A stretch of DNA of 64,000 nucleotides from Streptomyces sp. NBC_01260 (GTDB taxonomy: Bacteria > Actinomycetota > Actinomycetes > Streptomycetales > Streptomycetaceae): positions 1 through 64,000 of the forward strand of contig NZ_CP108464.1 in NCBI RefSeq assembly GCF_036226405.1. Direction: 5' to 3'. Within the stretch, counting starts at the first letter, position 1; each line of letters opens with the position of its first letter. Below the pieces are notes generated by a model, which was given only the letters and a program-made list of their open reading frames with translations, searched no databases and had not been told where the DNA came from. Below, piece after piece: positions 1 through 64,000 of the stretch. Both the position numbers and the translations under genes were made by a program.

Positions 1-290
1 CATCGCTGCGCGATGTGCAAGGGGCGCGGGCGCTGCGCTCCCTTCGCCCACGCGGAGCGTGGGCGCCTCCCTCCGCTGCGCTCCTGGAGGCAGTGGGGCG
101 GGCCGCTGCGCGCCCGGTTGGCCGCGCATCGCGCGGCCGTGCCGCTGGGGTGTGGTGGTGCGGCTAGTGGGGCCTCCAGTGCGGGAGTTGGGGGAGCGCG
201 GGGCGCTCCCGGCGGGTCCGCTGCGCTCCCCCGCCTGACGGTCCTTCCGGCTGCGCCTCCAGGACCTGGGGCCCGCTGGCGCGGGCCGGG
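1..290. other. Streptomyces-type telomere (terminal hairpin array)
   Basis: Bases 1-16 (CATCGCTGCGCGATGT) match palindrome II of the archetypal Streptomyces telomere. Several perfect hairpins follow: CGCCCACGC/GCGTGGGCG at 45-65 with a GGA loop, GGCCGCGC/GCGCGGCC at 120-138 with an ATC loop, GGCGGG/CCCGCC near 212-236 and GGCCCGC/GCGGGCC near 269-287. In this family such 3-nt-loop palindromes are the 3' overhang structure copied by the terminal protein machinery (Tap/Tpg). The outer palindrome I, about 14 nt, is absent, so the assembly probably stops just short of the real end. Bases 291-460 hold nothing I can name. Confidence 0.85.
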
Positions 291-460
291 CTGGCTATGA
301 GGGGTGGGGGCGGCGGGTTTGCGAGTCGTGCCCTTCTGGAAGAATGCACATGTAGAGTTGGTGGAAGCAGGGCACATCCCCTGATGCCCGGAAGGGCTCT
401 TCTCAGGAACGGAACGCGCATGTGGAACCGCCTTTTTGCAGCTTATCGAGGAGTTCGCTG

Positions 461-1006
461 ATGTGGTGTGCGGATGACGTGGCCCGGGACGTGGTGCGCC
501 GCCGGGGAGCGGGGCTGAGTGCGGCGGAGGTGTTGGGGAAGGTGGCCGAGGCCGCGGTGCGGGAGCGTGAGACCGCCGGGGGGCTGACGGGCTGGGCCCG
601 TCAGTCGTCCAGTGAGCTGTCGTATGAGGATCCGCAGCATCTGGCCGAGGTGTGGAAGGCCCGGCATGCGGAGTGGCGTCGGGTTCGGGACTGGATCGCC
701 GCCGCTGGAACGGCTGCGTATGACCCTGAGCAGGACAGCGTGGGCAGTGCGTGGGCCCGTGAGCGTGTGGAGCGGAGGGCCGCCGCTCTCACCGGCCATG
801 CGGCGTGGATGGCTCAGCGGCGCGGGGCGAAGGACGAACTCCGTGCGGAGGTGTGGCTGGACGCCTCCACCGGCCGGCGGCTTCGTGCGGTGGCCGAGGG
901 CGCGGGACTCGCCGCGGAGCAGGTCCTCGCCCAGCTCGCGCAGCACGTCGTGCTCGGCCCGGACGGCACCCTCTCCGTTCCGCCTTTCACGCCGGTCAAT
1001 TCCTAG
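461..1006 (+). CDS. Conserved hypothetical protein preceding the terminal helicase
   Basis: A 181-residue protein of unknown function. It is soluble, has no membrane segment, and is rich in Arg, Glu and Ala, which suggests a helical protein. The ATG at 461 is chosen because a GAGGAG ribosome site lies about 7 nt upstream; a GTG at 422 in the same frame has no such site. It stops 14 nt before the helicase start, so the two are probably co-transcribed. The position, first gene after the telomere and directly ahead of a terminal helicase, suggests a role linked to chromosome-end maintenance, but nothing in the sequence proves it. Confidence 0.7.
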   Translation: MWCADDVARDVVRRRGAGLSAAEVLGKVAEAAVRERETAGGLTGWARQSSSELSYEDPQHLAEVWKARHAEWRRVRDWIAAAGTAAYDPEQDSVGSAWARERVERRAAALTGHAAWMAQRRGAKDELRAEVWLDASTGRRLRAVAEGAGLAAEQVLAQLAQHVVLGPDGTLSVPPFTPVNS

Positions 1007-1020
1007 AAAGGGACCAGGGA

Positions 1021-3681
1021 ATGCCTGCTATTCAGCTTCGGGAACACCAGGTGGATGCGAATGCACGTATCCGGAAGTGGGTGGGGTTCCCTGCAAGAAC
1101 TGCTGTGCCGGAGGGTGGTGCCCGTGCCACGGTCGTGTCGGCGACCGGGTCCGGCAAGACGATCACCTCCGCCTGGGCCGCGCTCGACAATTTCCGGGAC
1201 GGGCGGATCCTCGTCATGGTCCCCACCCTGGATCTGCTCGTGCAGACCGCTCTGGTGTGGCGCAGGGTCGGGCATCACGCGCCGATGGTGGCGGTGTGTT
1301 CGCTGGAGAAGGACGACGTCCTGGAGCAGCTCGGGGTGAACACGACCACGAACCCGATCCAGCTGGCGTTGTGGGCAGGGCACGGGCCGGTGGTCGTGTT
1401 CGCCACGTACGCCTCCCTCGTGGACCGCGAAGACGTCGACGCCCCCTCGGGCCAGGAGAAGGTGCGGGGGCCGCTGGAGGCCGCTCTCGCGGGTGGGGAG
1501 CGGTTGTTCGGTCAGTCCATGGATGGCTTCGACCTGGCTGTGGTGGACGAGGCGCATGGTACGGCGGGTGATCTTGGCCGGCCGTGGGCGGCGATCCACG
1601 ACAATGCCCGCATCCCGGCCGCCTTCCGGCTGTACCTCACCGCCACCCCTCGCATTCTGGCCTCCCCGCGGCCCCAAAAGGGCAAGGACGGCAAGGAGCT
1701 GGAGATCGCCAGCATGACCTCCGATCCGGCAGGCCCCTACGGTGAGTGGATTTTCGAGCTGGGTCTCTCGGAGAGCGTCGAACGGGGCGTACTGGCCGGG
1801 TTCGAGATCGACGTCATCGAGATCCGCGACCCCGAACCGGTCCTGGGCCTGTCCGAGGAAGCGCTGCGCGGCCGGCGCCTCGCACTCCTCCAGACCGCTC
1901 TGCTGGAGCACGCCGCGGCGAACAACCTGCGCACCGTCCTGACGTTCCACCAGCGGGTCGAGGAGGCCCGAGTCTTCGCGGAGAAGCTGCCCGAGACCGC
2001 GGCCGAGCTCTACGCCACGGAGGCATCGGACCGGTTCCTCGAGGACGCTGCCAAGCTGCCAGCGTCCTCGATCGACGCGGAACTCTACGACCTGGAGCCG
2101 TACCGGCATGTCCCGCCGGACCGGGTCTGGGCGGACTGGCTGTGCGGCGACCACCTCGTGTCCGAGCGGCGTGAAGTGCTCCGTCAGTTCGCCAACGGCA
2201 TCGACGCCGATGACCGCAGGGTGCACCGGGCATTCCTCGCCTCCGTCCGCATCCTCGGAGAAGGCGTCGACATCGTCGGCGAGCGAGGTGTCGAGGCCGT
2301 CTGCTTCGCGGACACCCGCGGGTCGCAGGTCGAGATCGTGCAGAACATCGGGCGGGCCTTGCGCCCGAAACCGGACGGGGCCACGAAGGTCGCCCGGATC
2401 ATCGTGCCGGTGTTCCTTCAGCCCGGTGAGAACCCCACCGACATGGTCGCCTCCGCCTCGTTTGCACCCCTTGTAGCCCTCCTCCAGGGCCTCCGCTCTC
2501 ACGACGAGCGCCTGGTCGAGCAGCTCGCCTCCCGCGCCCTGACACGGAGCAGCAGGGAGCGGCCCGTACATGTGAAGCGGGACGCGGACGGGCGGATCAT
2601 CGGCGCCGAGGGTGAGGGCGAGGACGTCGAGCAGGAGGACGGCACGGAAGCCGTGGTCGAGTCGGCGCTGCTGCACTTCTCCACGCCGCGTGATCCGGCG
2701 ACGATCGCGGCGTTCCTGCGGACCCGGGTGTTCCGGCCCGAATCGCTGGTGTGGCTGGACGGATACCAGGCACTGCGGCGCTGGCGCGCGGAGCACGAGA
2801 TCACCGGGCTGTTCTCGGTGCCGTACGACACCGAGACCGAGGTCGGCGTGGTGCGGTTTCCCCTTGGGCGGTGGGTGCATCAGCAGCGCCGGGCGCAGCG
2901 GGCCGGTGAACTCGACCCCCACCGCAAGGAGCTCCTCGACCAGGAGGGCATGGTGTGGGAACCGGGCGATGAAGCGTGGGAGACGAAGCTCGCCGCATTG
3001 CGGTCCTTCCACCGCGCCCACGGGCACCTCGCGCCACGGCAGGACGCCGTATGGGGTGAGGCGGATGACGAGCTGGTGGCGATCGGGCAGCTGATGGCGA
3101 ACCTGCGCCGAAAGGACGGCCTGGGCAAAGACCCGGAACGGGCCGGGACGCGGGCCGAGCAGCTGGCCGCCATCGATGAGGACTGGAACTGCCCGTGGCC
3201 GCTGGACTGGCAACGGCACTACCGGGTCCTCGCGGACCTCGCCGACACCGAGGCCGGCGGGACCTTGCCCGCCATCCAACCCGGTGTGCTGTTCGAGGGT
3301 GACGACCTGGGGAAGTGGCTGGCACAGCAACGGCGGGCGCACACCTGGGCGCAGCTGAGCGGTGAGCAGCAGGAGCGGCTCGGCGGGCTCGGCGTAACAC
3401 CCGACGCGCCGGAACCCGCCCCGGTGACAGCCCGCGCGGGAAGAGGGGCGGGCGGGCTGTCGGCACCCTTCCGGCGAGGGGTCGCGGCCCTCGCCCAGTA
3501 CCTCCAGAGGGAAGGACACGAACGGCCCGTCCCGAGGAAACACGAAGAACCCATCGACATCGACGGCCAGAAACACCTCGTGAAACTCGGCGTATTCATC
3601 AGCAACACCAAGAGCCGACGCGACAAACTCACCCCCGAACAACTCGACGCACTACGCGAACTCGGCGTGGAATGGGCCTGA
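1021..3681 (+). CDS. Telomere-proximal superfamily 2 helicase with helicase-associated (HA) repeats
   Basis: An 886-residue DEAD/DEAH-type helicase. Walker A (SATGSGKT) is at residues 40-47 and DEAH at 176-179; the motif III-like LTATP follows near 210 and a motif VI-like QNIGRALRP near 440. The C-terminal half carries at least three repeats with W-x-x-x-QR/LGxxxxxxRR spacing, typical of the helicase-associated domain. The ATG at 1021 follows a purine-rich stretch; the same frame is open back to 805 but that part shadows the upstream gene. Helicase-like genes of this kind (for example ttrA) are the commonest terminal genes of Streptomyces linear replicons and have been linked to conjugal transfer. 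Whether this is a ttrA orthologue cannot be decided by eye. Confidence 0.88.
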   Translation: MPAIQLREHQVDANARIRKWVGFPARTAVPEGGARATVVSATGSGKTITSAWAALDNFRDGRILVMVPTLDLLVQTALVWRRVGHHAPMVAVCSLEKDDVLEQLGVNTTTNPIQLALWAGHGPVVVFATYASLVDREDVDAPSGQEKVRGPLEAALAGGERLFGQSMDGFDLAVVDEAHGTAGDLGRPWAAIHDNARIPAAFRLYLTATPRILASPRPQKGKDGKELEIASMTSDPAGPYGEWIFELGLSESVERGVLAGFEIDVIEIRDPEPVLGLSEEALRGRRLALLQTALLEHAAANNLRTVLTFHQRVEEARVFAEKLPETAAELYATEASDRFLEDAAKLPASSIDAELYDLEPYRHVPPDRVWADWLCGDHLVSERREVLRQFANGIDADDRRVHRAFLASVRILGEGVDIVGERGVEAVCFADTRGSQVEIVQNIGRALRPKPDGATKVARIIVPVFLQPGENPTDMVASASFAPLVALLQGLRSHDERLVEQLASRALTRSSRERPVHVKRDADGRIIGAEGEGEDVEQEDGTEAVVESALLHFSTPRDPATIAAFLRTRVFRPESLVWLDGYQALRRWRAEHEITGLFSVPYDTETEVGVVRFPLGRWVHQQRRAQRAGELDPHRKELLDQEGMVWEPGDEAWETKLAALRSFHRAHGHLAPRQDAVWGEADDELVAIGQLMANLRRKDGLGKDPERAGTRAEQLAAIDEDWNCPWPLDWQRHYRVLADLADTEAGGTLPAIQPGVLFEGDDLGKWLAQQRRAHTWAQLSGEQQERLGGLGVTPDAPEPAPVTARAGRGAGGLSAPFRRGVAALAQYLQREGHERPVPRKHEEPIDIDGQKHLVKLGVFISNTKSRRDKLTPEQLDALRELGVEWA

Positions 3682-3708
3682 CACGGTCTGGCGCTGAGCC
3701 GCAGCGCG

Positions 3709-3741
3709 CGACAGCCCGGGCCGCAATGACCTGGGCTGTCG
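3709..3741 (+). terminator. Hairpin terminator after the helicase
   Basis: A perfect 9-bp inverted repeat (CGACAGCCC at 3709-3717, GGGCTGTCG at 3733-3741) lies 28 nt after the helicase stop. No U tract follows, as is usual for actinobacterial terminators. It sits between convergent genes and may serve both. Confidence 0.65.
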
Positions 3742-3806
3742 AGCTTGTACCCGCTCCGGCTTTGGAGGTGACGGCAGCTTGTATAACTTCCTTATGGGGG
3801 CGGAGC

Positions 3807-4868
3807 TTATGGAGCCAGCAACTGGTCGAAGAACCCGCTCAGCATGAGCTTGGCAGCCTGTGGGTCCACGAACTCGGCGCCGCCAAACCGGTACACCTCG
3901 TACCCCTGAAGACGAATCCGCCGATCTTCTCGGACCATGTCGGCGTATAGGTCGGGTGCGGCCTTCCCATCACGCGTGTAGTGCTCCTTCCCGTCCAGCT
4001 CGAGAACGTATCGGCGACCGCCGGGAGCGAGCATCAGGAAGTCCATCCGCTGCCGCGTCAGCACCTTGCCTTCCGCCCGTTGGTTCCGCTGATGTTGCGC
4101 CAAGGGGTCGTAATGGAGATAGACCTGTGGCAACAGAGCAGGAGAGTCTCCGAAGCCTCGCTGCATCGCGTGATCCCAGTAGGTGTCCAGCAACAGCTGC
4201 TCCGGGGCGTTGAGTGACCCCCTCAGCCGCTTCAGGAGCGCCTGCAGCCTGAGATGCTCAGACATCCCGTACATGCCGTCCTGGAGGTGCCACCACTTGC
4301 TGAGTGCGCTCCAGGTGAGGCCTGAGGCTCCCACTGGGCGGTCATATAGCAGGCAGTGGTCCTTGTTCTTCGTGATCTCGATGACACCACCCGCGACGTC
4401 CCTCCAGACGATCTCTGGCTTCTGCGCGGCGGCGAAGATGAGGTTGCGCAGCTCGCCGCGCAGCCCCCGCAAGCCTCCGGTGAAGGTGGTCTGCTCGCGT
4501 CGTTCCAGCGCTGCGCGTGCTGGGGCGAAGACCCTGGTCAGGTCAGTAATGAGGCCATTTTTGTGCTCCATCCGGAACGAGTAGTAGCCCTGCTTGTCGT
4601 GAAAGGGGATGTCGAACTCGATGCCGAGGCGGCGGAGTACGGCCTTGAGGCACCGTATGACCGCTCCCGTCTCCGAGTTATCCATCAGTCCGTCGTGCTC
4701 AGGGTCCTGGGGCAAGTCGTCGATCAGCAGGTCGATGAGAGCGTGCGCAGCCTCTTCGTCACCGCCGGCGGCCGGGGCGGTGCGAAGCTCGTTGATGGCC
4801 GCGCGGTTCAGCCTCGTGTATGAGTAGTGGTCACGCTGGACGGTTTCAAAGAAGAGTTTTTGCGGCAC
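3807..4868 (-). CDS. Restriction-endonuclease-like (DUF559/MTES_1575-type) protein, putative defence nuclease
   Basis: A 353-residue protein. The C-terminal ~90 residues carry the signature of a Vsr/DUF559-like PD-(D/E)xK nuclease: an RMDF strand, then ELDGKEHY (E-x-D-G-x-x-H), then a DR..RL.GY.VYRF segment. The N-terminal ~250 residues are unfamiliar and include Tyr-rich and acidic helical stretches; they probably sense or position substrate, and a resemblance to Abi-type N-terminal modules is only an impression. The GTG at 4868 is chosen because GAGGGGG precedes it by 6 nt; an upstream ATG (4940) lacks a ribosome site. It lies 280 nt downstream of a co-directional winged-helix-like gene. 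A phage or plasmid restriction role is inferred. Confidence 0.62.
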   Translation of the reverse strand: MPQKLFFETVQRDHYSYTRLNRAAINELRTAPAAGGDEEAAHALIDLLIDDLPQDPEHDGLMDNSETGAVIRCLKAVLRRLGIEFDIPFHDKQGYYSFRMEHKNGLITDLTRVFAPARAALERREQTTFTGGLRGLRGELRNLIFAAAQKPEIVWRDVAGGVIEITKNKDHCLLYDRPVGASGLTWSALSKWWHLQDGMYGMSEHLRLQALLKRLRGSLNAPEQLLLDTYWDHAMQRGFGDSPALLPQVYLHYDPLAQHQRNQRAEGKVLTRQRMDFLMLAPGGRRYVLELDGKEHYTRDGKAAPDLYADMVREDRRIRLQGYEVYRFGGAEFVDPQAAKLMLSGFFDQLLAP

Positions 4869-5148
4869 CCTGTCCCCCTCAGCCCTCGTCGTCCGGCAGA
4901 ACCCGAACGCCGGAATGATGATCTCGTAGGCCACTGACATCGAGCAGGAACTTTTGAAGGCTTTGCGTTGCGGTGGCACTCCCGGCGATAGCGGCACTGG
5001 CGACCACGCCACCGATGAGGACGCTTTGGCCGGTGCAGAAGGACCGCAACGCCAGGGGGCCCCTCGCATGCTGGCTTGCTTTGCACGTTCCGCGTAGGTC
5101 CCGGCTATGGCGCTGGTCTGGGGGACCGAACGCGTTCCGGCACCCGCT

Positions 5149-6222
5149 CTACTCGTCAGTGGAGACCATGCGGAAGCGGTCGAACCGCTTCGGCGCACTG
5201 AACATGGGGCGTCTCCAGTAGCCGCCGGTGTCCCGGCGCTTGAGTACATCCTCCACGACCTCTCCTGCATCGCGGTCGAAGTCGGCGGAAGCGAGAGAGA
5301 CGCGGTGGCACAGCAGGTCCGACTCGTCCTGCGAATACCCCTCCCACTTGCCGGAGTCGTAGCGCTTCTCAGGCCTGATGACGTCGAGGAGCTGGTAGGC
5401 GTCGAGGGCTTGGTGTGTCTCGTATGCCTTCCGCCCCAACCCGTAAAGGCCCTGCCTCACGTCGCCGGTGACGTAGGTGATGGTGAGTGGTTCGCCCTCC
5501 TCGGCGCCGACTACGACGCCGGTGTACTTGAGGCGGTCGAACCACATGAGCAGGGCGGCGATCTCGCTGTTGGTGAGCACGCGCACCCAGCCGTGAGTGA
5601 AGAACTCGACCGGGATCTCGATGTACGGCTCGGTGTCGTCTGCGGCGGTGTAGGGGATGGCTGAGCTGACGGTGCTGGTCCCGTTCTCGCACAGGAGCTG
5701 CAAACCGGTGCTGAAGCGGCCGGGCCCGGTGTTGGCCCGCACGAGCGCCATCGATTCCAGCGTATTCAAGGCCTGTGTGATCTGGCGTCGGCGGTTGACA
5801 TCCTCGGACGCCAGCTGGATGCCGGGACCGGCGTGTTGGCTGATGGAGGCCGACAAGCTCATCCATGACACCGGGTGCTGCGCCGTCGACTCCACGGCAT
5901 AGGGGGCGTCCCACTGCTTGCCTGGCCCCACGGCGCACTGCGCGGCGTAGAGCATCGTCAGCATGAGCCGAAGCTGGAGTCCCTTGGGGGTGACCATCCG
6001 GGCCGCGAACGGCTGCTGCTCTTTCGGAAGCGGCTTCCGCTCGTCCTCCAGGGTCCTCATCTCGTCAAGCCGGTAGAAGGCCTGGCGGACTCGAACGGAG
6101 GTCGGCTTTTGTCCTTGCTCCCAGATCTGGCGCATGACCTGGTTGACACCTTCGAGCATGCGGGCTCGAAGGGTCTGGAGGTGTGCAAGGCGGGTGTCGA
6201 CCTTGCCGTCCTTGGGGCGCAT
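5149..6222 (-). CDS. Hypothetical protein with probable winged-helix segment
   Basis: A 357-residue soluble protein not recognised as a named family. Residues near 145-165 (an R-R-Q-I-T-x-A-L-N-x-L-E-x-x-x-L-V pattern) look like a helix-turn-helix/winged-helix recognition segment, and the overall make-up recalls plasmid or phage DNA-binding proteins. The ATG at 6222 has AAAAGG 8 nt upstream. It is transcribed toward the DUF559-like nuclease gene, 280 nt away, so the pair may be a regulator or specificity protein plus nuclease, but this is inference. A replication-initiator role is an alternative that I cannot exclude. Confidence 0.6.
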   Translation of the reverse strand: MRPKDGKVDTRLAHLQTLRARMLEGVNQVMRQIWEQGQKPTSVRVRQAFYRLDEMRTLEDERKPLPKEQQPFAARMVTPKGLQLRLMLTMLYAAQCAVGPGKQWDAPYAVESTAQHPVSWMSLSASISQHAGPGIQLASEDVNRRRQITQALNTLESMALVRANTGPGRFSTGLQLLCENGTSTVSSAIPYTAADDTEPYIEIPVEFFTHGWVRVLTNSEIAALLMWFDRLKYTGVVVGAEEGEPLTITYVTGDVRQGLYGLGRKAYETHQALDAYQLLDVIRPEKRYDSGKWEGYSQDESDLLCHRVSLASADFDRDAGEVVEDVLKRRDTGGYWRRPMFSAPKRFDRFRMVSTDE

Positions 6223-6514
6223 CTCGATACCTTTTGAAAACTACGGATTGATTCTCATGCTGCCGCGATTCATCGCTTACTCAGCCATGTTCAATTTCTC
6301 TAGGTGTCATTCATGCGAATCAATGCGTAGTTGAGAGTACCGGACGCCCCCTCAGACGGGCTACATCATTTGATGTGTGGGGCGCTGAACAGGGGCCCAC
6401 ATGCGGCCTGGAGGCTTCTCCAGCCGAGTCCAATCGGGGAGCCTCGGAGCACCGACGCCGGCAAGCACTTGGTGCTCCGGGTCCCCAATCGCGAAAGAGG
6501 CGGTACCTCTGACG

Positions 6515-6736
6515 ATGGAACGTACAACAGGAGAGCGCACCGAGCCCAGCCCGCGAGCTGAGCTCCCAGACGTAGTCGGTGAGAAGTCCAGCCGGTTCCT
6601 GCGATGGATGACCTTCGGATACACGGCGGTCTGCACCGTGGGCGGTACGGTCATCGCACTGACGGTCTCCCCGCCGGTCGGACTGGCTCTGCTTGCCGTT
6701 GCGGCTCCCGCCATCACCATCCAGATCCGCCGGTGA
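6515..6736 (+). CDS. Small membrane protein
   Basis: 73 residues: a charged N-terminus (about 27 residues rich in Glu, Arg and Pro) and then two hydrophobic stretches, roughly residues 31-47 and 50-66, ending in Gln-Ile-Arg-Arg. It is probably a two-helix membrane protein. The ATG at 6515 has a GAAAGAGG-type site at rather long spacing. No family recognised. It is isolated between two divergently placed accessory genes. Confidence 0.5.
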   Translation: MERTTGERTEPSPRAELPDVVGEKSSRFLRWMTFGYTAVCTVGGTVIALTVSPPVGLALLAVAAPAITIQIRR

Positions 6737-6865
6737 ATCTCGGCTGGCCGCAGTTCTCGGGCTGCGGCCAGCGAAGCCACTCCCGTGCTCGCCGAGAACC
6801 AGAAGCAGAGTTCACGTCATGGGTGCCGGGATCGTGGGCAACGACGTCGACACCATGCTGTTGGG

Positions 6866-7717
6866 TCAGGAAGGGATCTGGCCTTCAAGGATCGCGGTGA
6901 CCTTGTCACTCATGAACTCCAACCACTCGTCTCGGTCGTGGCCGTTCAGCGGATGGAGCACTGCGGGTAGCGGGGCTCGGCACAGCGATCGGAGATCGGC
7001 TGCCGTTCGGTCCTCGCCGTACTGCAGCCAGTGGTCAACAACAGCCCACCCTTGCCCATCCACCACCGACTGACCGGCATGATGCGCGCTCCCCCGGCCG
7101 CTGGGTGTGAGGGTCCAGGCCAGGGGGCGGAAGTAGACTTCCGAGAAGACGTCGTAGTGCTGCGTGTGCTCAATGACCCGGACGGCGTTGTACATGCCCG
7201 CCAAACGGGTGTGCCGGTCCAGGCATATGGCCAGGCGCAGACTGGCTCCGTCCGGCATCGTGATGCGATCGCGCCGGTTGAGGAGGTCCTCGGCAAGCTC
7301 GCGGAACATCACCCGCAGATGCGGGCTGGTGGCGAACATGCCGATGAGAATGGATCGGGCCACACGGGCCGGTGCCAGGCGCACAGGCGGCAGGTAGAGA
7401 CGCTGTTGCAGGTTCACCCGCGCCAGCACGGCGTTGCTGAAGTCCGCGTAGGCGGCGTCGTAGTGGACGCCGGCCATGCTGTTGCAGTCGCTGCACAGGC
7501 TGTAGAACCACATACCGCCCTGTGCGGCGCGCCCGTGACCCAGGACCCGGTCCGCCAAGCGTACGTTCGCGCTGACTACCCGGTCCCTGTTGCCGGCGGC
7601 CTGGGGCGGCACATGGGCCTTGGTCATTTTTCGGACGTCACCGCAGAGACCGCACGGGCGGCTGCCTGCGCTACGCAGGTCAATCCCCAGAGTTCCAGGC
7701 GGTCTTCTGTCAGCCAC
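6866..7717 (-). CDS. HNH-like zinc-binding protein
   Basis: A 283-residue protein starting at GTG 7717. Near the N-terminus there is a CGLCG motif, then a THR/AHVPP-type segment (KAHVPPQAAGN), then CSDCN about 40 residues later. This paired CxxC arrangement with a central AHVP is the zinc-binding core of HNH/treble-clef endonuclease-like proteins found in defence islands. The rest (residues ~90-283) has no recognisable motif. It is followed, in the same direction, by nothing closely coupled; the DUF4238 gene lies upstream on the same strand. Nuclease activity is inferred from family resemblance only. Confidence 0.6.
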   Translation of the reverse strand: MADRRPPGTLGIDLRSAGSRPCGLCGDVRKMTKAHVPPQAAGNRDRVVSANVRLADRVLGHGRAAQGGMWFYSLCSDCNSMAGVHYDAAYADFSNAVLARVNLQQRLYLPPVRLAPARVARSILIGMFATSPHLRVMFRELAEDLLNRRDRITMPDGASLRLAICLDRHTRLAGMYNAVRVIEHTQHYDVFSEVYFRPLAWTLTPSGRGSAHHAGQSVVDGQGWAVVDHWLQYGEDRTAADLRSLCRAPLPAVLHPLNGHDRDEWLEFMSDKVTAILEGQIPS

Positions 7718-7813
7718 GTGGAGAGCCTAACCGGAGCCTCGGACAAGGCCGGAACGGTTTAACGCCTGCTCCCACCTCCGAGGCCCACCCCCTGCTCTGC
7801 CACCTTCACCCGG

Positions 7814-8755
7814 TCAAGGGTGTGCCACGGCTGGGGAGCGAGGCGGTGGGTGCTCAACAGTCCAGCGATGTTCGATGTTCTGGCCGGGCGGAAAAACGGG
7901 ATACTCCAAGACGTACTGAGGAGCAGAGTGCGTCTGCCCGTCCCATGGTTTGGGCTGGCCCGGGCTGTTCGGCTTCCAATGCTTCCAGGGGTCGTGCTGC
8001 GGGTGGTGGATCACGAACTGGTCGGCCACGTCATAGGCCACCTCCACAAGTGCGAAGCCGATGGCACCCTTGGCGTGCATCAGATGGTCCACCCACTTGC
8101 GCGGGTCGGCGGCTCGGGTAGCGGGACCGGGCAGGAAAAGGAAGCGGTGAGGGTCCAGCGGGAGCATGACGTCGCTCAGTGCGGCGGCGCGCAGCTGGTC
8201 TTCGTCGTCGGGGCGGTTCCATACGGCAATCGGGGTATCGCTGGTCAGCAGGCACATGTCGCTGAAGCCGAGCGCCCACGGACGTGCTTCCAGGGCGAGT
8301 GCCAAGGTGGCGATGTTCTCGACGATGTAGAGCAGGTGGGGGTTGTTCTGCGCGAGCGTGCGCACTTCCTGCGGAAGGCCGGTGATGTCCGGTGCTTCGG
8401 CCCGCTGATGGATAAGCCGTTTCCTCTGGCGGGTAGTGCGCAGGATCTGGGCAGCCATCCACCAGGCGAGGACATGGCGCTGGTCCGGGCCCAACGGCCA
8501 GTCCGGCGTAAGCGCCCATTCCTGGTCGTGCAACAGCACCTTCAGTACTGGGTCGGCACGTGTCTCAAGGGAGGTGAACAGCTTCTCAGCAGCATGGTGA
8601 GGGACTCCCTCAGCACTGATTCCCCAGTAGTAACCGGTCTCAGCAGCGATGCCAGTAGGCGTCACCCGAAACGGTTCGTTGATCTTGTCGAGGCGTCGCA
8701 CCTTCAGCTCGTACTTACGGCGTCCCATGTGCTGGGCGAAGTGCTTCAGGTACAT
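7814..8755 (-). pseudogene. DUF4238 protein lacking its N-terminal motif
   Basis: A 313-residue frame resembling DUF4238 proteins: a YLKHFA start-like segment, a central DTPIAVWN motif, LPLDPHRFL, and a C-terminal proline-rich tail. Family members normally begin with an H-x-V-P-x-x-Y-L-x-x-F motif. Here the frame opens exactly at the Y-L-x-x-F part, and the codons before the ATG at 8755 lead straight to a TGA 18 nt upstream. The sequence just beyond belongs to other mobile DNA, so the first few residues of the original gene appear to have been lost. Function of DUF4238 is unknown; members cluster in defence and mobile regions. Confidence 0.6.
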
Positions 8756-8770
8756 CTGAGCAGGGCTTGA

Positions 8771-8857
8771 TCAAGTTCCGTTGAGGTCGGGCTTGTAGGT
8801 GATGCCCAGGATTGGGAGGGCTCGTTCGGGTTGGTCGCGGATGGCGCGAGTGGTCTT
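8771..8857 (-). pseudogene. 3' tail of an unidentified coding sequence
   Basis: On the minus strand a frame with good codon bias reads into TGA at 8771-8773 (ending ITYKPDLNGT). It is cut at its 5' side by the IS5 remnant. About 27 codons remain, too few to assign. Confidence 0.3.
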
Positions 8858-8860
8858 AGA

Positions 8861-9024
8861 GGCCGCGCGGATAGGGATGCGGTCATAGTCGGTGGTTCGG
8901 GCGTTCGTCCCAGCGGTGAGTCGTCCATGCCCGCCGGATCAGACTACGCACGGTGATGATCATGTCCGCGAGGTCGAAGAATGCCTCGATGACGGTGGCG
9001 CGTCGCTAGTAGGAGTGGGCGAGG
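8861..9024 (-). mobile_element. IS5-family remnant (one end plus transposase 3' end)
   Basis: This stretch is a diverged copy of the left end of the complete IS5 element at 10811-11779, in the same orientation. It begins with the terminal repeat (GAGGCCGCGCGGATAG) and runs into the last ~45 transposase codons, where a premature stop and substitutions are present. A TTA lies just outside the end, matching the short target duplications of this family. Homology stops near 9024, where a group II intron fragment begins. Confidence 0.75.
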
Positions 9025-9036
9025 AGATTGCTTCGG

Positions 9037-9187
9037 GAGCCTGGATCACGAGGTGTTGCTCGCAATTCTGGAGGATAGAATCCACGATGGACGATTTCTG
9101 CCGCTGATCCGGCAGATGATCAAGGCCGGGTATTTAGAGGACTGGCGGTGGAACCCCACGCTCAGCGGCGCACCGCAGGGTGGCGTG
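9037..9187 (+). pseudogene. Group II intron reverse transcriptase fragment
   Basis: About 50 codons encode the conserved palm segment of a group II intron-encoded protein: an LDHEVLL block (the F-D-x-I-x-H region), then RIHDGRFLPLI, then KAGYLEDW, then the SGAPQGGV motif that precedes the catalytic YADD block. The frame is broken immediately after PQGGV and no catalytic YADD, maturase or intron RNA domain V is present. It is sandwiched between an IS5 remnant and an unrelated minus-strand gene, so it is a small surviving piece of a destroyed intron. Confidence 0.82.
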
Positions 9188-9233
9188 ACTTGCTGCCGGA
9201 ACAGGCCGACTACCTGGTCCGCCGCGCCCGTCC

Positions 9234-10760
9234 TCAGTTGGCCTCCCGCACTCTCGCAGCGGTCCGCTCGGCGAGCTCGCGGACGCCGTTCGCGGCGTTC
9301 TCCGAGAGCTCGCCGAGTATGGCGTCGGCGGCCGTGAGGAGGGCACAGGTCTCCTCGGGGCGGCCAGCGTCGGCCAGGGCGAGGGTGAGCCGGTAGTGCT
9401 CCTCGGCGATGTAACGGCCGAGGTTGACCTGCTGCCAATGGCGCAGTGAGTCGTCGCCCGGGGTGGCCAGGGCGTCGCGCACGGCGGCCAGGCTGTCCGC
9501 CGCCTGCGGCAAGCGGCCCGCCTCCCGCTCGAGGCGGGCCAGGGTGTGCCGGGCCGAGGCCCGGTCCCATGCCGTCTCCTGAAGGGCGGCGTACAGGCGC
9601 TGGGCGCGCAGCGCCTGGGTAAGGTCGCCGAGTTCCTCGAAGTCCCGGGCGAGCCCACTCAGCGGAGCCGTGGCCAGGGTGCGGGGCGCCTCGGGGCGGC
9701 GGAGTCTGCTCTGGTCCATGAAGATGTTGTCGAGTTCGCGGATCAGCGTCACCCGAGCGAGGCCCGTCATCCCCTGGTCCCGCGCCAGGTCGGTCCATGT
9801 GGAGACCGGCTCGTCCGACGGGTCCGTCCCGAACATCGACTCGTCGAGCGCCCGCGCCCACTGTTGCAACTCGTCCGCGCTTGCGCCCGGTTCCGGTATC
9901 CCGCCCAGGCCGCACGCCGTGTCGAAGTCCGTCTCCCGGACCTCAAGCAGCAGCGGCAGATCTCCGGTGTCCCCGCGCAGCCCCACCAGCACGGCCGCGA
10001 GCCGCAGTTCGTTCGTCATCGATGACCGTGTTTCGTGCCGCAGCAGATGCCGCAGCAGCTCCAGATCGTCCTCGGCTCGGTCGAACTGCGCGGCCCGCAG
10101 GGTGATCCGGCGCCGCACCGGGTCCTCGGCGACTTCACGCCATGCCATGCGGTCGCCCTCCCGCAACCAGGCGAGATCGGCGCGGCCCACCGCGAGCACC
10201 GGTTCCCACAGCGGGGGACCGGCCGGGCCTATCCGGTCGTACGCGCACCCCTCATCCGCGTTGAGCAGTACAAAGTCCGGCTCGGTGCGCAGCAGCGCGG
10301 CACGCAGTCTGCCGACCAGCTCGACCGGGGAGCGTTTCGGGAAGCCCAGCGCCGCACGGAGCTCGGCCCGCTCCTCATCGATTCCGTAGTACTCGCGGAT
10401 CTCGTCCTCGGTCTCCGCGATGCACGCCAGGATTTTCTCCTCGTTGTCGTCCGGCGACAGATGTGTGTAGCCGCGCCAGCCGGGCAGGCCGATCACTAGC
10501 TCCAGGGTCTCGTCGACACTTGAGCCGATGATCCCCGCGGCGCCCTCCGAGTCGGCGTAGAGCACCGAGCCGTCCGCGCACACGAAGTACGTACCGCCGG
10601 TATCGTCCCCGGCTACCGTCTCCAACGGCCCGCCCGAGGCGAGGCGGACTTCCTCGACATGGCCATGGGCGGCGCGGTCCAGGTCGAAGTCGAAGGGGAA
10701 GGCGGCCAGTTCGGCCAGGCGGCGGTCCTGCCGCAGCAGCCGTAGCGCGTGATCGGTCAT
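9234..10760 (-). CDS. Large hypothetical protein, SUKH-like N-terminus and TPR-like C-terminus
   Basis: A 508-residue protein. The N-terminal ~110 residues (LASGGPLE..AGDDTGGTYF..ADGSVLY..SEGAAGIIG) recall SMI1/KNR4 (SUKH)-type folds common in Streptomyces hypotheticals. The C-terminal ~150 residues are Ala/Leu/Arg-rich with repeated ~35-residue helical pairs, as in tetratricopeptide repeats. ATG 10760 starts the conserved-looking part; the frame is open further upstream only through IS sequence. It is flanked by an IS5 remnant and an IS5 element, so it may have been mobilised or isolated by them. Possible role in protein-protein interaction or immunity; not demonstrated. Confidence 0.55.
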   Translation of the reverse strand: MTDHALRLLRQDRRLAELAAFPFDFDLDRAAHGHVEEVRLASGGPLETVAGDDTGGTYFVCADGSVLYADSEGAAGIIGSSVDETLELVIGLPGWRGYTHLSPDDNEEKILACIAETEDEIREYYGIDEERAELRAALGFPKRSPVELVGRLRAALLRTEPDFVLLNADEGCAYDRIGPAGPPLWEPVLAVGRADLAWLREGDRMAWREVAEDPVRRRITLRAAQFDRAEDDLELLRHLLRHETRSSMTNELRLAAVLVGLRGDTGDLPLLLEVRETDFDTACGLGGIPEPGASADELQQWARALDESMFGTDPSDEPVSTWTDLARDQGMTGLARVTLIRELDNIFMDQSRLRRPEAPRTLATAPLSGLARDFEELGDLTQALRAQRLYAALQETAWDRASARHTLARLEREAGRLPQAADSLAAVRDALATPGDDSLRHWQQVNLGRYIAEEHYRLTLALADAGRPEETCALLTAADAILGELSENAANGVRELAERTAARVREAN

Positions 10761-10810
10761 GTCACAGAACGTAACACCGTCCACTGACAAGGGACTCGCG
10801 GCCTCTGTAG

Positions 10811-11779
10811 GAAGCCGTGCGGATAGCGGTGCGATCATGGTCGGCGGTTCGTGCGTTCGTGCCAGCGGTGGGTCGTCCATGCCTGTCGGATCAGACTACG
10901 CACGGTGATGATCGTGTCGGCGAGGTCGAAGAATGCGTCGATGACGGTGGTGCGCCGCTCGTAGCAGCGGGCGAGGCGGTGGAAGGCGTTCTGCCAGGCG
11001 TGAGTGCGTTCGACATGCCAACGCCGACTGGCCTGGATGGGCGCTTTCTCACCCTTGTGTGCGATGCGGCCGTGCAGGCCGCGTTCGCTGAGCAGAGTGC
11101 GGGTCTTGTCCGAGTCGTAGCCGGCGTCCAGATGCACGGTGATGTCGTCGGGTAACGGCCCCAGGTCGTCCAGGCGGTCCAGGGTCGGGGCGAGCAGCGG
11201 GGAGTCGTGGCGGTTGGCACCGGCCAGGACACGACCCAGTGGAATGCCGTACCCGTCCGTCATGCCCGAGCGTTTCAGGCCCTGTTTGCCGCGGTCGACC
11301 GGTGAGCGACCGGCCACCTCGCCGCCTCCGGGAGCCTTGGTGATGGAGCCGTCCACGGCGATCTGGTCGAGGACGAGGCCGACGATCCGGTCGTAGGAGT
11401 CCAGCGCGATCTGCTTGAGCTGGGCGAAGACGCCGAGTCGTATCCACTCGTCGCGACGGCTGCGGATCGTGGTGGCCGAGCAGGTCGTGTCGGCGATCGC
11501 CTCGTAGGAACAGCCGAAGCGCAGCAGTTGCAGGAGCTTGTCGAAGATGATGCGGTCGCTGATGCGTCGGCGGTGGCAGCCGAGTGGATGGCCCGGGTGG
11601 AACTCGGGACGCTCGGAAAGCAGTGCCACGAATTGGTCCCAGAGCGGCTCGGTGAGCCATGGTGGCAGCGCGGGCACAGGTCTCCCTCGTGATCACAGAG
11701 CGTCGTAATCCCATGATCACCGGGACCTGTGCCTGTTCTGTTGCCGGGCCCTCAACCACGCCTATCCGCGCGACCTCTT
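10811..11779 (-). mobile_element. IS5-family insertion sequence
   Basis: A ~970-bp element with a single transposase gene. Imperfect terminal repeats of the form GRAGSCGYGCGGATAG are seen near 10813-10831 and, inverted, near 11760-11779. The right end lies inside the 3' end of an ISAs1-type transposase, so this element inserted into ISAs1. Confidence 0.75.
10835..11677 (-). CDS. IS5-family transposase
   Basis: 280 residues, the usual length for single-frame IS5-family transposases. It carries an N-terminal helix-turn-helix region (LLQLLRFGCSYEAIAD) and a DDE domain: first Asp in AVDGSITKAP, second in LDAGYDSD, Glu in WHVERTHAW. It cuts and pastes its own element. No frameshift or stop is seen, so it may be functional and could act in trans on the remnant at 8861. 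Confidence 0.9.
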   Translation of the reverse strand: MPALPPWLTEPLWDQFVALLSERPEFHPGHPLGCHRRRISDRIIFDKLLQLLRFGCSYEAIADTTCSATTIRSRRDEWIRLGVFAQLKQIALDSYDRIVGLVLDQIAVDGSITKAPGGGEVAGRSPVDRGKQGLKRSGMTDGYGIPLGRVLAGANRHDSPLLAPTLDRLDDLGPLPDDITVHLDAGYDSDKTRTLLSERGLHGRIAHKGEKAPIQASRRWHVERTHAWQNAFHRLARCYERRTTVIDAFFDLADTIITVRSLIRQAWTTHRWHERTNRRP

Positions 11780-12921
11780 AGCGATGTTGGTCGCGCCGAG
11801 GGCTTTGAGGGCTCCGATCGCGAGGTTGCGGAGGGTGGCCATGACGTGGGGTGCGTTGCCGGCGTGGACGGTGGAGGCGTCTTCGGCGAAGGTACGGTCG
11901 CGGATGTGGTGCTGGGCTTCCACGGTCCAGTGTCCGCCCAGGTGGGAGGCGAGTTCGGCCGGTTTCGCCTGGTGGGCGTCGAGGCTGGTGACCGCGTAGA
12001 CGGTCTCGCGGGTCTCCTTCCTGCCGGTTGCTTTGCGGCGGCGGTGGACGCGGAGGGCGAGCTTCGCGTGGGGGAAGGCGATGCCGCCGAGGTTGTCGGC
12101 GATGGCGAGAGTCTTGACCGAGCGAGACTCGCGACGGCCGTGTCCCTTGTTCGAGGCGGTGTGCTGGATGGCCACCGCGTGCCAGTCCAGACCGTCCAGC
12201 TGGGCCCAGGCGGTGGGCTGGTTGGGCTTGATCACGGCCACGTAGTGCGCCTTCTTGGTCTCCACCAGCCAGGCGACATTGGCCCTCACCGAGTGCAGCG
12301 CGTCGAAGGTGACCACGTCTTCTTCCAGGTCGAGCGGTGCAAGCAGGGGCTGGAAGTGCCGTGTCTCGTTGGTCTTGGACCCAACCTCGGTCTGGGCGAG
12401 GGTGACCGGGCGGCCGTGGGTGACGGCGGACAGAAGGTGCCGGCGGGGCTGATCCAGGCGGGCGGAGCCGCGCAGTGCCTTGCCGTCCACGGCGATCACC
12501 CGTCGTCTGTCCGGGGCTGCGGCGGTATGGCGGTGAGCCAGCCAGGCTCCGACGGCCGCATCGAGTGCGTCGGCGTCGAGACGCTCGAGGACCCTCCCGA
12601 TCGCGGACCTGGACGGTGCATGCCGCCAGTGCAGCAGGTGACGGCGCACGTCGAGCGCGGCGAGCAGCCCGGCGTCGGCACAAGGGCGCCCCACTCGGCG
12701 AGTTCGTCGATGGTCCGGGCTCCTGAGACCGCGGCGGCCGCGCAGACCAGCAGGATCGAGGCCAACGAGTACCAACGGCCCCGCCGGGAGCGAGGATCGG
12801 GCACCGCCTCCAGGAAGAACCGCAGGTCAGCCACGTCGTCCGGGTTGAGCGGACCCAACTTGGCCAACACGGCAGGGATCGGGGAAGATGAGACAGCGGA
12901 CACGGGAACCCTCTTGATCAC
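11762..12921 (-). pseudogene. ISAs1-family transposase, frameshifted and 3'-truncated
   Basis: The N-terminal part (frame from 12921) has the DDE_Tnp_1-associated segment (LRFFLEAVPDPRSRRG). The C-terminal part (frame ending 11762) has the ISAs1 catalytic domain, including AVDGKALRGS, an FDALH block and VEAQHHIRD. The two lie in different frames that swap near 12690, so the gene is broken by an indel. The stop codon at 11762 is supplied by the inverted repeat of the neighbouring IS5, which replaced the normal C-terminal ~20 residues. The element is therefore dead. Confidence 0.8.
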
Positions 12922-13006
12922 TCGGCTTAGACACCTGAATGATCACGGATTCCGTGTCCGCTCTGTCATCCACCCCAACTCGCCGCAACCTCACGCCAGT
13001 TGGGCG

Positions 13007-13116
13007 AACCCGGAACTGCGCAAGCCCTGCTCCGCCCTGACCGGCGTCTGCAACATCGCCGCCGGCCTCCGCCGGACAGCCCGGCCCGCACTCTCACCCT
13101 GCTCGGTCTCACATGA
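13007..13116 (+). pseudogene. Second ISAs1-type transposase remnant (C-terminus)
   Basis: On the plus strand, codons resembling the ISAs1 C-terminus are present: an L-R-K..SALTGVCNIAAGLRR segment and, after a one-base shift, ARTLTLLGLT followed by TGA at 13114-13116. This is the ending missing from the transposase at 11762, but in the opposite orientation and in decayed form. Confidence 0.55.
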
Positions 13117-13180
13117 TCAAGAAGGACGAGGCCCAACTACGCCGAGGCCCTGCTCCTGAAACTGAACCGTAGTTTTCTTC

Positions 13181-14062
13181 TCACCGGTAAGAGCGAAGCG
13201 CACGGTGCAGTGCAGCAAATTCCTTCGATGGCGTAATACCGGGAATTTGCATCACTTCCCGCACTCTGCGAGCGTTACTTCCCATGCAGCTTGAAGATTC
13301 AGGCGCGATTTTCCAGGTCATGCCGCTGGGGTAGAAATATTCATCCTCGCCAGGGCTGAGGATAGCTAGGGGGCCAATACCGAGGTCAGTACCATCCGCG
13401 TCGTGGAGCTGAATCGTCACGACTCCCATCCAAGGCGACTTGCCGGCCTCCTTCGAATCGGGGCCGACGGTCAGGGAAAAACGGTCGTTCTCCCCGGACT
13501 TCACATCGAAGACCACATCTTCTTCGGTAGCTTTAGTGAATGGAGGTTTCTGCGAAAGAGGGATTTCGATGGCGTAGTGTGCCGAAGTCCCCAGGTCCCC
13601 ACCCGTCCCTCCGCAGGTTTTGAGGTTCTCCGAGATTTCCACATTCGCACTTACCTTCGTAATGATCGCCGAGCCACTTCCACGATTACGGACGGCGATA
13701 TTGATCTCTGAGCCGCTGAGTCCTGTGACCTCCTTCTTTGAATCTCTCGATGTCTCGACCCCTTTCAACTTGTCAGTAAACCGTGCGCTTACAGCAGTGA
13801 CTTCCAGAAGCCCCCTGCGCTCGGCTTCCTTCTTCCCTGTCTCCGCTTGGCTGTCACCGCTCATTGCCGAGTCCCACGCAGGAATCAGTGCGACGATGCT
13901 GAGAACCAGCGCCACAGACGCGATCAGTGTGCCGGGTGTGCGCCAGCCGTCTGCTTGCTGCGGCGGCACAGGCGGATTCGCACCCTGCTGCGGCGGCACA
14001 GGCGGATTGGCACCCTGCTGCGGCGGCACAGGCGGATTGGCACCCTGCTGCTGCGATGACAA
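13181..14062 (-). CDS. Membrane-anchored protein with proline-rich tandem-repeat N-terminus
   Basis: 293 residues from a TTG at 14062 preceded by GGGAGGG. The N-terminus is three to four copies of a 10-residue unit (QQGANPPVPP), then one transmembrane helix at about residues 45-64 (LIASVALVLSIVALIPAW), then ~220 residues predicted to be extracytoplasmic or soluble and beta-rich. Similar proline-rich-TM proteins occur in actinobacterial regulatory or secretion contexts, but this family is not recognised. Base composition is clearly lower in GC than the flanks, which it shares with the next gene, suggesting they arrived together. Confidence 0.6.
   Translation of the reverse strand: MSSQQQGANPPVPPQQGANPPVPPQQGANPPVPPQQADGWRTPGTLIASVALVLSIVALIPAWDSAMSGDSQAETGKKEAERRGLLEVTAVSARFTDKLKGVETSRDSKKEVTGLSGSEINIAVRNRGSGSAIITKVSANVEISENLKTCGGTGGDLGTSAHYAIEIPLSQKPPFTKATEEDVVFDVKSGENDRFSLTVGPDSKEAGKSPWMGVVTIQLHDADGTDLGIGPLAILSPGEDEYFYPSGMTWKIAPESSSCMGSNARRVREVMQIPGITPSKEFAALHRALRSYR
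13954..14052. repeat. 30-bp tandem repeat inside a coding region
   Basis: Three near-identical 30-bp units (core CGGCGGCACAGGCGGATT) encode the QQGANPPVPP repeat of the minus-strand membrane protein. Exact in-frame copies suggest recent expansion by slippage or unequal exchange. Confidence 0.85.
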
Positions 14063-14126
14063 AGCATCCCTCCCGTTATCCTAAATAGACACAAAAGCTT
14101 CACCGTATCGAATATCAAAGCGAAAC

Positions 14127-15491
14127 TTAGCCAAAGAATAGGTCACCTGTGGAAACGTCGTAGACTGTGATCTCCTCTCCGTTGTGGCAATAAATCAGAT
14201 CGTTGGTGACGATCTGAACCGCACCTTTCAAGGGGGATGACCAAATATCCTCGCCTCCTGCCGTGTCGACGGCGCGAACCTTTGGCCCTTGAGTGTTGAC
14301 CAAAATCACCCCTGAAGGCCCTGGAAGCATTTCAGATGACAGTTCACCCCCTACTCGCCACTGCTCCTTACCCGTTTCAGGATCAAGCGCAAGAAGAGAA
14401 TATTCTCCGTTGACGCGAACGGAAAAATGGACAATGAGAAGGTCATCGTGAAGCACCATTTGCAGCGGCGTTACCGGCTCCGGCAGCGGAATGGACCAGA
14501 CTGTCCTACCCGTGTCGCTATGCAGGGTAATTAATTTCTCATCCGTCACTAGGTGAAGGAGTCCTCCCCCCGAGAGAAATGAGGCATCCGAAGACATTAA
14601 TGCTCGAGTCCATTCAACTCGATCATTTTCAACGGAAAGCGTACGCAATTCCCCCGGCGCGGTAACGAACACAGTAGTTCCGTCATCCTGGCGCCTTTCG
14701 ACATTGCGAATCCCAACCAAATGAACCAAACTGCCGGCCACTTTGATTCCCAAGTCGCTAGCGTCTGGGATTTCTTCAGCCCAAATTAATTTCCCTGTCT
14801 CACGATCCAGCGCCATAGCCCCGAACGGCTCCACACCTTTATGGGTGAAAATAAGAATGTTTCCGTGCGCGATAATTTGACCCGCTTGAAATACCTTGAC
14901 TCGCCAGAGGATCCTGCCCGTTTTCGCAGACAATCCAAATACGTGGTCCTGCGTGGCGGCTACGACAAAGGCGCCAGATTTAGCAATCTCCACTACCTGG
15001 TTTCCAGGTAACTTTCGCCGCCACATGCGCTTTCCGTTGGCTGCGCATAGCGCTACGACCTCGCCGGTCGTGTCCCCGTCGCCACCCCCAACCAGGACCT
15101 GCCCCCCGGCTGCAATCACTTGCGGATAGTACGGCTCGCCCCATTTATCCGGCTCACCTGCATTCCCTGCAGAGCTGCGCCATTTGAGGCGGCCGCTGCG
15201 CGCTTCCCTCAACCACACTGTGCGGTCCCCCTCTGCCCCGCTCAACCAGGGCCCAGACAGAGAAAGCGAAGTACGTAAAGCACCCGAGAAAGGCACAGGC
15301 CACACCGGCGCCCCGGGCGACGGGGTCAACTCAGGCCAGGACGGGCAGCGATGGGCGACACGATCTTTCCCGTCTGTCGCGCTGTCGCCCGAGCAGCCAG
15401 AAATCCCAGCAAGGGCACAAGCCGAAGACGTACCCCACCATACGAATGATCTTCTCGTCATGCCGCTGGATGTCACGAGCCCACCGTCCAT
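14127..15491 (-). CDS. PQQ-like beta-propeller lipoprotein
   Basis: 454 residues from ATG 15491, with GGAGGGG 7 nt upstream. The N-terminus has a twin-arginine-like TRRSF, a hydrophobic core and a lipobox (LAGISGC, Cys near residue 33), so it is probably an exported lipoprotein. The rest shows repeated G-x-x-x-W strands with D-x-x-T/S-G-K/R turns (DRETGKLIW, SAKTGRILW, DPETGKEQW), the hallmark of PQQ-type seven- or eight-bladed propellers. Such proteins usually bind partners rather than PQQ. It lies 64 nt upstream of the repeat-tailed membrane protein in the same direction, so the two probably form an operon. Lower GC than the flanks. Confidence 0.75.
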   Translation of the reverse strand: MDGGLVTSSGMTRRSFVWWGTSSACALAGISGCSGDSATDGKDRVAHRCPSWPELTPSPGAPVWPVPFSGALRTSLSLSGPWLSGAEGDRTVWLREARSGRLKWRSSAGNAGEPDKWGEPYYPQVIAAGGQVLVGGGDGDTTGEVVALCAANGKRMWRRKLPGNQVVEIAKSGAFVVAATQDHVFGLSAKTGRILWRVKVFQAGQIIAHGNILIFTHKGVEPFGAMALDRETGKLIWAEEIPDASDLGIKVAGSLVHLVGIRNVERRQDDGTTVFVTAPGELRTLSVENDRVEWTRALMSSDASFLSGGGLLHLVTDEKLITLHSDTGRTVWSIPLPEPVTPLQMVLHDDLLIVHFSVRVNGEYSLLALDPETGKEQWRVGGELSSEMLPGPSGVILVNTQGPKVRAVDTAGGEDIWSSPLKGAVQIVTNDLIYCHNGEEITVYDVSTGDLFFG

Positions 15492-16270
15492 CGCTGCACC
15501 CCTCCAGGAGAGTCACGCCACACGCCAGCCGCCACCCAGCTTGATCGCGCGTGACGAGCTCAACGGACCTCAGATCTTACGGCTCGTCAGGTGGCGACAA
15601 GGGGCCAACTTGAAATCATCAGGAGAATCTGCCTGCTCCTGCCGGTGGGGGGAACTTCACAATGATCACGAAGACCGTGCCTGCTCTGCTATGCACGCCA
15701 ACCGGTCACTACCCGACCAACCGCACGACCCCGGAACTTGCAACCGCCCTGACATCTGAGGCACTGTGTGATCCCGAGTTCCCCCGGCCTTGGTCGCGCG
15801 CTTCCCCGACGATGCTTTACCCACCCGTTTTCCCTCCCTGCCTAGTCGTACGTTCCATTCGTACACGGAACCGCGACGCTGATGCCCACGCTTTCGGCAG
15901 GCCGCGGTCGGCGCGTGCCAGCAGGGCGGCCGGGGAAGGTGACGCTTCACGCCGGGAGCAGCGAGCGGAGGACGCGCGTCGGCGTGAAGCGCAGAGGCAG
16001 GAGGTGGAGATCCGTCCAGGTAGCGCCGTAAGGCGTGGCTGGCTTCCCCGCTTGTCAGAAGGCCCAGCGGAGGCGCGATGAAGCCAAGGCGCGGAGGGAC
16101 GCACAGAAGGCCCGGGGTCCGGTGTTGTGGCCGTGGATCGGTCGGTGTTCGCAGGTCAGGGGCGCAACGCGGACTCTGTTGCACAGGGCGGTGTTGCGCG
16201 AGGCGCTGTGATCCTTCGTGCGGTCGGGCGCGGTCCCGGGCCTCGGGTGCGAGGGCGCCGGGATCCCCGG
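15492..16270. other. Intergenic stretch with no confident gene
   Basis: About 780 bp between the lipoprotein gene and the PIWI-RE region. A short block at 15660-15690 resembles the outer end of the ISAs1 copy near 12940 (AATGATCACG followed by a CCGTG.CTGCTCTG pattern), so decayed IS DNA is possible. Frames here have no consistent coding bias, and I name no gene. Confidence 0.4.
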
Positions 16271-16498
16271 CTACCGACGGCGCGTGATGCCGAACCGGCC
16301 GCGGGGCCTTGCCGCGCGTTCGGTCTCATGCGCCTGGCGGCGCGCGACGCGCTCAGCCTTCGCGCGGTCGGCGGCCTCCGTCGCGCACGGCCCGCACAGC
16401 CGGTCCCACTCCCCCGGCCACGAAGACCGCATGGTCTCCTGCCAGCGCTCGTCGGTGAACTTCCTTCCGCGGCGCCTGCGGGTCGCTGTTGGGGGCAC
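16271..16498 (-). CDS. Possible small basic protein
   Basis: 75 residues from GTG 16498. The protein is basic, with an RGRKFTDERWQE segment, a CxxC (LCGPCAT) and an Arg/Ala/Glu-rich helical tail. It has no clear ribosome site. The composition looks coding, but no family is recognised and it could be the remains of a larger gene. Confidence 0.35.
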   Translation of the reverse strand: MPPTATRRRRGRKFTDERWQETMRSSWPGEWDRLCGPCATEAADRAKAERVARRQAHETERAARPRGRFGITRRR

Positions 16499-16647
16499 GA
16501 CGCTGTTGGCCCCGGTCCGGAGGCAGCCGGACGCGAGTTCGTCCGGAAGACCACCGCAGAGCGCACGTCGGACCGGGATCACCGGATCAGGGGAAGATCC
16601 CCGAACTCCCGTGCCCTCCCCCAGGGCGGGGGGGTTGAGGTTGTGGC

Positions 16648-17880
16648 ATGGGCTCGATGCGGTGGGGGAGGACCGGGGTGTCGGTGGTGGCCGGGACGGC
16701 AGCGGCCGTTCAAGAACTCGACGTGGGCCAGCGCGCAGCGCTCGACGCCTGCGTGGTCGCGGCGTTGGCCTTGAGTAGCAGCGAAGGCGAGGCACAGGGG
16801 CGGATGCGGCTGCTGATGGAGTGCCATGGTCGCTACGTGCGCTCGTTCGGGGTCCTTGAGCAGGCACCGTCGTACGAGGTGTTCACCCGTTGGCTCTGCG
16901 GAAGCCGGGTGGCCGACCTTTTGCCGGGACGGCCCCAGGGATCAGTGCTCGGCAAGCTGTGGCTGCTCGATGACGACGGCATGCCCAGCTCGGCGCTGCA
17001 CCGGCTCGCGGTGGAGGCCTCTGAGCACGGCCACCAGGCCCCGGGGATCGGTGCCGACATCCGCCATCTGCACAGCCTGCTGCGGGCGGTGGGAATGCTG
17101 CCGGTGAGTACCGGGCTGTCACGGATCTCCGGCGAGACCGTCCAGCACGCCGTCTTTCGCGCGCTGGGGGCCGCCGGCTTCGAGGCGTACACCCGGGGCC
17201 GGGAGGCGATGGTCCGCACGCCCGTCCTGACACGGCGTGTTTTGTCCCGGAACACCGCGTTGGTCGAGCTGGGCGCGTACACCGGTATCTCCCCGACGCG
17301 GCAGTTCGGCGGCCTGTGGGCAGCGTGTCCGATGTGCAGTTGGACGATGCGGGCCGTCTACCGCCCCAACGGCGTGGTGGATGTCGAGTGTGAGGACGAG
17401 CGCCACAGCCTGCTGGGCGCCCGGTACCGGGCCGAGCCGACTGCGATGGAGGGCTGGCGCCTGGCCCCGTGCGGCGAACTGCGCACCGTGCCGGAGCTGC
17501 TGCCCGTGGAGGGCTATGTGGCGTTGCCCTACGCCCTGTGGCTGTGGGTGACGCTCCCGGGCCTGCTGGAGGTCGAGCTGCGCGACCGGCTGGTCGCTTT
17601 GGGCGCGGAGGTGCGGCTGTGGCCGTTCGGCGACGCGTATGACCTGCATGTCACTCGTCCCGGCTGGTCCAGGGTGTGGCGCGTCGACGTCAAGACCTGG
17701 GCCGATCCGTACGGGCTGGCCCAGAAGTTGCGCGAGGATCCCGAGGGGCCCGGCGAGCTGTGCTTCGTGGTGCCTGAGCACCTGCGGGGGTATCTGCCGC
17801 TGCTGCGCCGGGTGGTGCGGAGCAGCGGGGCCCGGGTGCTGACCGATGCCGACTTGGTGGCGGAGGTGGAGGGGGCGTGA
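16648..17880 (+). CDS. pPIWI-RE-associated restriction endonuclease-like protein
   Basis: First gene of the PIWI-RE cassette, 410 residues. The middle part has a zinc-ribbon-like pair (CPMC at 227-230, Cys248, Cys275). The C-terminal part is a PD-(D/E)xK nuclease fold: a candidate Glu near 309, Asp332 in YDLHV, and D-V-K at 347-349. Association of such a REase-fold protein with a PIWI-RE protein and a DinG-type helicase is the described three-gene PIWI-RE architecture (Burroughs, Iyer and Aravind). It overlaps the helicase gene by 4 nt (GTGA), implying coupled translation. Start could alternatively be the ATG at 16657. DNA cleavage is predicted from the intact D-D-x-K residues. Confidence 0.78.
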   Translation: MGSMRWGRTGVSVVAGTAAAVQELDVGQRAALDACVVAALALSSSEGEAQGRMRLLMECHGRYVRSFGVLEQAPSYEVFTRWLCGSRVADLLPGRPQGSVLGKLWLLDDDGMPSSALHRLAVEASEHGHQAPGIGADIRHLHSLLRAVGMLPVSTGLSRISGETVQHAVFRALGAAGFEAYTRGREAMVRTPVLTRRVLSRNTALVELGAYTGISPTRQFGGLWAACPMCSWTMRAVYRPNGVVDVECEDERHSLLGARYRAEPTAMEGWRLAPCGELRTVPELLPVEGYVALPYALWLWVTLPGLLEVELRDRLVALGAEVRLWPFGDAYDLHVTRPGWSRVWRVDVKTWADPYGLAQKLREDPEGPGELCFVVPEHLRGYLPLLRRVVRSSGARVLTDADLVAEVEGA

Positions 17881-20800
17881 GCAGGACGCTTGCCGGTGCT
17901 CTGGCCTTGGCCGAGTATCTTCTTCCCGCCCGGTTCCGCGACGGGCGGCAGGTGGTGCGCGTCGCGGACGCCCATGTCCTGCTGAGCGGGCACGCGCCGC
18001 GTGTCGTGGCGGGCTGGGCGCAGTGGTCGGAGGCGGACAAGCAGCGCCTCGGTGCGCTGTTGGGCACCCGCCATCGGGGTGAGGCGCTACTGCACCACGT
18101 CGAACGGACCGTCTACGACGTCTTCCACACCCCGGACGCGGACGACCCGCTGCCCGCTCTCTACGCGCTCGGGTACCACGAGCGTGGGCGGGCGTTTGAA
18201 GTGCTGCCGGCTCACGGGCAGGACCCTTCGGACGTCGCCGAACGCCTGCTCGCGCCGGCTAAGCCTCGGCGGCTGCTGCGGGTCGCGAGCGGATCGGGCT
18301 GGTCGGCGCCGACATCGCGTGGGCGAGTCCAGCTCGCTTTCCCCGACGAGCAGGGGGTGTACAGGCCGCCTCAGGTCGTGACCGCGCCGGCGGTTGAGTT
18401 GGTGGTGGACGCCGATGAGCTCGGCTGGCAGAGCCGGGACACCGACCAGGATATGCAGGGCCCGGCTTTCCGTGAGAAGCAGATCGCGCTGCTGCTGCGC
18501 GGGACCATCGGTGGCGGGCAGCGCCCCTTGGAACCCGTCGTCCTGCCGCCGGGCCGGACGCACCTGCTGAGTGCGCCCCCGGGCGTGGGCAAGAACGTCT
18601 TCGGCCGAGGCCTGGCGATCCAGCAGGCGGGCCTGGACCGCACCACCGTGCTGGTGGTCAGTGACAACGGCGATGTCTACGGCGAGGCCTCCACCTTGCA
18701 GCAGGAGCTGCGGGCGGCGGGCGTCAAGGAGACGGCCACGCCGTTCATCGCCCCCAACAGCCGGTACAAGTTCGCGCTGCGCTCCGCCGCGAAGCTGGAG
18801 GGCACCGGCGTGCCGCTGGCGCAGGCCTCGGCCAGCATTGCCTTCCTCGTCAACAACTCCGCCTACGGGTGCGCCGCGCAAGCGCAGCTGGAGGGACGTG
18901 ACGCCTTTGAGGGCGGCAGGGAGCCGTGCACGGTTGCGGCGTCGGATGCTTTTGGCCAACCGGAGCGGGCTCTGTGCCCGTATGTGTCGTCCTGCGGGAA
19001 GTTCTCCCACGTCGAGGCCGCAACGACGGCCAGGATCATCGTGACCACCCACGCCTGTTTCCAGTCCGGGATGATCAAAGTTCCGGTGGAGGTCGACGGG
19101 GAGGTCCGCAACAGCATCAGCGTGCGGGAGTTCCTTCTGCGCCTGGCGTCCTATGTGGTCGTCGATGAGGTTGATGCCTACCAGTCGCGGGGGTTCGGTG
19201 AGTGCGGCGAGCTGGAGCTCGCGTCCCGCTCCCGCCCGACCACGGTGCTGCGGCGCATCCGCGACAGCCTGCACCAGGCGCCGCCTCGGCTGGCGGTGGC
19301 GGTGCGCCGGCCCCTGACCCGGGCGGTATTCCTGGCTGAGCAGCTGCTCGACCTGGTGGCCGGGGAGGAGGTCTGCACCGAGGTCGCCCAGGCCCAGGCC
19401 CTGGCCCGTGGGCAGGACCCGCGCCGGACGCGGCAGGTCCTGCAGGACCGCAAGCGCTGGTATCAACCCCATCAGTGGGACCGGCATCTGCTGGAGAACC
19501 TGATCGGGGTGGATCCCGAGGCCGCGGCCACCGCCGAGCAGGCCGACTGTCTGCAGGCTCTACTCCCGCGCGTGGCCACCCGGCCGGGCGACCGGCCTTC
19601 CTGCGCTGTCCTGCCGGATCGGCTGCGGCCCGTCCCGGGCGTGCTGGAGCGGATGCTCACGATCGACGAGGGCGGGGAGTGGCAGCTTGCTTCCTTCAAG
19701 GACGAACTGCGGGAGATCGTCTCCACCGCGCTGCCCGCCTTCTGCGCTGCCGAGAACGGAGCCGACGGAGCACCTGCCGAGTCCACGGTGCCGGCACAGC
19801 GCGGGCTCGACCGGCCGGAGCCGGTGCAGGCGCTCACGCGCACCGAGGTCACCGCGGGCGTCCTGCACGCGTTGATGATGAAGACGTGGCTGACGGCCAT
19901 CGTCCACACGATGTTCACCCTGACGGACAGGGCCGGCGAACTCACCGGGCACGGCATCGACGCTGCCTCCGAGCTCTCCGACGCCATCGGCCACCGGGGC
20001 TCCGGCACCGTCGTCCCGTTCGGTCCTTTGGGCCGGCAGCTGGGCGGTTTCCGCTTCGAGGGGCTGGACGATCCGGGTGGCCACGCGAGTTTCAAGATGG
20101 AGGTGCTGCGCGCCGATCCCCATACCGAGACGCAGTTCCTCGGCAGCATCGTCTCCCTCGCCCTGAGCGGCCGCCAGCGCACTGTCCTAGGCATGTCCGC
20201 CACCGGGTTCATGCCGGGCGCGGCACGCACCCACCTGCTCGCCCGCCCCGACTGGGCGATGCCCGACACCCTCCGAGATGGTCTGACCATCTTCAACAGC
20301 ACCCCTGTCGCCGACGGCAAGCTCTTGGCTGTCGGCAGCACCCCCTACCGCGAACGCGACCAGCGGGTCATCTCTCTGGCCGCCGGCTACGCACCGGGCC
20401 TGGTGCGCGACCTGGACCGGCTGGCCGCAGACGCGCGCACCCGCCATCGTGCGCGGGCCCTGATCACCGTCAACTCCTACCGGCATGCCCGCCTGTTCGC
20501 CCAGGCCCTGTACGACACCGCGCTCGCCCTCGGACGGCGGCTGCGGATCTACGTCGCCGTCGCGGATACTCCCGACCCGTCTCTGCCGCCGGTCTGCGAT
20601 GCGATCGGCCAGCTCACCCGCGACCGTTTCGCGGAGCTGGCGGACCTCGACGGTGAGGTGCTCATCTCGCCGCTGCCGCGCACCGAGCGGGGCTTGAACG
20701 TGCTAACCGTGTTCGAGGGCATCGCCGTGTCGGCCATCACCCTGATCGCCATGGGTGTGCGGCCGGTCATGCCGGCCGAGGACCCTGCGGTGCTGGCGGC

Positions 20801-21245
20801 CAGTGTCGCCGCCCGGGCCTGGCGCGACACCGTACCCGGCGACGACCCCGCCGCCGTACTGGCCCGGGCCCGCGCGGCGGCCGACGCGCACCTGCGCCTG
20901 AACCTCAACGCACCCAAGCGCTTCTCCGCCCTGCCCGACGAGCTGAAGTACGAACTCGTCGCCACCCTCCTCGGGCAGAGCGTCCAGTTGGCAGGCCGCG
21001 GACGCCGCGGGCAGACCCACGTCGAGCTCCACTTCATCGACGGCGCCTTCCACGACCCCACCTGGGGATCCGACCTGCCCACCCTGATCCGGGGATGGCT
21101 CGAGCAGTCCCCGCAGGACGACCTCGCCCAGCTCGGCGCTTCCTACGGCCACACCGTCGAGGAATTCGCCGAGTACGCCCACGCCCAGCACATGCTCCCC
21201 GCGCTGCGCGCGGGCTTTGACTCCTACCTGGGAGAGTACGCATGA
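17877..21245 (+). CDS. pPIWI-RE-associated XPD/DinG-like helicase
   Basis: A 1122-residue protein, second in the cassette, GTG start overlapping the upstream stop. Walker A is at 233-240 (APPGVGKN, with Asn in place of Ser/Thr). Four cysteines follow at 332, 351, 367 and 373, placed between the nucleotide-binding loop and Walker B as in iron-sulphur XPD/DinG helicases. Walker B is DEVD at 430-433. Late motifs include RTERGLNVL near 935 and QLAGRGRRGQ near 1034. The N-terminal ~200 residues probably correspond to the pPIWI_RE_Z-type module. In the described systems the helicase is thought to unwind the nucleic acid that PIWI-RE binds. ATGA overlap with the next gene. Confidence 0.82.
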   Translation: MSRTLAGALALAEYLLPARFRDGRQVVRVADAHVLLSGHAPRVVAGWAQWSEADKQRLGALLGTRHRGEALLHHVERTVYDVFHTPDADDPLPALYALGYHERGRAFEVLPAHGQDPSDVAERLLAPAKPRRLLRVASGSGWSAPTSRGRVQLAFPDEQGVYRPPQVVTAPAVELVVDADELGWQSRDTDQDMQGPAFREKQIALLLRGTIGGGQRPLEPVVLPPGRTHLLSAPPGVGKNVFGRGLAIQQAGLDRTTVLVVSDNGDVYGEASTLQQELRAAGVKETATPFIAPNSRYKFALRSAAKLEGTGVPLAQASASIAFLVNNSAYGCAAQAQLEGRDAFEGGREPCTVAASDAFGQPERALCPYVSSCGKFSHVEAATTARIIVTTHACFQSGMIKVPVEVDGEVRNSISVREFLLRLASYVVVDEVDAYQSRGFGECGELELASRSRPTTVLRRIRDSLHQAPPRLAVAVRRPLTRAVFLAEQLLDLVAGEEVCTEVAQAQALARGQDPRRTRQVLQDRKRWYQPHQWDRHLLENLIGVDPEAAATAEQADCLQALLPRVATRPGDRPSCAVLPDRLRPVPGVLERMLTIDEGGEWQLASFKDELREIVSTALPAFCAAENGADGAPAESTVPAQRGLDRPEPVQALTRTEVTAGVLHALMMKTWLTAIVHTMFTLTDRAGELTGHGIDAASELSDAIGHRGSGTVVPFGPLGRQLGGFRFEGLDDPGGHASFKMEVLRADPHTETQFLGSIVSLALSGRQRTVLGMSATGFMPGAARTHLLARPDWAMPDTLRDGLTIFNSTPVADGKLLAVGSTPYRERDQRVISLAAGYAPGLVRDLDRLAADARTRHRARALITVNSYRHARLFAQALYDTALALGRRLRIYVAVADTPDPSLPPVCDAIGQLTRDRFAELADLDGEVLISPLPRTERGLNVLTVFEGIAVSAITLIAMGVRPVMPAEDPAVLAASVAARAWRDTVPGDDPAAVLARARAAADAHLRLNLNAPKRFSALPDELKYELVATLLGQSVQLAGRGRRGQTHVELHFIDGAFHDPTWGSDLPTLIRGWLEQSPQDDLAQLGASYGHTVEEFAEYAHAQHMLPALRAGFDSYLGEYA

Positions 21246-23998
21246 GTCGCCCGCTCGACAGCGTCGCTCGCAAGCAGGCGCGCCTGCTGCAGTTCCGCAC
21301 CGCTCCCGCCGACCTGGGCGAGGTCATCGCCTACCGGCCCGAGGCTCCCGTGCTGGATCTGGCCATGGAGCTGTCGCGCGAGTACAAGCGCAACGTCGGC
21401 ACCGGTCTGGACGTGCAGCCCCCCTACCGGGCACTGGAGTGTGTCCTGCGCGCGGCGGCGGGCACCTGGGCGCGCTGGCAGTGGAACGACGGCTGCTACG
21501 AACTCCTGTGCGCGGCGCCGATCAGCGCCGAGGACCGGCACGACGTGTTCCGCTACTGGGCCGAAGCCGTGGTCCTCGGGCCCGACGGCCAGCGCATCGG
21601 CGAACAACTGGCCGAACTCCTCGCCCGGGCCGAGCCCCGCTCCGCCGTCCTGCCCGCGCCGCCGAGCGCCGGCAAACGCTCGCGCGCATGGTGGCCGGGC
21701 GAACTCGCCCGCTGGCGCCTGGCCGAGGAACTCGCCGCCCTCGAGTGGCCCCGCAACAACGGCACCCCCGTCCGTTTCACCCTGTGCACCGACGGCCGGC
21801 TGGCCGCGATCGGCCACGAACTGCCCGCCCAACCCGACCGCAAGGGCGTCGTGCGGCACCTGCTGCCCCGTATCACCATCGGCACCGCCGCCAGCGGTCA
21901 CTCCCGGCGCCACGCGGTGACCGTGAACGCCACCACCACCCTCCTCGCCACCTCCTGGAAGAGGGTCGCCACCGTCCTGCTGGCCAACCCTGACCAGCCG
22001 CTCGTCGTCTCCGCAGCCGCCGACGGCCCGCCGTGGAAACGCCGCCTGAACGTCCCCGCGGTAGCCGCCAGTCGCCGCCTGGCCGCCCTGCCCCGCCTGA
22101 GCGCGAACGTGCCTCCCTTCCCCGAGCACCTCGCCGACGACGCCCTGGCCGACACCGCCCCGGGGCCGGTCTGGGCCGTCGCCCCAGCCAGCGCCCGCAC
22201 CCCCGGCCTGGGCCGCGGACACGGCATGGAGTTCTTCCGCCACATCGAAGAAGCCATCGACAGCCGGTGCGAGAAGTACAGCCACCGCAGCCCCGTGTTC
22301 ATCGAGGTCCCCGGCATCAAGGTGCCTCCCACCGAGAGCGGCTCACGCGTCAGCGGACCGATCCCCTTCGAACGGATCCCCGCCGCCCTGGACGCCGCCG
22401 GCGTGGGCACCCTCCTCGTCCCCGTCCTGTGGAGCACCGACGAGGTCCGCGCCCGGGTGAAGGGCGCGATCGCCGACCAGTGGGGCCCCGGCGAGGACTG
22501 GAAGGCCGTCGACGGTGTCGCCGAACCCGTCGCCGGCGGGCGTATCGAGGTCGTCTTCCTCCACGACAAGACCGATGCCCTCGGCCACGGACCGCGCACC
22601 AGCGCGGAGCGCGAGCGGGACCTGGCGCAACTGCTCGCCCCCTACACCCGCGAGGACATGCTCGTCGCGGCGATCTGCGAGACCGACTGGGACCCCGAGC
22701 GCTGGTACCCGAGCGTCGAAGCCCGCGAGAAGGCCGAGGCCGAGGACGGCAAGTGGCCCTCCAAGCAGGCTCTCGCGCGCCTCGCAACGACCTCCCAGTA
22801 CATCAAGCAGGCCCCGCCGCCGGTCCCCACCCACACCCGGGAGGGCAAGCCCTACAACGAGAAGTACCGCGCGAAGAAGGTCGCCTCCCGCCAGAGCGGC
22901 CTCGACAGCTCGACCGCGAACGTGCTGCGCGAGATCCTCAGCGGCGTCGGCGCCACCGACCACCGCCTCGGTGCCGCGTTCGGCAAACTGCCGCTCGAGA
23001 ACTGGTGGCACATCGGCATCCACGTCCGCCGCCACGCCCAGCGCCGCACACCCGGCAAGCGCCGTACCACCGAACCAGCACCGATCACCGCAACCCTCAC
23101 CGCGATGCGCCCCACCGGCGGGAAGGACGACCCCTGGCAGGTCTGGGCCTACAGCCCCCAGGCCGGGCAGTGGCAGCCCCACAGCCCGGCCACAACAGCG
23201 CTGCACGCCACCGACCTCGCATGGGACGTCAGCGGATACCGCGCCGCCGCGGACGAGACACTCCAGGCCCGTGCCGCCGCGGACATCGTCGAGCAGGCCC
23301 TCATCGCCATCCGCACCCAACTCCCCGCAACAGCCCCCGCCGTCCTCTACGTCGACGGCGACGCCGCCGAGTACATCTGGGCGGGCCTAACCGACGAAGC
23401 CCTGGGCCAGGACCCGCCCCCCGGCATGCCCCGGCCGGCATCCTGGCTGCCCGGCCACAGCCTCCCCCGCGCCCAGCGCCCCCTGGCCACCGTCCGCGTC
23501 ATCGGCGACCTGGAACGCATCGGCCGCCCCACCGGGGCCCACATGCGCACCAGCGACGGCACCTGGCGCGCCACCGACACCACCAACAGCCTCTTCCAAC
23601 TCGCCACCGACACCGGTGCCGTCACCTTTCCCGATCTCCTGCTCGTCAATGTCCCCCGCACCTGGGCCGCCGGCCCCGCCGGCCGCTTCGGCAAGGACGA
23701 GACACGCTTCGACAGCGGCATCCAGAGCAAGAACGGCTACGCCCACACCGCCACCCGGTTCACCGTCATCGCCCAGAGCCCCGACGCCGACTGCGACCTC
23801 ATCGGAGCTGTCGCCGCCGTCCTGACCAACCAGGGCATCACCTCCGACGTCCGCCAAAGCGCCCCCACCCCCCTCCACCTCGCCCGCAGGATGGACTCCA
23901 CCCACCCCTACTACCGCCGCACCGCGGAAAGCACCGAAGACGCCCCCGATGCCACCGAAGACGGGAACACCGCGCAGGAGGAGACCACCAGCCTGTAG
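21242..23998 (+). CDS. PIWI-RE family protein
   Basis: 918 residues, third in the cassette, ATG overlapping the helicase stop. The first ~550 residues match the divergent PAZ/MID-like part (pPIWI_RE_X type); the last ~350 residues are the RNase H-fold PIWI-RE module. Visible markers are LYVDGD (Asp705/Asp707) on the first strand, RVIGDLE with R752 and E758 (candidates for the conserved Arg and Glu that name the family), FDSGIQSKNGY around 823 and RRMDSTHPYY near 882 at the C-terminus. Family members are prokaryotic Argonaute relatives found in conflict loci. Together with the two preceding genes this makes an apparently complete system. Domain borders are estimated by eye. Confidence 0.82.
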   Translation: MSRPLDSVARKQARLLQFRTAPADLGEVIAYRPEAPVLDLAMELSREYKRNVGTGLDVQPPYRALECVLRAAAGTWARWQWNDGCYELLCAAPISAEDRHDVFRYWAEAVVLGPDGQRIGEQLAELLARAEPRSAVLPAPPSAGKRSRAWWPGELARWRLAEELAALEWPRNNGTPVRFTLCTDGRLAAIGHELPAQPDRKGVVRHLLPRITIGTAASGHSRRHAVTVNATTTLLATSWKRVATVLLANPDQPLVVSAAADGPPWKRRLNVPAVAASRRLAALPRLSANVPPFPEHLADDALADTAPGPVWAVAPASARTPGLGRGHGMEFFRHIEEAIDSRCEKYSHRSPVFIEVPGIKVPPTESGSRVSGPIPFERIPAALDAAGVGTLLVPVLWSTDEVRARVKGAIADQWGPGEDWKAVDGVAEPVAGGRIEVVFLHDKTDALGHGPRTSAERERDLAQLLAPYTREDMLVAAICETDWDPERWYPSVEAREKAEAEDGKWPSKQALARLATTSQYIKQAPPPVPTHTREGKPYNEKYRAKKVASRQSGLDSSTANVLREILSGVGATDHRLGAAFGKLPLENWWHIGIHVRRHAQRRTPGKRRTTEPAPITATLTAMRPTGGKDDPWQVWAYSPQAGQWQPHSPATTALHATDLAWDVSGYRAAADETLQARAAADIVEQALIAIRTQLPATAPAVLYVDGDAAEYIWAGLTDEALGQDPPPGMPRPASWLPGHSLPRAQRPLATVRVIGDLERIGRPTGAHMRTSDGTWRATDTTNSLFQLATDTGAVTFPDLLLVNVPRTWAAGPAGRFGKDETRFDSGIQSKNGYAHTATRFTVIAQSPDADCDLIGAVAAVLTNQGITSDVRQSAPTPLHLARRMDSTHPYYRRTAESTEDAPDATEDGNTAQEETTSL

Positions 23999-24107
23999 CC
24001 AAGGCGCGCTCACCCCGACGAGGAGTCCCTTGAGGAATTCCGGGATACCGACGCCAAAGCTGACGCCGATGCCCTCCACGCCGCTACGGTCCTGGGACAA
24101 TCTGGCC

Positions 24108-25016
24108 ATGGCGCTCATCCGTGCCATCACCGCGGCCGACTACTCAGTGGTGGCGGCGCTGCTGGCCGCGAACGGTCTGGGAGACGGCTGGGGCTACGAG
24201 CCCGAGGGGCTGAGCGTCGTTGTCGCCGAGCTCCACGAAGCCGTCGTCGGGGTGGCCGAGTTCCAGCTCCACTGCGACTTCGGACACGACGCGTCGTTCA
24301 ATGTCCGGATCGCTGCCCCGGTGCCGGCCCTGCCCACGCGCAAGCAGCGGGACGGCGGGACCGTCGGGGTCGACCTGGGCGTGGCTGTCATCGCGGCGGC
24401 CTCCGAGCCGGTGATCACCGCGCAGGGTAAAACGCAGTTGTTCGAGAACCCCCGGCACCTGGACAACGCGGTGCGCCAGCTGACGAAGTGGCAGCGGCGG
24501 ATGTCCCGCCGCCACGTGCGAGGGCTTCCCGCACACAGGCAGAGCGCGGGCTGGCGGGAGGCCCGGGACCAGGTCGCACGGCTCATGGGGCTGGTCGCGC
24601 AGCGGCGCGCCTCGACACAGCATCTGCTGACGAAGCAGCTCGTGACCCAGTTCGCGCACATCGCGGTCGAGGACCTGCGGGTGAAGAACATGACCCGCTC
24701 CGCGCGCGGCACCCAGGACGCACCCGGGCGGAACGTGGCGGCGAAGGCCGGGCTGAACCGGGCCATCCTCGATGTCGGCTTCGGCGAGATCCGCCGGCAG
24801 ATCGAGTACAAGGCCAAGCGCCACGGCGTCAGGGTCACCGCGGTCAACCCCGCCTACACCTCACAGACCTGCCACCAGTGCGGGCACGTCGACCGCAAAA
24901 GCCGGCGCACCCGCTCCGTCTTCGAATGCACACAGTGCGGACACGCCACCCACGCCGACATCGGCGCCGCCCACAACATCAAACACCGCGCACTCGACAC
25001 CACCGACCAGCGGTAA
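24108..25016 (+). CDS. TnpB C-terminal half fused to a GNAT-like N-terminus
   Basis: A 302-residue chimera. Residues 1-~68 resemble the start of a GNAT acetyltransferase (IRAITAADYSVVAALL, VAELHEAVVGVAEF, CDFGHD). From about residue 75 the sequence is TnpB: RuvC Asp in GVDLGV, Glu in VEDLRVKNM, a CxxC...CxxC zinc finger (CHQCG, CTQCG) and the final Asp in HADIGAAHNI. The TnpB N-terminal lobe that binds the reRNA and TAM is missing. TnpB normally is the RNA-guided nuclease of IS200/IS605 and IS607 elements; here it is probably a truncation product that happened to fuse in frame, although the three RuvC acids are intact. No tnpA is nearby. Confidence 0.75.
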   Translation: MALIRAITAADYSVVAALLAANGLGDGWGYEPEGLSVVVAELHEAVVGVAEFQLHCDFGHDASFNVRIAAPVPALPTRKQRDGGTVGVDLGVAVIAAASEPVITAQGKTQLFENPRHLDNAVRQLTKWQRRMSRRHVRGLPAHRQSAGWREARDQVARLMGLVAQRRASTQHLLTKQLVTQFAHIAVEDLRVKNMTRSARGTQDAPGRNVAAKAGLNRAILDVGFGEIRRQIEYKAKRHGVRVTAVNPAYTSQTCHQCGHVDRKSRRTRSVFECTQCGHATHADIGAAHNIKHRALDTTDQR

Positions 25017-25046
25017 GAACCAGGCACTGAAGGTCGAGGACACACC

Positions 25047-25235
25047 ATGAGTGAGACAGCACAGATGACCGGCGGCCCGCTGAACGGGCAGACCGTCGAA
25101 CTCCACCCCGTCCAGGAGCAGAACGGTGAGTACGGCGCCTTGGTGGGCGGGGACACCGGCCCCGGTGACCCCGCCTACGTACGCGACGGACACGGCCGGT
25201 GGTGCTGGCAGGGCAAACCCTGGCCCACCAACTGA
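25047..25235 (+). CDS. Small hypothetical protein
   Basis: 62 residues, starting MSETAQMTGGPLNGQT. It is acidic and Gly-rich, ends with WCWQGKPWPTN, and resembles small Streptomyces accessory proteins of unknown role. A GGTCGAGGAC ribosome-like stretch lies upstream of ATG 25047. It starts 30 nt after the TnpB chimera in the same direction, so it may be transcribed from the same promoter. The ~240 nt that follow hold no clear gene. Confidence 0.55.
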   Translation: MSETAQMTGGPLNGQTVELHPVQEQNGEYGALVGGDTGPGDPAYVRDGHGRWCWQGKPWPTN

Positions 25236-25473
25236 CCGGCACCGCCGCACCCGCGCCCCCAGCCCAGCGCTGGCGGGGCCGAAGAAGCCACCTGGGCTAC
25301 CACGCGTCGACGTCGCATCCGACGAACGAGAACCGCAGGTGGCCACCCGTACCACCGAACAGGTCAGCCACGCCATCCTCCTCACAGCTGAGGCCGGTAG
25401 CGGTATCTTGCCGTGCGACGCATCCGCAGAATGATCAACTATCGCGACTGACGAATCCGAAACCGGGGGAAAC

Positions 25474-25857
25474 GTGAAGGAAGACGATGGTGAAGAAAAC
25501 GGGGAATTTAGCACTGAATCCAACACCGAATCCAACGGTATTCTAACTGGCATCTGGAGTTACTTAGGAATTGGCGTCGGGCTATTTCTGATGCTTGATT
25601 ATGTATACTCCCTCGACCTTAAACCTGGTGAAAAACCGTCATGGGAGCAAGACGTGGTCTTCTGCTCTCTCCTCCTCGGCCCTATAGCTCTTCTCTCACT
25701 ACTCGGAGAGGAGTTGGCTCGAGAGATAAGAAAGGGAAAGCTCTCTTATTCAACATACTGGTCAACCTTTTTCGCTGTCACCGCAGCCGTGTGCACATTT
25801 CTAGGCATCACAAGTATTGAAGATGTTAAAAAGATATTCGATTCGTGGGATTGGTGA
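25474..25857 (+). CDS. Small integral membrane protein, low GC
   Basis: 127 residues from GTG 25474 with GGGGGA 5 nt upstream. An acidic, Asn/Ser/Thr-rich N-terminus (residues 1-24) is followed by hydrophobic segments at about 27-45, 65-82 and 98-115. No family is recognised. Codon use is noticeably richer in A and T than the neighbours, as in the 13-15 kb pair, pointing to transfer. Its 3' end overlaps the convergent gene by 57 bp. Confidence 0.6.
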   Translation: MKEDDGEENGEFSTESNTESNGILTGIWSYLGIGVGLFLMLDYVYSLDLKPGEKPSWEQDVVFCSLLLGPIALLSLLGEELAREIRKGKLSYSTYWSTFFAVTAAVCTFLGITSIEDVKKIFDSWDW

Positions 25858-26832
25858 ATTCACTTCAGCTCCCGCGTTACCGGATCGGTCACAGTGAGCC
25901 TTTTCCACTTGATCAGGTGGCGAGTTCGAGAGCTGGTACTGCTGGACGAAGCCGGGGTCCTTCAGCCGGTCGGGCTCGGGCAGCTGCTTGTGCGGGTCAG
26001 ACCGGCGCTGCCCGGCGAGCGACCAGCCCATGGGGCGCAGTCCGGCACGGCCCATGTCCCGGTCGACTCCCGCCAGGTAGTCCGCGTCGACGGGCAGCTC
26101 CCAGTTCGACTGCCAGATCAACCCGTCCAGGGCGATGGGGAGGTGCGGGAATCCGAAGAGGAAGCCCAGACAGCGCTCGCGCAGCACTGCCGCGCTCTGC
26201 TCGGGGCTCAGCGGGACGCCCTTCTCTTCGTTCCCGGGGCCGGGGAGTGCGGTCCTGCAGTCGGTGTCGGGGAAGATGTCGATCTCCCCGATCACGACGT
26301 GCGCCGTTGCGTTCTCACGGTCGGGGTAGGACCAGTGCTTCGGCACAAGGACGATCACGTCGTGGGTGCCGAGAGCGTCGGTCACCGCCGACGTGAGCGG
26401 GCTGCGGTCGGTGCGGGGCAAGCCGCGGTCGCTCTCCTGCGAGGCGTGGCGGACCTGCCACATGCAGGCGTGGTGTGTCAGGAGGCCGGGGCCGTCCGGC
26501 GAGGCCCACAGCGTGCTGGTCGTCGGCTCCGGCGGGGTGGCCGGCTCAATCTTGCGGCGGCCCCGGCCGCGACGCGCGCCGCTCATGGTCCAGCTCCAGT
26601 AGTCCTCGGCTTCCTCGAGGAGCAGGACCCGCTGTCCACTGTGTGCCCAGGCCGCCGCGATCCCGCCAACCAGGTGGTAGAGGTTCCCTGAGCGCTCCGC
26701 CAGGAACCGCAGGACGTGTGGTGCGTGCGGCGCATCGCCGGTCCCCGCACGGCGCAGGGCCTCGGTGTACTTGGCTCCGCCCCGGCTCGCCCTGCGGGCG
26801 GTCTGTGCGGCGGTGGACTGGTTCTTCGGCAT
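25801..26832 (-). CDS. Hypothetical Streptomyces plasmid/ICE-type protein, possibly a degenerate P-loop protein
   Basis: 343 residues from ATG 26832 with GAGGAG 7 nt upstream. The N-terminus (AAQTARRASRGGAKYTEALRRAG) is typical of proteins from Streptomyces mobile elements. A segment with GNLYHLVGGIAAAWAHSG and then QRVLLLEE has the layout of a ParA/SIMIBI nucleotide-binding loop plus first strand, but the GK(T/S) signature is absent; DVIVLVPKHW further on could be the second strand. So it is either a degenerate ParA-like protein or unrelated. It lies just outside the IS630 left end. The last ~20 residues overlap the convergent membrane-protein gene. Confidence 0.5.
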   Translation of the reverse strand: MPKNQSTAAQTARRASRGGAKYTEALRRAGTGDAPHAPHVLRFLAERSGNLYHLVGGIAAAWAHSGQRVLLLEEAEDYWSWTMSGARRGRGRRKIEPATPPEPTTSTLWASPDGPGLLTHHACMWQVRHASQESDRGLPRTDRSPLTSAVTDALGTHDVIVLVPKHWSYPDRENATAHVVIGEIDIFPDTDCRTALPGPGNEEKGVPLSPEQSAAVLRERCLGFLFGFPHLPIALDGLIWQSNWELPVDADYLAGVDRDMGRAGLRPMGWSLAGQRRSDPHKQLPEPDRLKDPGFVQQYQLSNSPPDQVEKAHCDRSGNAGAEVNSPIPRIEYLFNIFNTCDA

Positions 26833-28055
26833 GACGTACTCCTCTGCCGGGCCGGGCCACGCCCCCGGTCCCGGCTCGTACGACTGCCGTGGACACGACG
26901 GAACGCAGAACGGGAAGGAGCGGGCCCCGCAGGACCTTGACCCCCGCGTCCGGCGGCGTGGCTCCGGAGGCGGGCGGTGATCGGCAGTACGCACTAGTGT
27001 GATGCGCCAGAAATCCCATGGTTAGTCAGTACCCTGTTGTCATGTCACATCCCGGCCCTTCTGCTGTGAAGATCACGTTGTCAGGGGAAGAGCGTGCCGA
27101 GTTGGTGCGCCGGACGGAATGGCCAGACCGGCGCTCGGCCGAGAAGGCTCGGATCCTCCTGGCGTGCGCTGAGGGCATGTCGAACGCGGGTGTCGCACGC
27201 GTCGTCGGTGTCCAGGCCAAGACGGTTGGCAAGTGGCGTCGGGCTTTCGCCGCAGAGCGGATGGCCGGGCTTGAGGACGCCGGCTGGATCGGCCGACCCA
27301 AGGCCGACCTGGTCCTGAACGAGGCTGAGCGGACGCAGCTGACGCAGTGGGCGCGGCGGGCGAAGACCGCCCAGTTCCTCGCGTTGCGAGCCAAGATCGT
27401 GCTGCGCTGCGCGGAGGGCGGGACGAACCAGCAGGCCGCGGCCGACCTCGGCGTCGACAGATCGACCGTGGACCGCTGGCGGGCCCGGTTCATCGCCCAA
27501 CGCCTCGACGGTCTGCACGACGAGCCCCGCTCGGGTCGGCCACCCTCGATCCTTCTCGACCAGGTCGAAGAGGTCATCGTGGCCACCCTGGAGTCGACCG
27601 CGGGCAGAGACACCCACTGGTCACGGGCCTCGATGGCTCAGCGCACCGGCCTGTCGAAGTCGACCATCGGCCGGATCTGGAAGAAGTTCGACCTCAAGCC
27701 GCACCTGCAGGACTCCTTCAAACTGTCCACCGACCCGCAGTTCGTCGCCAAGGTCGTCGATGTCGTCGGTTTGTACCATCACCCGCCCGAGAAGGCGGTC
27801 GTGCTCTGCGTGGACGAGAAATCCCAGATCCAGGCCCTGGACCGCTCACAGCCGGTCCTGCCGATGATGCCGGGCATGCCCGAACGCCGGACCCACGACT
27901 ACTACCGGCATGGCATCACCAGCCTGTTCGCCGCCTTCAACATCACTGACGGAACCGTTGTCGGCGTACTCGCGTATGTGCAGAGGTGCGTACGGTTGAA
28001 CGTGCAGAGCAAGTAGCCGCCCGCTGCGCTCATTGCCATGCGAGAGGATGGGGCG

Positions 28056-28460
28056 GTGGACCTTCGTTACTTCAATCAGACCGGCTGGACCGCGATCTTC
28101 AATGGCACCGAGACCGAGATTGGCCGCATGGTGCGGGTGGAGGCATGGGACCCGGCAACTGGAACGGCGCTTGTAGTCGACCCGAGGCGAGGAGCTATGC
28201 GTCCCGTCACGGACTACGAGGCCTTCTCCCACCTTGAGAAGGCCGACCAGGTCGTAGCCGCCGTTCCTGGTGGCGGGTGGCGGGCCCACTGGAAGGACGA
28301 GGGCCCGGGAAACACCCCGCTCACGGAACAGGTACTCGCGTGGCTGATCACCTCGCAGGGCCGGGCAACGGCCATCACGATGGACGCTCACGGGCATGTT
28401 GAGGATGCCGACAGTGCCGACGCCTTCATCCCGCCGGGCGAGGAGCTGGGCCAGGATTGA
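28056..28460 (+). CDS. Passenger gene inside IS21, unknown function
   Basis: 134 residues, transcribed opposite to istAB. The GTG at 28056 has GAGAGG upstream; ATG 28038 is an in-frame alternative. The first half looks beta-rich (GWTAIFNGTETEIGRMVRVE, TGTALVVDPRRG), the second half has LTEQVLAWLITSQGRA and an acidic tail. I do not recognise it. It lies within the IS21 inverted repeats and has its own start and no transposition motif, so it is cargo that would move with the element. A regulatory or immunity role is possible but not shown. Confidence 0.6.
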   Translation: MDLRYFNQTGWTAIFNGTETEIGRMVRVEAWDPATGTALVVDPRRGAMRPVTDYEAFSHLEKADQVVAAVPGGGWRAHWKDEGPGNTPLTEQVLAWLITSQGRATAITMDAHGHVEDADSADAFIPPGEELGQD

Positions 28461-28469
28461 GTCCCCGGA

Positions 28470-29240
28470 TCAGGCGACTTCCGTCTCGCGCTCGATGGCC
28501 TTGAGGCGGTTCTTCAGCCGGTAGCTGGGGCCGTTGATGGCGACGACTTCGCAGTGGTGCAGGAGGCGGTCGAGGATGGCGGTGGCGAGGACTTCGTCGC
28601 CGAAGACCTGGCCCCATTCGCTGAAGGTCTTGTTCGAGGTCAGGATGATTGAGCCCTTTTCGTAGCGCTTTGAGATGACCTGGAAGACCAGGTTCGCCTC
28701 GGCGCGTTCGAGGGGCTGGTAGCCGACTTCATCGACCACGAGAACGCTCGGCCGCAGGTAGGAGCCCAGTTTGCTGGTCAGACGTCCGGCCGCCTCGGCT
28801 GCTTTGAGGTTGCGGACCATGTCGTCGAGGCTGGTGAAGTAGATCGAGTAGCCGGCCCGGCAGGCCGCGACCGCCAGCGCGATCGCAATGTGGGTCTTGC
28901 CGACGCCGGGCGGCCCCAGCAGGGCGGCATTGGCCTTTGCTTCGACGAAGGACAGGGTGGCCAGGTCTTTGATCTTGCGCGGGTCGAGCTCGGGCTGGAA
29001 CGAGAAGTCGTACTCATCGATCGTTTTGTGGTGCGGCAGCCGGGAGAGCCGCAGGCCCTGTCGGAAGCGGCGGTCGTCTCGGACGGCGAGTTCCTCGGAG
29101 AGAACGAGGTCGAGGAAGTCGAGGTAGCCCATCTTCCCCTCGTCCGCCCGCCGGGTGTACTCGTTGATGGTTTCCGCCAGGTGGGGCAGGCCGAGCTTGG
29201 TCGCCGTGGTGCGGATGCGGTTGCCGGTCAGCTCGCTCAA
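28470..29240 (-). CDS. istB: IstB-type transposition helper ATPase (IS21)
   Basis: 256 residues. AAA+/DnaC-like ATPase with Walker A GPPGVGKTH (about residue 107) and Walker B VLVVDEVGY; the N-terminal helical part (KLGLPHLAETINEYTRRA) is typical of IstB. It cooperates with IstA in target selection and strand transfer. Overlaps istA by 4 nt (ATGA). It appears intact. Confidence 0.95.
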   Translation of the reverse strand: MSELTGNRIRTTATKLGLPHLAETINEYTRRADEGKMGYLDFLDLVLSEELAVRDDRRFRQGLRLSRLPHHKTIDEYDFSFQPELDPRKIKDLATLSFVEAKANAALLGPPGVGKTHIAIALAVAACRAGYSIYFTSLDDMVRNLKAAEAAGRLTSKLGSYLRPSVLVVDEVGYQPLERAEANLVFQVISKRYEKGSIILTSNKTFSEWGQVFGDEVLATAILDRLLHHCEVVAINGPSYRLKNRLKAIERETEVA

Positions 29241-30652
29241 GACGATTCCTTCGTCGCTCGGTTACTGGTGAAAGGGCGGGTCCCGGTCAGCTCGTCATAG
29301 ACCGACAACGGTCGGCGGCCGACCTCGACGCGGGTCGCCGCAGCCCGGTTGAGGAGAGCTTGCAGCGGTCCGGCCTCCTCGCCCAAGGGGCGTTCGTGAC
29401 GCGGCCGGGGCAAGGCGTCGCCGGTGGTGGTCCGGCGTCCTTTGCCGGTGGGCAGCTCGTCCCAGTGCTGTTCTTCGACGACACGGACCCCGCGTCCGAC
29501 TGCCCGTGGATGCATGGCAAGCAGCGTCTCGCCACCGGAGTCGGCAATGGTGGAATGCAGCATGACCTGCGACTTCGTGGCCCTGATCTCCACCAGCTGA
29601 CGCGGTCGGACCTTGCGGGCGGGGACTGAGTAGAGGTTCCCGCCGAAGGCGACCAGACAGTCCTTGCCGACCGGCCGCAGATGACGTTCGGCCACCAGAT
29701 ACGGAGTGGGTGGCAACGGCTTGAGAGCCGCGTGGTCACGAGCTGCCCGCTCACCGATGACCTGCTGGTGAGTCCGGTGCGTCTGGGCTCGTCGTTTCGG
29801 CACCCAGGCGGTGAAGGCGGCGTCCATTTCCTCGATGCAGGAGAAGGCCCGGCCGGAGAGAACGTGGTCGCGGACGATCAGGACCTGGCGTTCGACGCGG
29901 CCTTTGCCCTGGGGGCGGTAGGCGGCCAGCACATCGATGTCGAAGTCGTAGTGGCCGGCGAATCCGACCGCCTCCGGATGCAGTGGAACCGCCTCACCTG
30001 GGGCGACGTGACGGCGGACGACTGTCTTGGTCCGGTCATAGACGATCGTCATCGGCACCCCGTTGAAGTGCGCGAATGCCCGCCGATGGCAGTCGAAGAA
30101 CGTCTGCAGGTCCAGGCTGGTGGTGAAGCAGCAAAACGGATCACGCGAGTACGACAGCACCATGTGGAAGGAGTAGACCTTCGGGATGCCCATGTGGGCC
30201 AGGATCCTGCCCTCATCGCCCCAGTCCACCTGAGCCTGAGCACCCGGGATCACCTCGAACCTGCGATGCATCCCTGCCAGCTCTCGCGGGGTGATCCCCA
30301 GTTCCTCCGCGATCCTTGGGCGGGCTTCCTGCACGTAGAGCTTGACCCGCTGATAGTTCCCGGTGAACCCGTACTCCGTGGCCAGCCGCTCGTGAATCAC
30401 CGCGGCCTTCATCAGGACCTCGGCCCGCAGCATCGCGTCGATCAGCGGAGCGACGTCGTCGACCACTCGCTTGCGCGGCTGACCACTCGCCGTCCGGCGC
30501 GGAGGCGCGGACGAGTCAGCAGACAGGTACTTGCTGACCGTCCGCCAGTTCAGCCCGGTTTCCTTGGCGACCTCCGACAGGCTTATCGCCCCGGACTCCA
30601 CCAGGCCGCGGAAACGCCGAAGCTCCAGCCACCGCTGCGGGTCCAGGACCAT
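29237..30652 (-). CDS. istA: IstA-type transposase (IS21)
   Basis: 471 residues. N-terminal helix-turn-helix (LSEVAKETGLNWRTVSKYL) and an rve-type DDE core: Asp in VDWGDEG, Asp in VYDRTKTVV and Glu in KGRVERQV. C-terminal Arg/Pro-rich region as usual. It recognises the IS21 ends and performs transposition together with IstB. No disruption seen, so the element may still be active. Confidence 0.95.
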   Translation of the reverse strand: MVLDPQRWLELRRFRGLVESGAISLSEVAKETGLNWRTVSKYLSADSSAPPRRTASGQPRKRVVDDVAPLIDAMLRAEVLMKAAVIHERLATEYGFTGNYQRVKLYVQEARPRIAEELGITPRELAGMHRRFEVIPGAQAQVDWGDEGRILAHMGIPKVYSFHMVLSYSRDPFCCFTTSLDLQTFFDCHRRAFAHFNGVPMTIVYDRTKTVVRRHVAPGEAVPLHPEAVGFAGHYDFDIDVLAAYRPQGKGRVERQVLIVRDHVLSGRAFSCIEEMDAAFTAWVPKRRAQTHRTHQQVIGERAARDHAALKPLPPTPYLVAERHLRPVGKDCLVAFGGNLYSVPARKVRPRQLVEIRATKSQVMLHSTIADSGGETLLAMHPRAVGRGVRVVEEQHWDELPTGKGRRTTTGDALPRPRHERPLGEEAGPLQALLNRAAATRVEVGRRPLSVYDELTGTRPFTSNRATKESS

Positions 30653-30904
30653 GGCCCACCCCTCTCTGCAACTTTGGACGACAAGCAGCAGCGTGCCGGG
30701 GGCCGGCCCTCAGCGCATCAAAAGCTCTGTACGTTCATCCGTACGCGGCTATGTGCGTTCACGTGTACGCCGACAACCGTCATATCTCAGCTTCACCGCC
30801 GCCACCGCGCGATTGAGTTCAAGAAGTTCCTGATCCGGATCGACAAAGCGGTGCCCGTCGGGCTCGACGTCCATCTCGTCTGTGACAACTGTGAGGATCG
30901 TGGA

Positions 30905-31075
30905 TGTGCCGCAGGGGGCCGGAGCCTGACCCGTGTGACAACTGGCCGCAGCTGCCTTGGTGTGGAACTGTCGGCCCCGGCCTCCTGCGGTGCGTACTGC
31001 CGCCGGCCCGGTGAGCGTGTCCCGATAGGGGCTTTGCTGCACAAAGCACCGTCACAGTTCTGACCGCCCACCGGA
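30905..31075 (+). ncRNA. Predicted IS110 bridge RNA
   Basis: The 222-bp left end contains both loops expected of a bridge RNA. Target loop: TGTGACAACT at 30934-30943 is identical to the 10 nt left of the insertion (30881-30890), and TGGTGTGG at 30958-30965 can pair with CTACGCCA on the right side (six Watson-Crick and two G-U pairs). Donor loop: ATAGGGGCTT at 31025-31034 is identical to the right end of the element (32211-32220), and TCACAG at 31052-31057 is complementary to CTGTGA at the left junction. Borders are approximate. Confidence 0.8.
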
Positions 31076-31112
31076 CCGGTGCCAGCCACCAGACCCAGTC
31101 CAAGGGAGCCTC

Positions 31113-32204
31113 GTGACCGTCACCAGCATGCCCCAGCCGGCGCTGCCCGCGCAGCACCTCCCCCGGCCGGCGGAGGAAGTGGTCCTCGGGGTGGACACTC
31201 ACAAGGACGTCCATGTCGCCGCCGTCATCACCGTCCTGGGCGCCTCACTCGCCCACCAGGAGTTCCCGGCCACCGCCGCCGGATATCACCAGCTACTGAC
31301 CTGGGGACAGTCGTTCGGCGTTCTGCGTCGGGCGGGGGTCGAGTGCACCGGATCCTTCGGAACTGCACTGACCCGTCTTCTGCGTCGGGAGGGCATCGAA
31401 GTCGTCGAAATCAACCAGCCCGACCGTGCCACCCGGCGCAAGCGAGGCAAGACAGACGCCCTCGACGCGGATGCGGCCGCCCGCGCGGTGCTGTCCGGAC
31501 GGGCCACCACCGTGCCGAAGAGCGCGGACGGGCCCGCGGAAGACATGCGGGTCCTGCGACTGGCCAAGGAATCAGCGGTCAAAGCCCGCACCCAGGCGCT
31601 GAACCAGCTCAAGGCCGTCCTCATGTCCATCGACCCGGACCTGCGAGAACTGCTCACCAGACTCAGCAATCCCGCGCTGGTCGCGACCTGCGCGGCCCTC
31701 GACATCGGCGACCGGGGCGAGGCCGTCTTCACCATGCGTCTGCTCGCCCGCCGCGTCCAGTACCTGTCCGACGAGGTCAAAGAGCTCACCCGGCGCACCA
31801 CTCGGGCCGTCCGCTCCTGCCGCCCCGAGCTGCTGGACCTGGTCGGCGTCGGACCCGACAGCGCCGCAGTCCTCCTCATTGCCGCAGGTGACAACCCAGA
31901 CAGGATCACCGACGAGGCGTCCTTCGCTGCTCTGTGCGGTGTCAGTCCGCTCGAGCAGTCCTCCGGCAAGACGCAACGCCGGCGCCTGAACCGCGGCGGC
32001 AACCGCCAGGCCAACGCCGCGCTCTACCGCGTCGTGCAGACCCGCATACGCTGGGACGAACGTACCCAGAAATATCTGGAGCGACGCACCGCCGAGGGCA
32101 TGTCCAAGCGCGAGATCATCCGGTGTCTGAAGCGGTATGTCGCCCGCGAGCTCTACCGGCACATCCAGCCCCGAGCCGCCAACCCGGTCCCCTCTGCGGC
32201 TTGA
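31113..32204 (+). CDS. IS110-family DEDD recombinase
   Basis: 363 residues from GTG 31113 with AAGGGAG upstream. RuvC-like DEDD domain: Asp in GVDTHKD, Glu in VECTGSFG, and DALDAD in the KTDALDADAAARA block. C-terminal Tnp_20-type domain with the SS-GKTQRR..RGGNRQAN segment containing the catalytic Ser. It joins donor and target DNA under guidance of the bridge RNA encoded just upstream. Full length, no lesion. Confidence 0.95.
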   Translation: MTVTSMPQPALPAQHLPRPAEEVVLGVDTHKDVHVAAVITVLGASLAHQEFPATAAGYHQLLTWGQSFGVLRRAGVECTGSFGTALTRLLRREGIEVVEINQPDRATRRKRGKTDALDADAAARAVLSGRATTVPKSADGPAEDMRVLRLAKESAVKARTQALNQLKAVLMSIDPDLRELLTRLSNPALVATCAALDIGDRGEAVFTMRLLARRVQYLSDEVKELTRRTTRAVRSCRPELLDLVGVGPDSAAVLLIAAGDNPDRITDEASFAALCGVSPLEQSSGKTQRRRLNRGGNRQANAALYRVVQTRIRWDERTQKYLERRTAEGMSKREIIRCLKRYVARELYRHIQPRAANPVPSAA

Positions 32205-32567
32205 CGAAACATAGGGGCTTCTACGCCACCCACAACACCGCCGAGATCAAAACCTGGCTGGGCAAACACCCCCGCTTCCACATCCACTTCACTCCGACCG
32301 GCTCCTCCTGGATGAACCAGGTCGAGCGGTGGTTCGGCCTACTGACCGACAAGCTCATTCGCCGCGGCGTCCACAGGTCCGTGAAGGCCCTGGAGGACGA
32401 CATCACCGCATGGATCGACACCTGGAACGAGAACCCAAGGCCCTTCACCTGGACCAAGACCGCCGACGAGATCCTCAACTCCCTCGCCGATTACCTCGCC
32501 AAGGTCGGAACCGATAGCCAGCAGACAGGGCAGAACTAACCATCAGGATTTCTGGCGCATCACACTA

Positions 32568-33653
32568 GGGCGTGTATCGAGTCGGGATCAATCGACGGTC
32601 CGGGTGAGGTCTTTGATCCAGATCATCGAGGCACGCAGTTGCAGGCCGGCAAGGTAGCTCTCGGGGGTCTTGTCGTAGCGGGTGGCGATGCCGCGCCACG
32701 CCTTGAGCTTGTTGATCAGGCGCTCGACAGTGTTGCGTTCCTTGTACAGGTCGGTGTCGTGGGTGAGGGGTCGGCCGCCCTGGCGGCCCTTGTTCTTCCG
32801 GTGGGTGGTCTGGTCCTTCTTCTCAGGGATGACAGCCTTGATGTTTCGTCTGCGCAGGTAGGCGCGGTTGCCGCGGGAGGAGTACGCCTTGTCGCCGGCG
32901 ACGGCGCCGGGCCGGGTGCGGGGTCGGCCGGCCGGGCCGCGGACCCGCAGCTTGTCCAGGACCGGGATGAACTGCGGGCTGTCGGCGGCCTGGCCCACGG
33001 TCAGGGTCAGTACGAGCGGTCGGCACTTGCGGTCGCAGGCGATGTGTACCTTGCTGGTCTGGCCGCCCCGCGAGCGTCCGAGCAGGGCGGCTTTCAACCG
33101 GAGCTTGCGGCGGTGCCGGAGGCGTCTTCGCGCGGCGACGCCATCGGCGCCCGGTCCGGTTTGTTCTTCTTCGGTGCCCCCTTTGACCGGACCTTCTCTT
33201 CCTCCGCGGCCTTCTCCAGGGCGTCGAGCACGCCGGGGGCCAGACGCATACCGGCCGCGTCCTGGTGGGCCCGGGCGGTGGTGGAGTCCACGCTGACCAG
33301 GGAGAGGTCCACCTCACCCCGCGCGGCCGCCTGCGCGATCAGCCCTTCCAGCAGGGTCTCGAAGACTCCGGCGTCCCGCCACTGCCGGAAGCGGTTGTGC
33401 ACGGTGGACCACGGGCCGAACTCGGCCGGCATCTCCCGCCACTGCGCTCCCGAGCGGAACTTCCAGATCACGCCCTCGAACTGCTGCCGAAGTCGTGCGG
33501 GATACGGACCGTACTCGCCGATCGGCAGGTACGGCTCGACGTACTCCCACTCCTGGTCCGTCAGTTGCCGCCGTGTCATACACACCGGACTACCCGATCC
33601 ACCCGCTCCACGAGAACAAAACCCACAGATTGATCACGACCCGATACACGCCC
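32568..33653 (-). mobile_element. IS5-family (IS427-type) element
   Basis: Inverted ends GGGCGTGTATCG(A/G)GTCG at 32568 and ending at 33653, flanked by TA (32566-32567 and 33654-33655). The left TA is also the right target duplication of the IS630 element, so the two elements sit edge to edge on one shared TA. Confidence 0.88.
32588..33585 (-). CDS. IS5-family transposase in two overlapping frames
   Basis: The upstream frame (33585-33094) holds the DUF4096-type N-terminal region (LTDQEWEYVEPYLP, GAQWREMP, FGPWSTVHNRFRQW) and the first Asp (VSVDSTTARAHQ). The downstream frame (33097-32588, TTG start overlapping TGA) holds GRSRGGQTSK, the second Asp in AGDKAYSS and the Glu in KERNTVERLINKLK. 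The two-frame layout is usual for this subgroup, where a frameshift joins the products. Looks intact. Confidence 0.88.
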
Positions 33654-33655
33654 TA

Positions 33656-33745
33656 GTTGGCAAAAACGGCGGCAGGGCGCCCCAAGGCAGGGAGCTGTGA
33701 CGCCTCGTAGTTGGCAAGGATGCCGCAGGTTAGTTGGCAACCAGT
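33656..33745. repeat. Three copies of an AGTTGGCAA motif
   Basis: TAGTTGGCAA occurs at about 33654, 33710 and 33730, directly after the IS5 end. Read on the minus strand these are TTGCCAACTA, and one copy is followed by a CGTCAC. The same module recurs at 35785, 54487 and 57455 (see findings). Function unknown. Confidence 0.6.
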
Positions 33746-33765
33746 GATCACGAAATGTGACCGGC

Positions 33766-34004
33766 CTATCCGAGGATCGTGTTGGCAACGCCCTGGTGCT
33801 GTTCACCACCCGCTACATGGACGCAGCCCTCGACCAGCTCCGCACTGAGGGCTTCGAGGTCCGCGACGAGGAGGTGGCCAGGCTCTCCCCGTTCGTGCGT
33901 CACCACGTCAACATGCTCGGCCGGTACTCCTTCCATCTGCCGGAGCTGCCCGGGGCCTGCGGCCCCTGCGCGATCCGGATGCCGCCGACCAGGGGTGAAC
34001 GTGG
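33766..34004 (+). pseudogene. Tn3-family transposase C-terminal remnant
   Basis: Codons from about 33777 encode NALVLFTTRYMDAALDQL, then VRDEEVARLSPFVRHH and MLGRYSFHLPELPG, the extreme C-terminus of Tn3-family TnpA. A one-base shift near 33950 then restores GLRPLRDPDAADQG and a stop at about 34004. The other ~900 residues, resolvase and end repeats are not seen here. Confidence 0.82.
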
Positions 34005-34071
34005 CCTCGACGGCCAGACGCGTGTGGCGGTCCTGTCCGGGTTTCCGGACGGGACCGCTCAGCACGGGCTG

Positions 34072-34470
34072 TTACGGAATGAGCAGGTAGAACGGCTGGT
34101 TCGCCGCTGCCCCGTCGGTGCTGGTGGTCACGCGGATGGAGTTGGCCGGGCAGGAGGAGTCGTTGCGAGAGACGCGGACGCCGCTGTTCCGGGGGGCGGT
34201 GTTGCTGAGGGTGGCCATCGGGATGGACTTGGAGGCCTGAACGCCCGATGCCAGGACGACGCAGTACGAGCCGGTGGCGGGCCTGCTGACCGAGGTGACG
34301 GTGTTGGTCTTCTGGGAGGTGCCGCCGTCCGAGTTGACGGTAGCGGCGGCCTGCGCGTAGGGGGCCACGGTGTTGCTGGTGGGATCGGCGGCCATCGCGA
34401 TCCCGCCCAGGGTGGCGCCCACGGTGACGACGCCGAGGCCGGCCAGGACCAGCTTGGAACGCATGCGCAT
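34072..34470 (-). CDS. Small secreted protein
   Basis: 132 residues with a clear signal peptide (KLVLAGLGVVTVGATLGGIAM, cleavage near AMA-AD about residue 28) and a Ser/Thr-rich mature part with two cysteines (YCVVLAS and SSCPAN) that could form one disulfide. ATG 34470 has AAAGGG 10 nt upstream. No family recognised; probably extracellular. An IS5 element begins 20 nt before the start codon, just outside the ribosome site, so the original promoter is cut away and expression must depend on outward transcription from the IS, if any. Confidence 0.7.
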   Translation of the reverse strand: MRMRSKLVLAGLGVVTVGATLGGIAMAADPTSNTVAPYAQAAATVNSDGGTSQKTNTVTSVSRPATGSYCVVLASGVQASKSIPMATLSNTAPRNSGVRVSRNDSSCPANSIRVTTSTDGAAANQPFYLLIP

Positions 34471-34489
34471 GTGAATCGTGCCCTTTCTA

Positions 34490-35493
34490 GGTCCTGTTTC
34501 TCGGATCTCCTGACCTGCGAGGGGTGTTGGGGCCAGGCTGGGTTCATGGGCCGTGGGGATCTGACGAATGCGGAGTGGGATCGGCTGGAGTCGTTCCTAC
34601 CTCCTGGTGGTACGCGTGGAGGTCGGTGGAGCGATCACCGCCGGGTGATCAACGGGGTTCTCTACCGGGTGCGGACCGGCGTGCAGTGGCGGGATCTGCC
34701 GGAGCGATTCGGGCCATGGGAGACGGTCTATAAACGACATCGTCGCTGGTCAGCCGATGGAACCTGGCAGATGCTGCTGTCTCGCATCCAGGTAGCCGAG
34801 GACGCCGAGGGCGGCATCGACTGGGACGTGTCGGTGGACTCGACAGCCGTGCGAGCCCACCAGCACGCCGCCGGTGCGAGGAAAGCGCCCCCGGCCGCCG
34901 TCCCTCAAAGGGGGGCCAAGTGGGGGACGAACCAGGTCGATCCGGTACTGCGGAGACTGACCATCCGCCTGGAGGAGGTGGTCAGGTCGGCGAATGTCTG
35001 GGACGTTCCCGCGGAGGATTCACCACCAAGATCCACCTCGTTGCCGAGGGACGATGCCGGCCCCTCGCCTTCGTCCTGACACCCGGACACTACGGAGACG
35101 GACCCCAGCTCGAGCGGGTGCTGGAACAGGTTCTGGTGCCGCGAGCCGGAGTCGGCCGGCCACGCACCCGGCCCGACCATGTCTTGGCGGACAAGGCCTA
35201 CACGTCCCGGAAGAACCGCCGCTACCTGCGACGACGCGGAATCCGGCACACCATCCCCGAACGTCTCGACCAGCAGAGACACCGCAAGAACCGAGGTTCA
35301 CGCGGCGGTCGGCCTACCGGTTTCGACAGCGAGCTCTACAAGAAGCGCAACACCGTCGAACGCACCATCAACCGCCTCAAAGGCTTCCGCGCCGTCGCGA
35401 CCCGCTACGAGAAACGCGCCTACATCTACCTCGGCACCGTCACACTCGCAGCACTCATGATCTGGCTCCGTACATGATCCGAGAAACAGGACC
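34490..35493 (+). mobile_element. IS5-family (IS427-type) element
   Basis: 1004 bp with perfect inverted ends GGTCCTGTTTCTCGGATC (34490 and, inverted, ending 35493) and TA duplications at 34488-34489 and 35494-35495. Different from the IS5 elements at 10.8 and 32.6 kb. Confidence 0.92.
34546..35477 (+). CDS. IS5-family transposase in two overlapping frames
   Basis: Frame one (ATG 34546 to 35079) has LTNAEWDRLESFLP, GVQWRDLP, FGPWETVYKRHRRW and the first Asp in VSVDSTAVRAHQ. Frame two (to 35477) has GRSRGGFTTKIHL, the second Asp in LADKAYTS and the Glu in KKRNTVERTINRLK. The frames overlap by ~160 nt and would be joined by frameshifting. No other lesion seen, so it is probably active. Confidence 0.9.
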
Positions 35494-35784
35494 TAGGCAG
35501 AGGTAAGGCCCGGTCGGAAACCGGGAGCTCCTCATTCACTCCCGCCGCCCACGTCTCGCCCCAGCCGCGTTCACCCCTGAGGATGATCACGGCCTCTGCA
35601 ACCACCCGAACGGCCGCCCTCGGCCGCCGGCTGCGGGAAGTGCTTCTCCTGGCAAGCATCTCCGTGGATGCCGCGTTCATCGCACCGTGGACAGCCAGAG
35701 TCGCCGTACGCCACCGCTCTGGACAGCGGCCCCAGAGCCGTTGACCAATCTGGCACTCCGCAGAGTAACCACAGGACAACATCG

Positions 35785-35840
35785 GCGACGCTTGCCAACA
35801 AGCGTGCTGCTTTGCCAACTGCGCTGCGTCGTCACAATCA
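35785..35840 (+). other. TTGCCAAC twin motif
   Basis: CTTGCCAACAAGCGTGCTGC, then TTTGCCAACTG and CGTCGTCAC: two TTGCCAAC copies 20 bp apart followed by CGTCGTCAC. About 45 bp are nearly identical to the minus strand at 54487-54535. It lies 120-170 bp upstream of the gene at 35958. The 35496-35780 stretch before it has no gene I can support. Confidence 0.55.
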
Positions 35841-35957
35841 ACCGGCGGGGGAGAGGTCTCCCTCCTCAGCGGCCGGACTCTGTCCACAGGGCCGCAAATA
35901 GAGGCTCCTCTTGAGGCCGCCGCGATCAGCGGGGCGGCCCGTACGTGAGGAGTCGTC

Positions 35958-36399
35958 ATGCCCGAGAACACCGTCACCGCGCCGCTCGCCCCGATGGAGC
36001 CGGAGGGTGTCGTCGGCGCCTTCGCCTACATCCAGGCGTTGCAGGCCGGCGACATCGATACCGCCTGCGCGGTCGTCGACGGCATGGGCCCGGAGGTGCT
36101 CAAGATGCTCCTGGACGTCGCCGCGCGCATCTTCATCCCGGTCACCGCCGTGGACGACCACGACGGGGAGCCCTGCGCGCATTCCTTCCTGGCGGCGGCG
36201 CTCGGACGGCTTCTGCTGGAGCTCCTGCGACGGCGAGTGCCTGGCCGGTGCGCCGGGCATCGCCCAGACCATCATCCGCTTCACCGAGAACATCCTCACC
36301 GACGACCACGGCAACGTCGCCGATGTCCTCCGGCAGCTGGAGGCCGCGGGGATGAAGCAGGCGATGGAGGCGCACCTGGTGCGCCGGACCACCGCGTAG
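35958..36399 (+). pseudogene. Hypothetical protein, frameshifted
   Basis: ATG 35958 has GAGGAG 7 nt upstream. The first ~90 codons (starting MPENTVTAPLAPMEP) and the last ~55 codons (AQTIIRFTENILTDDHG..., stop at 36399) are both well-biased, but lie in frames that differ by one base, switching near 36220. Together they would make a ~146-residue acidic helical protein of unknown role. A sequencing error is an alternative to a true lesion. Confidence 0.6.
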
Positions 36400-36419
36400 A
36401 GCGCATCCGGGACTGTGGT

Positions 36420-36535
36420 GGTGCGGCGCGCGCCGCACCACCACACCGCACCGCGTATCCGGGGCGCACCACCGCACCGCGTATCCGGTGCGCGCCGCCG
36501 CACCGCGCCGCACCGGGCGCGCGGCGGCGGGCCCT
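36420..36535. repeat. Short GC-rich tandem repeats
   Basis: Units of the form CACCGCACCGCGTATCCGG followed by (G/T)GCGC recur at about 36445, 36472 and in decayed form near 36500, between the frameshifted gene and the iteron-like block. No coding potential seen. Confidence 0.6.
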
Positions 36536-36645
36536 ATATCACAGACCCCCTAGACCGCGACCTGATCGGCGGCCGGGACCTGCTCTGACAAGGGGAAACG
36601 CTCCGCTATCCAACGTGGTCAAGGAGAAACGTGCGCCCGTCCGGA

Positions 36646-36726
36646 CCTGGACAAGGGGTGGGCGGGCTCCCGCCCGAAGCTGGACAAGGGGTGCCGGGTC
36701 GCCCGTCCGGAGCTGGACAAGGGGTG
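36646..36726. repeat. Iteron-like 33-bp repeats
   Basis: (G/C)CTGGACAAGGGGTG occurs at 36646, 36679 and 36712, exactly 33 bp apart, with a partial copy (CTGACAAGGGG) at 36585. Helically phased repeats (about three turns) of this kind are typical of plasmid replication or partition loci. A period divisible by three also permits coding, but neither strand has a supported gene here. Confidence 0.65.
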
Positions 36727-36853
36727 GGCGGTTGGCCGGTGCGCCCGATCCGGGAGGTGCGCTTCGCGTGCGGTGCGGAGCATCGGATGCCGGACATCGT
36801 CCACTCGATGCTGAGCATCGTGGGTTCCACTCGGTGGGCGATGCCCGGCATCG

Positions 36854-37132
36854 TCACCACAGCCAGGCACTGGAGTGCCGCACACGGGACAGGGCGCGGG
36901 CATCGCGGCGCGCGGCCGCGTTGCCGATCCGGCTCTGCCGGGAGCGGGGCCGGCGGGACTCCCCGGCCGCGAGGCGGCGCTTTCCGGCGTCCTGGAGCCG
37001 CCGCCGCTGCTTGTGCAGCTCCAGCTTCTTCGCCGCCTTCGACTTCGGTGTCCGGGGCCGCTTCCAGACCGGCTGCCACCCCGCGGGCTCATCGGGCTCG
37101 GGCTCCTGGTCCTCGTCGAGCGCGGTGGCCAT
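36854..37132 (-). CDS. Small basic protein downstream of relaxase
   Basis: From ATG 37132, 92 residues: MATALDEDQEP, an acidic-Pro stretch, then GWQPVWKRPRTPKSKAAKKL and a long Lys/Arg helix (ELHKQRRRLQDAGKRRLAAG). The good codon bias continues upstream to about 37210 without a start codon (REYPGELPNPQDAL), so the real N-terminus may lie there, with a frameshift near the relaxase stop. Small basic genes of this type follow relaxase genes in Streptomyces linear plasmids. Probably nucleic-acid binding. Confidence 0.45.
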   Translation of the reverse strand: MATALDEDQEPEPDEPAGWQPVWKRPRTPKSKAAKKLELHKQRRRLQDAGKRRLAAGESRRPRSRQSRIGNAAARRDARALSRVRHSSAWLW

Positions 37133-37196
37133 CTCCTGGTGGGCTGCGCGAGCTCGGGCGAGGGCGTCCTGCGGGTTGGGCAGTTCTCCGGGGTAC

Positions 37197-38213
37197 TCAC
37201 GCGACTCCTCCTGTGGGTCGGCCCGGCGTGTGCTGGATGCCGGGCTGCTGGGTGTGCGGCGCCGGGGCGGGCTGTGGGCGGAGGCCGTGAGCGACTTCGC
37301 GTGCCCGCTTGCTGTCCTGGATCGTGGCGGCCAACTGCGCGGCGGCGGCTTCCATGGTCTGGCGGGTCCGCTCCACCGTCTCGACGCCGGTCTCCGGCTC
37401 CAGGAGGCGGCCGCCGTTCGGTCCGGTGCGGAACGGGCGCGGGTGCGAGCTCGAGGTAGCGGGCACGGCGACGGTGCGCGGCCGGGTGCGGGAGCCCAGT
37501 CGCTCCGCACGCCGCGCCGCGTTGACCCGGGCTGCCAGGGCACCGGCAGCGAGGCGGGCCCGCTCGTACGGGGGCGCGGTGCGCTTGCGGGTCAGCGGGC
37601 GCAGCACGGCCTGGTCGTCAGTGTCGCGCGGGTACAGGGCGCGCAGGTCGGCGGTCCTCGTCCGGCCCCGGCCGACGGGGCGGGTGTAGTCGTCGACGGC
37701 CGTCTGCACGATCTGTTCGTCCAGGCCCGGCTGGTGGGGGCGGCCGCGCAGGACGTAGGAGAGGTGGCGGCGGGCTTCGGCAAGCAGGTGGTGGCGTTTG
37801 AACGCCCCGCGCATGACGTACACCACGGCGACGACGTCGACGGCGGCCAGAACCACGTCGACCACCGGCCGTACCCGCGCCCACACCGCCGCGGCGGCTG
37901 CCGCCCGCGCCCGCTCCGCCAGCCGGGAGACGACATCGGCGCCGAACGCGGCGATGGCTGACTCCCGCCATCCCTCGCGCAGCTCGGACAGCGACCGCAG
38001 CACGGTGCGCTTGTGCGGGCGCGTCCGGTCGGCGGCCTGGCAGGCCAGCGCGTGGGCGGCCCGCTCCCCCGGCGTGTGCCCGTGCTTCTTCTCGTACGTG
38101 GCAGTCAGGACGGACATGGCGTCCTCGATCTGCTGGCGGCGGGTCGACTGCCAGCCGATGAGCCGCTGGTCGATACCTGAAATCTCCATGACGGGCCGGC
38201 GGCCGGGCGTCAC
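37197..38213 (-). pseudogene. MobF/TraA-type relaxase, C-terminal fragment
   Basis: About 330 codons corresponding to the C-terminal region of Streptomyces TraA/TrwC-like relaxases: LIGWQSTRRQQIEDAM, a helical segment with TYEKKHGHTPGERAAHAL and QAADRTRPHKR, a hydrophobic helix (VVDVVLAAVDVVAVVYVM) and an Arg/Pro-rich tail. The N-terminal relaxase (HUH, catalytic Tyr) and helicase domains are absent. The fragment begins at EISGIDQ (about 38186), and the DNA just upstream is an integrase core fragment. So conjugation functions have been lost here. Confidence 0.6.
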
Positions 38214-38224
38214 CTCGCGCGGCT

Positions 38225-38460
38225 CCCAGGACCTCCTTCACCGCGCCGGCTGCGAACTCCAGACCGCGGTCGATCCGTACGAGCTCGGGCACCGCGCCGA
38301 ACGGCGAGACGTCGCTCTCGTGGGTGAGCGCCATGCGCATCGCGGTGAGGACCGTGCCGGAGGTCGGGGCGGTGGCGATGGCCCAGCCGCGCAGGGCCCG
38401 GGTGCCGTCGTCCACCACGGTGGTCGGGGTTCCCCATGGCACCCCGGGCCCGTTCGGCAT
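38225..38460 (-). pseudogene. DDE (rve) transposase/integrase core fragment
   Basis: A minus-strand frame with [15 protein letters not shown], a central [13 protein letters not shown] and [17 protein letters not shown]. The two Asp-containing strands of an rve integrase core (as in Mu- or IS481-like enzymes) are present; the third acidic residue and both ends are missing. It abuts the relaxase fragment, showing a recombination junction near 38220. Confidence 0.6.
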
Positions 38461-38544
38461 TCACCGCCCAGAGGCGGAGACGGACGATCCGCCGCAGGAC
38501 GCGTACGCGGCTGCTGTTCCCGCCCCACGCGACGGGCGCGGCCG

Positions 38545-38781
38545 GTGAGCGGAATCTGGCGGCAGGTCCTGGCCGCGTACACCACCGACCAGCATGACGA
38601 GCGCGACCGCGAGCAGCTGCTCGCCCTGGGCGCCGCCGAACTCGCCCACGCCCGCAGCAGCGAGGGCAGTCCCGCCACCGCCGAGGACGTCCAGCACATC
38701 GCGCTCCAGGAATTCGGTCTCCTGCTCGGCATCACCCAGGCCCGCACCGCGCTGCGCGAACGCCGTACCCGCCACGGGTAA
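38545..38781 (+). CDS. Small helical hypothetical protein
   Basis: 78 residues from GTG 38545. Charged and helical ([20 protein letters not shown]), ending RERRTRHG. No ribosome site stands out. Similar small proteins are found in Streptomyces plasmids; function unknown. It probably forms a transcription unit with the next small gene. Confidence 0.5.
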
Positions 38782-38810
38782 CCGTCGCGGCGGTCGGGCG
38801 TTAGAACGGT

Positions 38811-38999
38811 GTGACCAAGACGACGACGCGGCCCGCCACTCAGATCAGCGACCGCGCCGCACCGCCGCCTCCCGCTCCGCCAGGTGAGCCGATCTTCGCG
38901 GCGCTGGCCGCGCACTGGATGGCGGCGGGGCGTGTCGTGCCCGGTCAGGTGGACCGGGAGTGGGTCATGCTGGCAGGCAGCCCGTGGCCCCTGCGATAG
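38811..38999 (+). CDS. Small hypothetical protein
   Basis: 62 residues from GTG 38811: a Thr/Pro-rich N-terminus and then PIFAALAAHWMAAGRVVPGQ and DREWVMLAGSPWP. The W-x-x-A-G-R-x-V-P-G pattern recurs in small actinobacterial accessory proteins, but no function is known. Followed 80 nt later by a strong terminator. Confidence 0.5.
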   Translation: MTKTTTRPATQISDRAAPPPPAPPGEPIFAALAAHWMAAGRVVPGQVDREWVMLAGSPWPLR

Positions 39000-39081
39000 A
39001 GACCAGTGTGGTGCGGTGGTCGCCCCACGGCCCGCACCCGCTGCACCCGGCCGGCAGCCTCGGAGTCTGTCCGGTCACCGA

Positions 39082-39129
39082 GGCTGCCGGACCGGCCGGT
39101 CACGTTGGGCCCCTTCCGGTCCGGCAGCC
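39082..39129. terminator. Strong hairpin terminator between convergent genes
   Basis: Perfect 14-bp inverted repeat (GGCTGCCGGACCGG at 39082-39095, complement at 39116-39129) with a 20-nt loop, placed between the small plus-strand gene ending 38999 and the minus-strand MerR gene ending 39333. Confidence 0.75.
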
Positions 39130-39332
39130 CCACCCTCGTCACAGCGTTTTCACGGGCCTCCCAGACGATTGCGGGCCGCGGCTCCGGTCAACCGCCCCAG
39201 CCGCGCCTGCGTCTTCTTGCCGGCATCGCGCGGCGCAACGCCGATGCTTCGACGGCCCTGTCGACCGGGACGCCGAGGCGTTCCGGTCGACGTGCATGAA
39301 AGGAGGCGACGAAGTGGCCGATGCCAGGCGTC

Positions 39333-39671
39333 TCAGGGCACGGCCGTGGGATTCGCCGATTCGGCGGCGCGGCGGTGTTCGGCATTGATGCGCTGGGCCT
39401 CTTCGAGCTGGTCTTCGAGGATGACGATGCGGCAGGCGGCCTCGATGGGGGTCCCGTTGTCGACGAGCTCACGCGCTCGGGCCGCGATGCGCAGCTGGTA
39501 GCGGGAGTAACGGCGGTGCCCGCCAGCGGAACGGAGCGGGGTGATGAGGCGGGCTTCGCCAATCGCGCGGAGGAAGCCCTGGGTAGTACCGAGCATGTCG
39601 GCGGCCCGGCCCATGGTGTAGGCGGGGTAGTCGTCGTCATCGAGACGGCCGAACGAGTCGTCTGCTGTCAT
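39333..39671 (-). CDS. MerR-family transcriptional regulator
   Basis: 112 residues from ATG 39671 with AGAGAGG 5 nt upstream. MerR-type winged helix: YTMGRAADMLGTTQGFLRAI, LITPLRSAGGHRRYSRYQL, then a helix bundle (ARARELVDNGTPIEAACRIV) and a coiled-coil-like dimerisation helix (LEDQLEEAQRINAEH). No effector domain follows, so it probably acts as a simple DNA-binding dimer. Such short MerR proteins are common in Streptomyces, often near cold-shock genes, which are not seen here. Confidence 0.82.
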   Translation of the reverse strand: MTADDSFGRLDDDDYPAYTMGRAADMLGTTQGFLRAIGEARLITPLRSAGGHRRYSRYQLRIAARARELVDNGTPIEAACRIVILEDQLEEAQRINAEHRRAAESANPTAVP

Positions 39672-40440
39672 TGCACCTCTCTGTGAAACACGCTGGAGGG
39701 GCCCTGGTGCCATTGGCACCAGGGCCCCGAAGGAACTGCTACACCATCTGCCGGCCCTGGAACTGCGCCGGCCTTCTGTTTCCGCTGGCCCGACCTGAGT
39801 TCTGTCGGGGATGCGGGGATCGCGGTTGCTTGACCGGAGACCACCTCACTATCGATGTCCTGCGGTACCCGGGCTCAGCGATTCCGCCCGGGCGATCCTG
39901 ATGGCGCCTGGCTCCTCCGTTCTTCCCTCTTGATCAACTACTGCTTTGCACTGCTGGTGATGCGAACTGCTGGTGACCTGAACAAGCGCCACTCTCCGGC
40001 AGCCAGCCCCGTCGCCCGTCCTGCGTCTTCTCTGGCTTAGAACCCCACTGCCGAACCTCCCGGCACGCGCGTCCGCAGCCGACGCCTTTACCGAGGAACC
40101 ACTGACAACCGCACTGCGGTCCTGCGAACTGCACATTCGGGTACTGCCACCGCGTTCGCCGCGGCCCTGCTCACGGCGGCCCCTGAACCTGCGGGCCACC
40201 CGGTCCGGCCGTCAGTCCCGTCGCCGTCCTGCAACAACCCTGGCTTCGAAACTCCACCACCGCACCGTCCTGCTACCTGCAACTGCGTGCTGCTGCCCGC
40301 CAGTTCGTCTCTGCCGGGCCTCGCTGATCTCGGCTACGAGAGAAACCATAACCACGCTGCCACCCAATGTCTACTCCGACCGACATAGATTTCCATGTGC
40401 TCGACAGCGAGATAATCGGACCTTGCCGGTTGAGGGAGGC
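39672..40440. other. Long intergenic stretch with diverged direct repeats
   Basis: About 770 bp upstream of the merR gene without a supported gene. It contains a diverged direct repeat: CCCGTCGCCCGTCCTGC then CTGGCTT at 40008-40040, and CCCGTCGCCGTCCTGC then CTGGCTT at 40214-40245, about 205 bp apart. Codon bias is absent in all frames. Confidence 0.4.
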
Positions 40441-40441
40441 G

Positions 40442-40647
40442 GGCGCTGTCACGTTGTTGGGTGTGTGAGTGCCTGATGGTGTGTCGGGTGTGGCGGGGGG
40501 TTGGGTTCCGGCTCCGTGCTCAGGCCGCGGCGGGCAGGTCGGCGACGCCGGTGACCTGGTCCCAGATGGCGAAGCGGGTGGTCATCTCGGTGCGGTATTC
40601 GGGGGCGGTCATCAGGTGGCGGTGGGGTCGGAAGTGGGGTGAGATGC
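40442..40647 (-). mobile_element. Inverted partial copy of the IS6 right end
   Basis: These ~206 bp are the reverse complement of 41309-41514, with only a few mismatches. They include the IS6 terminal repeat (GGCGCTGTCACGTTGTTGGG) and the last ~25 transposase codons. It abuts the left end of the complete IS6 copy, giving long inverted repeats about 660 bp apart. Confidence 0.85.
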
Positions 40648-40649
40648 CC

Positions 40650-41514
40650 GGCACTGTCACGTTGACTGACCGGGTGGGATGATCTTCTGGTTGGTCATGC
40701 TGGGAGGGGGCGTCCGTGGACAGCGCATCGCCGTCGTACAAGGGGCACCGGTACCCGGTCGAGGTCATTGCCCACTGTGTGTGGCTGTACCACCGCTTCC
40801 CGCTGTCGTTCCGCGAGGTCGAGGAGCTGATGCTCGAGCGTGGCGTGGTCGTCTCCCACGAGACGGTCCGCCGCTGGTGTGCGAAGTTCGGGCAGGCCCA
40901 CGCCAACGGCCTGCGCCGCCGCCGGCCCCGGCCCGGGGACAAGTGGCACTTGGACGAGGTCTTCGTGAAGATCAACGGAGAGCAGAAGTACCTGTGGCGG
41001 GCCGTCGACGCCGACGGCAACGTGCTCGACATCCTGGTCCAGTCCCGCCGGGACAAGGCCGCGGCCCCGGCGCTTCTTCCGCAAACTGCTCAAGAGAACC
41101 TGCTCGGTGCCGAGGGTGATCGTCACCGACAAGCTCCGCTCCTACGGCGCGGCCCACCGCGAGGTCATGCCCTCCGTCGAGCACCGCGCCCACAAGGGCC
41201 TCAACAACCGGGCCGAGAACAGCCACCAGCCCACCCGGCAGCGCGAACGCGCCACGAAAGGCTTCCGTAGCGTCGGCGGAGCCCAGCAGTTCCTGTCCGC
41301 GTTCAGCGGCATCTCACCCCACTACCGACCCCACCGCCACCTGATGACCGCCCCCGAATACCGCACCGAGATGACCACCCGCTTCGCCATCTGAGACCAG
41401 GCCACCGGCGTCGCCGACCTGCCCGCCGCGGCCTGAGCACGGAGCCGGAACCCAACCCCCCGCCACACCCGACACACCATCAGGCACTCACACACCCAAC
41501 AACGTGACAGCGCC
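40650..41514 (+). mobile_element. IS6-family element
   Basis: 865 bp, bounded by GGCACTGTCACGTTG at 40650 and the inverse of GGCGCTGTCACGTTG at 41514, as in IS6-family elements of this size. Its transposase is frameshifted. IS6 elements move by replicative cointegration, which can leave inverted partial copies such as the one on its left. Confidence 0.85.
40716..41394 (+). pseudogene. IS6-family transposase, frameshifted
   Basis: Frame one gives HRYPVEVIAHCVWLYHRF, SHETVRRWC, and the first Asp in WHLDEVFVKI. Near 41070 an extra base (a CCCC run) shifts the frame; frame two then gives VIVTDKLRSYGAA (second Asp) and NRAENSHQP (Glu), ending in RPHRHLM..TTRFAI at 41394. All catalytic residues survive, so only a one-base change separates it from an active enzyme. 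Confidence 0.88.
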
Positions 41515-41705
41515 CCTCGGCGCTCCGTCGCGAGCAGCACAGCGGTCGGCCTGCCGGAGAGGAGACAGCCGCCGAAGAGTCCTGCGACTCGGTGTGCGGC
41601 CCCGGTCTGCTGCGGCGGATAACCGCAGACAAGTGAGCAACAACCCGCGTTGAGCCAGCGGCGGGGCGACGACCCCGCCGCCGGCCCCGTACCTACGGTG
41701 GATAC

Positions 41706-42266
41706 ATGCGTATACGTCAATTCCTGCCGATCTACCTCGCAACGATCGCTCTGCTCGCCGGCTGTGCCGAAGCGAACAAGGAGCCGAACGGCGCAACGGA
41801 CCGGTCGTCGGCGCCCGCCGACCGGCAGAGCAAGCCGCCGGGTGACGGCAGCCGTGCCTGGGAGCCGGACGACGCGCTGCAACGGGCAGAGCGGGCTCTG
41901 AGATCGGCCTCCGACAGCGACGCGCGTCCGGAACTCGTCCACACCGCTAGCGCGTTCGTCGCGAGCGGCCTGGACAGGAAGCAGAAGACGCCCGGCGACC
42001 GGCCGTACCTCCTCAGCATCACCTGTGACACAGACGGGATCGGGGAACTCACCCTCACCCTGTCGCGAGGCGATCAGGAGCAGGCGTACGGAATCGAGTG
42101 CGGGGACCGGGAGGCCGACCAGTTCAACATCCCCGCGGGTAAGCCGTTCACCGCACGGGTCGACCCGGTCAAGAACGGCACCGGCCTGATCCTGTGGCGC
42201 CTGGACACCATCGCCCGGGATGTGGTGGACGGGTGTGACGACGACATCGATGGTTGTGACAGCTGA
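41706..42266 (+). CDS. Putative lipoprotein
   Basis: 186 residues. The signal peptide (RIRQFLPIYLATIALLAGC) has a lipobox LLAGC with Cys at 20. Mature part is polar, with Asp/Arg-rich residues 25-75, and a C-terminal ~100-residue beta-rich domain that ends with two closely spaced cysteines (VVDGCDDDIDGCDS). Similar Streptomyces lipoproteins have no assigned function. The ribosome site is weak (ACGGTGGA). The ~190 nt upstream follow the IS6 end. Confidence 0.65.
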   Translation: MRIRQFLPIYLATIALLAGCAEANKEPNGATDRSSAPADRQSKPPGDGSRAWEPDDALQRAERALRSASDSDARPELVHTASAFVASGLDRKQKTPGDRPYLLSITCDTDGIGELTLTLSRGDQEQAYGIECGDREADQFNIPAGKPFTARVDPVKNGTGLILWRLDTIARDVVDGCDDDIDGCDS

Positions 42267-42459
42267 GCGGTGGACGTTCTTTGAGCAACGGTGGCGGAGC
42301 AACCTGGGTTCTGTGCGGCCACGATCCGCACCCACGTGGCGTACCGGGCACGCGCGGTCCGGTGTCGCCGCCCGAAGCGCCCGAGGGGTCTCCGGTGCCC
42401 GACACTCGGGGGCGGAGGGCCATCAGCGAGGGTCCTTCCACCTGCTGGTGTCGACCAGG

Positions 42460-42768
42460 AGTTGAACGCTCCCACGCAACGAGGAAGCTCCTGGTAGACG
42501 GGTTCTCGACCAAGATCGCCCGCACCGCCAGGAGCTCCGCGTACTCGTGCACCCGTCGTCGATCAATCTGTCCAGCCGTTCCCTGCGCTACTCGACCAGC
42601 CAACTCGCTACCCGGAGGCGGGAGGCCGGTACGCGATGGCAGCGCCTCGGTGCCGGTCGTCAGGCTCTGCTCGCACTGGCTCATCTGCGGTGCGACGACA
42701 CCTACGCCAAGCTCGCCGCCGGGTTCGGCATCGGCATCGCGACCGTCTGCCGTTCTCGATGCGCCAGC
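42460..42768 (+). mobile_element. IS5-like transposase N-terminal fragment
   Basis: Encodes RWQRLGAGRQALLALAHLR and CDDTYAKLAAGFGIGIATVCR, the HTH_Tnp_4 region at the start of DDE_4-type IS transposases, preceded by an SSINLSSRSLRYSTSQL lead. It stops abruptly before any catalytic residue. A small remnant. Confidence 0.65.
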
Positions 42769-42821
42769 TGAGCTTCGCGGTGCGCACGAGGACGGGCAAC
42801 GTGGTGGTTGCGGGGTGGAGT

Positions 42822-43165
42822 GACCCCCGAAATTCCGACACCTGGACGCTGGATGTTTCGTCATCCAGGGGAAGTGATCCAAGGTGGCAAAGCGGAAGAA
42901 CTCCCCGAAGAGTTCGAGCGGGACGCGGTGGACCTGGTGGGTTCCTCTCCGGACCGTTCCCTCACCGACATCGCTCACAGCCTGGGGATCCATCTGGAGA
43001 CCCTGCGCAAGTGGGTCCGGGAGGACCGGACCCGTGTCCAGGCGGCGGACGGCGGGGGTGACGCCGGCATGACCTCTGACGCGAAGGAAGAGCTCAAGCG
43101 CCTGCGGCGGGAGAACGCCCGGCTGAAGGAGGACAACGAGATCCTCCGGAAAGCCGCCGCCTATA
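42822..43165 (+). mobile_element. IS3-family orfA fragment
   Basis: Starts with an IS3-like end (TGACCCCCGAAATTCCGACA at about 42820). OrfA is recognisable: MAKRKNSPK, then after a one-base shift FERDAVDLV, LTDIAHSLGIHLETLRKWV and the leucine-zipper helix EELKRLRRENARLKEDNEIL. OrfB, the catalytic part, is missing; sequence changes near 43165. Confidence 0.75.
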
Positions 43166-43194
43166 TGAAGGTGAAGGCGGCGGGTGCGGTGGCC

Positions 43195-43392
43195 CGCAAG
43201 AAGCTGGGCATGCGCTACCGGATGGCCGTGGTCCCGCTGGACCCGGCTCCGGTGCGCGGCAGCCACGGCAGGCTGCCGGAGCGGCCCGAGGACGGTCCCG
43301 TACTCCTGTGCTCGCGCCCCGGCGAGGTGAGCGGAACGCTCCCCGCCACGGAGGTCAAGTCGCTGCTGCTGCGACTCGCGGGGCTCACCTGA
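43195..43392 (+). pseudogene. C-terminus of an alkaline phosphatase-superfamily phosphodiesterase
   Basis: After the IS3 fragment the frame reads YRMAVVPLDPAPVRGSHGR, LPERPEDGPVLLCSRP and ends TEVKSLLLRLAGLT. This resembles the C-terminal strand-helix of nucleotide pyrophosphatase/phosphodiesterase proteins (RGSHGRLP-x-x-x-x-DGPVLLCS). Only ~65 codons remain; the metal-binding domain is gone, replaced by IS3 DNA. Confidence 0.45.
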
Positions 43393-43891
43393 GGTTGTCG
43401 AGAGCGCTACGGAGCGTGTCGATGCGCCAGCCCCCGTCCGCCTCGCGGCGCAGGTGAAAGCGGTAGGCCCCGGAGACGGCCAGTGAGGAGGTGGCATCCT
43501 GGATGCGCAGCTGGATCATGTAGGCATGCGCGGTCGCCTCGTCGCCGGACAGGTCGATCACGTGGTTGCTGAACAGGTGGCGCCGCTGGTCGCCCTGCTG
43601 GGGCCAGAGCGCCGCTTCGGCCGCCGCGATGGTCTCGGCGCCCCGGTGCAGCGGGGTCTCGATCTCTCCCATGACCGTGGCCTGCCAGGTGGCGTCGGCG
43701 GTGAAGCACTCGGCGAGGGCGGCCTGGTCGCGCTCGTCGTAGGCCCAGCCGTAGCGGGCGATGCGCTCGGTGATCAGCAGACGGTCCAGGGTCGGACCGC
43801 CGTGCTCGCCACTCGGGGGGCGCGGCGGAGTGAGAGCGAGAATCCCGGCGGCGGTGCCCCAGCCGGGGGTGGGGCGGGCAGTGGTGTCCAT
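43385..43891 (-). CDS. SnoaL-like (NTF2-fold) protein
   Basis: 168 residues from ATG 43891 with AGGGAG upstream. SnoaL-type cone fold: an N-terminal helix (LDRLLITERIARYGWAYDER), AECFTADATWQA, AIDLSGDEATAHAYM-like strands and a C-terminal GGWRID strand. NTF2-fold proteins bind or convert small hydrophobic ligands. It lies downstream of an ECF41 sigma factor, which itself ends in a SnoaL domain; the intervening terminator suggests separate transcription. Ligand unknown. Confidence 0.8.
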   Translation of the reverse strand: MDTTARPTPGWGTAAGILALTPPRPPSGEHGGPTLDRLLITERIARYGWAYDERDQAALAECFTADATWQATVMGEIETPLHRGAETIAAAEAALWPQQGDQRRHLFSNHVIDLSGDEATAHAYMIQLRIQDATSSLAVSGAYRFHLRREADGGWRIDTLRSALDNLR

Positions 43892-43916
43892 GACACTCCC
43901 TGTCTGGATATGGACC

Positions 43917-43944
43917 GGTCCGGGCGGTAGGCACCGCCCGGACC
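43917..43944 (-). terminator. Hairpin terminator after the sigma factor gene
   Basis: Perfect 12-bp inverted repeat GGTCCGGGCGGT / ACCGCCCGGACC with a 4-nt AGGC loop, 15 nt past the sigma gene stop and just before the SnoaL gene start. It could also be an operator for the SnoaL gene. Confidence 0.7.
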
Positions 43945-43958
43945 AGTCATGACGCCTG

Positions 43959-44849
43959 TCACCTGGCCAGTCGGGCCGGCTCGTCGAGGCGTGTCAGCTT
44001 GTGAGGGTTGCGCACCACATAGATCCGTGTAATGAGGCCGTTCTCGACCTCGATGCTCACCGCGGCCGGCTCGCCGTCGAACTCGATACGGCCCGCGGGG
44101 GCGCCGTTGAGCCACACGGGCGTCGTCTCGAGCGCCTCGACGAGCCGCTCCGCCCTGGCGAGCACCGGCGCCACCTGGGCGGCACCGCAGATCGGCACCA
44201 GAGCGGCCGACACGATCCCGCCCCCGTCGGCGATCATGACCACGTCAGGGGCCATGACCTCCAGCAGGTCCTGAAGCTTCCCGGTACGCAGTGCGGTCAG
44301 GAACCGCTCCACCACGACCTGCTGTTCCGAGCGGCTCACCTGCATCCGCGGCCGGCGGGCCGCCACGTGCTCGCGTGCGCGCCGCGCGATCTGCCGTACG
44401 GCGGCCGCCGACTTGCCGACGGCTTCCGCGATCTCCCCGTACGGCATGTCGAAGACCTCGCGGAGCACGAAGACGGCGCGTTCGGTGGGCGCGAGTGTCT
44501 CGAGCACGGTCAGCATCGCGATCGAGACACTCTCCGCCAGTTCGACGTCCTCGGCCACATCGGGGCTGGTCAGCAGCGGCTCCGGAAGCCACTCCCCCAC
44601 GTAGTCCTCGCGGCTGCGCGACAGCGAGCGCAGCCGGTTGAGGGACTGGCGGGTGACGGCCCGCACCAGATACGCCCGGGGCTCGCGCACCTGGGAGTGA
44701 TCGACGTCGGCCCACCGCAGCCAGGTCTCCTGCAGCACGTCCTCCGCATCGGCCGCGGAGCCGAGCATCTCGTAGGCGACGGTGAACAGCAGGCTGCGGT
44801 GGGCGACGAACGGGTCGCCGGTCATGGCGTCATGAGTCACACCGATCAT
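43959..44849 (-). CDS. ECF41-family RNA polymerase sigma factor with C-terminal SnoaL domain
   Basis: 296 residues. Sigma region 2 (YEMLGSAADAEDVLQETWLRW) and region 4 (ERAVFVLREVFDMPYGEIAE, SAAAVRQIARRAREHV) are followed by a ~100-residue SnoaL-like extension carrying the ADGGG motif and the NPHKL motif (consensus NPDKL) that characterise ECF41 factors, where the extension controls activity in place of an anti-sigma factor. It starts 4 nt after the AhpD/CMD-like gene, so the two are co-transcribed, as is usual for ECF41 loci. Confidence 0.92.
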   Translation of the reverse strand: MIGVTHDAMTGDPFVAHRSLLFTVAYEMLGSAADAEDVLQETWLRWADVDHSQVREPRAYLVRAVTRQSLNRLRSLSRSREDYVGEWLPEPLLTSPDVAEDVELAESVSIAMLTVLETLAPTERAVFVLREVFDMPYGEIAEAVGKSAAAVRQIARRAREHVAARRPRMQVSRSEQQVVVERFLTALRTGKLQDLLEVMAPDVVMIADGGGIVSAALVPICGAAQVAPVLARAERLVEALETTPVWLNGAPAGRIEFDGEPAAVSIEVENGLITRIYVVRNPHKLTRLDEPARLAR

Positions 44850-44853
44850 GGTG

Positions 44854-45423
44854 TCAGACTGCGCCGGCCGTCCGGGGCCGCTCGGCCAGCGGGATCTGGC
44901 AGGCTTCGGAGTAGCCCTGCGAGGTGATCCCGTGCGCGGTGTTGACCCGGGTGGAGAGGTTGGCGAAGCCGACGAACACGGTGAGCTCGACCAGGCCCGC
45001 CGGGCCGAGCTGCTTGAGCAGGCTCGCCGACAGCTCGTCCGAGACGGTCGGCGGGGTGTTCGTCATGGCCTCCGAGTACTCCATCACCTCGCACTCCAGC
45101 GGGGTGAACGCGTCGGAGTCACGCCAGTTGGGCACCTGGCTGGCCTTGGTCAGGTCCAGGTTCTGGTTCAGCGCGGCGAAGTAGTTGATGTCCAGGCACC
45201 AGCTGCAGCCGACCTGGGCCGCCACGGCCATGTGCGCGAACGTCTTGAGGCCCTCGTCCACCGCGTCCCACGCGGCGGCCTTCGCCGAGAACTCCAGGTT
45301 GGAGGTGGCGACGGCGGGGTTGTTGAAGACCACCTCAACGGGCTCGGGCACGGAGCCGAGCTGCTGGATGAGAGCTTCCTTCATCTCGGCGGGAAGCTCG
45401 GCCTTGGGGATACGCGGTGTCAT
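44854..45423 (-). CDS. Carboxymuconolactone decarboxylase/AhpD-family protein
   Basis: 189 residues. The AhpD-like core has GCSWCLDINYF with the redox C-x-x-C and a downstream His-containing helix (FVGFANLSTRVNTAHGI). Such proteins are thiol-dependent peroxidase- or decarboxylase-like enzymes; in ECF41 loci a CMD, oxidoreductase or epimerase gene is the typical target. ATG 45423 has AAGGAG 6 nt upstream. Transcription is expected from the ECF41-type promoter at 45469-45495. Substrate unknown. Confidence 0.88.
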   Translation of the reverse strand: MTPRIPKAELPAEMKEALIQQLGSVPEPVEVVFNNPAVATSNLEFSAKAAAWDAVDEGLKTFAHMAVAAQVGCSWCLDINYFAALNQNLDLTKASQVPNWRDSDAFTPLECEVMEYSEAMTNTPPTVSDELSASLLKQLGPAGLVELTVFVGFANLSTRVNTAHGITSQGYSEACQIPLAERPRTAGAV

Positions 45424-45468
45424 GGTGTTCTCCTTGTTTCAGCGGCCTTGCGGCCTGTTTGACATGAA

Positions 45469-45495
45469 GACACCGCCGGGCGCACGAGTGTGACA
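45469..45495 (-). promoter_or_regulatory. ECF41-type promoter
   Basis: Reading on the minus strand: TGTCACA (45495-45489), a 16-nt spacer, then TGTC (45472-45469). The published ECF41 consensus is TGTCACA-N16-CGTC, so only one base of the -10 differs. It lies about 45 nt upstream of the CMD gene, consistent with autoregulation of the sigma operon. Confidence 0.72.
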
Positions 45496-45498
45496 ACT

Positions 45499-45589
45499 GT
45501 GAGGATCGTGGATGTGCCGCAGGGGGCCGGAGCCTGACCCGTGTGACAACTGGCCGCAGCTGCCTTGGTGTGGAACTGTCGGCCCCGGC
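45499..45589 (+). mobile_element. IS110 left-end remnant with bridge-RNA target loop
   Basis: 91 bp identical to the first 91 bp of the IS110 at 30891, then the homology stops. The flank TGTGACAACT (45489-45498) is the same 10-nt target as the complete copy, extended by one matching G. It retains the target-binding loop but not the donor loop or recombinase. Confidence 0.9.
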
Positions 45590-45690
45590 TCGCCCGTCCG
45601 GGTGCGGTCTTTTTCGCAGCGGCGAACATCGCTAACCTCAGGAGTCGCAATTGACAGCCGCGTATCTCATGCGGTGAGAACGGGGGAGCC

Positions 45691-46095
45691 ATGGACGTCA
45701 CGGTGATCGCAGAAGGCCCCGACGGAGGAGAAAAACTCCGTTCCTTACGGGGATGGTTGGTCGATTCTCAGGAGTTGCGGGGGCGGGTCGACAGCGTGGA
45801 GCGGCCGCCGAAGACCGGCACGCTGGGCCCGGTGCTGGACGCCCTGTCGGTCGCACTCGGCCCGGCCGGTGCGGCGAGCGCGTTCGCTACCGGTCTCATC
45901 GCCTGGCTGCGCACCCGCCGGGGTGATGTACAAATCAAGGTCACGCTCCCGGACCGTAGTTCGCTGGAGCTGACCGCGAAGCGGGTATCCGGTCTCGACG
46001 CTGACGCCCTGCAGCAGCAAGTGACCGAGGTCACCGATCTGTTGAGCCGACAACAAGGAGACACGGGCGGGGCCGAGCGTCGCGAGCTGCCATGA
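45691..46095 (+). CDS. Effector-associated constant component EACC1
   Basis: 134 residues with GGGGGAG upstream of ATG 45691. Layout fits EACC1: an N-terminal strand-helix unit (LRSLRGWLVDSQELRGRV), a hydrophobic segment (VALGPAGAASAFATGLIAWL), RTRRGDVQIKVTLPD and a Leu/Gln-rich tail. EACC1 proteins are the fixed small partner of actinobacterial NTP-dependent conflict systems (ternary systems of Kaur, Burroughs, Iyer and Aravind). It overlaps the caspase-NTPase gene by 4 nt, confirming the pair works together. Confidence 0.85.
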   Translation: MDVTVIAEGPDGGEKLRSLRGWLVDSQELRGRVDSVERPPKTGTLGPVLDALSVALGPAGAASAFATGLIAWLRTRRGDVQIKVTLPDRSSLELTAKRVSGLDADALQQQVTEVTDLLSRQQGDTGGAERRELP

Positions 46096-49000
46096 CGGAC
46101 CTGTCCGGCGCGGGCGTACGGGTCCTGCTGATCGCGACCGCCACGCACGAAGGCGCCCTGCTGACGTCGGTGCCCGCAGTCGCCACCTCCTGCCAGGATC
46201 TGCGCACCGCCTTGATCGAACGCTGTGGGGTGCGGCCCGACCACCTGCGCCCGCTGCTTGACCCGGCCGACGCGCAGACCATGGCGCGGGCCGTCACCGA
46301 GGAGGCGCAGCGCGCGGAAACCGTGCTGCTGGTCTACTTCATCGGGCATGGTCTGCTCGGTCCGGACGGGGAGCTGTACCTGGCGGCGACCAGCACCGAC
46401 CGCCTCACCCCTGGAATGGCCGAGCACCAGGCACTGTCGTTCTCCTCGCTGCGCCAGGCGCTGGAGGCGAGCCGGGCGTCGTCCGTTGTCGTCGTACTCG
46501 ACTGCTGCTTCTCCGGGCGGGTCTCCTTGAGCGGCAGCCCGTCCCTGCCTGCGTTCACAATGACGCCCGCGCACGGCATGTACCTCATGGGGTCCGCCGA
46601 ACAACTGGCTCTCGCGCCTCCCCACGCCGTGCACACCGCGTTCACCGGTGCGCTCATCGAGCTGCTGACGCACGGCGACCCGCGCGGGCTCCAGCCGCTG
46701 ACCCTTGATGCCGTGTTCGACGGGGTTTTCCGGGCGATGAGTGACCGGCAGGGGCCGCTGCCCCGGCGTCAGGCCGGGGACCGCTCGGGACACCTCGTCA
46801 TCGCACCGAACTCGGCGGTGCCAACGCAGGCGGGTCCTCCAGAGGAAGCGGAGCCCGCGCCCGGCCGCTGCCCGTATCTGGGCTTGGATGCCTTCGGGGT
46901 GGACGACGCCGACGTGTTCTTCGGGCGTGACGGTATGACGGAGCGGGTGTTCGCCGCGCTGACGGAGGTGGCCGCGACGGATGAGCCGGGCCCGCTGGTT
47001 CTGGTGGGCCCGTCCGGTTCGGGAAAGACCTCTCTGCTCAGCTCCGGTCTCATGGCCGGGCTGCGTGAGCGGGGCTTGCTCGGCACCACCTCCTGGCTCT
47101 CCCTGCGCCTCACCCCCGGCAGAAGCCCGCTGCGGCGGCTGGCAGCTCGGTTCGACACCAGCCCCGAGTCCGTCGATCTGATCCGGGAGGATCCCGACCG
47201 CGCGGCCGAGCTGGCCGAACGGCTGCTGGCCGGCCGGCCGGAGCAGAGGCTGATCGTCGTTGTCGATCAGCTGGAGGAACTGTTCACGCTGTGCACGGAC
47301 CCGTCGGAGCGCACCGCGTTCCTGCGGGCGGTAACTGCCCTGGCCCGGCTTTCGGGCGGGTGCCGGCCGGGGGCGCTGGTGGTGCTCGCGCTCCGGGCGG
47401 ACTTTTACGGTCAGGCGGCCGCGCACCCCGAACTGCTCGCCGCTCTGCGCGACACCCAGCTGTTGGTCGAGCCGATGACCGCCGACGAACTCCACGCCGC
47501 CATCGAGGGACCAGCCGCCGCCGGGGGGCTGGTCCTCGACGAGGGCCTCGCCGACGTGATCCTGCACGAGTTCGGCGCGACAGCAGACCGGCAGCCGGCC
47601 GCGGGGGCACTGCCGCTGCTGTCCCATGTCCTGTGGGCGACCTGGCTGCGCCGCGCCGGATCGCGGCTCACCGTCGCCCAGTACCGGGCCGCCGGTGGTA
47701 TCGCGGAGGCGATCAAGACCACCGCCGACGACACGTACGACGGGCTCGACCTGCAGGGCCGGGAAGCCGTACGGCTCATGTTGCCCCGGCTGGTGCGCGT
47801 GGGAGAGGACTCCGCCGACACAGCCCAGCCGGTGGACCGCTCCGCGCTTCTGCATGGGCTGCCTGACACAGCGGCCGCACAGCGGGCCATTGACCAGTTC
47901 ACCGAAGCCCGCCTACTCACGCTCGATCACGACTCCGCGCGCATCAGCCACGAGACGCTGCTGCGCGCCTGGCCCCGGCTGACGGAGTGGGTCGACGCGG
48001 ACCGGGACTGGCTACGCGCCCGACAGCAACTCGCCGCCGATGCCCGGGCCTGGGAGAAAGCCGGGAGGGAATCCTCGTTGCTGTACCGGGGGAGCAGGCT
48101 GGTTGCTGTACGGGAACGCGCCGAGTCGTCACCGGTGAGCGCCGTCGAACCGGAGTCTGAGCTCGCCAAGTTCGTGGACGCCTCTTGGCATCAGGAGCGC
48201 CGGGGTGTGCGCCGGGTCCGAATCGCGGTGGCGTTCCTCGTGGCTCTGGTCGTGCTCGCCACATACGGGCTGATCGGTTCCGTCGCCTTCCAGCGGCGGG
48301 CCGAGCGGGCGGGCGAACGCGACTTGGCCCGGTACCTCGCCGCCGAATCCGAGGACCTCCGTGACCAGCAGCCCGGTCTGGCCAAGCAGCTCAGCCTGGT
48401 CTCGTACCGGATGAACAAAGACGCGGGGCGCGGGGCGCTACTCAACAGCCGGCGCACGCCCGGTGTGATCAACGCAGAAGAACCTGCCCAAGACCTCGCC
48501 TACAGCGGTGACGGCCGCATCCTCGCAATCTCTGTCTTAGACAGGATCGAGCTGCGCTTCCCGGGCGGCTCCGCGCGGGTCGGAGCGGGCGTGATCGGCC
48601 CGGTCACGATCAGCCGGGACGGCCAGACACTCGCCGCAGTCACCTACGACAAGCGTCGGCCGAAAACGGCGCGGGTGCAGCTGTGGGACATATCGGATCC
48701 CGCCCACCCGAGGCAGACCGCCGCGCCGCAGCTGGACCACGCCGTCCACGCGCTCGCCCTCAGCACGAACGGCAAGACCCTGTACGGCGGTCTGACGACC
48801 GGTGAGATCCGCGTCTGGGACATCGGCGACCAGGCCGCACCGAGACCACTGCCCACACTCCGGGCACATTCGGCGCGGATCGACTCCCTGGCAGTGTCCC
48901 CCCAACGTGACCTGCTCGCCAGCATGAGCGACGACGGCAGAATCCAGCTCTGGAAGGCGGCCGACTCCGGGCGCCCCGAGCGCGTCGCCATGCTCAAGGG

Positions 49001-50627
49001 GGCATCGTACGGCCGCAGCATTCTCATAAACCCCAGACCGCTGCACCGGGTGGCCTTCAACCCCACCGGACGGATGCTCGCAGCTCCCCTCGCCGTGAAG
49101 AATGGGGACAAGCTCGGGCTGTGGGAGTTAGACGCGCCCGACAAGCCCCGAAAGATGGAGAAGAAGAAGGACGACTCGACGATCGACACATCCACCTCCT
49201 GCTACGAAGGCCTGAATTCCCTAGCGTTCAACCCGACCCGCGACTACGTCGCCGGGACCTGCGGCAGCACCTGGCGAGTATGGATCTACCAGAAGACCCT
49301 CGTTCCCGGCGCACTTCTGTCCGGGGCGTCGGGCGGCGGCCAGGGAAGCGGCGACGAGGTGGGGATGGTCCTGTTCGACCCCGCCAAGCCCCGCAGACTG
49401 TTGCAGGCCACCGACCACGGCGTGCGCGTTTTCTACATCAACAACTCCGCCCAACCAGGTGCCGAGGCATTCCTTCCAGCGACGCCCGGAACCGGAGGCC
49501 AGTTCGACTACCGGTTGGCAGGCAAGAGGCAACTGATTGCTCTTCAAGGAGTGGGCTTGAACTACCTGTGGGACGTGACAGAGATGCCGGACTCGGCCAC
49601 GCTCTTGGCCGCGACCCGCTCCCCCGACATGTTCACCGGCGGGGATATCGCCCTCAGCCCGGACGGACGCCTCCTCGCCGACGTGGAAGTGTACGAGGGC
49701 AGTAGGGTCGACAAGAAGGGCAAGAAGCAGGAGAAAGTCGGTCTGCGGCTGCGCAGCACCTCGGCGCCCCGAAGAAGCGCACCGCTGGCTACCATCGACG
49801 AGTTGGACAACGGTGTGGCGGCGATCGCCTTCAGTCCCACCGAGCCCGTCCTGGCCGTGTCCGACATGAACGGCTTCAGAGACAACAACCACAAGACACC
49901 CGTCGTACGGCTCTACGACATCGCGAACCCCAAACGCCCGCGGCAGATCGCCCGAATCCATGCGGCGACCACAAAGCTCGACTTCTCCCCCGATGGTAAG
50001 TCGCTCCTCCTCACCAATTCCCCCTTCGCCGACCCGGACGATCCCCAGCCCCAGCCCGCACAGAAGTTGGAGAGCTGGGACCTCACCAACCCAGCGCAGC
50101 CCGAGGAGCAGTGGGCGCGCCCCGTTGAGACCGGAATCGACTCAGTGCACGTCGCGTTCCGGCCGGACGGCAAGCTGCTCGCCGTCTACGACAATGGGGG
50201 CACGCTGAGGCTGTGGCGCGTCGAAGGACACCGGCTCACCGAGGAGCTGTCTCGCGTCACCGTGGGCGTTCATGGCGGCACGATCGCCTTCAGCCCCGAT
50301 GGAACCCACCTCGCCCTGACCGCGACGAAAACCATCCTTGCCGACGAACGTCCCGAGATCTGGGACCTGACCGATCCGAAGTATCCCAGACGATACTCCT
50401 ACCTGCCCAGCTCATCGCGCGCCGCCGATTTCTACGCACTCCAGTTCAGCCCGGACGGCGAATTCCTCGCCATCGTCAGGGCATCCGCGGGCGTCGAGAT
50501 ATGGGACACCAACCCGGAACGGGTCATCGCCGACCTCTGCGACTCGGCGGGCGATCCCATCAGCGGGCAGGAATGGAAGCACTACCTGCCCGACAAACCG
50601 TACGAGCCGCCGTGTCGTCCGTCCTAG
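46092..50627 (+). CDS. Caspase-like protease / NACHT-type NTPase / WD40 conflict-system protein
   Basis: 1511 residues. Residues 1-~240: caspase-like (C14) domain with catalytic His86 in FIGHG and a DCCFSG block (Cys138/139). Residues ~260-700: STAND-type NTPase opening with PYLGLDAF and DVFFGRD, Walker A GPSGSGKT at 306-313 and a Walker B-like LIVVVDQLEEL. One transmembrane helix at about 709-728 (VAFLVALVVLATYGLIGSV). The C-terminal ~750 residues are WD40-like repeats (ALSTNGKTLYGG, LWDISD, AFSPDGTHLAL). The plan is sensor (WD40), switch (NTPase), effector (protease), likely causing cell death or dormancy when triggered. No lesions seen. Confidence 0.9.
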   Translation: MTDLSGAGVRVLLIATATHEGALLTSVPAVATSCQDLRTALIERCGVRPDHLRPLLDPADAQTMARAVTEEAQRAETVLLVYFIGHGLLGPDGELYLAATSTDRLTPGMAEHQALSFSSLRQALEASRASSVVVVLDCCFSGRVSLSGSPSLPAFTMTPAHGMYLMGSAEQLALAPPHAVHTAFTGALIELLTHGDPRGLQPLTLDAVFDGVFRAMSDRQGPLPRRQAGDRSGHLVIAPNSAVPTQAGPPEEAEPAPGRCPYLGLDAFGVDDADVFFGRDGMTERVFAALTEVAATDEPGPLVLVGPSGSGKTSLLSSGLMAGLRERGLLGTTSWLSLRLTPGRSPLRRLAARFDTSPESVDLIREDPDRAAELAERLLAGRPEQRLIVVVDQLEELFTLCTDPSERTAFLRAVTALARLSGGCRPGALVVLALRADFYGQAAAHPELLAALRDTQLLVEPMTADELHAAIEGPAAAGGLVLDEGLADVILHEFGATADRQPAAGALPLLSHVLWATWLRRAGSRLTVAQYRAAGGIAEAIKTTADDTYDGLDLQGREAVRLMLPRLVRVGEDSADTAQPVDRSALLHGLPDTAAAQRAIDQFTEARLLTLDHDSARISHETLLRAWPRLTEWVDADRDWLRARQQLAADARAWEKAGRESSLLYRGSRLVAVRERAESSPVSAVEPESELAKFVDASWHQERRGVRRVRIAVAFLVALVVLATYGLIGSVAFQRRAERAGERDLARYLAAESEDLRDQQPGLAKQLSLVSYRMNKDAGRGALLNSRRTPGVINAEEPAQDLAYSGDGRILAISVLDRIELRFPGGSARVGAGVIGPVTISRDGQTLAAVTYDKRRPKTARVQLWDISDPAHPRQTAAPQLDHAVHALALSTNGKTLYGGLTTGEIRVWDIGDQAAPRPLPTLRAHSARIDSLAVSPQRDLLASMSDDGRIQLWKAADSGRPERVAMLKGASYGRSILINPRPLHRVAFNPTGRMLAAPLAVKNGDKLGLWELDAPDKPRKMEKKKDDSTIDTSTSCYEGLNSLAFNPTRDYVAGTCGSTWRVWIYQKTLVPGALLSGASGGGQGSGDEVGMVLFDPAKPRRLLQATDHGVRVFYINNSAQPGAEAFLPATPGTGGQFDYRLAGKRQLIALQGVGLNYLWDVTEMPDSATLLAATRSPDMFTGGDIALSPDGRLLADVEVYEGSRVDKKGKKQEKVGLRLRSTSAPRRSAPLATIDELDNGVAAIAFSPTEPVLAVSDMNGFRDNNHKTPVVRLYDIANPKRPRQIARIHAATTKLDFSPDGKSLLLTNSPFADPDDPQPQPAQKLESWDLTNPAQPEEQWARPVETGIDSVHVAFRPDGKLLAVYDNGGTLRLWRVEGHRLTEELSRVTVGVHGGTIAFSPDGTHLALTATKTILADERPEIWDLTDPKYPRRYSYLPSSSRAADFYALQFSPDGEFLAIVRASAGVEIWDTNPERVIADLCDSAGDPISGQEWKHYLPDKPYEPPCRPS

Positions 50628-50684
50628 TCACGGGCGGAGCGGCGGAGCGGATCTGGACCTGCCGATCGGTCGGGGCATCGACAC

Positions 50685-50927
50685 TCATGCCGCCCTCACT
50701 CCGCGATAGTCGCCGCGGGCCTGACGGCGCAGCTCAATCCGGTCCGCCGGCCTGCCGGGCGGTCGGGTGTTCCAGAAGGGGTGCCACCAGATGCGGGCGG
50801 ACAGGAGAAGCAGGCGGCGGCGCAGTGCGGTGTTGCCGTGCTGGCGGGGTGCTGCGAGGGCGTCGTACGTGGCGTTGAGGTCGCGCTGGGCCTGCACCAG
50901 GTCGGCAGGGAAGGTGGGGGCATTCAT
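50685..50927 (-). CDS. Small conserved Streptomyces hypothetical protein
   Basis: 80 residues from ATG 50927 (or ATG 50963): MNAPTFPADLVQAQRDLNAT, a basic middle (RRRLLLLSARIWWHPFW) and RIELRRQARGDYRGV. It looks like a small helical DNA- or membrane-associated protein of a type repeatedly seen beside XRE regulators in Streptomyces. Function unknown. The ~330 nt upstream (50928-51254) hold no supported gene. Confidence 0.6.
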   Translation of the reverse strand: MNAPTFPADLVQAQRDLNATYDALAAPRQHGNTALRRRLLLLSARIWWHPFWNTRPPGRPADRIELRRQARGDYRGVRAA

Positions 50928-51254
50928 CCCCGCATTAGATCGTGTGTTCGATTTTCTTGTCACGTCTGGACACGCGCGTCCGTGCTCGCTGCCCGATCAT
51001 CCGCACGACCCTACCGGCAGCCACCGAACATGGCGGGGGCCTGCAACGCACGGCCCTGCACCGGCTCCACGCACCTCCATCCAGGGCATCGGCGCAGTTC
51101 AGGGGTGAAACGTGCAGGAGCGTTTCACCGGTCGCGTTTCACTGCCACAGGCTGGTGTTGCACCTGTATGGGCTGCGCAGCGGGCAGGGACTCTTCGTGG
51201 TGAAGTCGCGCCGATTCCCGTGCTGGTGGACCCGCGTCGCACCAGACTGGTCGC

Positions 51255-51514
51255 ATGACACAGGGACCGAGGGTGTGCGGCAGCGAGCGTGATGACCCGG
51301 AGCACGGGCCACAGCCCGGCCGCGACTACCGCGAGCTGACCGGTGGGCGGACGGGCAGCTGATCGAGGTGACCGGCTGGACTGAAGAGGAGATCACCACC
51401 GGCGCGTACCTGATCACCCCTCATAGCGCATACGGGCCGGGCGGGCGGGCCTCCTACGGGCCTACCTTCAGCCGTCCTGGCGGTCCGTGGGTATGGGAGG
51501 GTGACACGCCCTGA
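51255..51514 (+). pseudogene. Small hypothetical gene, frameshifted
   Basis: ATG 51255 opens MTQGPRVCGSERDDPEHGPQ and runs to RDYRELTGG; after one extra base (a GGTGGGCGG stretch near 51340) the next frame gives GQLIEVTGWTEEEITTGAYL and ends WVWEGDTP with TGA at 51512-51514. The continuous bias on both sides of the shift supports a single ~85-residue protein. The 3' end overlaps the convergent gene by ~60 bp. Function unknown. Confidence 0.5.
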
Positions 51515-51966
51515 TCGGCTGAGGGCGCGGCAGGCTGACCGGTTGCGGTCTCCAGGCGGTCCAGGCGTGCGTAGAGGGCACGAACAAGCCGCGCACGGCT
51601 CTGGGCGCAGCGGACGGTGCCCTCGATCATCGTGGACAGCCGGCCTTCCGCCTCACGCAGGACGACGTCGGCGAGTGCCTTCGGCCCGCTGTCCTTGGGC
51701 AGCTGGTCGGCGCGGCGGCGGACGTCGGCGGCGACCGCGCGGGCGTGACCTGTGAGCTGGAGGGCGATCTGCTCCAGGTCTCGGGTGGTGAGCGTGTCCT
51801 CCCCGGTCCATGCGAGGACGGCCGTGACGAGACACTCGTACGACTCGCGGTCGAGCGGGAGCTCCGCCTCGATGAGGCCGTCGGGGTCGTACAGGACCGT
51901 GTGGGCGCTGGTGTGCACGGCGGGCCTTGCTGCTGGGGCGTCTTCGCGCGGGTGGCCGGCGGTCAC
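51454..51966 (-). CDS. Conserved Streptomyces hypothetical protein
   Basis: 170 residues. Helical: LYDPDGLIEAELPLDRESYE, VLAWTGEDTLTTRDLEQIAL, DVVLREAEGRLSTMIEGTV and an amphipathic LVRALYARLDRLET helix, then a Pro/Ser-rich tail. ATG overlaps the stop of the upstream small gene (ATGA). The family recurs near XRE-DUF397 or DUF6879-type regulators; role unknown. Confidence 0.65.
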   Translation of the reverse strand: MTAGHPREDAPAARPAVHTSAHTVLYDPDGLIEAELPLDRESYECLVTAVLAWTGEDTLTTRDLEQIALQLTGHARAVAADVRRRADQLPKDSGPKALADVVLREAEGRLSTMIEGTVRCAQSRARLVRALYARLDRLETATGQPAAPSADQGVSPSHTHGPPGRLKVGP

Positions 51967-52145
51967 CGCTGGGGGTCCTCGCCGTCGCCGTGCCTGTCGT
52001 CCTGGTCCTCGGTCCGCGGAGCGAGGAACCTGGCGAAGCCCCGGTCCGCGCGGGCCAGCAGGGCCGGTGAGGGGATGCCGTAGGCGGGCGACTGGAGGCC
52101 GCGGCCCACCGGCTCGGGGGCGGGGGTGTCGGTATGTACGCGCAT
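51963..52145 (-). CDS. Small hypothetical protein
   Basis: 60 residues: a Thr/Pro-rich N-terminus, then GIPSPALLARADRGFARFLA and an acidic tail. It is translationally coupled (ATGA) to the following 170-residue protein. A similar ALLARADRG phrase is encoded on the minus strand near 15900, possibly marking a decayed relative there. No function assigned. Confidence 0.55.
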   Translation of the reverse strand: MRVHTDTPAPEPVGRGLQSPAYGIPSPALLARADRGFARFLAPRTEDQDDRHGDGEDPQR

Positions 52146-52241
52146 GGGGACCCGCCTCTCCGGCCGGTGGTTCGTCGGTGACTTCGACGCTACGCAGCGT
52201 TGGGGCCCGTCCTCAACGAAGTTGCGAGTAATTGCGGAGGT

Positions 52242-53090
52242 TCACTCCAGGGCATCGATCGCGGCCTGGATGAGCGTGCGGGCGGCGTCGCCGTACACGG
52301 CCATCTCCGCGAGGCCGGTGAACGCCTTCGCGTAGTCGGCGAGCTCGCGCGGCTGCGTCACGTTGATCTCTGCGGTGAGTGTCTCCACCACGGCCTGGAA
52401 GTCGTCATGCAAATAGAACGCCTCGAGCGGCCACACGGTGCGCTGCGCGGTGAACGGGATGATCCCCAGCGAGACGGACGCGAGCGGCATCACGGCCAGG
52501 AGGTGGCGCAACTGCCCGCGCATGGCATCGGGGTCTGCGGTGCGGAAACGCAGGACGGACTCCTCGATGAGGACGACGAAGAGCCGGCCGCCCTCGTAGA
52601 GGAACCGGGAGCGGGCGACGCGGGCGGCGACAGCTTCGGAGACGTCGTTCGGAGTGCCCTGGAAGCTGGTGATCTGGTTCATGAGGGCGGTCGCGAAGCC
52701 GGGGGTCTGGAGGAACCCGGGCGGCACGTTGGAGAGGTACGCCCGGCAGACGCGGGTGCGCTCGTAGAGGGCGTAGAAGTCTTCCTGGACCTTGCGCATG
52801 CCGCCCTGGTGCAGGCGGCGCCACTCCAGGTACATGGAGTCGACGGCGCGGGCGGTGGCAATCAGGTCGTCGGCCTGGTCGTCGGCGCCGCACGCCTGGC
52901 ACCAGGTGCGGATGTCCGTATCGGAGGGCGGGGCGGCGCCCTTCTGGATCCGGGTGGTCTTCGCGGGGTGCCAGCCGCACCGGGCGGAGAGTTCGCGCCC
53001 GGTGAGGCCGGCGTCTTTGCGCAGGTGCTGCAACCGCACGGCGAGCGCCTCGCGGGCTCCCTGGGCGCTGGACGATGGAGATGCGGTCAT
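52242..53090 (-). CDS. XRE-family regulator with DUF5753 domain
   Basis: 282 residues. N-terminal XRE helix-turn-helix (LQHLRKDAGLTGRELSARCG, HPAKTTRIQKG) and the ~180-residue DUF5753 domain (VQEDFYALYERTRVCRAYLS, PGFLQTPGFATALM, LLAVMPLASVSLGIIPF, VWPLEAFYLHDD). Such proteins are abundant Streptomyces regulators, often paired with small partners. Follows the DUF6879 gene by 17 nt in the same direction. Ribosome site is weak. Confidence 0.88.
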   Translation of the reverse strand: MTASPSSSAQGAREALAVRLQHLRKDAGLTGRELSARCGWHPAKTTRIQKGAAPPSDTDIRTWCQACGADDQADDLIATARAVDSMYLEWRRLHQGGMRKVQEDFYALYERTRVCRAYLSNVPPGFLQTPGFATALMNQITSFQGTPNDVSEAVAARVARSRFLYEGGRLFVVLIEESVLRFRTADPDAMRGQLRHLLAVMPLASVSLGIIPFTAQRTVWPLEAFYLHDDFQAVVETLTAEINVTQPRELADYAKAFTGLAEMAVYGDAARTLIQAAIDALE

Positions 53091-53106
53091 GTGGCTGCTC
53101 AGGGGC

Positions 53107-53640
53107 CTAGACGGTGTACTTCTCGTGCGGGATGCCGCGCTCCCAGACGGTCTCGAACGCGGCCGCGCACAGGCGCACCGCGGCCGGGTCCTCGGTGATC
53201 TCGCAGCCGGGGGCCACCCAGTCGCCGTCGCCGCTGAAGAAGTGGAACATCGCGAGGCGTCCGTCGATCAGCCAGTAGTCGTTGCCCGGCAGGGCGATGT
53301 CCGAGGCGTTGCGGCGGGGCAACCAGCGGACCTGTTCGCCAGCGCCCACGTTCATCTCGGTCACCGCGTGCTCCCACCGGATGTAGTCGGTCACCGGCTC
53401 CGAGACGATCCGCGCGCGGCGCATCACCACGCCCCGGGCCAGGGTCTCCTTGACCAGACCGAGCCACTCGGGCCACCAGCGGGCAGTGGGGTCCAGCGTG
53501 ATTTCGCCGGTCCGCGCGAACTGAGCGATCTCTTCGGCCTCATCGCCAACGCCGTAGTGGTCGCGCATCTCCAGATGCACCGCGCTGTGCTGAGCGCCCC
53601 TCAGCAGTTCAGCGAAGTCCGGAACGCTGCTCTGCGACAT
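53107..53640 (-). CDS. DUF6879-family protein
   Basis: 177 residues from ATG 53640 with GGGAGG 6 nt upstream. Family pattern: FAELLRGAQHSAVHLEMRDHY, TRWWPEWLGLVKETLARGV, RARIVSEPVTDYIRWEH, DYWLIDG and FHFFSGDGDW. DUF6879 proteins are the usual partner encoded beside XRE-DUF5753 regulators in Streptomyces; their activity is not known. Overlaps the upstream gene by 32 nt and precedes the XRE gene by 17 nt, so all three form one operon. Confidence 0.85.
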   Translation of the reverse strand: MSQSSVPDFAELLRGAQHSAVHLEMRDHYGVGDEAEEIAQFARTGEITLDPTARWWPEWLGLVKETLARGVVMRRARIVSEPVTDYIRWEHAVTEMNVGAGEQVRWLPRRNASDIALPGNDYWLIDGRLAMFHFFSGDGDWVAPGCEITEDPAAVRLCAAAFETVWERGIPHEKYTV

Positions 53641-53875
53641 CACACGCCTCCCTCAGAATCGACGCCATCCGCACCGGGATACGGATCACCGTCTCGTGCG
53701 GCGGGACGCCCACCGCGTGGCCAGGTACCCACTCGGTCCCGCCGATCATCGCCTTCAACAACGCTTCGGCCTCCGCACCCTGGAGGACCAGGTCGGCGCT
53801 CTCTTCCTCCACCCACACCGTCGGCGACCCACCGCCTCCCGTGTTCGGGTCGATCCCGACGAACCGTAACGTCAT
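53609..53875 (-). CDS. Small conserved protein of the XRE-DUF6879 operon
   Basis: 88 residues from ATG 53875 with GGGAG upstream: MTLRFVGIDPNTGGGGSPTV, DLVLQGAEAEALLKAMI, HETVIRIPVRMASILREACD. First gene of the operon; commonly found in this place in Streptomyces genomes. No known function; no DNA-binding motif is visible. Confidence 0.75.
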   Translation of the reverse strand: MTLRFVGIDPNTGGGGSPTVWVEEESADLVLQGAEAEALLKAMIGGTEWVPGHAVGVPPHETVIRIPVRMASILREACDVAEQRSGLR

Positions 53876-54118
53876 GGCGCTCTCCCGTGTCGAGTCGGTT
53901 GCGCTTAGTTGCGCCAACCGTCTCGCGCACCGGCACTCTCGGTCAAGACCGGGGGCCGCTCGGTCCCACGTTCGGTCAACAGCGTGCTCAATCCGACAGC
54001 CGGGTGGGCCGGGTGAGTGAACGGCGAGCCCCGGGCGTAGCCCGGTCGGCGTGCTGCCGGTTGGTGGGTTCAGCGGACCGATCGGCCCGCGCACGGGGCC
54101 ACGTCTGCGAGGCACAGC

Positions 54119-54706
54119 ATGGGACGTCACAAGCAGCACAAGCCGCGCCGCCCCCGGAGCGAGAGCGGCCAGCCGACCACGGAGTGGTTCGGCACCGCGT
54201 TCCACTCCACCGAGGGAATGCAGCACCTGGACGTTCGCCAGTCCGGCAACGGCATCCTGATCACGTCCTCCCCTGCCGAGATCGACGGTCTTCCGGCCTC
54301 CTGGCCGCTGCGCCTACGCAACGACGTCGACGGCGGGCTGAACGAGGTGGGCACGGCCCTCGCGGCCGGGCGCGGCCACGTCTTCGGCGTGACCGAGGGC
54401 CCCGGCTACAGGACCGTCCTGGCGTTCATGCCCAACCACCCGGATAGAGCGCGTGCAGGTATGAGGGTCGTCTGTCGCCGTAGCGGGTGTGGCACGACGC
54501 AGTTCAGTTGGCAAATCAGCATGCTTGTTGGCGCAGCGGCCGCCAGGTCACACTGGTCGGCAGGGAACCATTGGACCTTGAGGACCCTTCGCTGCCGCCG
54601 CACGCGACCCGCGGCGACTACCAGCTCGGCGTCCCCCTGCGCCTGGTCGACCCCGACCAGCCCAAGCTGGTCCTGGGCGAGATCGACCACGCCGACGCCA
54701 CGGTGA
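54119..54706 (+). pseudogene. Conserved Streptomyces protein with displaced C-terminus
   Basis: Starts GRHKQHKPRRPRSESGQPTT, then EWFGTAFHSTEGMQHLDV, ILITSSPAEIDGLPASWPL and VFGVTEGPGYRTVLAFMPN. These ~110 residues look like a complete or near-complete conserved small protein. From about 54455 the frame runs on through the TTGGCAA motif and unrelated DNA to 54706 with poor codon bias, so its natural end has been replaced. Confidence 0.6.
54487..54535 (-). other. TTGCCAAC twin motif
   Basis: On the minus strand: GCCAACAAGCATGCTGAT, then TTGCCAACTG and CGTCGT, nearly identical to the copy at 35785. It separates two gene fragments (54119 frame and the 54545 fragment). Confidence 0.55.
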
Positions 54707-54720
54707 GTCTCGCCAGGTAA
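54545..54720 (+). pseudogene. C-terminal fragment of an unidentified protein
   Basis: A well-biased frame reads GRQVTLVGREPLDLEDPSLP, GDYQLGVPLRLVDPDQPKLV and LGEIDHADATVSLAR, then stop at 54718-54720. No start codon belongs to it; it appears joined to the preceding DNA at the TTGGCAA motif. Family not recognised. Confidence 0.45.
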
Positions 54721-54808
54721 CGCCTGGACCGAGTTACGCCGGGGTTGGTCAGGATCCCGAACCACCTTCGCGGTTTGCCTTGCTGACCCGCGGTAGCGCA
54801 GCCGGCGC

Positions 54809-57367
54809 TCATCGACGCATGCGCGCCGGCATCCCTTGGAATCGATCAAGGACATCTGCCTGGGGGCGGGTGAGGGCGGTGAGGGCGTGGAGGTCGGCGA
54901 CGACGGGATAGTCGAAGGCCAGGGGCCGTGGGCCGGTCTGGTCGGGCGGGGCAGGGAAGCGGCCGGTGTCGTCCTGGCAGGAGAGCAGGCAAGCGGTCGC
55001 GGCGGCGGTGGCGTGGGGTGGGCCGTAGCGGGCGAGGACGGGGATGGCCTGGGCGGTGGACAGCGGGTCGGTGTCGTGGTCGGGCGTGTGGCCCCATCCT
55101 CCGTCGGGTTGCTGGGTGGCGGTCAGCCTCGCCACGGCGCGCGTGATCGCTGCGGCGGCCCGTACGGAGTCGACGCCCAGGGTGTCGCGGGCAGCGTGCA
55201 GGGCGTCGACGGCGCGCAGGATGACGCTGGACTCGCTCAAGGTCCAGCTCCGCTGCCAGGTGCCGTCACCGTGTTGGGTGTCGAGGATGTAGTGGGTGGC
55301 GGCGGTGACCAGTGGCGCGTGCGTGCGGCCGTGAGGTGTCAGGGCGAGGACGGCGCCTGCGGTCATGTCGAGGTCGGGGTCGTCGCCTTCTCTCCAGGTG
55401 GGGAAGCCGCCGTCGGGTCCGGCTTTCGCGGCGAGGTAGGCGGCGCCCCGTGCGAGGTGGGTGCGGTAGCGGTGGGGGTCGAGGGCGTGGAGGAATTCCA
55501 TGCAGCGGGCGGCGGTGTCGACGTCGGTCTGGCGGATACCGGCCGCGAAGGGCCAGCCGCCGTCCGGGGCCTGCCAGGCGGCGACGAACGCGCCCATCCG
55601 TGCCGTGTAGGGGCGCAAGGATCGCCGGGCCAGGAAGGCGAGGCCGCCCACGGCGGACAGCCATACGTCCTGGCTGTCGAGGAACGGCATTGCGCCGTCA
55701 CTGTCGCGGGCCAGGAGCAGGCCGGTCACGGCCGGGGCGACCACCGGGTGGCCGGGCCGGCAGGACTGCAGGGCGTTCAGCGCGAGGAGATGGGTGGCGG
55801 CGCTGGCCTCCCACAGCAGCCTGCCGCTCCCCTTCTCCAGCACGTCGGCCAGCTGGAACCGTTCACCGGTTGAAACCGCGTGCGGCCGGTCGGTCGCCTG
55901 GGCGTAGATGACGCGTACGGCCAGGAGGTTGGCCAGCGTGAACGTGGACACGGTGCCACCGGCCGCGGGGGGAATCTCCGCCGGGTTCAGTCTCAGGCCG
56001 CCGAGCACGTGGAGTACGGCGTGGAGCATGCTCCGCTTGAGCCGGCCCCGCCTGCCCGCAGATGACACCGCATCGCCGACGAAGGGGGCCGCCGCTGCGG
56101 CGGCGTCGGCCGGCAGGGTCTGGGGGCGCAGAACCGCGTCGATGAGCATCCCGTCGAGTGCGTCGGCGCCAGCACGCCGCTCCTCGAGCCAGCACGCCAG
56201 CTCCCGCTCCTCCTTAGGGTAGGTATCGCGGGCGCGGAGCAGGGCCAGGAGCAGCGCCGTCTCCAGCACGCGGCCCGCGCACCGGTCCGGCAGCGCCCCG
56301 CCTGGCGCCACCGCCAGTGCCAGCCGCCGCTCCAGCCGGACGGCGGCGCTCTCTATCGGATCCGCGGCCCGGTTACGGGGGGCATGCTGTACGGGGAGGG
56401 TGGCGCGGTAGCGGCGGCTCTCGTACTGCCAGGCCACCGCCCCGTACAAGAAGGTACGCACCCGCTCGATCCGCGAACGGACACCCCCGTCATGCGGATT
56501 CAAAACCGCGAGGCGTTCGGCGGCTGACTCGAAGTCGTCCAGGCGTTCCTCGATCATGGCGCGGGCCATCGCGGCCGCCTCACCGCGCCCGACCCCCCGC
56601 TCCCGCGCCAGGACACCCACCAGGCCGATCTCACCGGCGTGCTCCGTACCGGCGTCGAACACGTCGTTTGTCCAGGCCACGGCATCGGAGCAGACATCGT
56701 GCAGGACTTCAGCCTGCGGCCACGCGTCCAGGAGGCGCTCGGAGACCAGCAGCAGCGGGGCCACCGTAATCGTGCGCCGCCGCACCGCGATGTACTCCGC
56801 CACCGACGGCGTGTACGACTCCTGCCGCCACCGCGCCTCCTCGCAGGTCGCCTTCGCGAACGACGCGTACGACGCCGCGAAGCGTGCACACCACCCCGGC
56901 GCCGTCCCCACGACGGTGCGCCGCCACAAATCTTCAAGAGCGGCCACCGCGGGCGCATCGCACCCGGCCCGGGCACCGGTCGTCCCCTTGAGTACCTCGA
57001 CCAGAGGATCGAGCACAGCCCGCACCTCGGACACCGAGGCATGTTCACCGCCCTGGTCGAAGCCGTCGTCGACCAGCGTGATGAACGCACCCCAACAGGC
57101 CAGCACTTCCAGCTCCGCCGACGAGCCCGCAGGCGCCACGAACCCCGCCATCCGGCCGTGTCCCATCCCCGCCAGACGCCGCGCCTGGGCCGCATCCCCC
57201 ACCAGGCCCCACCGCTTGGCCCACGACCGTGCCCCGAGCTCGGCCCCCTGCCACCAGGCACTGCACACCCCCGCCCCCGCAAGACCGCCGCCCCCACGCA
57301 CCAGGAGCGAGAGCCCTTCGTCCGCACCAAGGAACCGAGGCGGATTACTGCGCAGATAATCGTTCAT
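54809..57367 (-). CDS. Class I terpene synthase fused to a class II (squalene-hopene-cyclase-like) domain
   Basis: 852 residues. Residues 1-~370 are a bacterial class I terpene synthase: Asp-rich DDGFD at 100-104, an NSE-type N-x3-D-x3-E at N234/D238/E242, a VRRRT block near 196-200 and the terminal W-x5-RY (WQYESRRY). Residues ~380-852 are a class II-type barrel: a DVDTA motif (SHC and class II cyclases have DxDD), plus QW-like repeats (APDGGWPF, GPDGGFPTW, QPDGGWGH). It could cyclise a prenyl diphosphate in two steps. Order is class I first, opposite to plant gamma-beta-alpha enzymes. No prenyltransferase or P450 is adjacent. The ribosome site at 57367 is weak. Confidence 0.78.
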   Translation of the reverse strand: MNDYLRSNPPRFLGADEGLSLLVRGGGGLAGAGVCSAWWQGAELGARSWAKRWGLVGDAAQARRLAGMGHGRMAGFVAPAGSSAELEVLACWGAFITLVDDGFDQGGEHASVSEVRAVLDPLVEVLKGTTGARAGCDAPAVAALEDLWRRTVVGTAPGWCARFAASYASFAKATCEEARWRQESYTPSVAEYIAVRRRTITVAPLLLVSERLLDAWPQAEVLHDVCSDAVAWTNDVFDAGTEHAGEIGLVGVLARERGVGRGEAAAMARAMIEERLDDFESAAERLAVLNPHDGGVRSRIERVRTFLYGAVAWQYESRRYRATLPVQHAPRNRAADPIESAAVRLERRLALAVAPGGALPDRCAGRVLETALLLALLRARDTYPKEERELACWLEERRAGADALDGMLIDAVLRPQTLPADAAAAAAPFVGDAVSSAGRRGRLKRSMLHAVLHVLGGLRLNPAEIPPAAGGTVSTFTLANLLAVRVIYAQATDRPHAVSTGERFQLADVLEKGSGRLLWEASAATHLLALNALQSCRPGHPVVAPAVTGLLLARDSDGAMPFLDSQDVWLSAVGGLAFLARRSLRPYTARMGAFVAAWQAPDGGWPFAAGIRQTDVDTAARCMEFLHALDPHRYRTHLARGAAYLAAKAGPDGGFPTWREGDDPDLDMTAGAVLALTPHGRTHAPLVTAATHYILDTQHGDGTWQRSWTLSESSVILRAVDALHAARDTLGVDSVRAAAAITRAVARLTATQQPDGGWGHTPDHDTDPLSTAQAIPVLARYGPPHATAAATACLLSCQDDTGRFPAPPDQTGPRPLAFDYPVVADLHALTALTRPQADVLDRFQGMPARMRR

Positions 57368-57454
57368 GGCCTGCCCAACGCAGACCCAGCCCTTTGGTAA
57401 TGCCAGGTTCACGCACAATGACGGGCTGTCAGAGAGATCACCGCCCGTGACCAC

Positions 57455-57565
57455 AACGTGCCAACTGACTTGCGCTCGGCTTGCCAACTACCGGACGTCA
57501 CGGTCGGCTCACCAGCGACGAAGCAGGCCGCTCCTTGCCAACAAGGCTGCTTCGTCACAGCGGCC
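57455..57565 (+). other. TTGCCAAC motif cluster upstream of the terpene synthase
   Basis: GTGCCAACTG (about 57464), CTTGCCAACTACCGGACGTCAC (split: CTTGCCAACTACCGG then ACGTCAC, 57480-57502) and CTTGCCAACAAGGCTGC then TTCGTCAC (57535-57560). These resemble the modules at 33656, 35785 and 54487. It occupies the 90-200 bp upstream of the terpene synthase start and the edge of the fragment at 57575. Confidence 0.55.
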
Positions 57566-57574
57566 GGTGTCAGC

Positions 57575-57822
57575 GCCGCACAGCGCTGTACAAAAACGGT
57601 GTGCTCATTGAGGGCAGTGAAGCAGTGTCCGGCATTCAGTCGGCCGCGGGTTTCGGCTTCCAGACCACCGCCGGGCAGACGTTCCTGCACACCTTCGCCG
57701 CCCAGGACCAAGTGGCGCTCTACGCGCACCGCCAAGGGCCCGCGGCCGGCGTCGCTGCCGTCAGCAGCGGTGGCGACGGACGCACCGGAGTCATGGCTCA
57801 CTGGGTGAGCCCAGGGTTCTGA
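57575..57822 (+). pseudogene. C-terminal fragment, possibly a surface or phage structural protein
   Basis: A well-biased frame reads LYKNGVLIEGSEAVSGIQSA, QTFLHTFAAQDQVALYAHRQ and GDGRTGVMAHWVSPGF, ending at 57820-57822. The Gly/Val-rich strands with a TFLHTFAAxDxV phrase resemble jelly-roll (C1q/TNF-like) C-termini. Its start is missing at the TTGCCAAC cluster. Identity uncertain. Confidence 0.4.
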
Positions 57823-58003
57823 ACTGCTATCGGGACGACTCCTCGGCCTGAGCAGCTAAGGGTCGCCCGTGCCGAAACCGGGGGCGGATCCTAAGCGACG
57901 AATGCGATGCGGCACGGCGTGATGCTGCCGTGATCATGCGAGGCGCTGGCGGCGGCCACCCTCGAGAGGGGAGGTTCAGGCAACGCGGAGAGGGCGGGGC
58001 CAG

Positions 58004-58405
58004 CTATTCGTGATCTTCGGTGTGCAAGACCGCCACGCCCTTGCGTCCGAGCCGTTTCTTCAGCGCGAGGTTCTCTGCGTAGAGGTTCGCCGTCACCGTG
58101 GCGAGGGCATCGAGCTTCCCCTGCTGCTCGGCGACTTGCGCCTTCGCCCCGCGCAGCTGCTTGCGGAGCTCGGCGATCGTCTCGTCACGCTGGACCTCCC
58201 CGGGTGTGCGCAGGACGGGGCGGACGACCTGCGCGTCCCACTCGGCGAGGACGTCTTCGGCGCGGTGCACTGTTGCGTGGCTGACCTGTGCTTCGCGGGC
58301 GAGGTTCTCCTTGGTGAGCGCGCCGTCGGTGTGCAGGGGCTTGCCGGCCAGCAGCCGGGCCATGGCCGCTCTCAGTTTCTCGGCGGACGCTGCGGATACC
58401 GGCAT
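58004..58405 (-). CDS. TnpC/DUF6262-like accessory protein of the recombinase operon
   Basis: 133 residues. N-terminal helical DNA-binding-like part (LTKENLAREAQVSHATVHRA) followed by a long coiled coil (RDETIAELRKQLRGAKAQVA, LYAENLALKKRL). This is the layout of the third protein of Tn554-type recombinase trios, which assists the tyrosine recombinase. ATG overlaps the stop of the recombinase gene (ATGA). Confidence 0.75.
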   Translation of the reverse strand: MPVSAASAEKLRAAMARLLAGKPLHTDGALTKENLAREAQVSHATVHRAEDVLAEWDAQVVRPVLRTPGEVQRDETIAELRKQLRGAKAQVAEQQGKLDALATVTANLYAENLALKKRLGRKGVAVLHTEDHE

Positions 58406-60936
58406 CAGGCGGTGCCTTCCTCTTCGAGTGCGCGCGTGATGCGCTGGACGTCGGCGAGTCGGACGAAGACCGCCTCTCGGTTCGGGGGCGACAACCGCAG
58501 GTCCTTGGACAATGCGATCAGGTCGTCCTCTTCCGCGACCCAGTACGGGGCGTGGGCACGGGTGATGGTCGAATTGCGGCAGCGGGCCGGCTGGCAGGCG
58601 CCGATCAGCGGGGCCAGCCCGCGCTGATCCTCAGGGAGCTCGTCCTGGCACTCGGCCTGCGGGGCGTCGAACATGCAGTGGTTGACGGTGCCCAGGTGGA
58701 GGTTGGGGAACTCGTCGGCGAGCAGGGCCTCTTCGACCCGTTCGTCGGCGATCTGCGCCCGTAGCTGTGGATCGTTGTCGATGGTGGCGATGACCTTGTC
58801 GAGGCCGGCGTGGAGCCGGGCGGCGCCGGGTCCGACCGCGACGCGCTCGCCCTGGCGGCGGCCACGCAGCAAATCCACGAGTTTGCGGGCGGCGGCCTAC
58901 TGCAGTTCGGTGTCGAACTCCTTGGCCCAGCTCGCGTCCATCTGTGCGTACGCCTGGGTGGTGCGGTTGGCGAACGCCCGGCGCGCGGCGTGCTTGAGCT
59001 GGAGGCCGAGCGCGATCTCCGAGTCGGGTTCACGTCCGGCGAGCTGCGACATGGTCTTGCGGAACATGTGCGAGCGGACGTGCGCGGGCGGGATTTTGGC
59101 CAGGCCGGGCTGGTGAGCAGTGGTGTTGACGGCGTTGATGAAGAAGTCGATCTCGGCCTCGGATTGGATTCCGGGCTCGGTGTGGGTCTGTTTTCCGGTG
59201 GGCGGGGCCAGCGCCACGAACAGGTGCGTGGAGTGCCAGGACAGCTCCTCGATGACCGCGAGAGCCTCAGCGACCGGCTCGATGATCCACCAGTGCAGTT
59301 CCGGGCGCGCCGGGTCCATCTTGGTCTTGCGGGAGACGATGGCTGGGGAGCCGAAGTAGGTACGTACGGCGTCGCGCTGAATCTCCTGGACCTCCGAGTC
59401 GCGCATCAGGCTCAGCGCCGCGACGAACACGTACACCGCTGCTCTGAGCATGTGCAGTTCGAAGGTGAGCTCTATGGCACTGATCTGTGCTCGCCACGGC
59501 GCCGATGTGCCGTCCTCACGGTGGATGTGGGCGGCGTCCGGGCACTGCAGGGGGTAGGCGCGCCAGCCCACTCCGACGCCAAGATCGACGGGCAGGCCGC
59601 GGCCGGCGGCCACGGCCTGCCTCAGCAGTCGCATGCGTGCCGCTCCTGTCCGGTGGCGCGGGTCGAATCTCTTGGCGTACCGCTTCCGGTGGGCCCCTGG
59701 GGGAGGGGGACCCCAGATCATGCGGGCGGCCATCGCCCAGATCGGTTCTCCCGTCTTCCCGTGGTCGTCGGTGGCGTGCACGGGCACCAGCGTGGAGGGA
59801 TCGGCCAGCCAGCGTCGTACGTCGTCGTCCAGTTGTTCCTGGGTGACGCCCGGACCGGTGCCCGGCGCGATGTAGCTCGGCGCGGCGGAGCCTTTGCCAC
59901 GGCCCACGCCCGCCGTTGCGGTCGCCACGCGGCCTTCACCGATCGCGGCGAGGACGATGGCTCGTCGCTTCTCTGGCCTGCTGCTCGTGTTGTTCGCCCC
60001 GAAGATGTTCATCGTTCTGCCGTTGGTGACCATCTTGCTGAGGGCAGTCCACATAGGCGTCCCCGCCTTGGTGTTCTGGTAGTCGACCTCGTGGACCGGC
60101 ACCGCGTTGCCCGGCGCACTGAGCCACTCCTCCAAGAGGGTGTCGGTGTCTTCGGCAGGGGTCGGTCGTGCGCTGGTGGAAAGCGGTGTATCGGGCCGTG
60201 GTTGCCTCTGCTGGGCGAAGTGGTCGCGCCAGCGGAAGATGTCGGGGGCGAAGGTGTGGATGTAGGTCCAGGCTCCGCGCAGGAGCGGCCACCAGGTCTC
60301 GGGCGGGATGGACGGGGTGGCGAGCGTGTCTTTGCTGGGGATGTCCTCGTCGTACGCTTTGGCTCCGATGGCCTCGGCTGTCTCGTCGCCCCACGGGTCG
60401 TCGAAGGGGCTGATGCCGGTGATGACCTCGGCGAGCTGGCGCAGGCGGCGGATAGCCGTCACGTGGAAGGCGACGGTCTTCGCGCCTTCGACCTGGGACG
60501 CCTTGTGAACGATCGCCTCGTGCCAGTCTTCCTGGTCCCACAGGCCAAGGTCTGCCGGCAGTCCCTGTTCGCGGCCCCAGCGCATGACCTTCCTGATCTC
60601 CAGCATCGACGCATTGATGGTGGCGACGGCAAGCGGCACGGCGGGCAGGAAGATCAGCGACTTACGCAAGACCGGGTGGGAGGGGTTGAGCAGGGCAAAG
60701 CAGTACTCCCGCAGCTGCAGATTGATCAGCGGGTCATCCTGGGAGAAGGCGAACCGCCACTCCGACGGCTTCCGATTGGCCGGGCGGCCGAGGCAGTCGG
60801 CCGGCCAGCACCGGGTGTCGCCGAACTGCGGCACCGCAATGTCGTCGAGGAGTTGGTAGCCGCCGTGGCTGAAGACCTTCTCGTCGTCCCGGAAGGTGAG
60901 CGACGACAGGGGCGCGGGAGCAGGGCGGGCCGTCAT
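58405..60936 (-). pseudogene. Large tyrosine recombinase/integrase interrupted by an in-frame amber codon
   Basis: From ATG 60936 the frame encodes 679 residues to TAG at 58897-58899 and then continues in the same frame, with the same codon bias, for 163 more codons to TGA at 58405. The catalytic domain precedes the stop: Arg in LMRDSEVQE, Lys in SRKTKMD, the H-x-x-R region HMFRKTM, His in LKHAARR and the Tyr in TTQAYAQMD. The tail after the stop has a Cys-rich phrase (CMFDAPQAEC, CQPARC) typical of this recombinase class. A single substitution (GAG or CAG to TAG) or an error explains it; the truncated product keeps all catalytic residues. Confidence 0.82.
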
Positions 60937-61160
60937 CGGTCGAACTCCGTCCTCATGCCCAGGGGGAGATCGAGGCGCAGGCCGCGTTCGGCGATCTCGC
61001 GGCGCGCGGCCGGCACGAGGTCGGCGCACTCCTCGAAGACCTCCGCCAGAGCGGCCGCCTGCCGACCCCACAGAGCTTGCCAGTGCGGCGGGGCGAGGGT
61101 GGTCCGCATCCGTTCGATGTGATCGGACAGGAGCAGAAGGCGCGGGATCGGCGCTGTCAC
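60933..61160 (-). CDS. Small protein of the recombinase operon
   Basis: 75 residues from GTG 61160, overlapping the stop of the upstream gene (GTGA) and the start of the recombinase (ATGA). Helical: RLLLLSDHIERMRTTLAPPH, WGRQAAALAEVFEECADLV, RREIAERGLRLDLPLG. No known family, but the double overlap shows it belongs to the operon, perhaps as an accessory or excision factor. Confidence 0.65.
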   Translation of the reverse strand: MTAPIPRLLLLSDHIERMRTTLAPPHWQALWGRQAAALAEVFEECADLVPAARREIAERGLRLDLPLGMRTEFDR

Positions 61161-61462
61161 GGGTGAAGGGCGCGGGCCGCCCAGTTCAGGCGTGGCCCGG
61201 CGTTGTCGGTGAACAGGGCGGCGGCCTCGTGCAGCGGGCAAGAGGCGTCGCCGTCGCGGTCGGTCTGCTCCGCCCGCCGTGCGGCGGCCGAGACGAGCTG
61301 CGCAAGCGCGGGAAAGAGGCCGCCGGGGACGTCGATGTCCTCCTGGACCTCGCGCAGGATCGCGGCGGGGCGGGGTGTCACCGCAGCAGGCTGGGTTGCC
61401 GACGCTGGGTGCTTGGCGGGCCAGGCGGCCCCGAACGCGGGCGGCGAGGTGAACGTGGACAT
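61157..61462 (-). CDS. Small protein of the recombinase operon
   Basis: 101 residues from ATG 61462, first gene of the operon. Ala/Pro-rich N-terminus, then ILREVQEDIDVPGGLFPALA and FTDNAGPRLNWAARALHP. No family recognised. The four genes 61462 to 58004 overlap one another by 4 nt throughout, implying strict co-expression. Confidence 0.6.
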   Translation of the reverse strand: MSTFTSPPAFGAAWPAKHPASATQPAAVTPRPAAILREVQEDIDVPGGLFPALAQLVSAAARRAEQTDRDGDASCPLHEAAALFTDNAGPRLNWAARALHP

Positions 61463-61722
61463 CGACGGGGTGCTGGTCTCGCGCACTCGCAGAAGGAACA
61501 CGCGGCCGCGACCTGGCGGAAGGCCTTCGGTCATCACTCGCTGTTCGCGTTCGTCGACCCCGGCCGGGCAGGGTCCGGCGAGCCCGTCGGCGCTCTGCTG
61601 CGGCCGGGGTCTTGTGGGTGGCCGACGGATGCCGGGCCGCCACGCCAGGTTGGACTTTCGTCGTTGGCCGTCGCGACCAATGGCCGGTGCGGAGCGGGTT
61701 GAGAGGGGCTTAACGTGACCGG

Positions 61723-63552
61723 GTGACTCGTGTGGAATCTACGGCCCTTAAAGCATCGGCTCGCCAGGCACTGGCAGCGAGGCTGCGTTCGGCTACCCTG
61801 CGGCTGGCTGCCCCGGGCAGGGCTCTCTTGGTTCCCGGAATGTGGTCTCCCTGGCGCATCGTGGGCGAATCGCTGCTGAGCGTAGCGTTTGGGCTGCTGG
61901 GAGCAGGTCTCGCGGCCCTGGACCACGGCGGCACCGTACGGATCGCTGCCGCCGGGCTGGCGATCGCAGCGCTGTCACTTCTGCGCCGGACGTTGCCCGC
62001 GTCCGTGCTGCTGGTGACGGCCGTCGGCTCTGTCCTGTTCGGCGGTCTCGCTCCGTTGGTCCTTGTCGCCGCGTGGTCGGCGGGGCGGCGGATCGACGGG
62101 GTCGGCAGGGCCGTCGGCACCTTCGCCCTCGCATACGTCCTCAACCTCGGCCTGGCAGTCGTGCAGGCGCTGCCTCACCTCTCACTGCCCCGCTTGGTCT
62201 TCGGCGTCCTGTGGCCGCTGGTCGCGATCATCGTTCCCGGCCTGGCCGGCCGCTACCGGTCGCAGCACCATACGCTGACCGACACGCTTCGGGAGTACGA
62301 GGCCCAGCAGCAACGCGAGCGCGCGATGATCGCCGGACAGGCCCGGGCGCGGGAGCGTCAGCGCATTGCGCAGGACATGCACGACAGCCTCGGCCATCAG
62401 CTGGTGCTCATCTCGGTGCACGCGGGCGCGCTGGAGGTGGACCGCGAGCTGACCGGACGGCAGCGGGAGGCAGTGGGGGTGCTGCGCGAGGCGTCGGTGG
62501 CCGCGATGCATGAGCTGCGCGAGGTGGTACAGGTGATGCGGGACAGCACGGAGGCTCCACACGAGGACCGCACCACCCCAGGCGTCGCGGCTGCTGCGGC
62601 GGAGGCGGAGGACACCACGGCGCTGTCGCGCGGGGTGGCGGGCATCGAGGGCCTGGTAGGAACGTCCCGGAGCGTGGGCGCGGCCGTGAAGCTGCGGCAC
62701 TCCGGCGAGCCGTGCCCGCTCCCCCCGACCGCCGATCACGCGGCGTACCGCATCGTCCAAGAGGGCTTGACCAACGCCCACAAGCACGCCCCGGGCGCCC
62801 CGATCACCGTCGAGCTGCGGTATGAGCCGGACTCGCTGGTCGTGGAGGTCGCCAACGGTCCCGCAACCAGGACGACGGACAACGGCCGGGGCGTGGTGAG
62901 CGGCGGCCAGGGGCTGACCGGGCTCGGTGAGCGGACCCGGCTCATCGGGGGCCTGGCGCACGCGGGCCCGACGGCGGACGGCGGCTTCCGGCTGGCGGGC
63001 GTGCTGCCGTACACATCGCCGGAAGGCGGGATCCCGAGCCCCGAGCCCGGCAACGTGACGACGACGTTCGTTGATCCAACGAACACCTTTTGGCAGCAGA
63101 CCCCGGGGGACTCCTTGGACGAGGGTGGTCCCGTCATGAATGGGAACGGTCTGAAGGAGCTGGCCAAGGCAATGAGCAGGAAGAACGGAAGCGGCATAGC
63201 CATCGGCTGCGGGATGGCGGTACTGATTTCTCTGCTGCTGGTGATCGCCGCCCTCGGCGTCGGGGGATACTTCCTCCTGAACAAGGCGGAAGAGGCCAGG
63301 ATCGAGCCGAAGCAGTACGACGCGGTGAAGGTGGGCCAGTCCGAGGCAGAGATCCGCAAGCAGTTGCCCAAGGAGAACTCCTTCGTGACCGACGGCCTGG
63401 AAACGGATGCGCCGCCCGTGCCCAAGGGCGCGAAGTGCCTCAGCCTGACTTCCACGGAGTCCAGCAACAATCCGGACAAGGAGCCGGTCTTCCGGTTCTG
63501 CTTCAAGGACGGCAAGTTGACCGAGAAGAAGTCTTTCGAGGTGAGGAACTGA
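61723..63552 (+). CDS. NarL-type sensor histidine kinase with C-terminal membrane-anchored extension
   Basis: 609 residues from GTG 61723. Five or so N-terminal membrane helices (about residues 50-68, 75-90, 93-112, 132-150, 158-174), then HisKA_3 with phospho-acceptor His220 in DMHDSLGHQ, an N-box (RIVQEGLTNAHKHA) near 346-360 and a G-box (GQGLTGLGERT). After residue ~455 comes an unusual tail: a linker, an extra transmembrane helix at ~487-515 and an extracytoplasmic ~95-residue domain with QYDAVKVGQSEAEIRKQL, like SmpA/BamE-type folds, and two cysteines. An ATG at 63136 could start the tail separately. Partner of the response regulator at 63627. Confidence 0.85.
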   Translation: MTRVESTALKASARQALAARLRSATLRLAAPGRALLVPGMWSPWRIVGESLLSVAFGLLGAGLAALDHGGTVRIAAAGLAIAALSLLRRTLPASVLLVTAVGSVLFGGLAPLVLVAAWSAGRRIDGVGRAVGTFALAYVLNLGLAVVQALPHLSLPRLVFGVLWPLVAIIVPGLAGRYRSQHHTLTDTLREYEAQQQRERAMIAGQARARERQRIAQDMHDSLGHQLVLISVHAGALEVDRELTGRQREAVGVLREASVAAMHELREVVQVMRDSTEAPHEDRTTPGVAAAAAEAEDTTALSRGVAGIEGLVGTSRSVGAAVKLRHSGEPCPLPPTADHAAYRIVQEGLTNAHKHAPGAPITVELRYEPDSLVVEVANGPATRTTDNGRGVVSGGQGLTGLGERTRLIGGLAHAGPTADGGFRLAGVLPYTSPEGGIPSPEPGNVTTTFVDPTNTFWQQTPGDSLDEGGPVMNGNGLKELAKAMSRKNGSGIAIGCGMAVLISLLLVIAALGVGGYFLLNKAEEARIEPKQYDAVKVGQSEAEIRKQLPKENSFVTDGLETDAPPVPKGAKCLSLTSTESSNNPDKEPVFRFCFKDGKLTEKKSFEVRN

Positions 63553-63626
63553 GGAGTAGCGGGCGCTCGATCAGGGATGATGGCGAGTGACCGCAGGTAG
63601 ACACTCAAGGACCGCGCAGGGGAGTC

Positions 63627-64000
63627 ATGATCAAGGTTCTCGTCACGGATGACGAGCCGCTCATCCGGGCAGGCGTCAGGATGATCCTCTCCTCCGCCGA
63701 CGACATCGAAGTCGTCGCCGAGGCGGTGAACGGCCGTGAGGCTGTCGAACTGGCCCAGACCCGCCGCGTGGACGTCGTGCTGCTCGATATCCAGATGCCG
63801 GTCATGGACGGACTGACGGCCCTGGCCGAGCTGCACCGGACCGTGCCTGACACGCGGGTGCTGATCCTGACAACCTTCGGGGAACAGCGAAACGTACTGC
63901 GCGCACTGACTGGGGGCAGCGTGGGCTTTCTGCTCAAGGACTCGGCGCCCGCGGAACTCATGCGCGCGGTCCGGGCTGCCGCGGCCGGAGACGCGTACCT
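63627..64000 (+). CDS. NarL/FixJ-family response regulator (cut by window end)
   Basis: ATG 63627 follows GGGGAG. The receiver domain is visible: VTDDEPLIRAGVRMIL with the acidic pair, VVLLDIQMPVMDG with the phospho-acceptor Asp, LTTFGE with the conserved Thr, and the KDSAPAEL phrase with the conserved Lys. The LuxR-type DNA-binding domain would lie beyond base 64000. Encoded 74 nt after the histidine kinase, with which it forms a two-component system. Confidence 0.92.
   Translation, partial: MIKVLVTDDEPLIRAGVRMILSSADDIEVVAEAVNGREAVELAQTRRVDVVLLDIQMPVMDGLTALAELHRTVPDTRVLILTTFGEQRNVLRALTGGSVGFLLKDSAPAELMRAVRAAAAGDAY

Follow-up and report, generated by a model that had tools for sequence, protein, structure and literature searches.

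The pPIWI-RE three-gene system, in which REase and DinG genes accompany the gene for the pPIWI-RE protein, was predicted in 2013 (Burroughs, Iyer and Aravind 2013, PMC3702460). Among the literature matches listed, one biochemical study was devoted to pPIWI-RE. PsPIWI-RE of Pseudomonas stutzeri DSM4166 cuts, with D525 and D610 as catalytic residues, and carries the signature residues R639 and E718 (Huang et al., 2022, PMC10991935). RsAgo is a long Argonaute which is RNA-guided and binds DNA (PMC10991935).

We identified a complete three-gene pPIWI-RE operon which belongs to a distinct Streptomycetaceae clade and is present in both arms of the terminal inverted repeat of a linear Streptomyces chromosome. 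The window, the whole stretch of 64,000 nucleotides that was analyzed, comprises bases 1-64000 of the 9,124,354-bp contig C1. Its operon has the same three genes in the same order as the system predicted in 2013, including an REase with a zinc ribbon and a putative N-terminal helical region, a cysteine-rich DinG-type helicase, and a PIWI domain (PF13032) in a protein that retains the signature Arg. It differs from that system in that the signature Glu is replaced by Arg, the Walker A motif of the helicase reads GKN, the MID and X models have no match in the window protein, and the cassette is found on plasmids in this clade and here in a chromosomal terminal repeat. The PsPIWI-RE gene likewise overlaps the upstream dinG by its first four bases; in contrast to PsPIWI-RE, strand beta1 of the window protein lacks acidic residues, and the residue presumed equivalent to E718 is Arg. 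In alignments, the window PIWI protein is 10-12% identical to RsAgo, which is not known to have the pPIWI-RE signature or the operon. DdmDE is an anti-plasmid system composed of the Argonaute DdmE and the helicase-nuclease DdmD; its likeness to the window operon (Argonaute, helicase and nuclease) would be one of function only, and the proteins are different.

Organization of the operon and its three proteins

The sequence-only reading of the window had described three open reading frames joined by 4-nt overlaps, and these were found as described (410, 1122, and 918 amino acids; Table 1), all on the + strand in the order REase, DinG, PIWI. This order on one strand is also found in relatives. 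The outer limits of the cassette differ among seven plasmid copies (left 16219-16579, right 23943-24050), by which exact mobile-element borders are ruled out. The presence of a known guide RNA gene within the cassette was likewise rejected, the single Rfam match having a score below the gathering threshold and lying inside a coding region, and a search of the cassette for a repeat array found none.

Table 1. Features of the window and of the encoded proteins
Feature	Position	Strand	Details
Telomere and adjacent helicase-like gene	1..3684	.	gene 805-3681, HA and ResIII domains
Left arm of terminal inverted repeat	1..64000	.	mirror image at other C1 end
Operon cassette	16551..24035	+	unit common to plasmid copies, 91-94% nucleotide identity
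Gene 1, REase protein (Y-like helical region, zinc ribbon, PD-(D/E)xK-type nuclease)	16648..17880	+	410 aa
REase catalytic stretch	17641..17694	+	D332 (17641-17643) to D347-V-K349 (K349 codon 17692-17694)
Gene 2, DinG/XPD-like helicase (PprDinG)	17877..21245	+	1122 aa, GTG start; 4-nt overlap with gene 1
Helicase Walker A SAPPGVGKN	18570..18596	+	Asn240; Ser in most relatives outside the clade
Gene 3, pPIWI-RE-family protein, full-length Argonaute-like predicted fold	21242..23998	+	918 aa; 4-nt overlap with gene 2
His594, strand beta1 (589-597)	23021..23023	+	catalytic Asp expected there; beta1 without acidic residue
Asp705, end of beta4	23354..23356	+	putative second catalytic position; D in 20/31, N in 11/31 clade rows
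Glu710	23369..23371	+	Glu in 31/31 clade rows; Arg in 63/64 other rows, Lys in 1
Arg752, signature Arg of pPIWI-RE	23495..23497	+	31/31 clade rows; strand 749-754
Arg839, signature Glu position	23756..23758	+	strand 836-844; Arg in 31/31 clade rows, Glu in 62/64 others

The first protein matches the pPIWI_RE_REase model PF18154 (1.8e-23), and its D-D-x-K residues are present as had been proposed. A zinc ribbon (C227/C230/C248/H253) is present too. The predicted nuclease thus has its catalytic residues (D332, D347, K349) in place; the nuclease motif is missing in one compared row, L060, in which the frame is broken. The helical Y domain scores 22.2 bits with PF18156, below the Pfam cut-off of 26.7, and 9.4e-06 in PADLOC. 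The protein possibly starts at GTG 16678 (400 aa), since the match starts at residue 5-8 in ten of 13 relatives and a length of 400 aa is annotated in five of the seven plasmid copies.

The XPD/DinG-like helicase of the earlier reading was recognized by the PADLOC model PprDinG (2e-69), whereas its score with Pfam DEAD alone is under the cut-off. It has four clustered Cys (332, 351, 367, 373) and DEVD, SAT and Q-GR-RR motifs. The GKN ending of its Walker A motif may impair ATP hydrolysis. In rows L056 and L060, the N-terminal part of the helicase is missing.

The HMM placement of the 918-residue protein in PIWI-RE and the structure prediction, both suggested as checks in the sequence-only reading, gave a PF13032 (RNaseH_pPIWI_RE) match of 2e-52 (179 bits, cut-off 25), a PADLOC PprPIWI match of 1.5e-38, and an Argonaute-like fold. 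The fold match covers nearly the whole protein in the AlphaFold2 model built on a 51-row alignment, which superseded a model from 21 close sequences (pLDDT 52.5, PIWI part mostly <50). The MID and X models (PF18157 and PF13111) had no Pfam match in the window protein at E 0.1; clade members that do match are P0014 and P0016 (PF18157) and P0018 (PF13111). PDB sequence searches with E up to 10 found no convincing relative for the PIWI protein, whose profile had two matches (E 0.45 and 1.6), and no match for the helicase and REase. A profile search (A2) retrieved 10 proteins, of which the named ones are from Streptomyces or Kitasatospora.

Position in the terminal inverted repeat and occurrence in relatives

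The telomeric position claimed for the operon is borne out: the window starts at base 1 of the contig, and the first 800 bp recur exactly at the opposite C1 end and close to the end of a second contig. Many plasmid records likewise have ends that match these 800 bp, and the telomere with its adjacent helicase-like gene (Table 1) matches plasmid ends as well as the end of the 140-kb contig C2 from the same host. As a telomere test, folding the DNA of the first 300 bp gave a weak result (9 of 200 shuffles equally good, z -1.93). The terminal inverted repeat extends over at least 144 kb, and because the operon is located in it, the operon occurs twice in the assembly. The two arms differ at four sites in the first 140 kb, two of which (23873 and 34915) fall inside the window; each is a one-base difference in homopolymer length, with the right arm one base shorter at all four. 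One of the four shifts the right-arm PIWI frame, so that only the left copy has the frame common to relatives, and the consistent direction is the pattern of a consensus error. The claim that all three genes are intact stands for the left copy; in the right arm the assembled PIWI frame is shifted. It was ruled out that the repeat ends inside the right-arm PIWI gene, as it continues to at least 144 kb. The + strand ORF 35958-37961 was rejected as a relaxase; the relaxase piece is on the opposite strand.

Seven copies of the cassette were found on plasmids, five on linear and two on circular records, and a relaxase gene adjoins the operon in four of the seven. The window copy and four of the five linear plasmid copies sit at most 41 kb from a replicon end. 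Telomere proximity is ruled out as a general pPIWI-RE trait, 24 of 26 REase-PIWI loci of other species lying at least 535 kb from the chromosome end (REase-PIWI pairs on single-contig chromosomes; most replicon sizes rounded to 0.1 Mb). Within Streptomyces, REase-PIWI loci from other clades are frequent. The REase domain itself occurs patchily, with 89 of 392 Streptomyces genomes having it.

Comparison with 14 relatives gave dN/dS values well below 1 for all three genes (broken genes represented by their best matching piece; dS >1 for the REase and helicase of L059 and L061), and all three genes are under purifying selection. Four of the 14 relatives are broken (L056, L060, L114, L116), indicating that copies decay often, and one more is cut by a contig end; plasmid NZ_CP107897 retains a 5' REase remnant without the remaining cassette. 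These broken copies, the remnant and the shifted right-arm frame would fit an inert, decaying passenger carried by plasmid and telomere turnover. We consider this very improbable given the low dN/dS values and the conserved active-site residues, and the right-arm shift itself fits a consensus error.

Active-site and signature residues of the PIWI protein

Column counts and a tree were based on 95 rows, consisting of 31 rows of the window clade, whose identity to the window PIWI protein goes down to 52%, and 64 others; rows are non-independent, L059 and P0018 being identical. Omitted were L057 and L060 (cut or broken), P0012 (fragment), L114 and L116 (broken), L107 and L109 (duplicates of L024 and L027), L021 (internal TGA in the match; common state, Glu and Arg), and L022, L023, L026, L030, L031, L085, L094, L098, and L106 (PIWI frame not included). 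In the model, beta1 reads WHIGIHVRR. Position 594, which we take to be the Asp position of slicing Argonautes (DEDX tetrad) from a GxD-type motif, carries His or Tyr throughout the 31 clade rows; the 64 others all have His, Trp or Tyr there. No acidic residue was seen on beta1 in any of the 95 rows, so this trait is not special to the window clade.

Arg752 was assigned as the signature Arg by its strand position and by the R639-E718 spacing in PsPIWI-RE. The expectation that the conserved R/E residues are free of lesions held for the Arg and failed for the Glu, which is Arg here and throughout the clade. As this Arg is clade-wide and the genes are under purifying selection, it is considered a conserved replacement and not a lesion, and, the signature Glu being absent, the protein is filed in a homologous, charge-swapped clade rather than among strict 'R and E' members. 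Positions 710, 752, and 839 are R-R-E in most relatives, E-R-R in the window clade, and mostly R-S-Q in a third clade.

We tentatively suggest that these positions, with 710 following beta4, form one charge triad that has undergone natural charge reversal, in an operon that may act as a plasmid weapon against rival replicons and may have reached chromosome ends via linear-end exchange. As the acidic node has moved with net charge kept, the partner of the family Glu would be the Arg next to the active site instead of, or in addition to, the signature Arg as published. It is nearly an even chance that the Glu-to-Arg and Arg-to-Glu changes are two unrelated, clade-specific substitutions and that the signature residues have no common structural role. 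All 31 clade rows trace to a single event on one branch (a single change in each column, omitting rows without Glu or Arg in the signature column and grouping Lys with Arg in the other), which makes the sample size of the residue association one, and R639A and E718A of PsPIWI-RE retained near wild-type cleavage activity (PMC10991935). In a further 32 proteins (P0035-P0066), Gln or His mostly takes the place of the signature Glu, and the position of the signature Arg mostly holds Ser, Cys, Thr or Ala; the third position is still Arg or Lys, a pattern favoring the published Arg-Glu pairing over a 710-839 pairing. Against unrelated substitutions, the two changes mirror each other, each reverses a charge, and neither varies among the 31 otherwise divergent rows; the net charge of the three positions is preserved. 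The tree was computed with a 'quick' method (SH-aLRT only, midpoint root); a program warning that long branches meet, including that of the clade itself, means that the clade is well supported and its placement among the other clades is not.

Proposed function of the operon

A role in conflict or defense is predicted for the operon. Probably it encodes a PIWI-guided, helicase-assisted and REase-cutting system against mobile DNA, and in this clade the operon is also carried on plasmids. The PIWI protein would bind a short guide and its complementary strand without slicing, as suggested by the lack of an Asp on beta1 and by the Asn at position 705 in 11 of 31 clade rows. The bound hybrid or R-loop would recruit the DinG-like helicase, which would open or translocate DNA, and the REase, with its D-D-x-K and zinc ribbon, would cut. 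Likely targets would be incoming or competing mobile DNA such as plasmids, conjugative elements, and phages; as mobilizable plasmids carry the operon, a role of plasmid against plasmid may equal host defense. A tblastn search against 50,697 phage records found no match, which is uninformative on target type. Points that weigh against the proposed function are the frequent decay of copies, the GKN variant of Walker A, the Y-domain score under the Pfam threshold, and the lack of MID and X matches in the window protein.

The piwi-re deletion in P. stutzeri, in a gene overlapping dinG, resulted in approximately 15-fold lower survival on ciprofloxacin and in filaments, with growth otherwise showing no obvious difference, and this knock-out phenotype speaks against the defense reading (PMC10991935). 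It would suit an operon that aids replication or repair, in which PIWI and DinG would remove R-loops or stalled forks from their own replicon and the REase would process DNA ends, restriction being secondary; DinG acts on R-loops (PMC3702460), and the window copy and most linear plasmid copies lie close to replicon ends. We regard such a repair function as rather unlikely, since the REase domain is patchy in the genus, two of the seven plasmid copies are on circular records, and 24 of the 26 loci in other species are far from chromosome ends. Frequent loss is likewise a poor fit with a housekeeping role.

For the family, a clade with reversed charge at two out of three linked positions offers a direct mutational test of the residues that gave pPIWI-RE its name. 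The 7.5-kb self-contained cassette on mobilizable Streptomyces plasmids is a handy entry to asking what pPIWI-RE systems target.

The operon and the chromosome end

We identified three genes joined by a 4-nt overlap at each junction, an arrangement claimed in the sequence-only reading, and the assignment of the 918-residue product to PIWI-RE agrees with its profile matches (see table). A profile search of NCBIfam (E 0.1) found no family matching the three proteins. GTG 16678 may be an alternative to 16648 as the REase start, because alignments begin at residue 5-8 in 10 of 13 relatives and five of the seven plasmid copies are annotated as 400 aa.

Features of the window
Feature	Position	Strand	Description
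REase gene	16648-17880	+	ORF, 410 aa; PF18154 pPIWI_RE_REase 1.8e-23
Helicase gene	17877-21245	+	ORF, 1122 aa; PprDinG 2e-69
PIWI gene	21242-23998	+	ORF, 918 aa; RNaseH_pPIWI_RE (PF13032) 2e-52, PprPIWI 1.5e-38
TnpB/OrfB-like ORF	23949-25016	+	Cas12f1-like TNB; immediately 3' of PIWI gene
istA/istB pair	28470-30652	-	IS21-type; several more transposase pieces close by
Relaxase piece	37203-38231 (about)	-	truncated TrwC/MobF; 77% identical to C-terminal part of pSglau1 relaxase
Caspase-domain protein	46092-50627	+	1511 aa; EACC1-associated caspase domain, nSTAND1 NTPase, WD40 repeats
Terpene synthase-like frame	54809-57487	-	892 aa; terpene synthase domain, squalene-hopene cyclase-like repeats

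The host genome consists of three contigs (9.28 Mb). The telomeric position proposed earlier was borne out, as the window starts at base 1 of contig C1 (9,124,354 bp) and exact copies of its first 800 bp occur at the opposite end of C1 and near the end of C2 (140,084 bp); many plasmid records also have matching ends. C2 (loci L042 and L044) is a linear-plasmid-like contig of which one terminus shares 3,685 bp with the chromosome end at 99.76%, and the other carries a more divergent telomere-like stretch. The arms of C1 form a terminal inverted repeat of at least 144 kb, which spans the operon, and the operon is therefore present in two copies. Over 140 kb the arms differ at only four sites, all of them homopolymer runs in which the right arm lacks one base. 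One lies inside the PIWI gene, where the right-arm frame is shifted near the C-terminus and runs into that of the downstream TnpB-like ORF; the left-arm frame is the one kept in 20 aligned relatives. The simplest reading is that the right-arm consensus is wrong, and a true difference between the arms is a less simple one.

The TnpB-like ORF looks like a truncated IS605-type gene fused to a truncated acetyltransferase gene, because its 5' portion is matched in plasmid pSglau1 by a stretch that overlaps a gene annotated as a GNAT acetyltransferase. The caspase-domain gene, located 22 kb from the operon and likewise within the terminal repeat, encodes a predicted conflict protein of the cell-suicide type.

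Related cassettes on plasmids and in the genus

Among 392 genomes of the genus, PF13032 matched in 110 and PF18154 in 89, and a REase match lay at most 9 kb from a PIWI match in 99 of 101 cases. The clade of window-type proteins, in which the signature Glu is replaced by Arg, is rare (seven loci among 84,980 species genomes in a two-pattern scan). On single-contig chromosomes of other species, 2/26 REase-PIWI loci were within 60 kb of an end. Two three-gene pPIWI-RE loci of another clade, L101 (genome G058) and L100 (G152), have the REase about 9 kb and 51 kb, respectively, from a single-contig chromosome end.

A tblastn search of 72,556 plasmid records with the PIWI protein gave matches in 15, all from Streptomyces, and the same search of phage records gave none. 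Seven of the 15 carry the window clade (PIWI 90.6-93.4% identical in protein sequence), and these same seven were recovered with the helicase. The plasmid copies and the window are alike over about 7.4-7.7 kb at 91-94% nucleotide identity, with limits near 16551 and 24035, and the window's flanks are mostly absent from them; pSglau1 additionally matches 0.9 kb of the window's terminal helicase gene (74%). All seven plasmids are typed as mobilizable, with a MOBF relaxase. Two are circular; in the five linear ones, the distance from the cassette to the closer terminus is about 6.5, 32, 34, 40 and 107 kb. Four of the seven, and contig L055, have a divergent mobF gene 0.9-1.5 kb upstream of the cassette. 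The relaxase piece of the window represents plasmid-like material in the chromosome arm. In plasmid NZ_CP107897 (L119), the pSglau1 neighbours are retained (97% over 5.5 kb) but the REase gene is reduced to its first part, which together with the stretch upstream makes up a remnant (NZ_CP107897.1, 8561-9138); the cassette was therefore lost there. The remnant adjoins a telomere-helicase-like fragment. Chromosomes and linear plasmids are documented to exchange ends (PMC7205883), and we infer that such an exchange with a linear plasmid brought the operon to this chromosome.

All three genes were open in nine of 14 relatives; a contig end truncates one copy, and four are broken, including two of the seven on plasmids (L114, L116). 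Each of the 41 comparisons gave a dN/dS under 0.5, with values of 0.13-0.35 among copies at least 89% identical.

Proposed mechanism and signature residues

Following the published scheme for the triad (PMC3702460), to which the hybrid-strand preference of PsPIWI-RE is added (PMC10991935), the PIWI protein would act as a sensor that binds without slicing, the DinG-like helicase would open or translocate the bound DNA, and the REase would cut it. The main rival explanation is that the operon serves replication or repair, because deletion of PsPIWI-RE made cells more sensitive to ciprofloxacin.

In the sequence-only reading, lesions in the conserved R/E residues would refute the proposal. In an alignment of 95 rows (31 from the clade, 64 others), the signature Arg (Arg752) was kept in 31/31 clade rows, and in 56/64 others (7 Leu, 1 Ser), but the signature Glu was Arg (Arg839 in the window) in all 31, against Glu in 62 of the others (1 His, 1 Gly). 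Near neighbours align clearly here (HTATEITVL in locus L099 versus HTATRFTVI in the window). Five residues past the second catalytic position, the column is Glu in every clade row (Glu710 in the window) and Arg in 63/64 others (1 Lys). In a quick tree built with the two swapped columns removed, a branch with SH-aLRT 100 separates the clade from the other rows, and one change per trait suffices for each column. Among the matches listed for the open-access literature, at least two papers deal specifically with the family, and no report of a charge-swapped clade was found; PIWI-RE is also mentioned in the Argonaute papers PMC10573157, PMC10515653, PMC11458871 and PMC12564509.

A second clade, of another 32 proteins, had Gln (21), Glu (6), His (4) or Leu (1) at the position of the signature Glu, Ser (18), Arg (6), Cys (4), Thr (2) or Ala (2) at that of the signature Arg, and Arg (30) or Lys (2) at the third. 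Proteins P0035-P0060, which combine PF13111 with PF13032 and of which several are named DUF3893, form a clade with mostly Ser/Cys/Thr/Ala for the signature Arg and mostly Gln/His for the Glu; in them, R and E are not absolutely conserved. The 32 proteins support the published Arg-Glu pairing, and a further partner for the signature Glu is suggested by the window clade; each is a single event, and neither amounts to proof.
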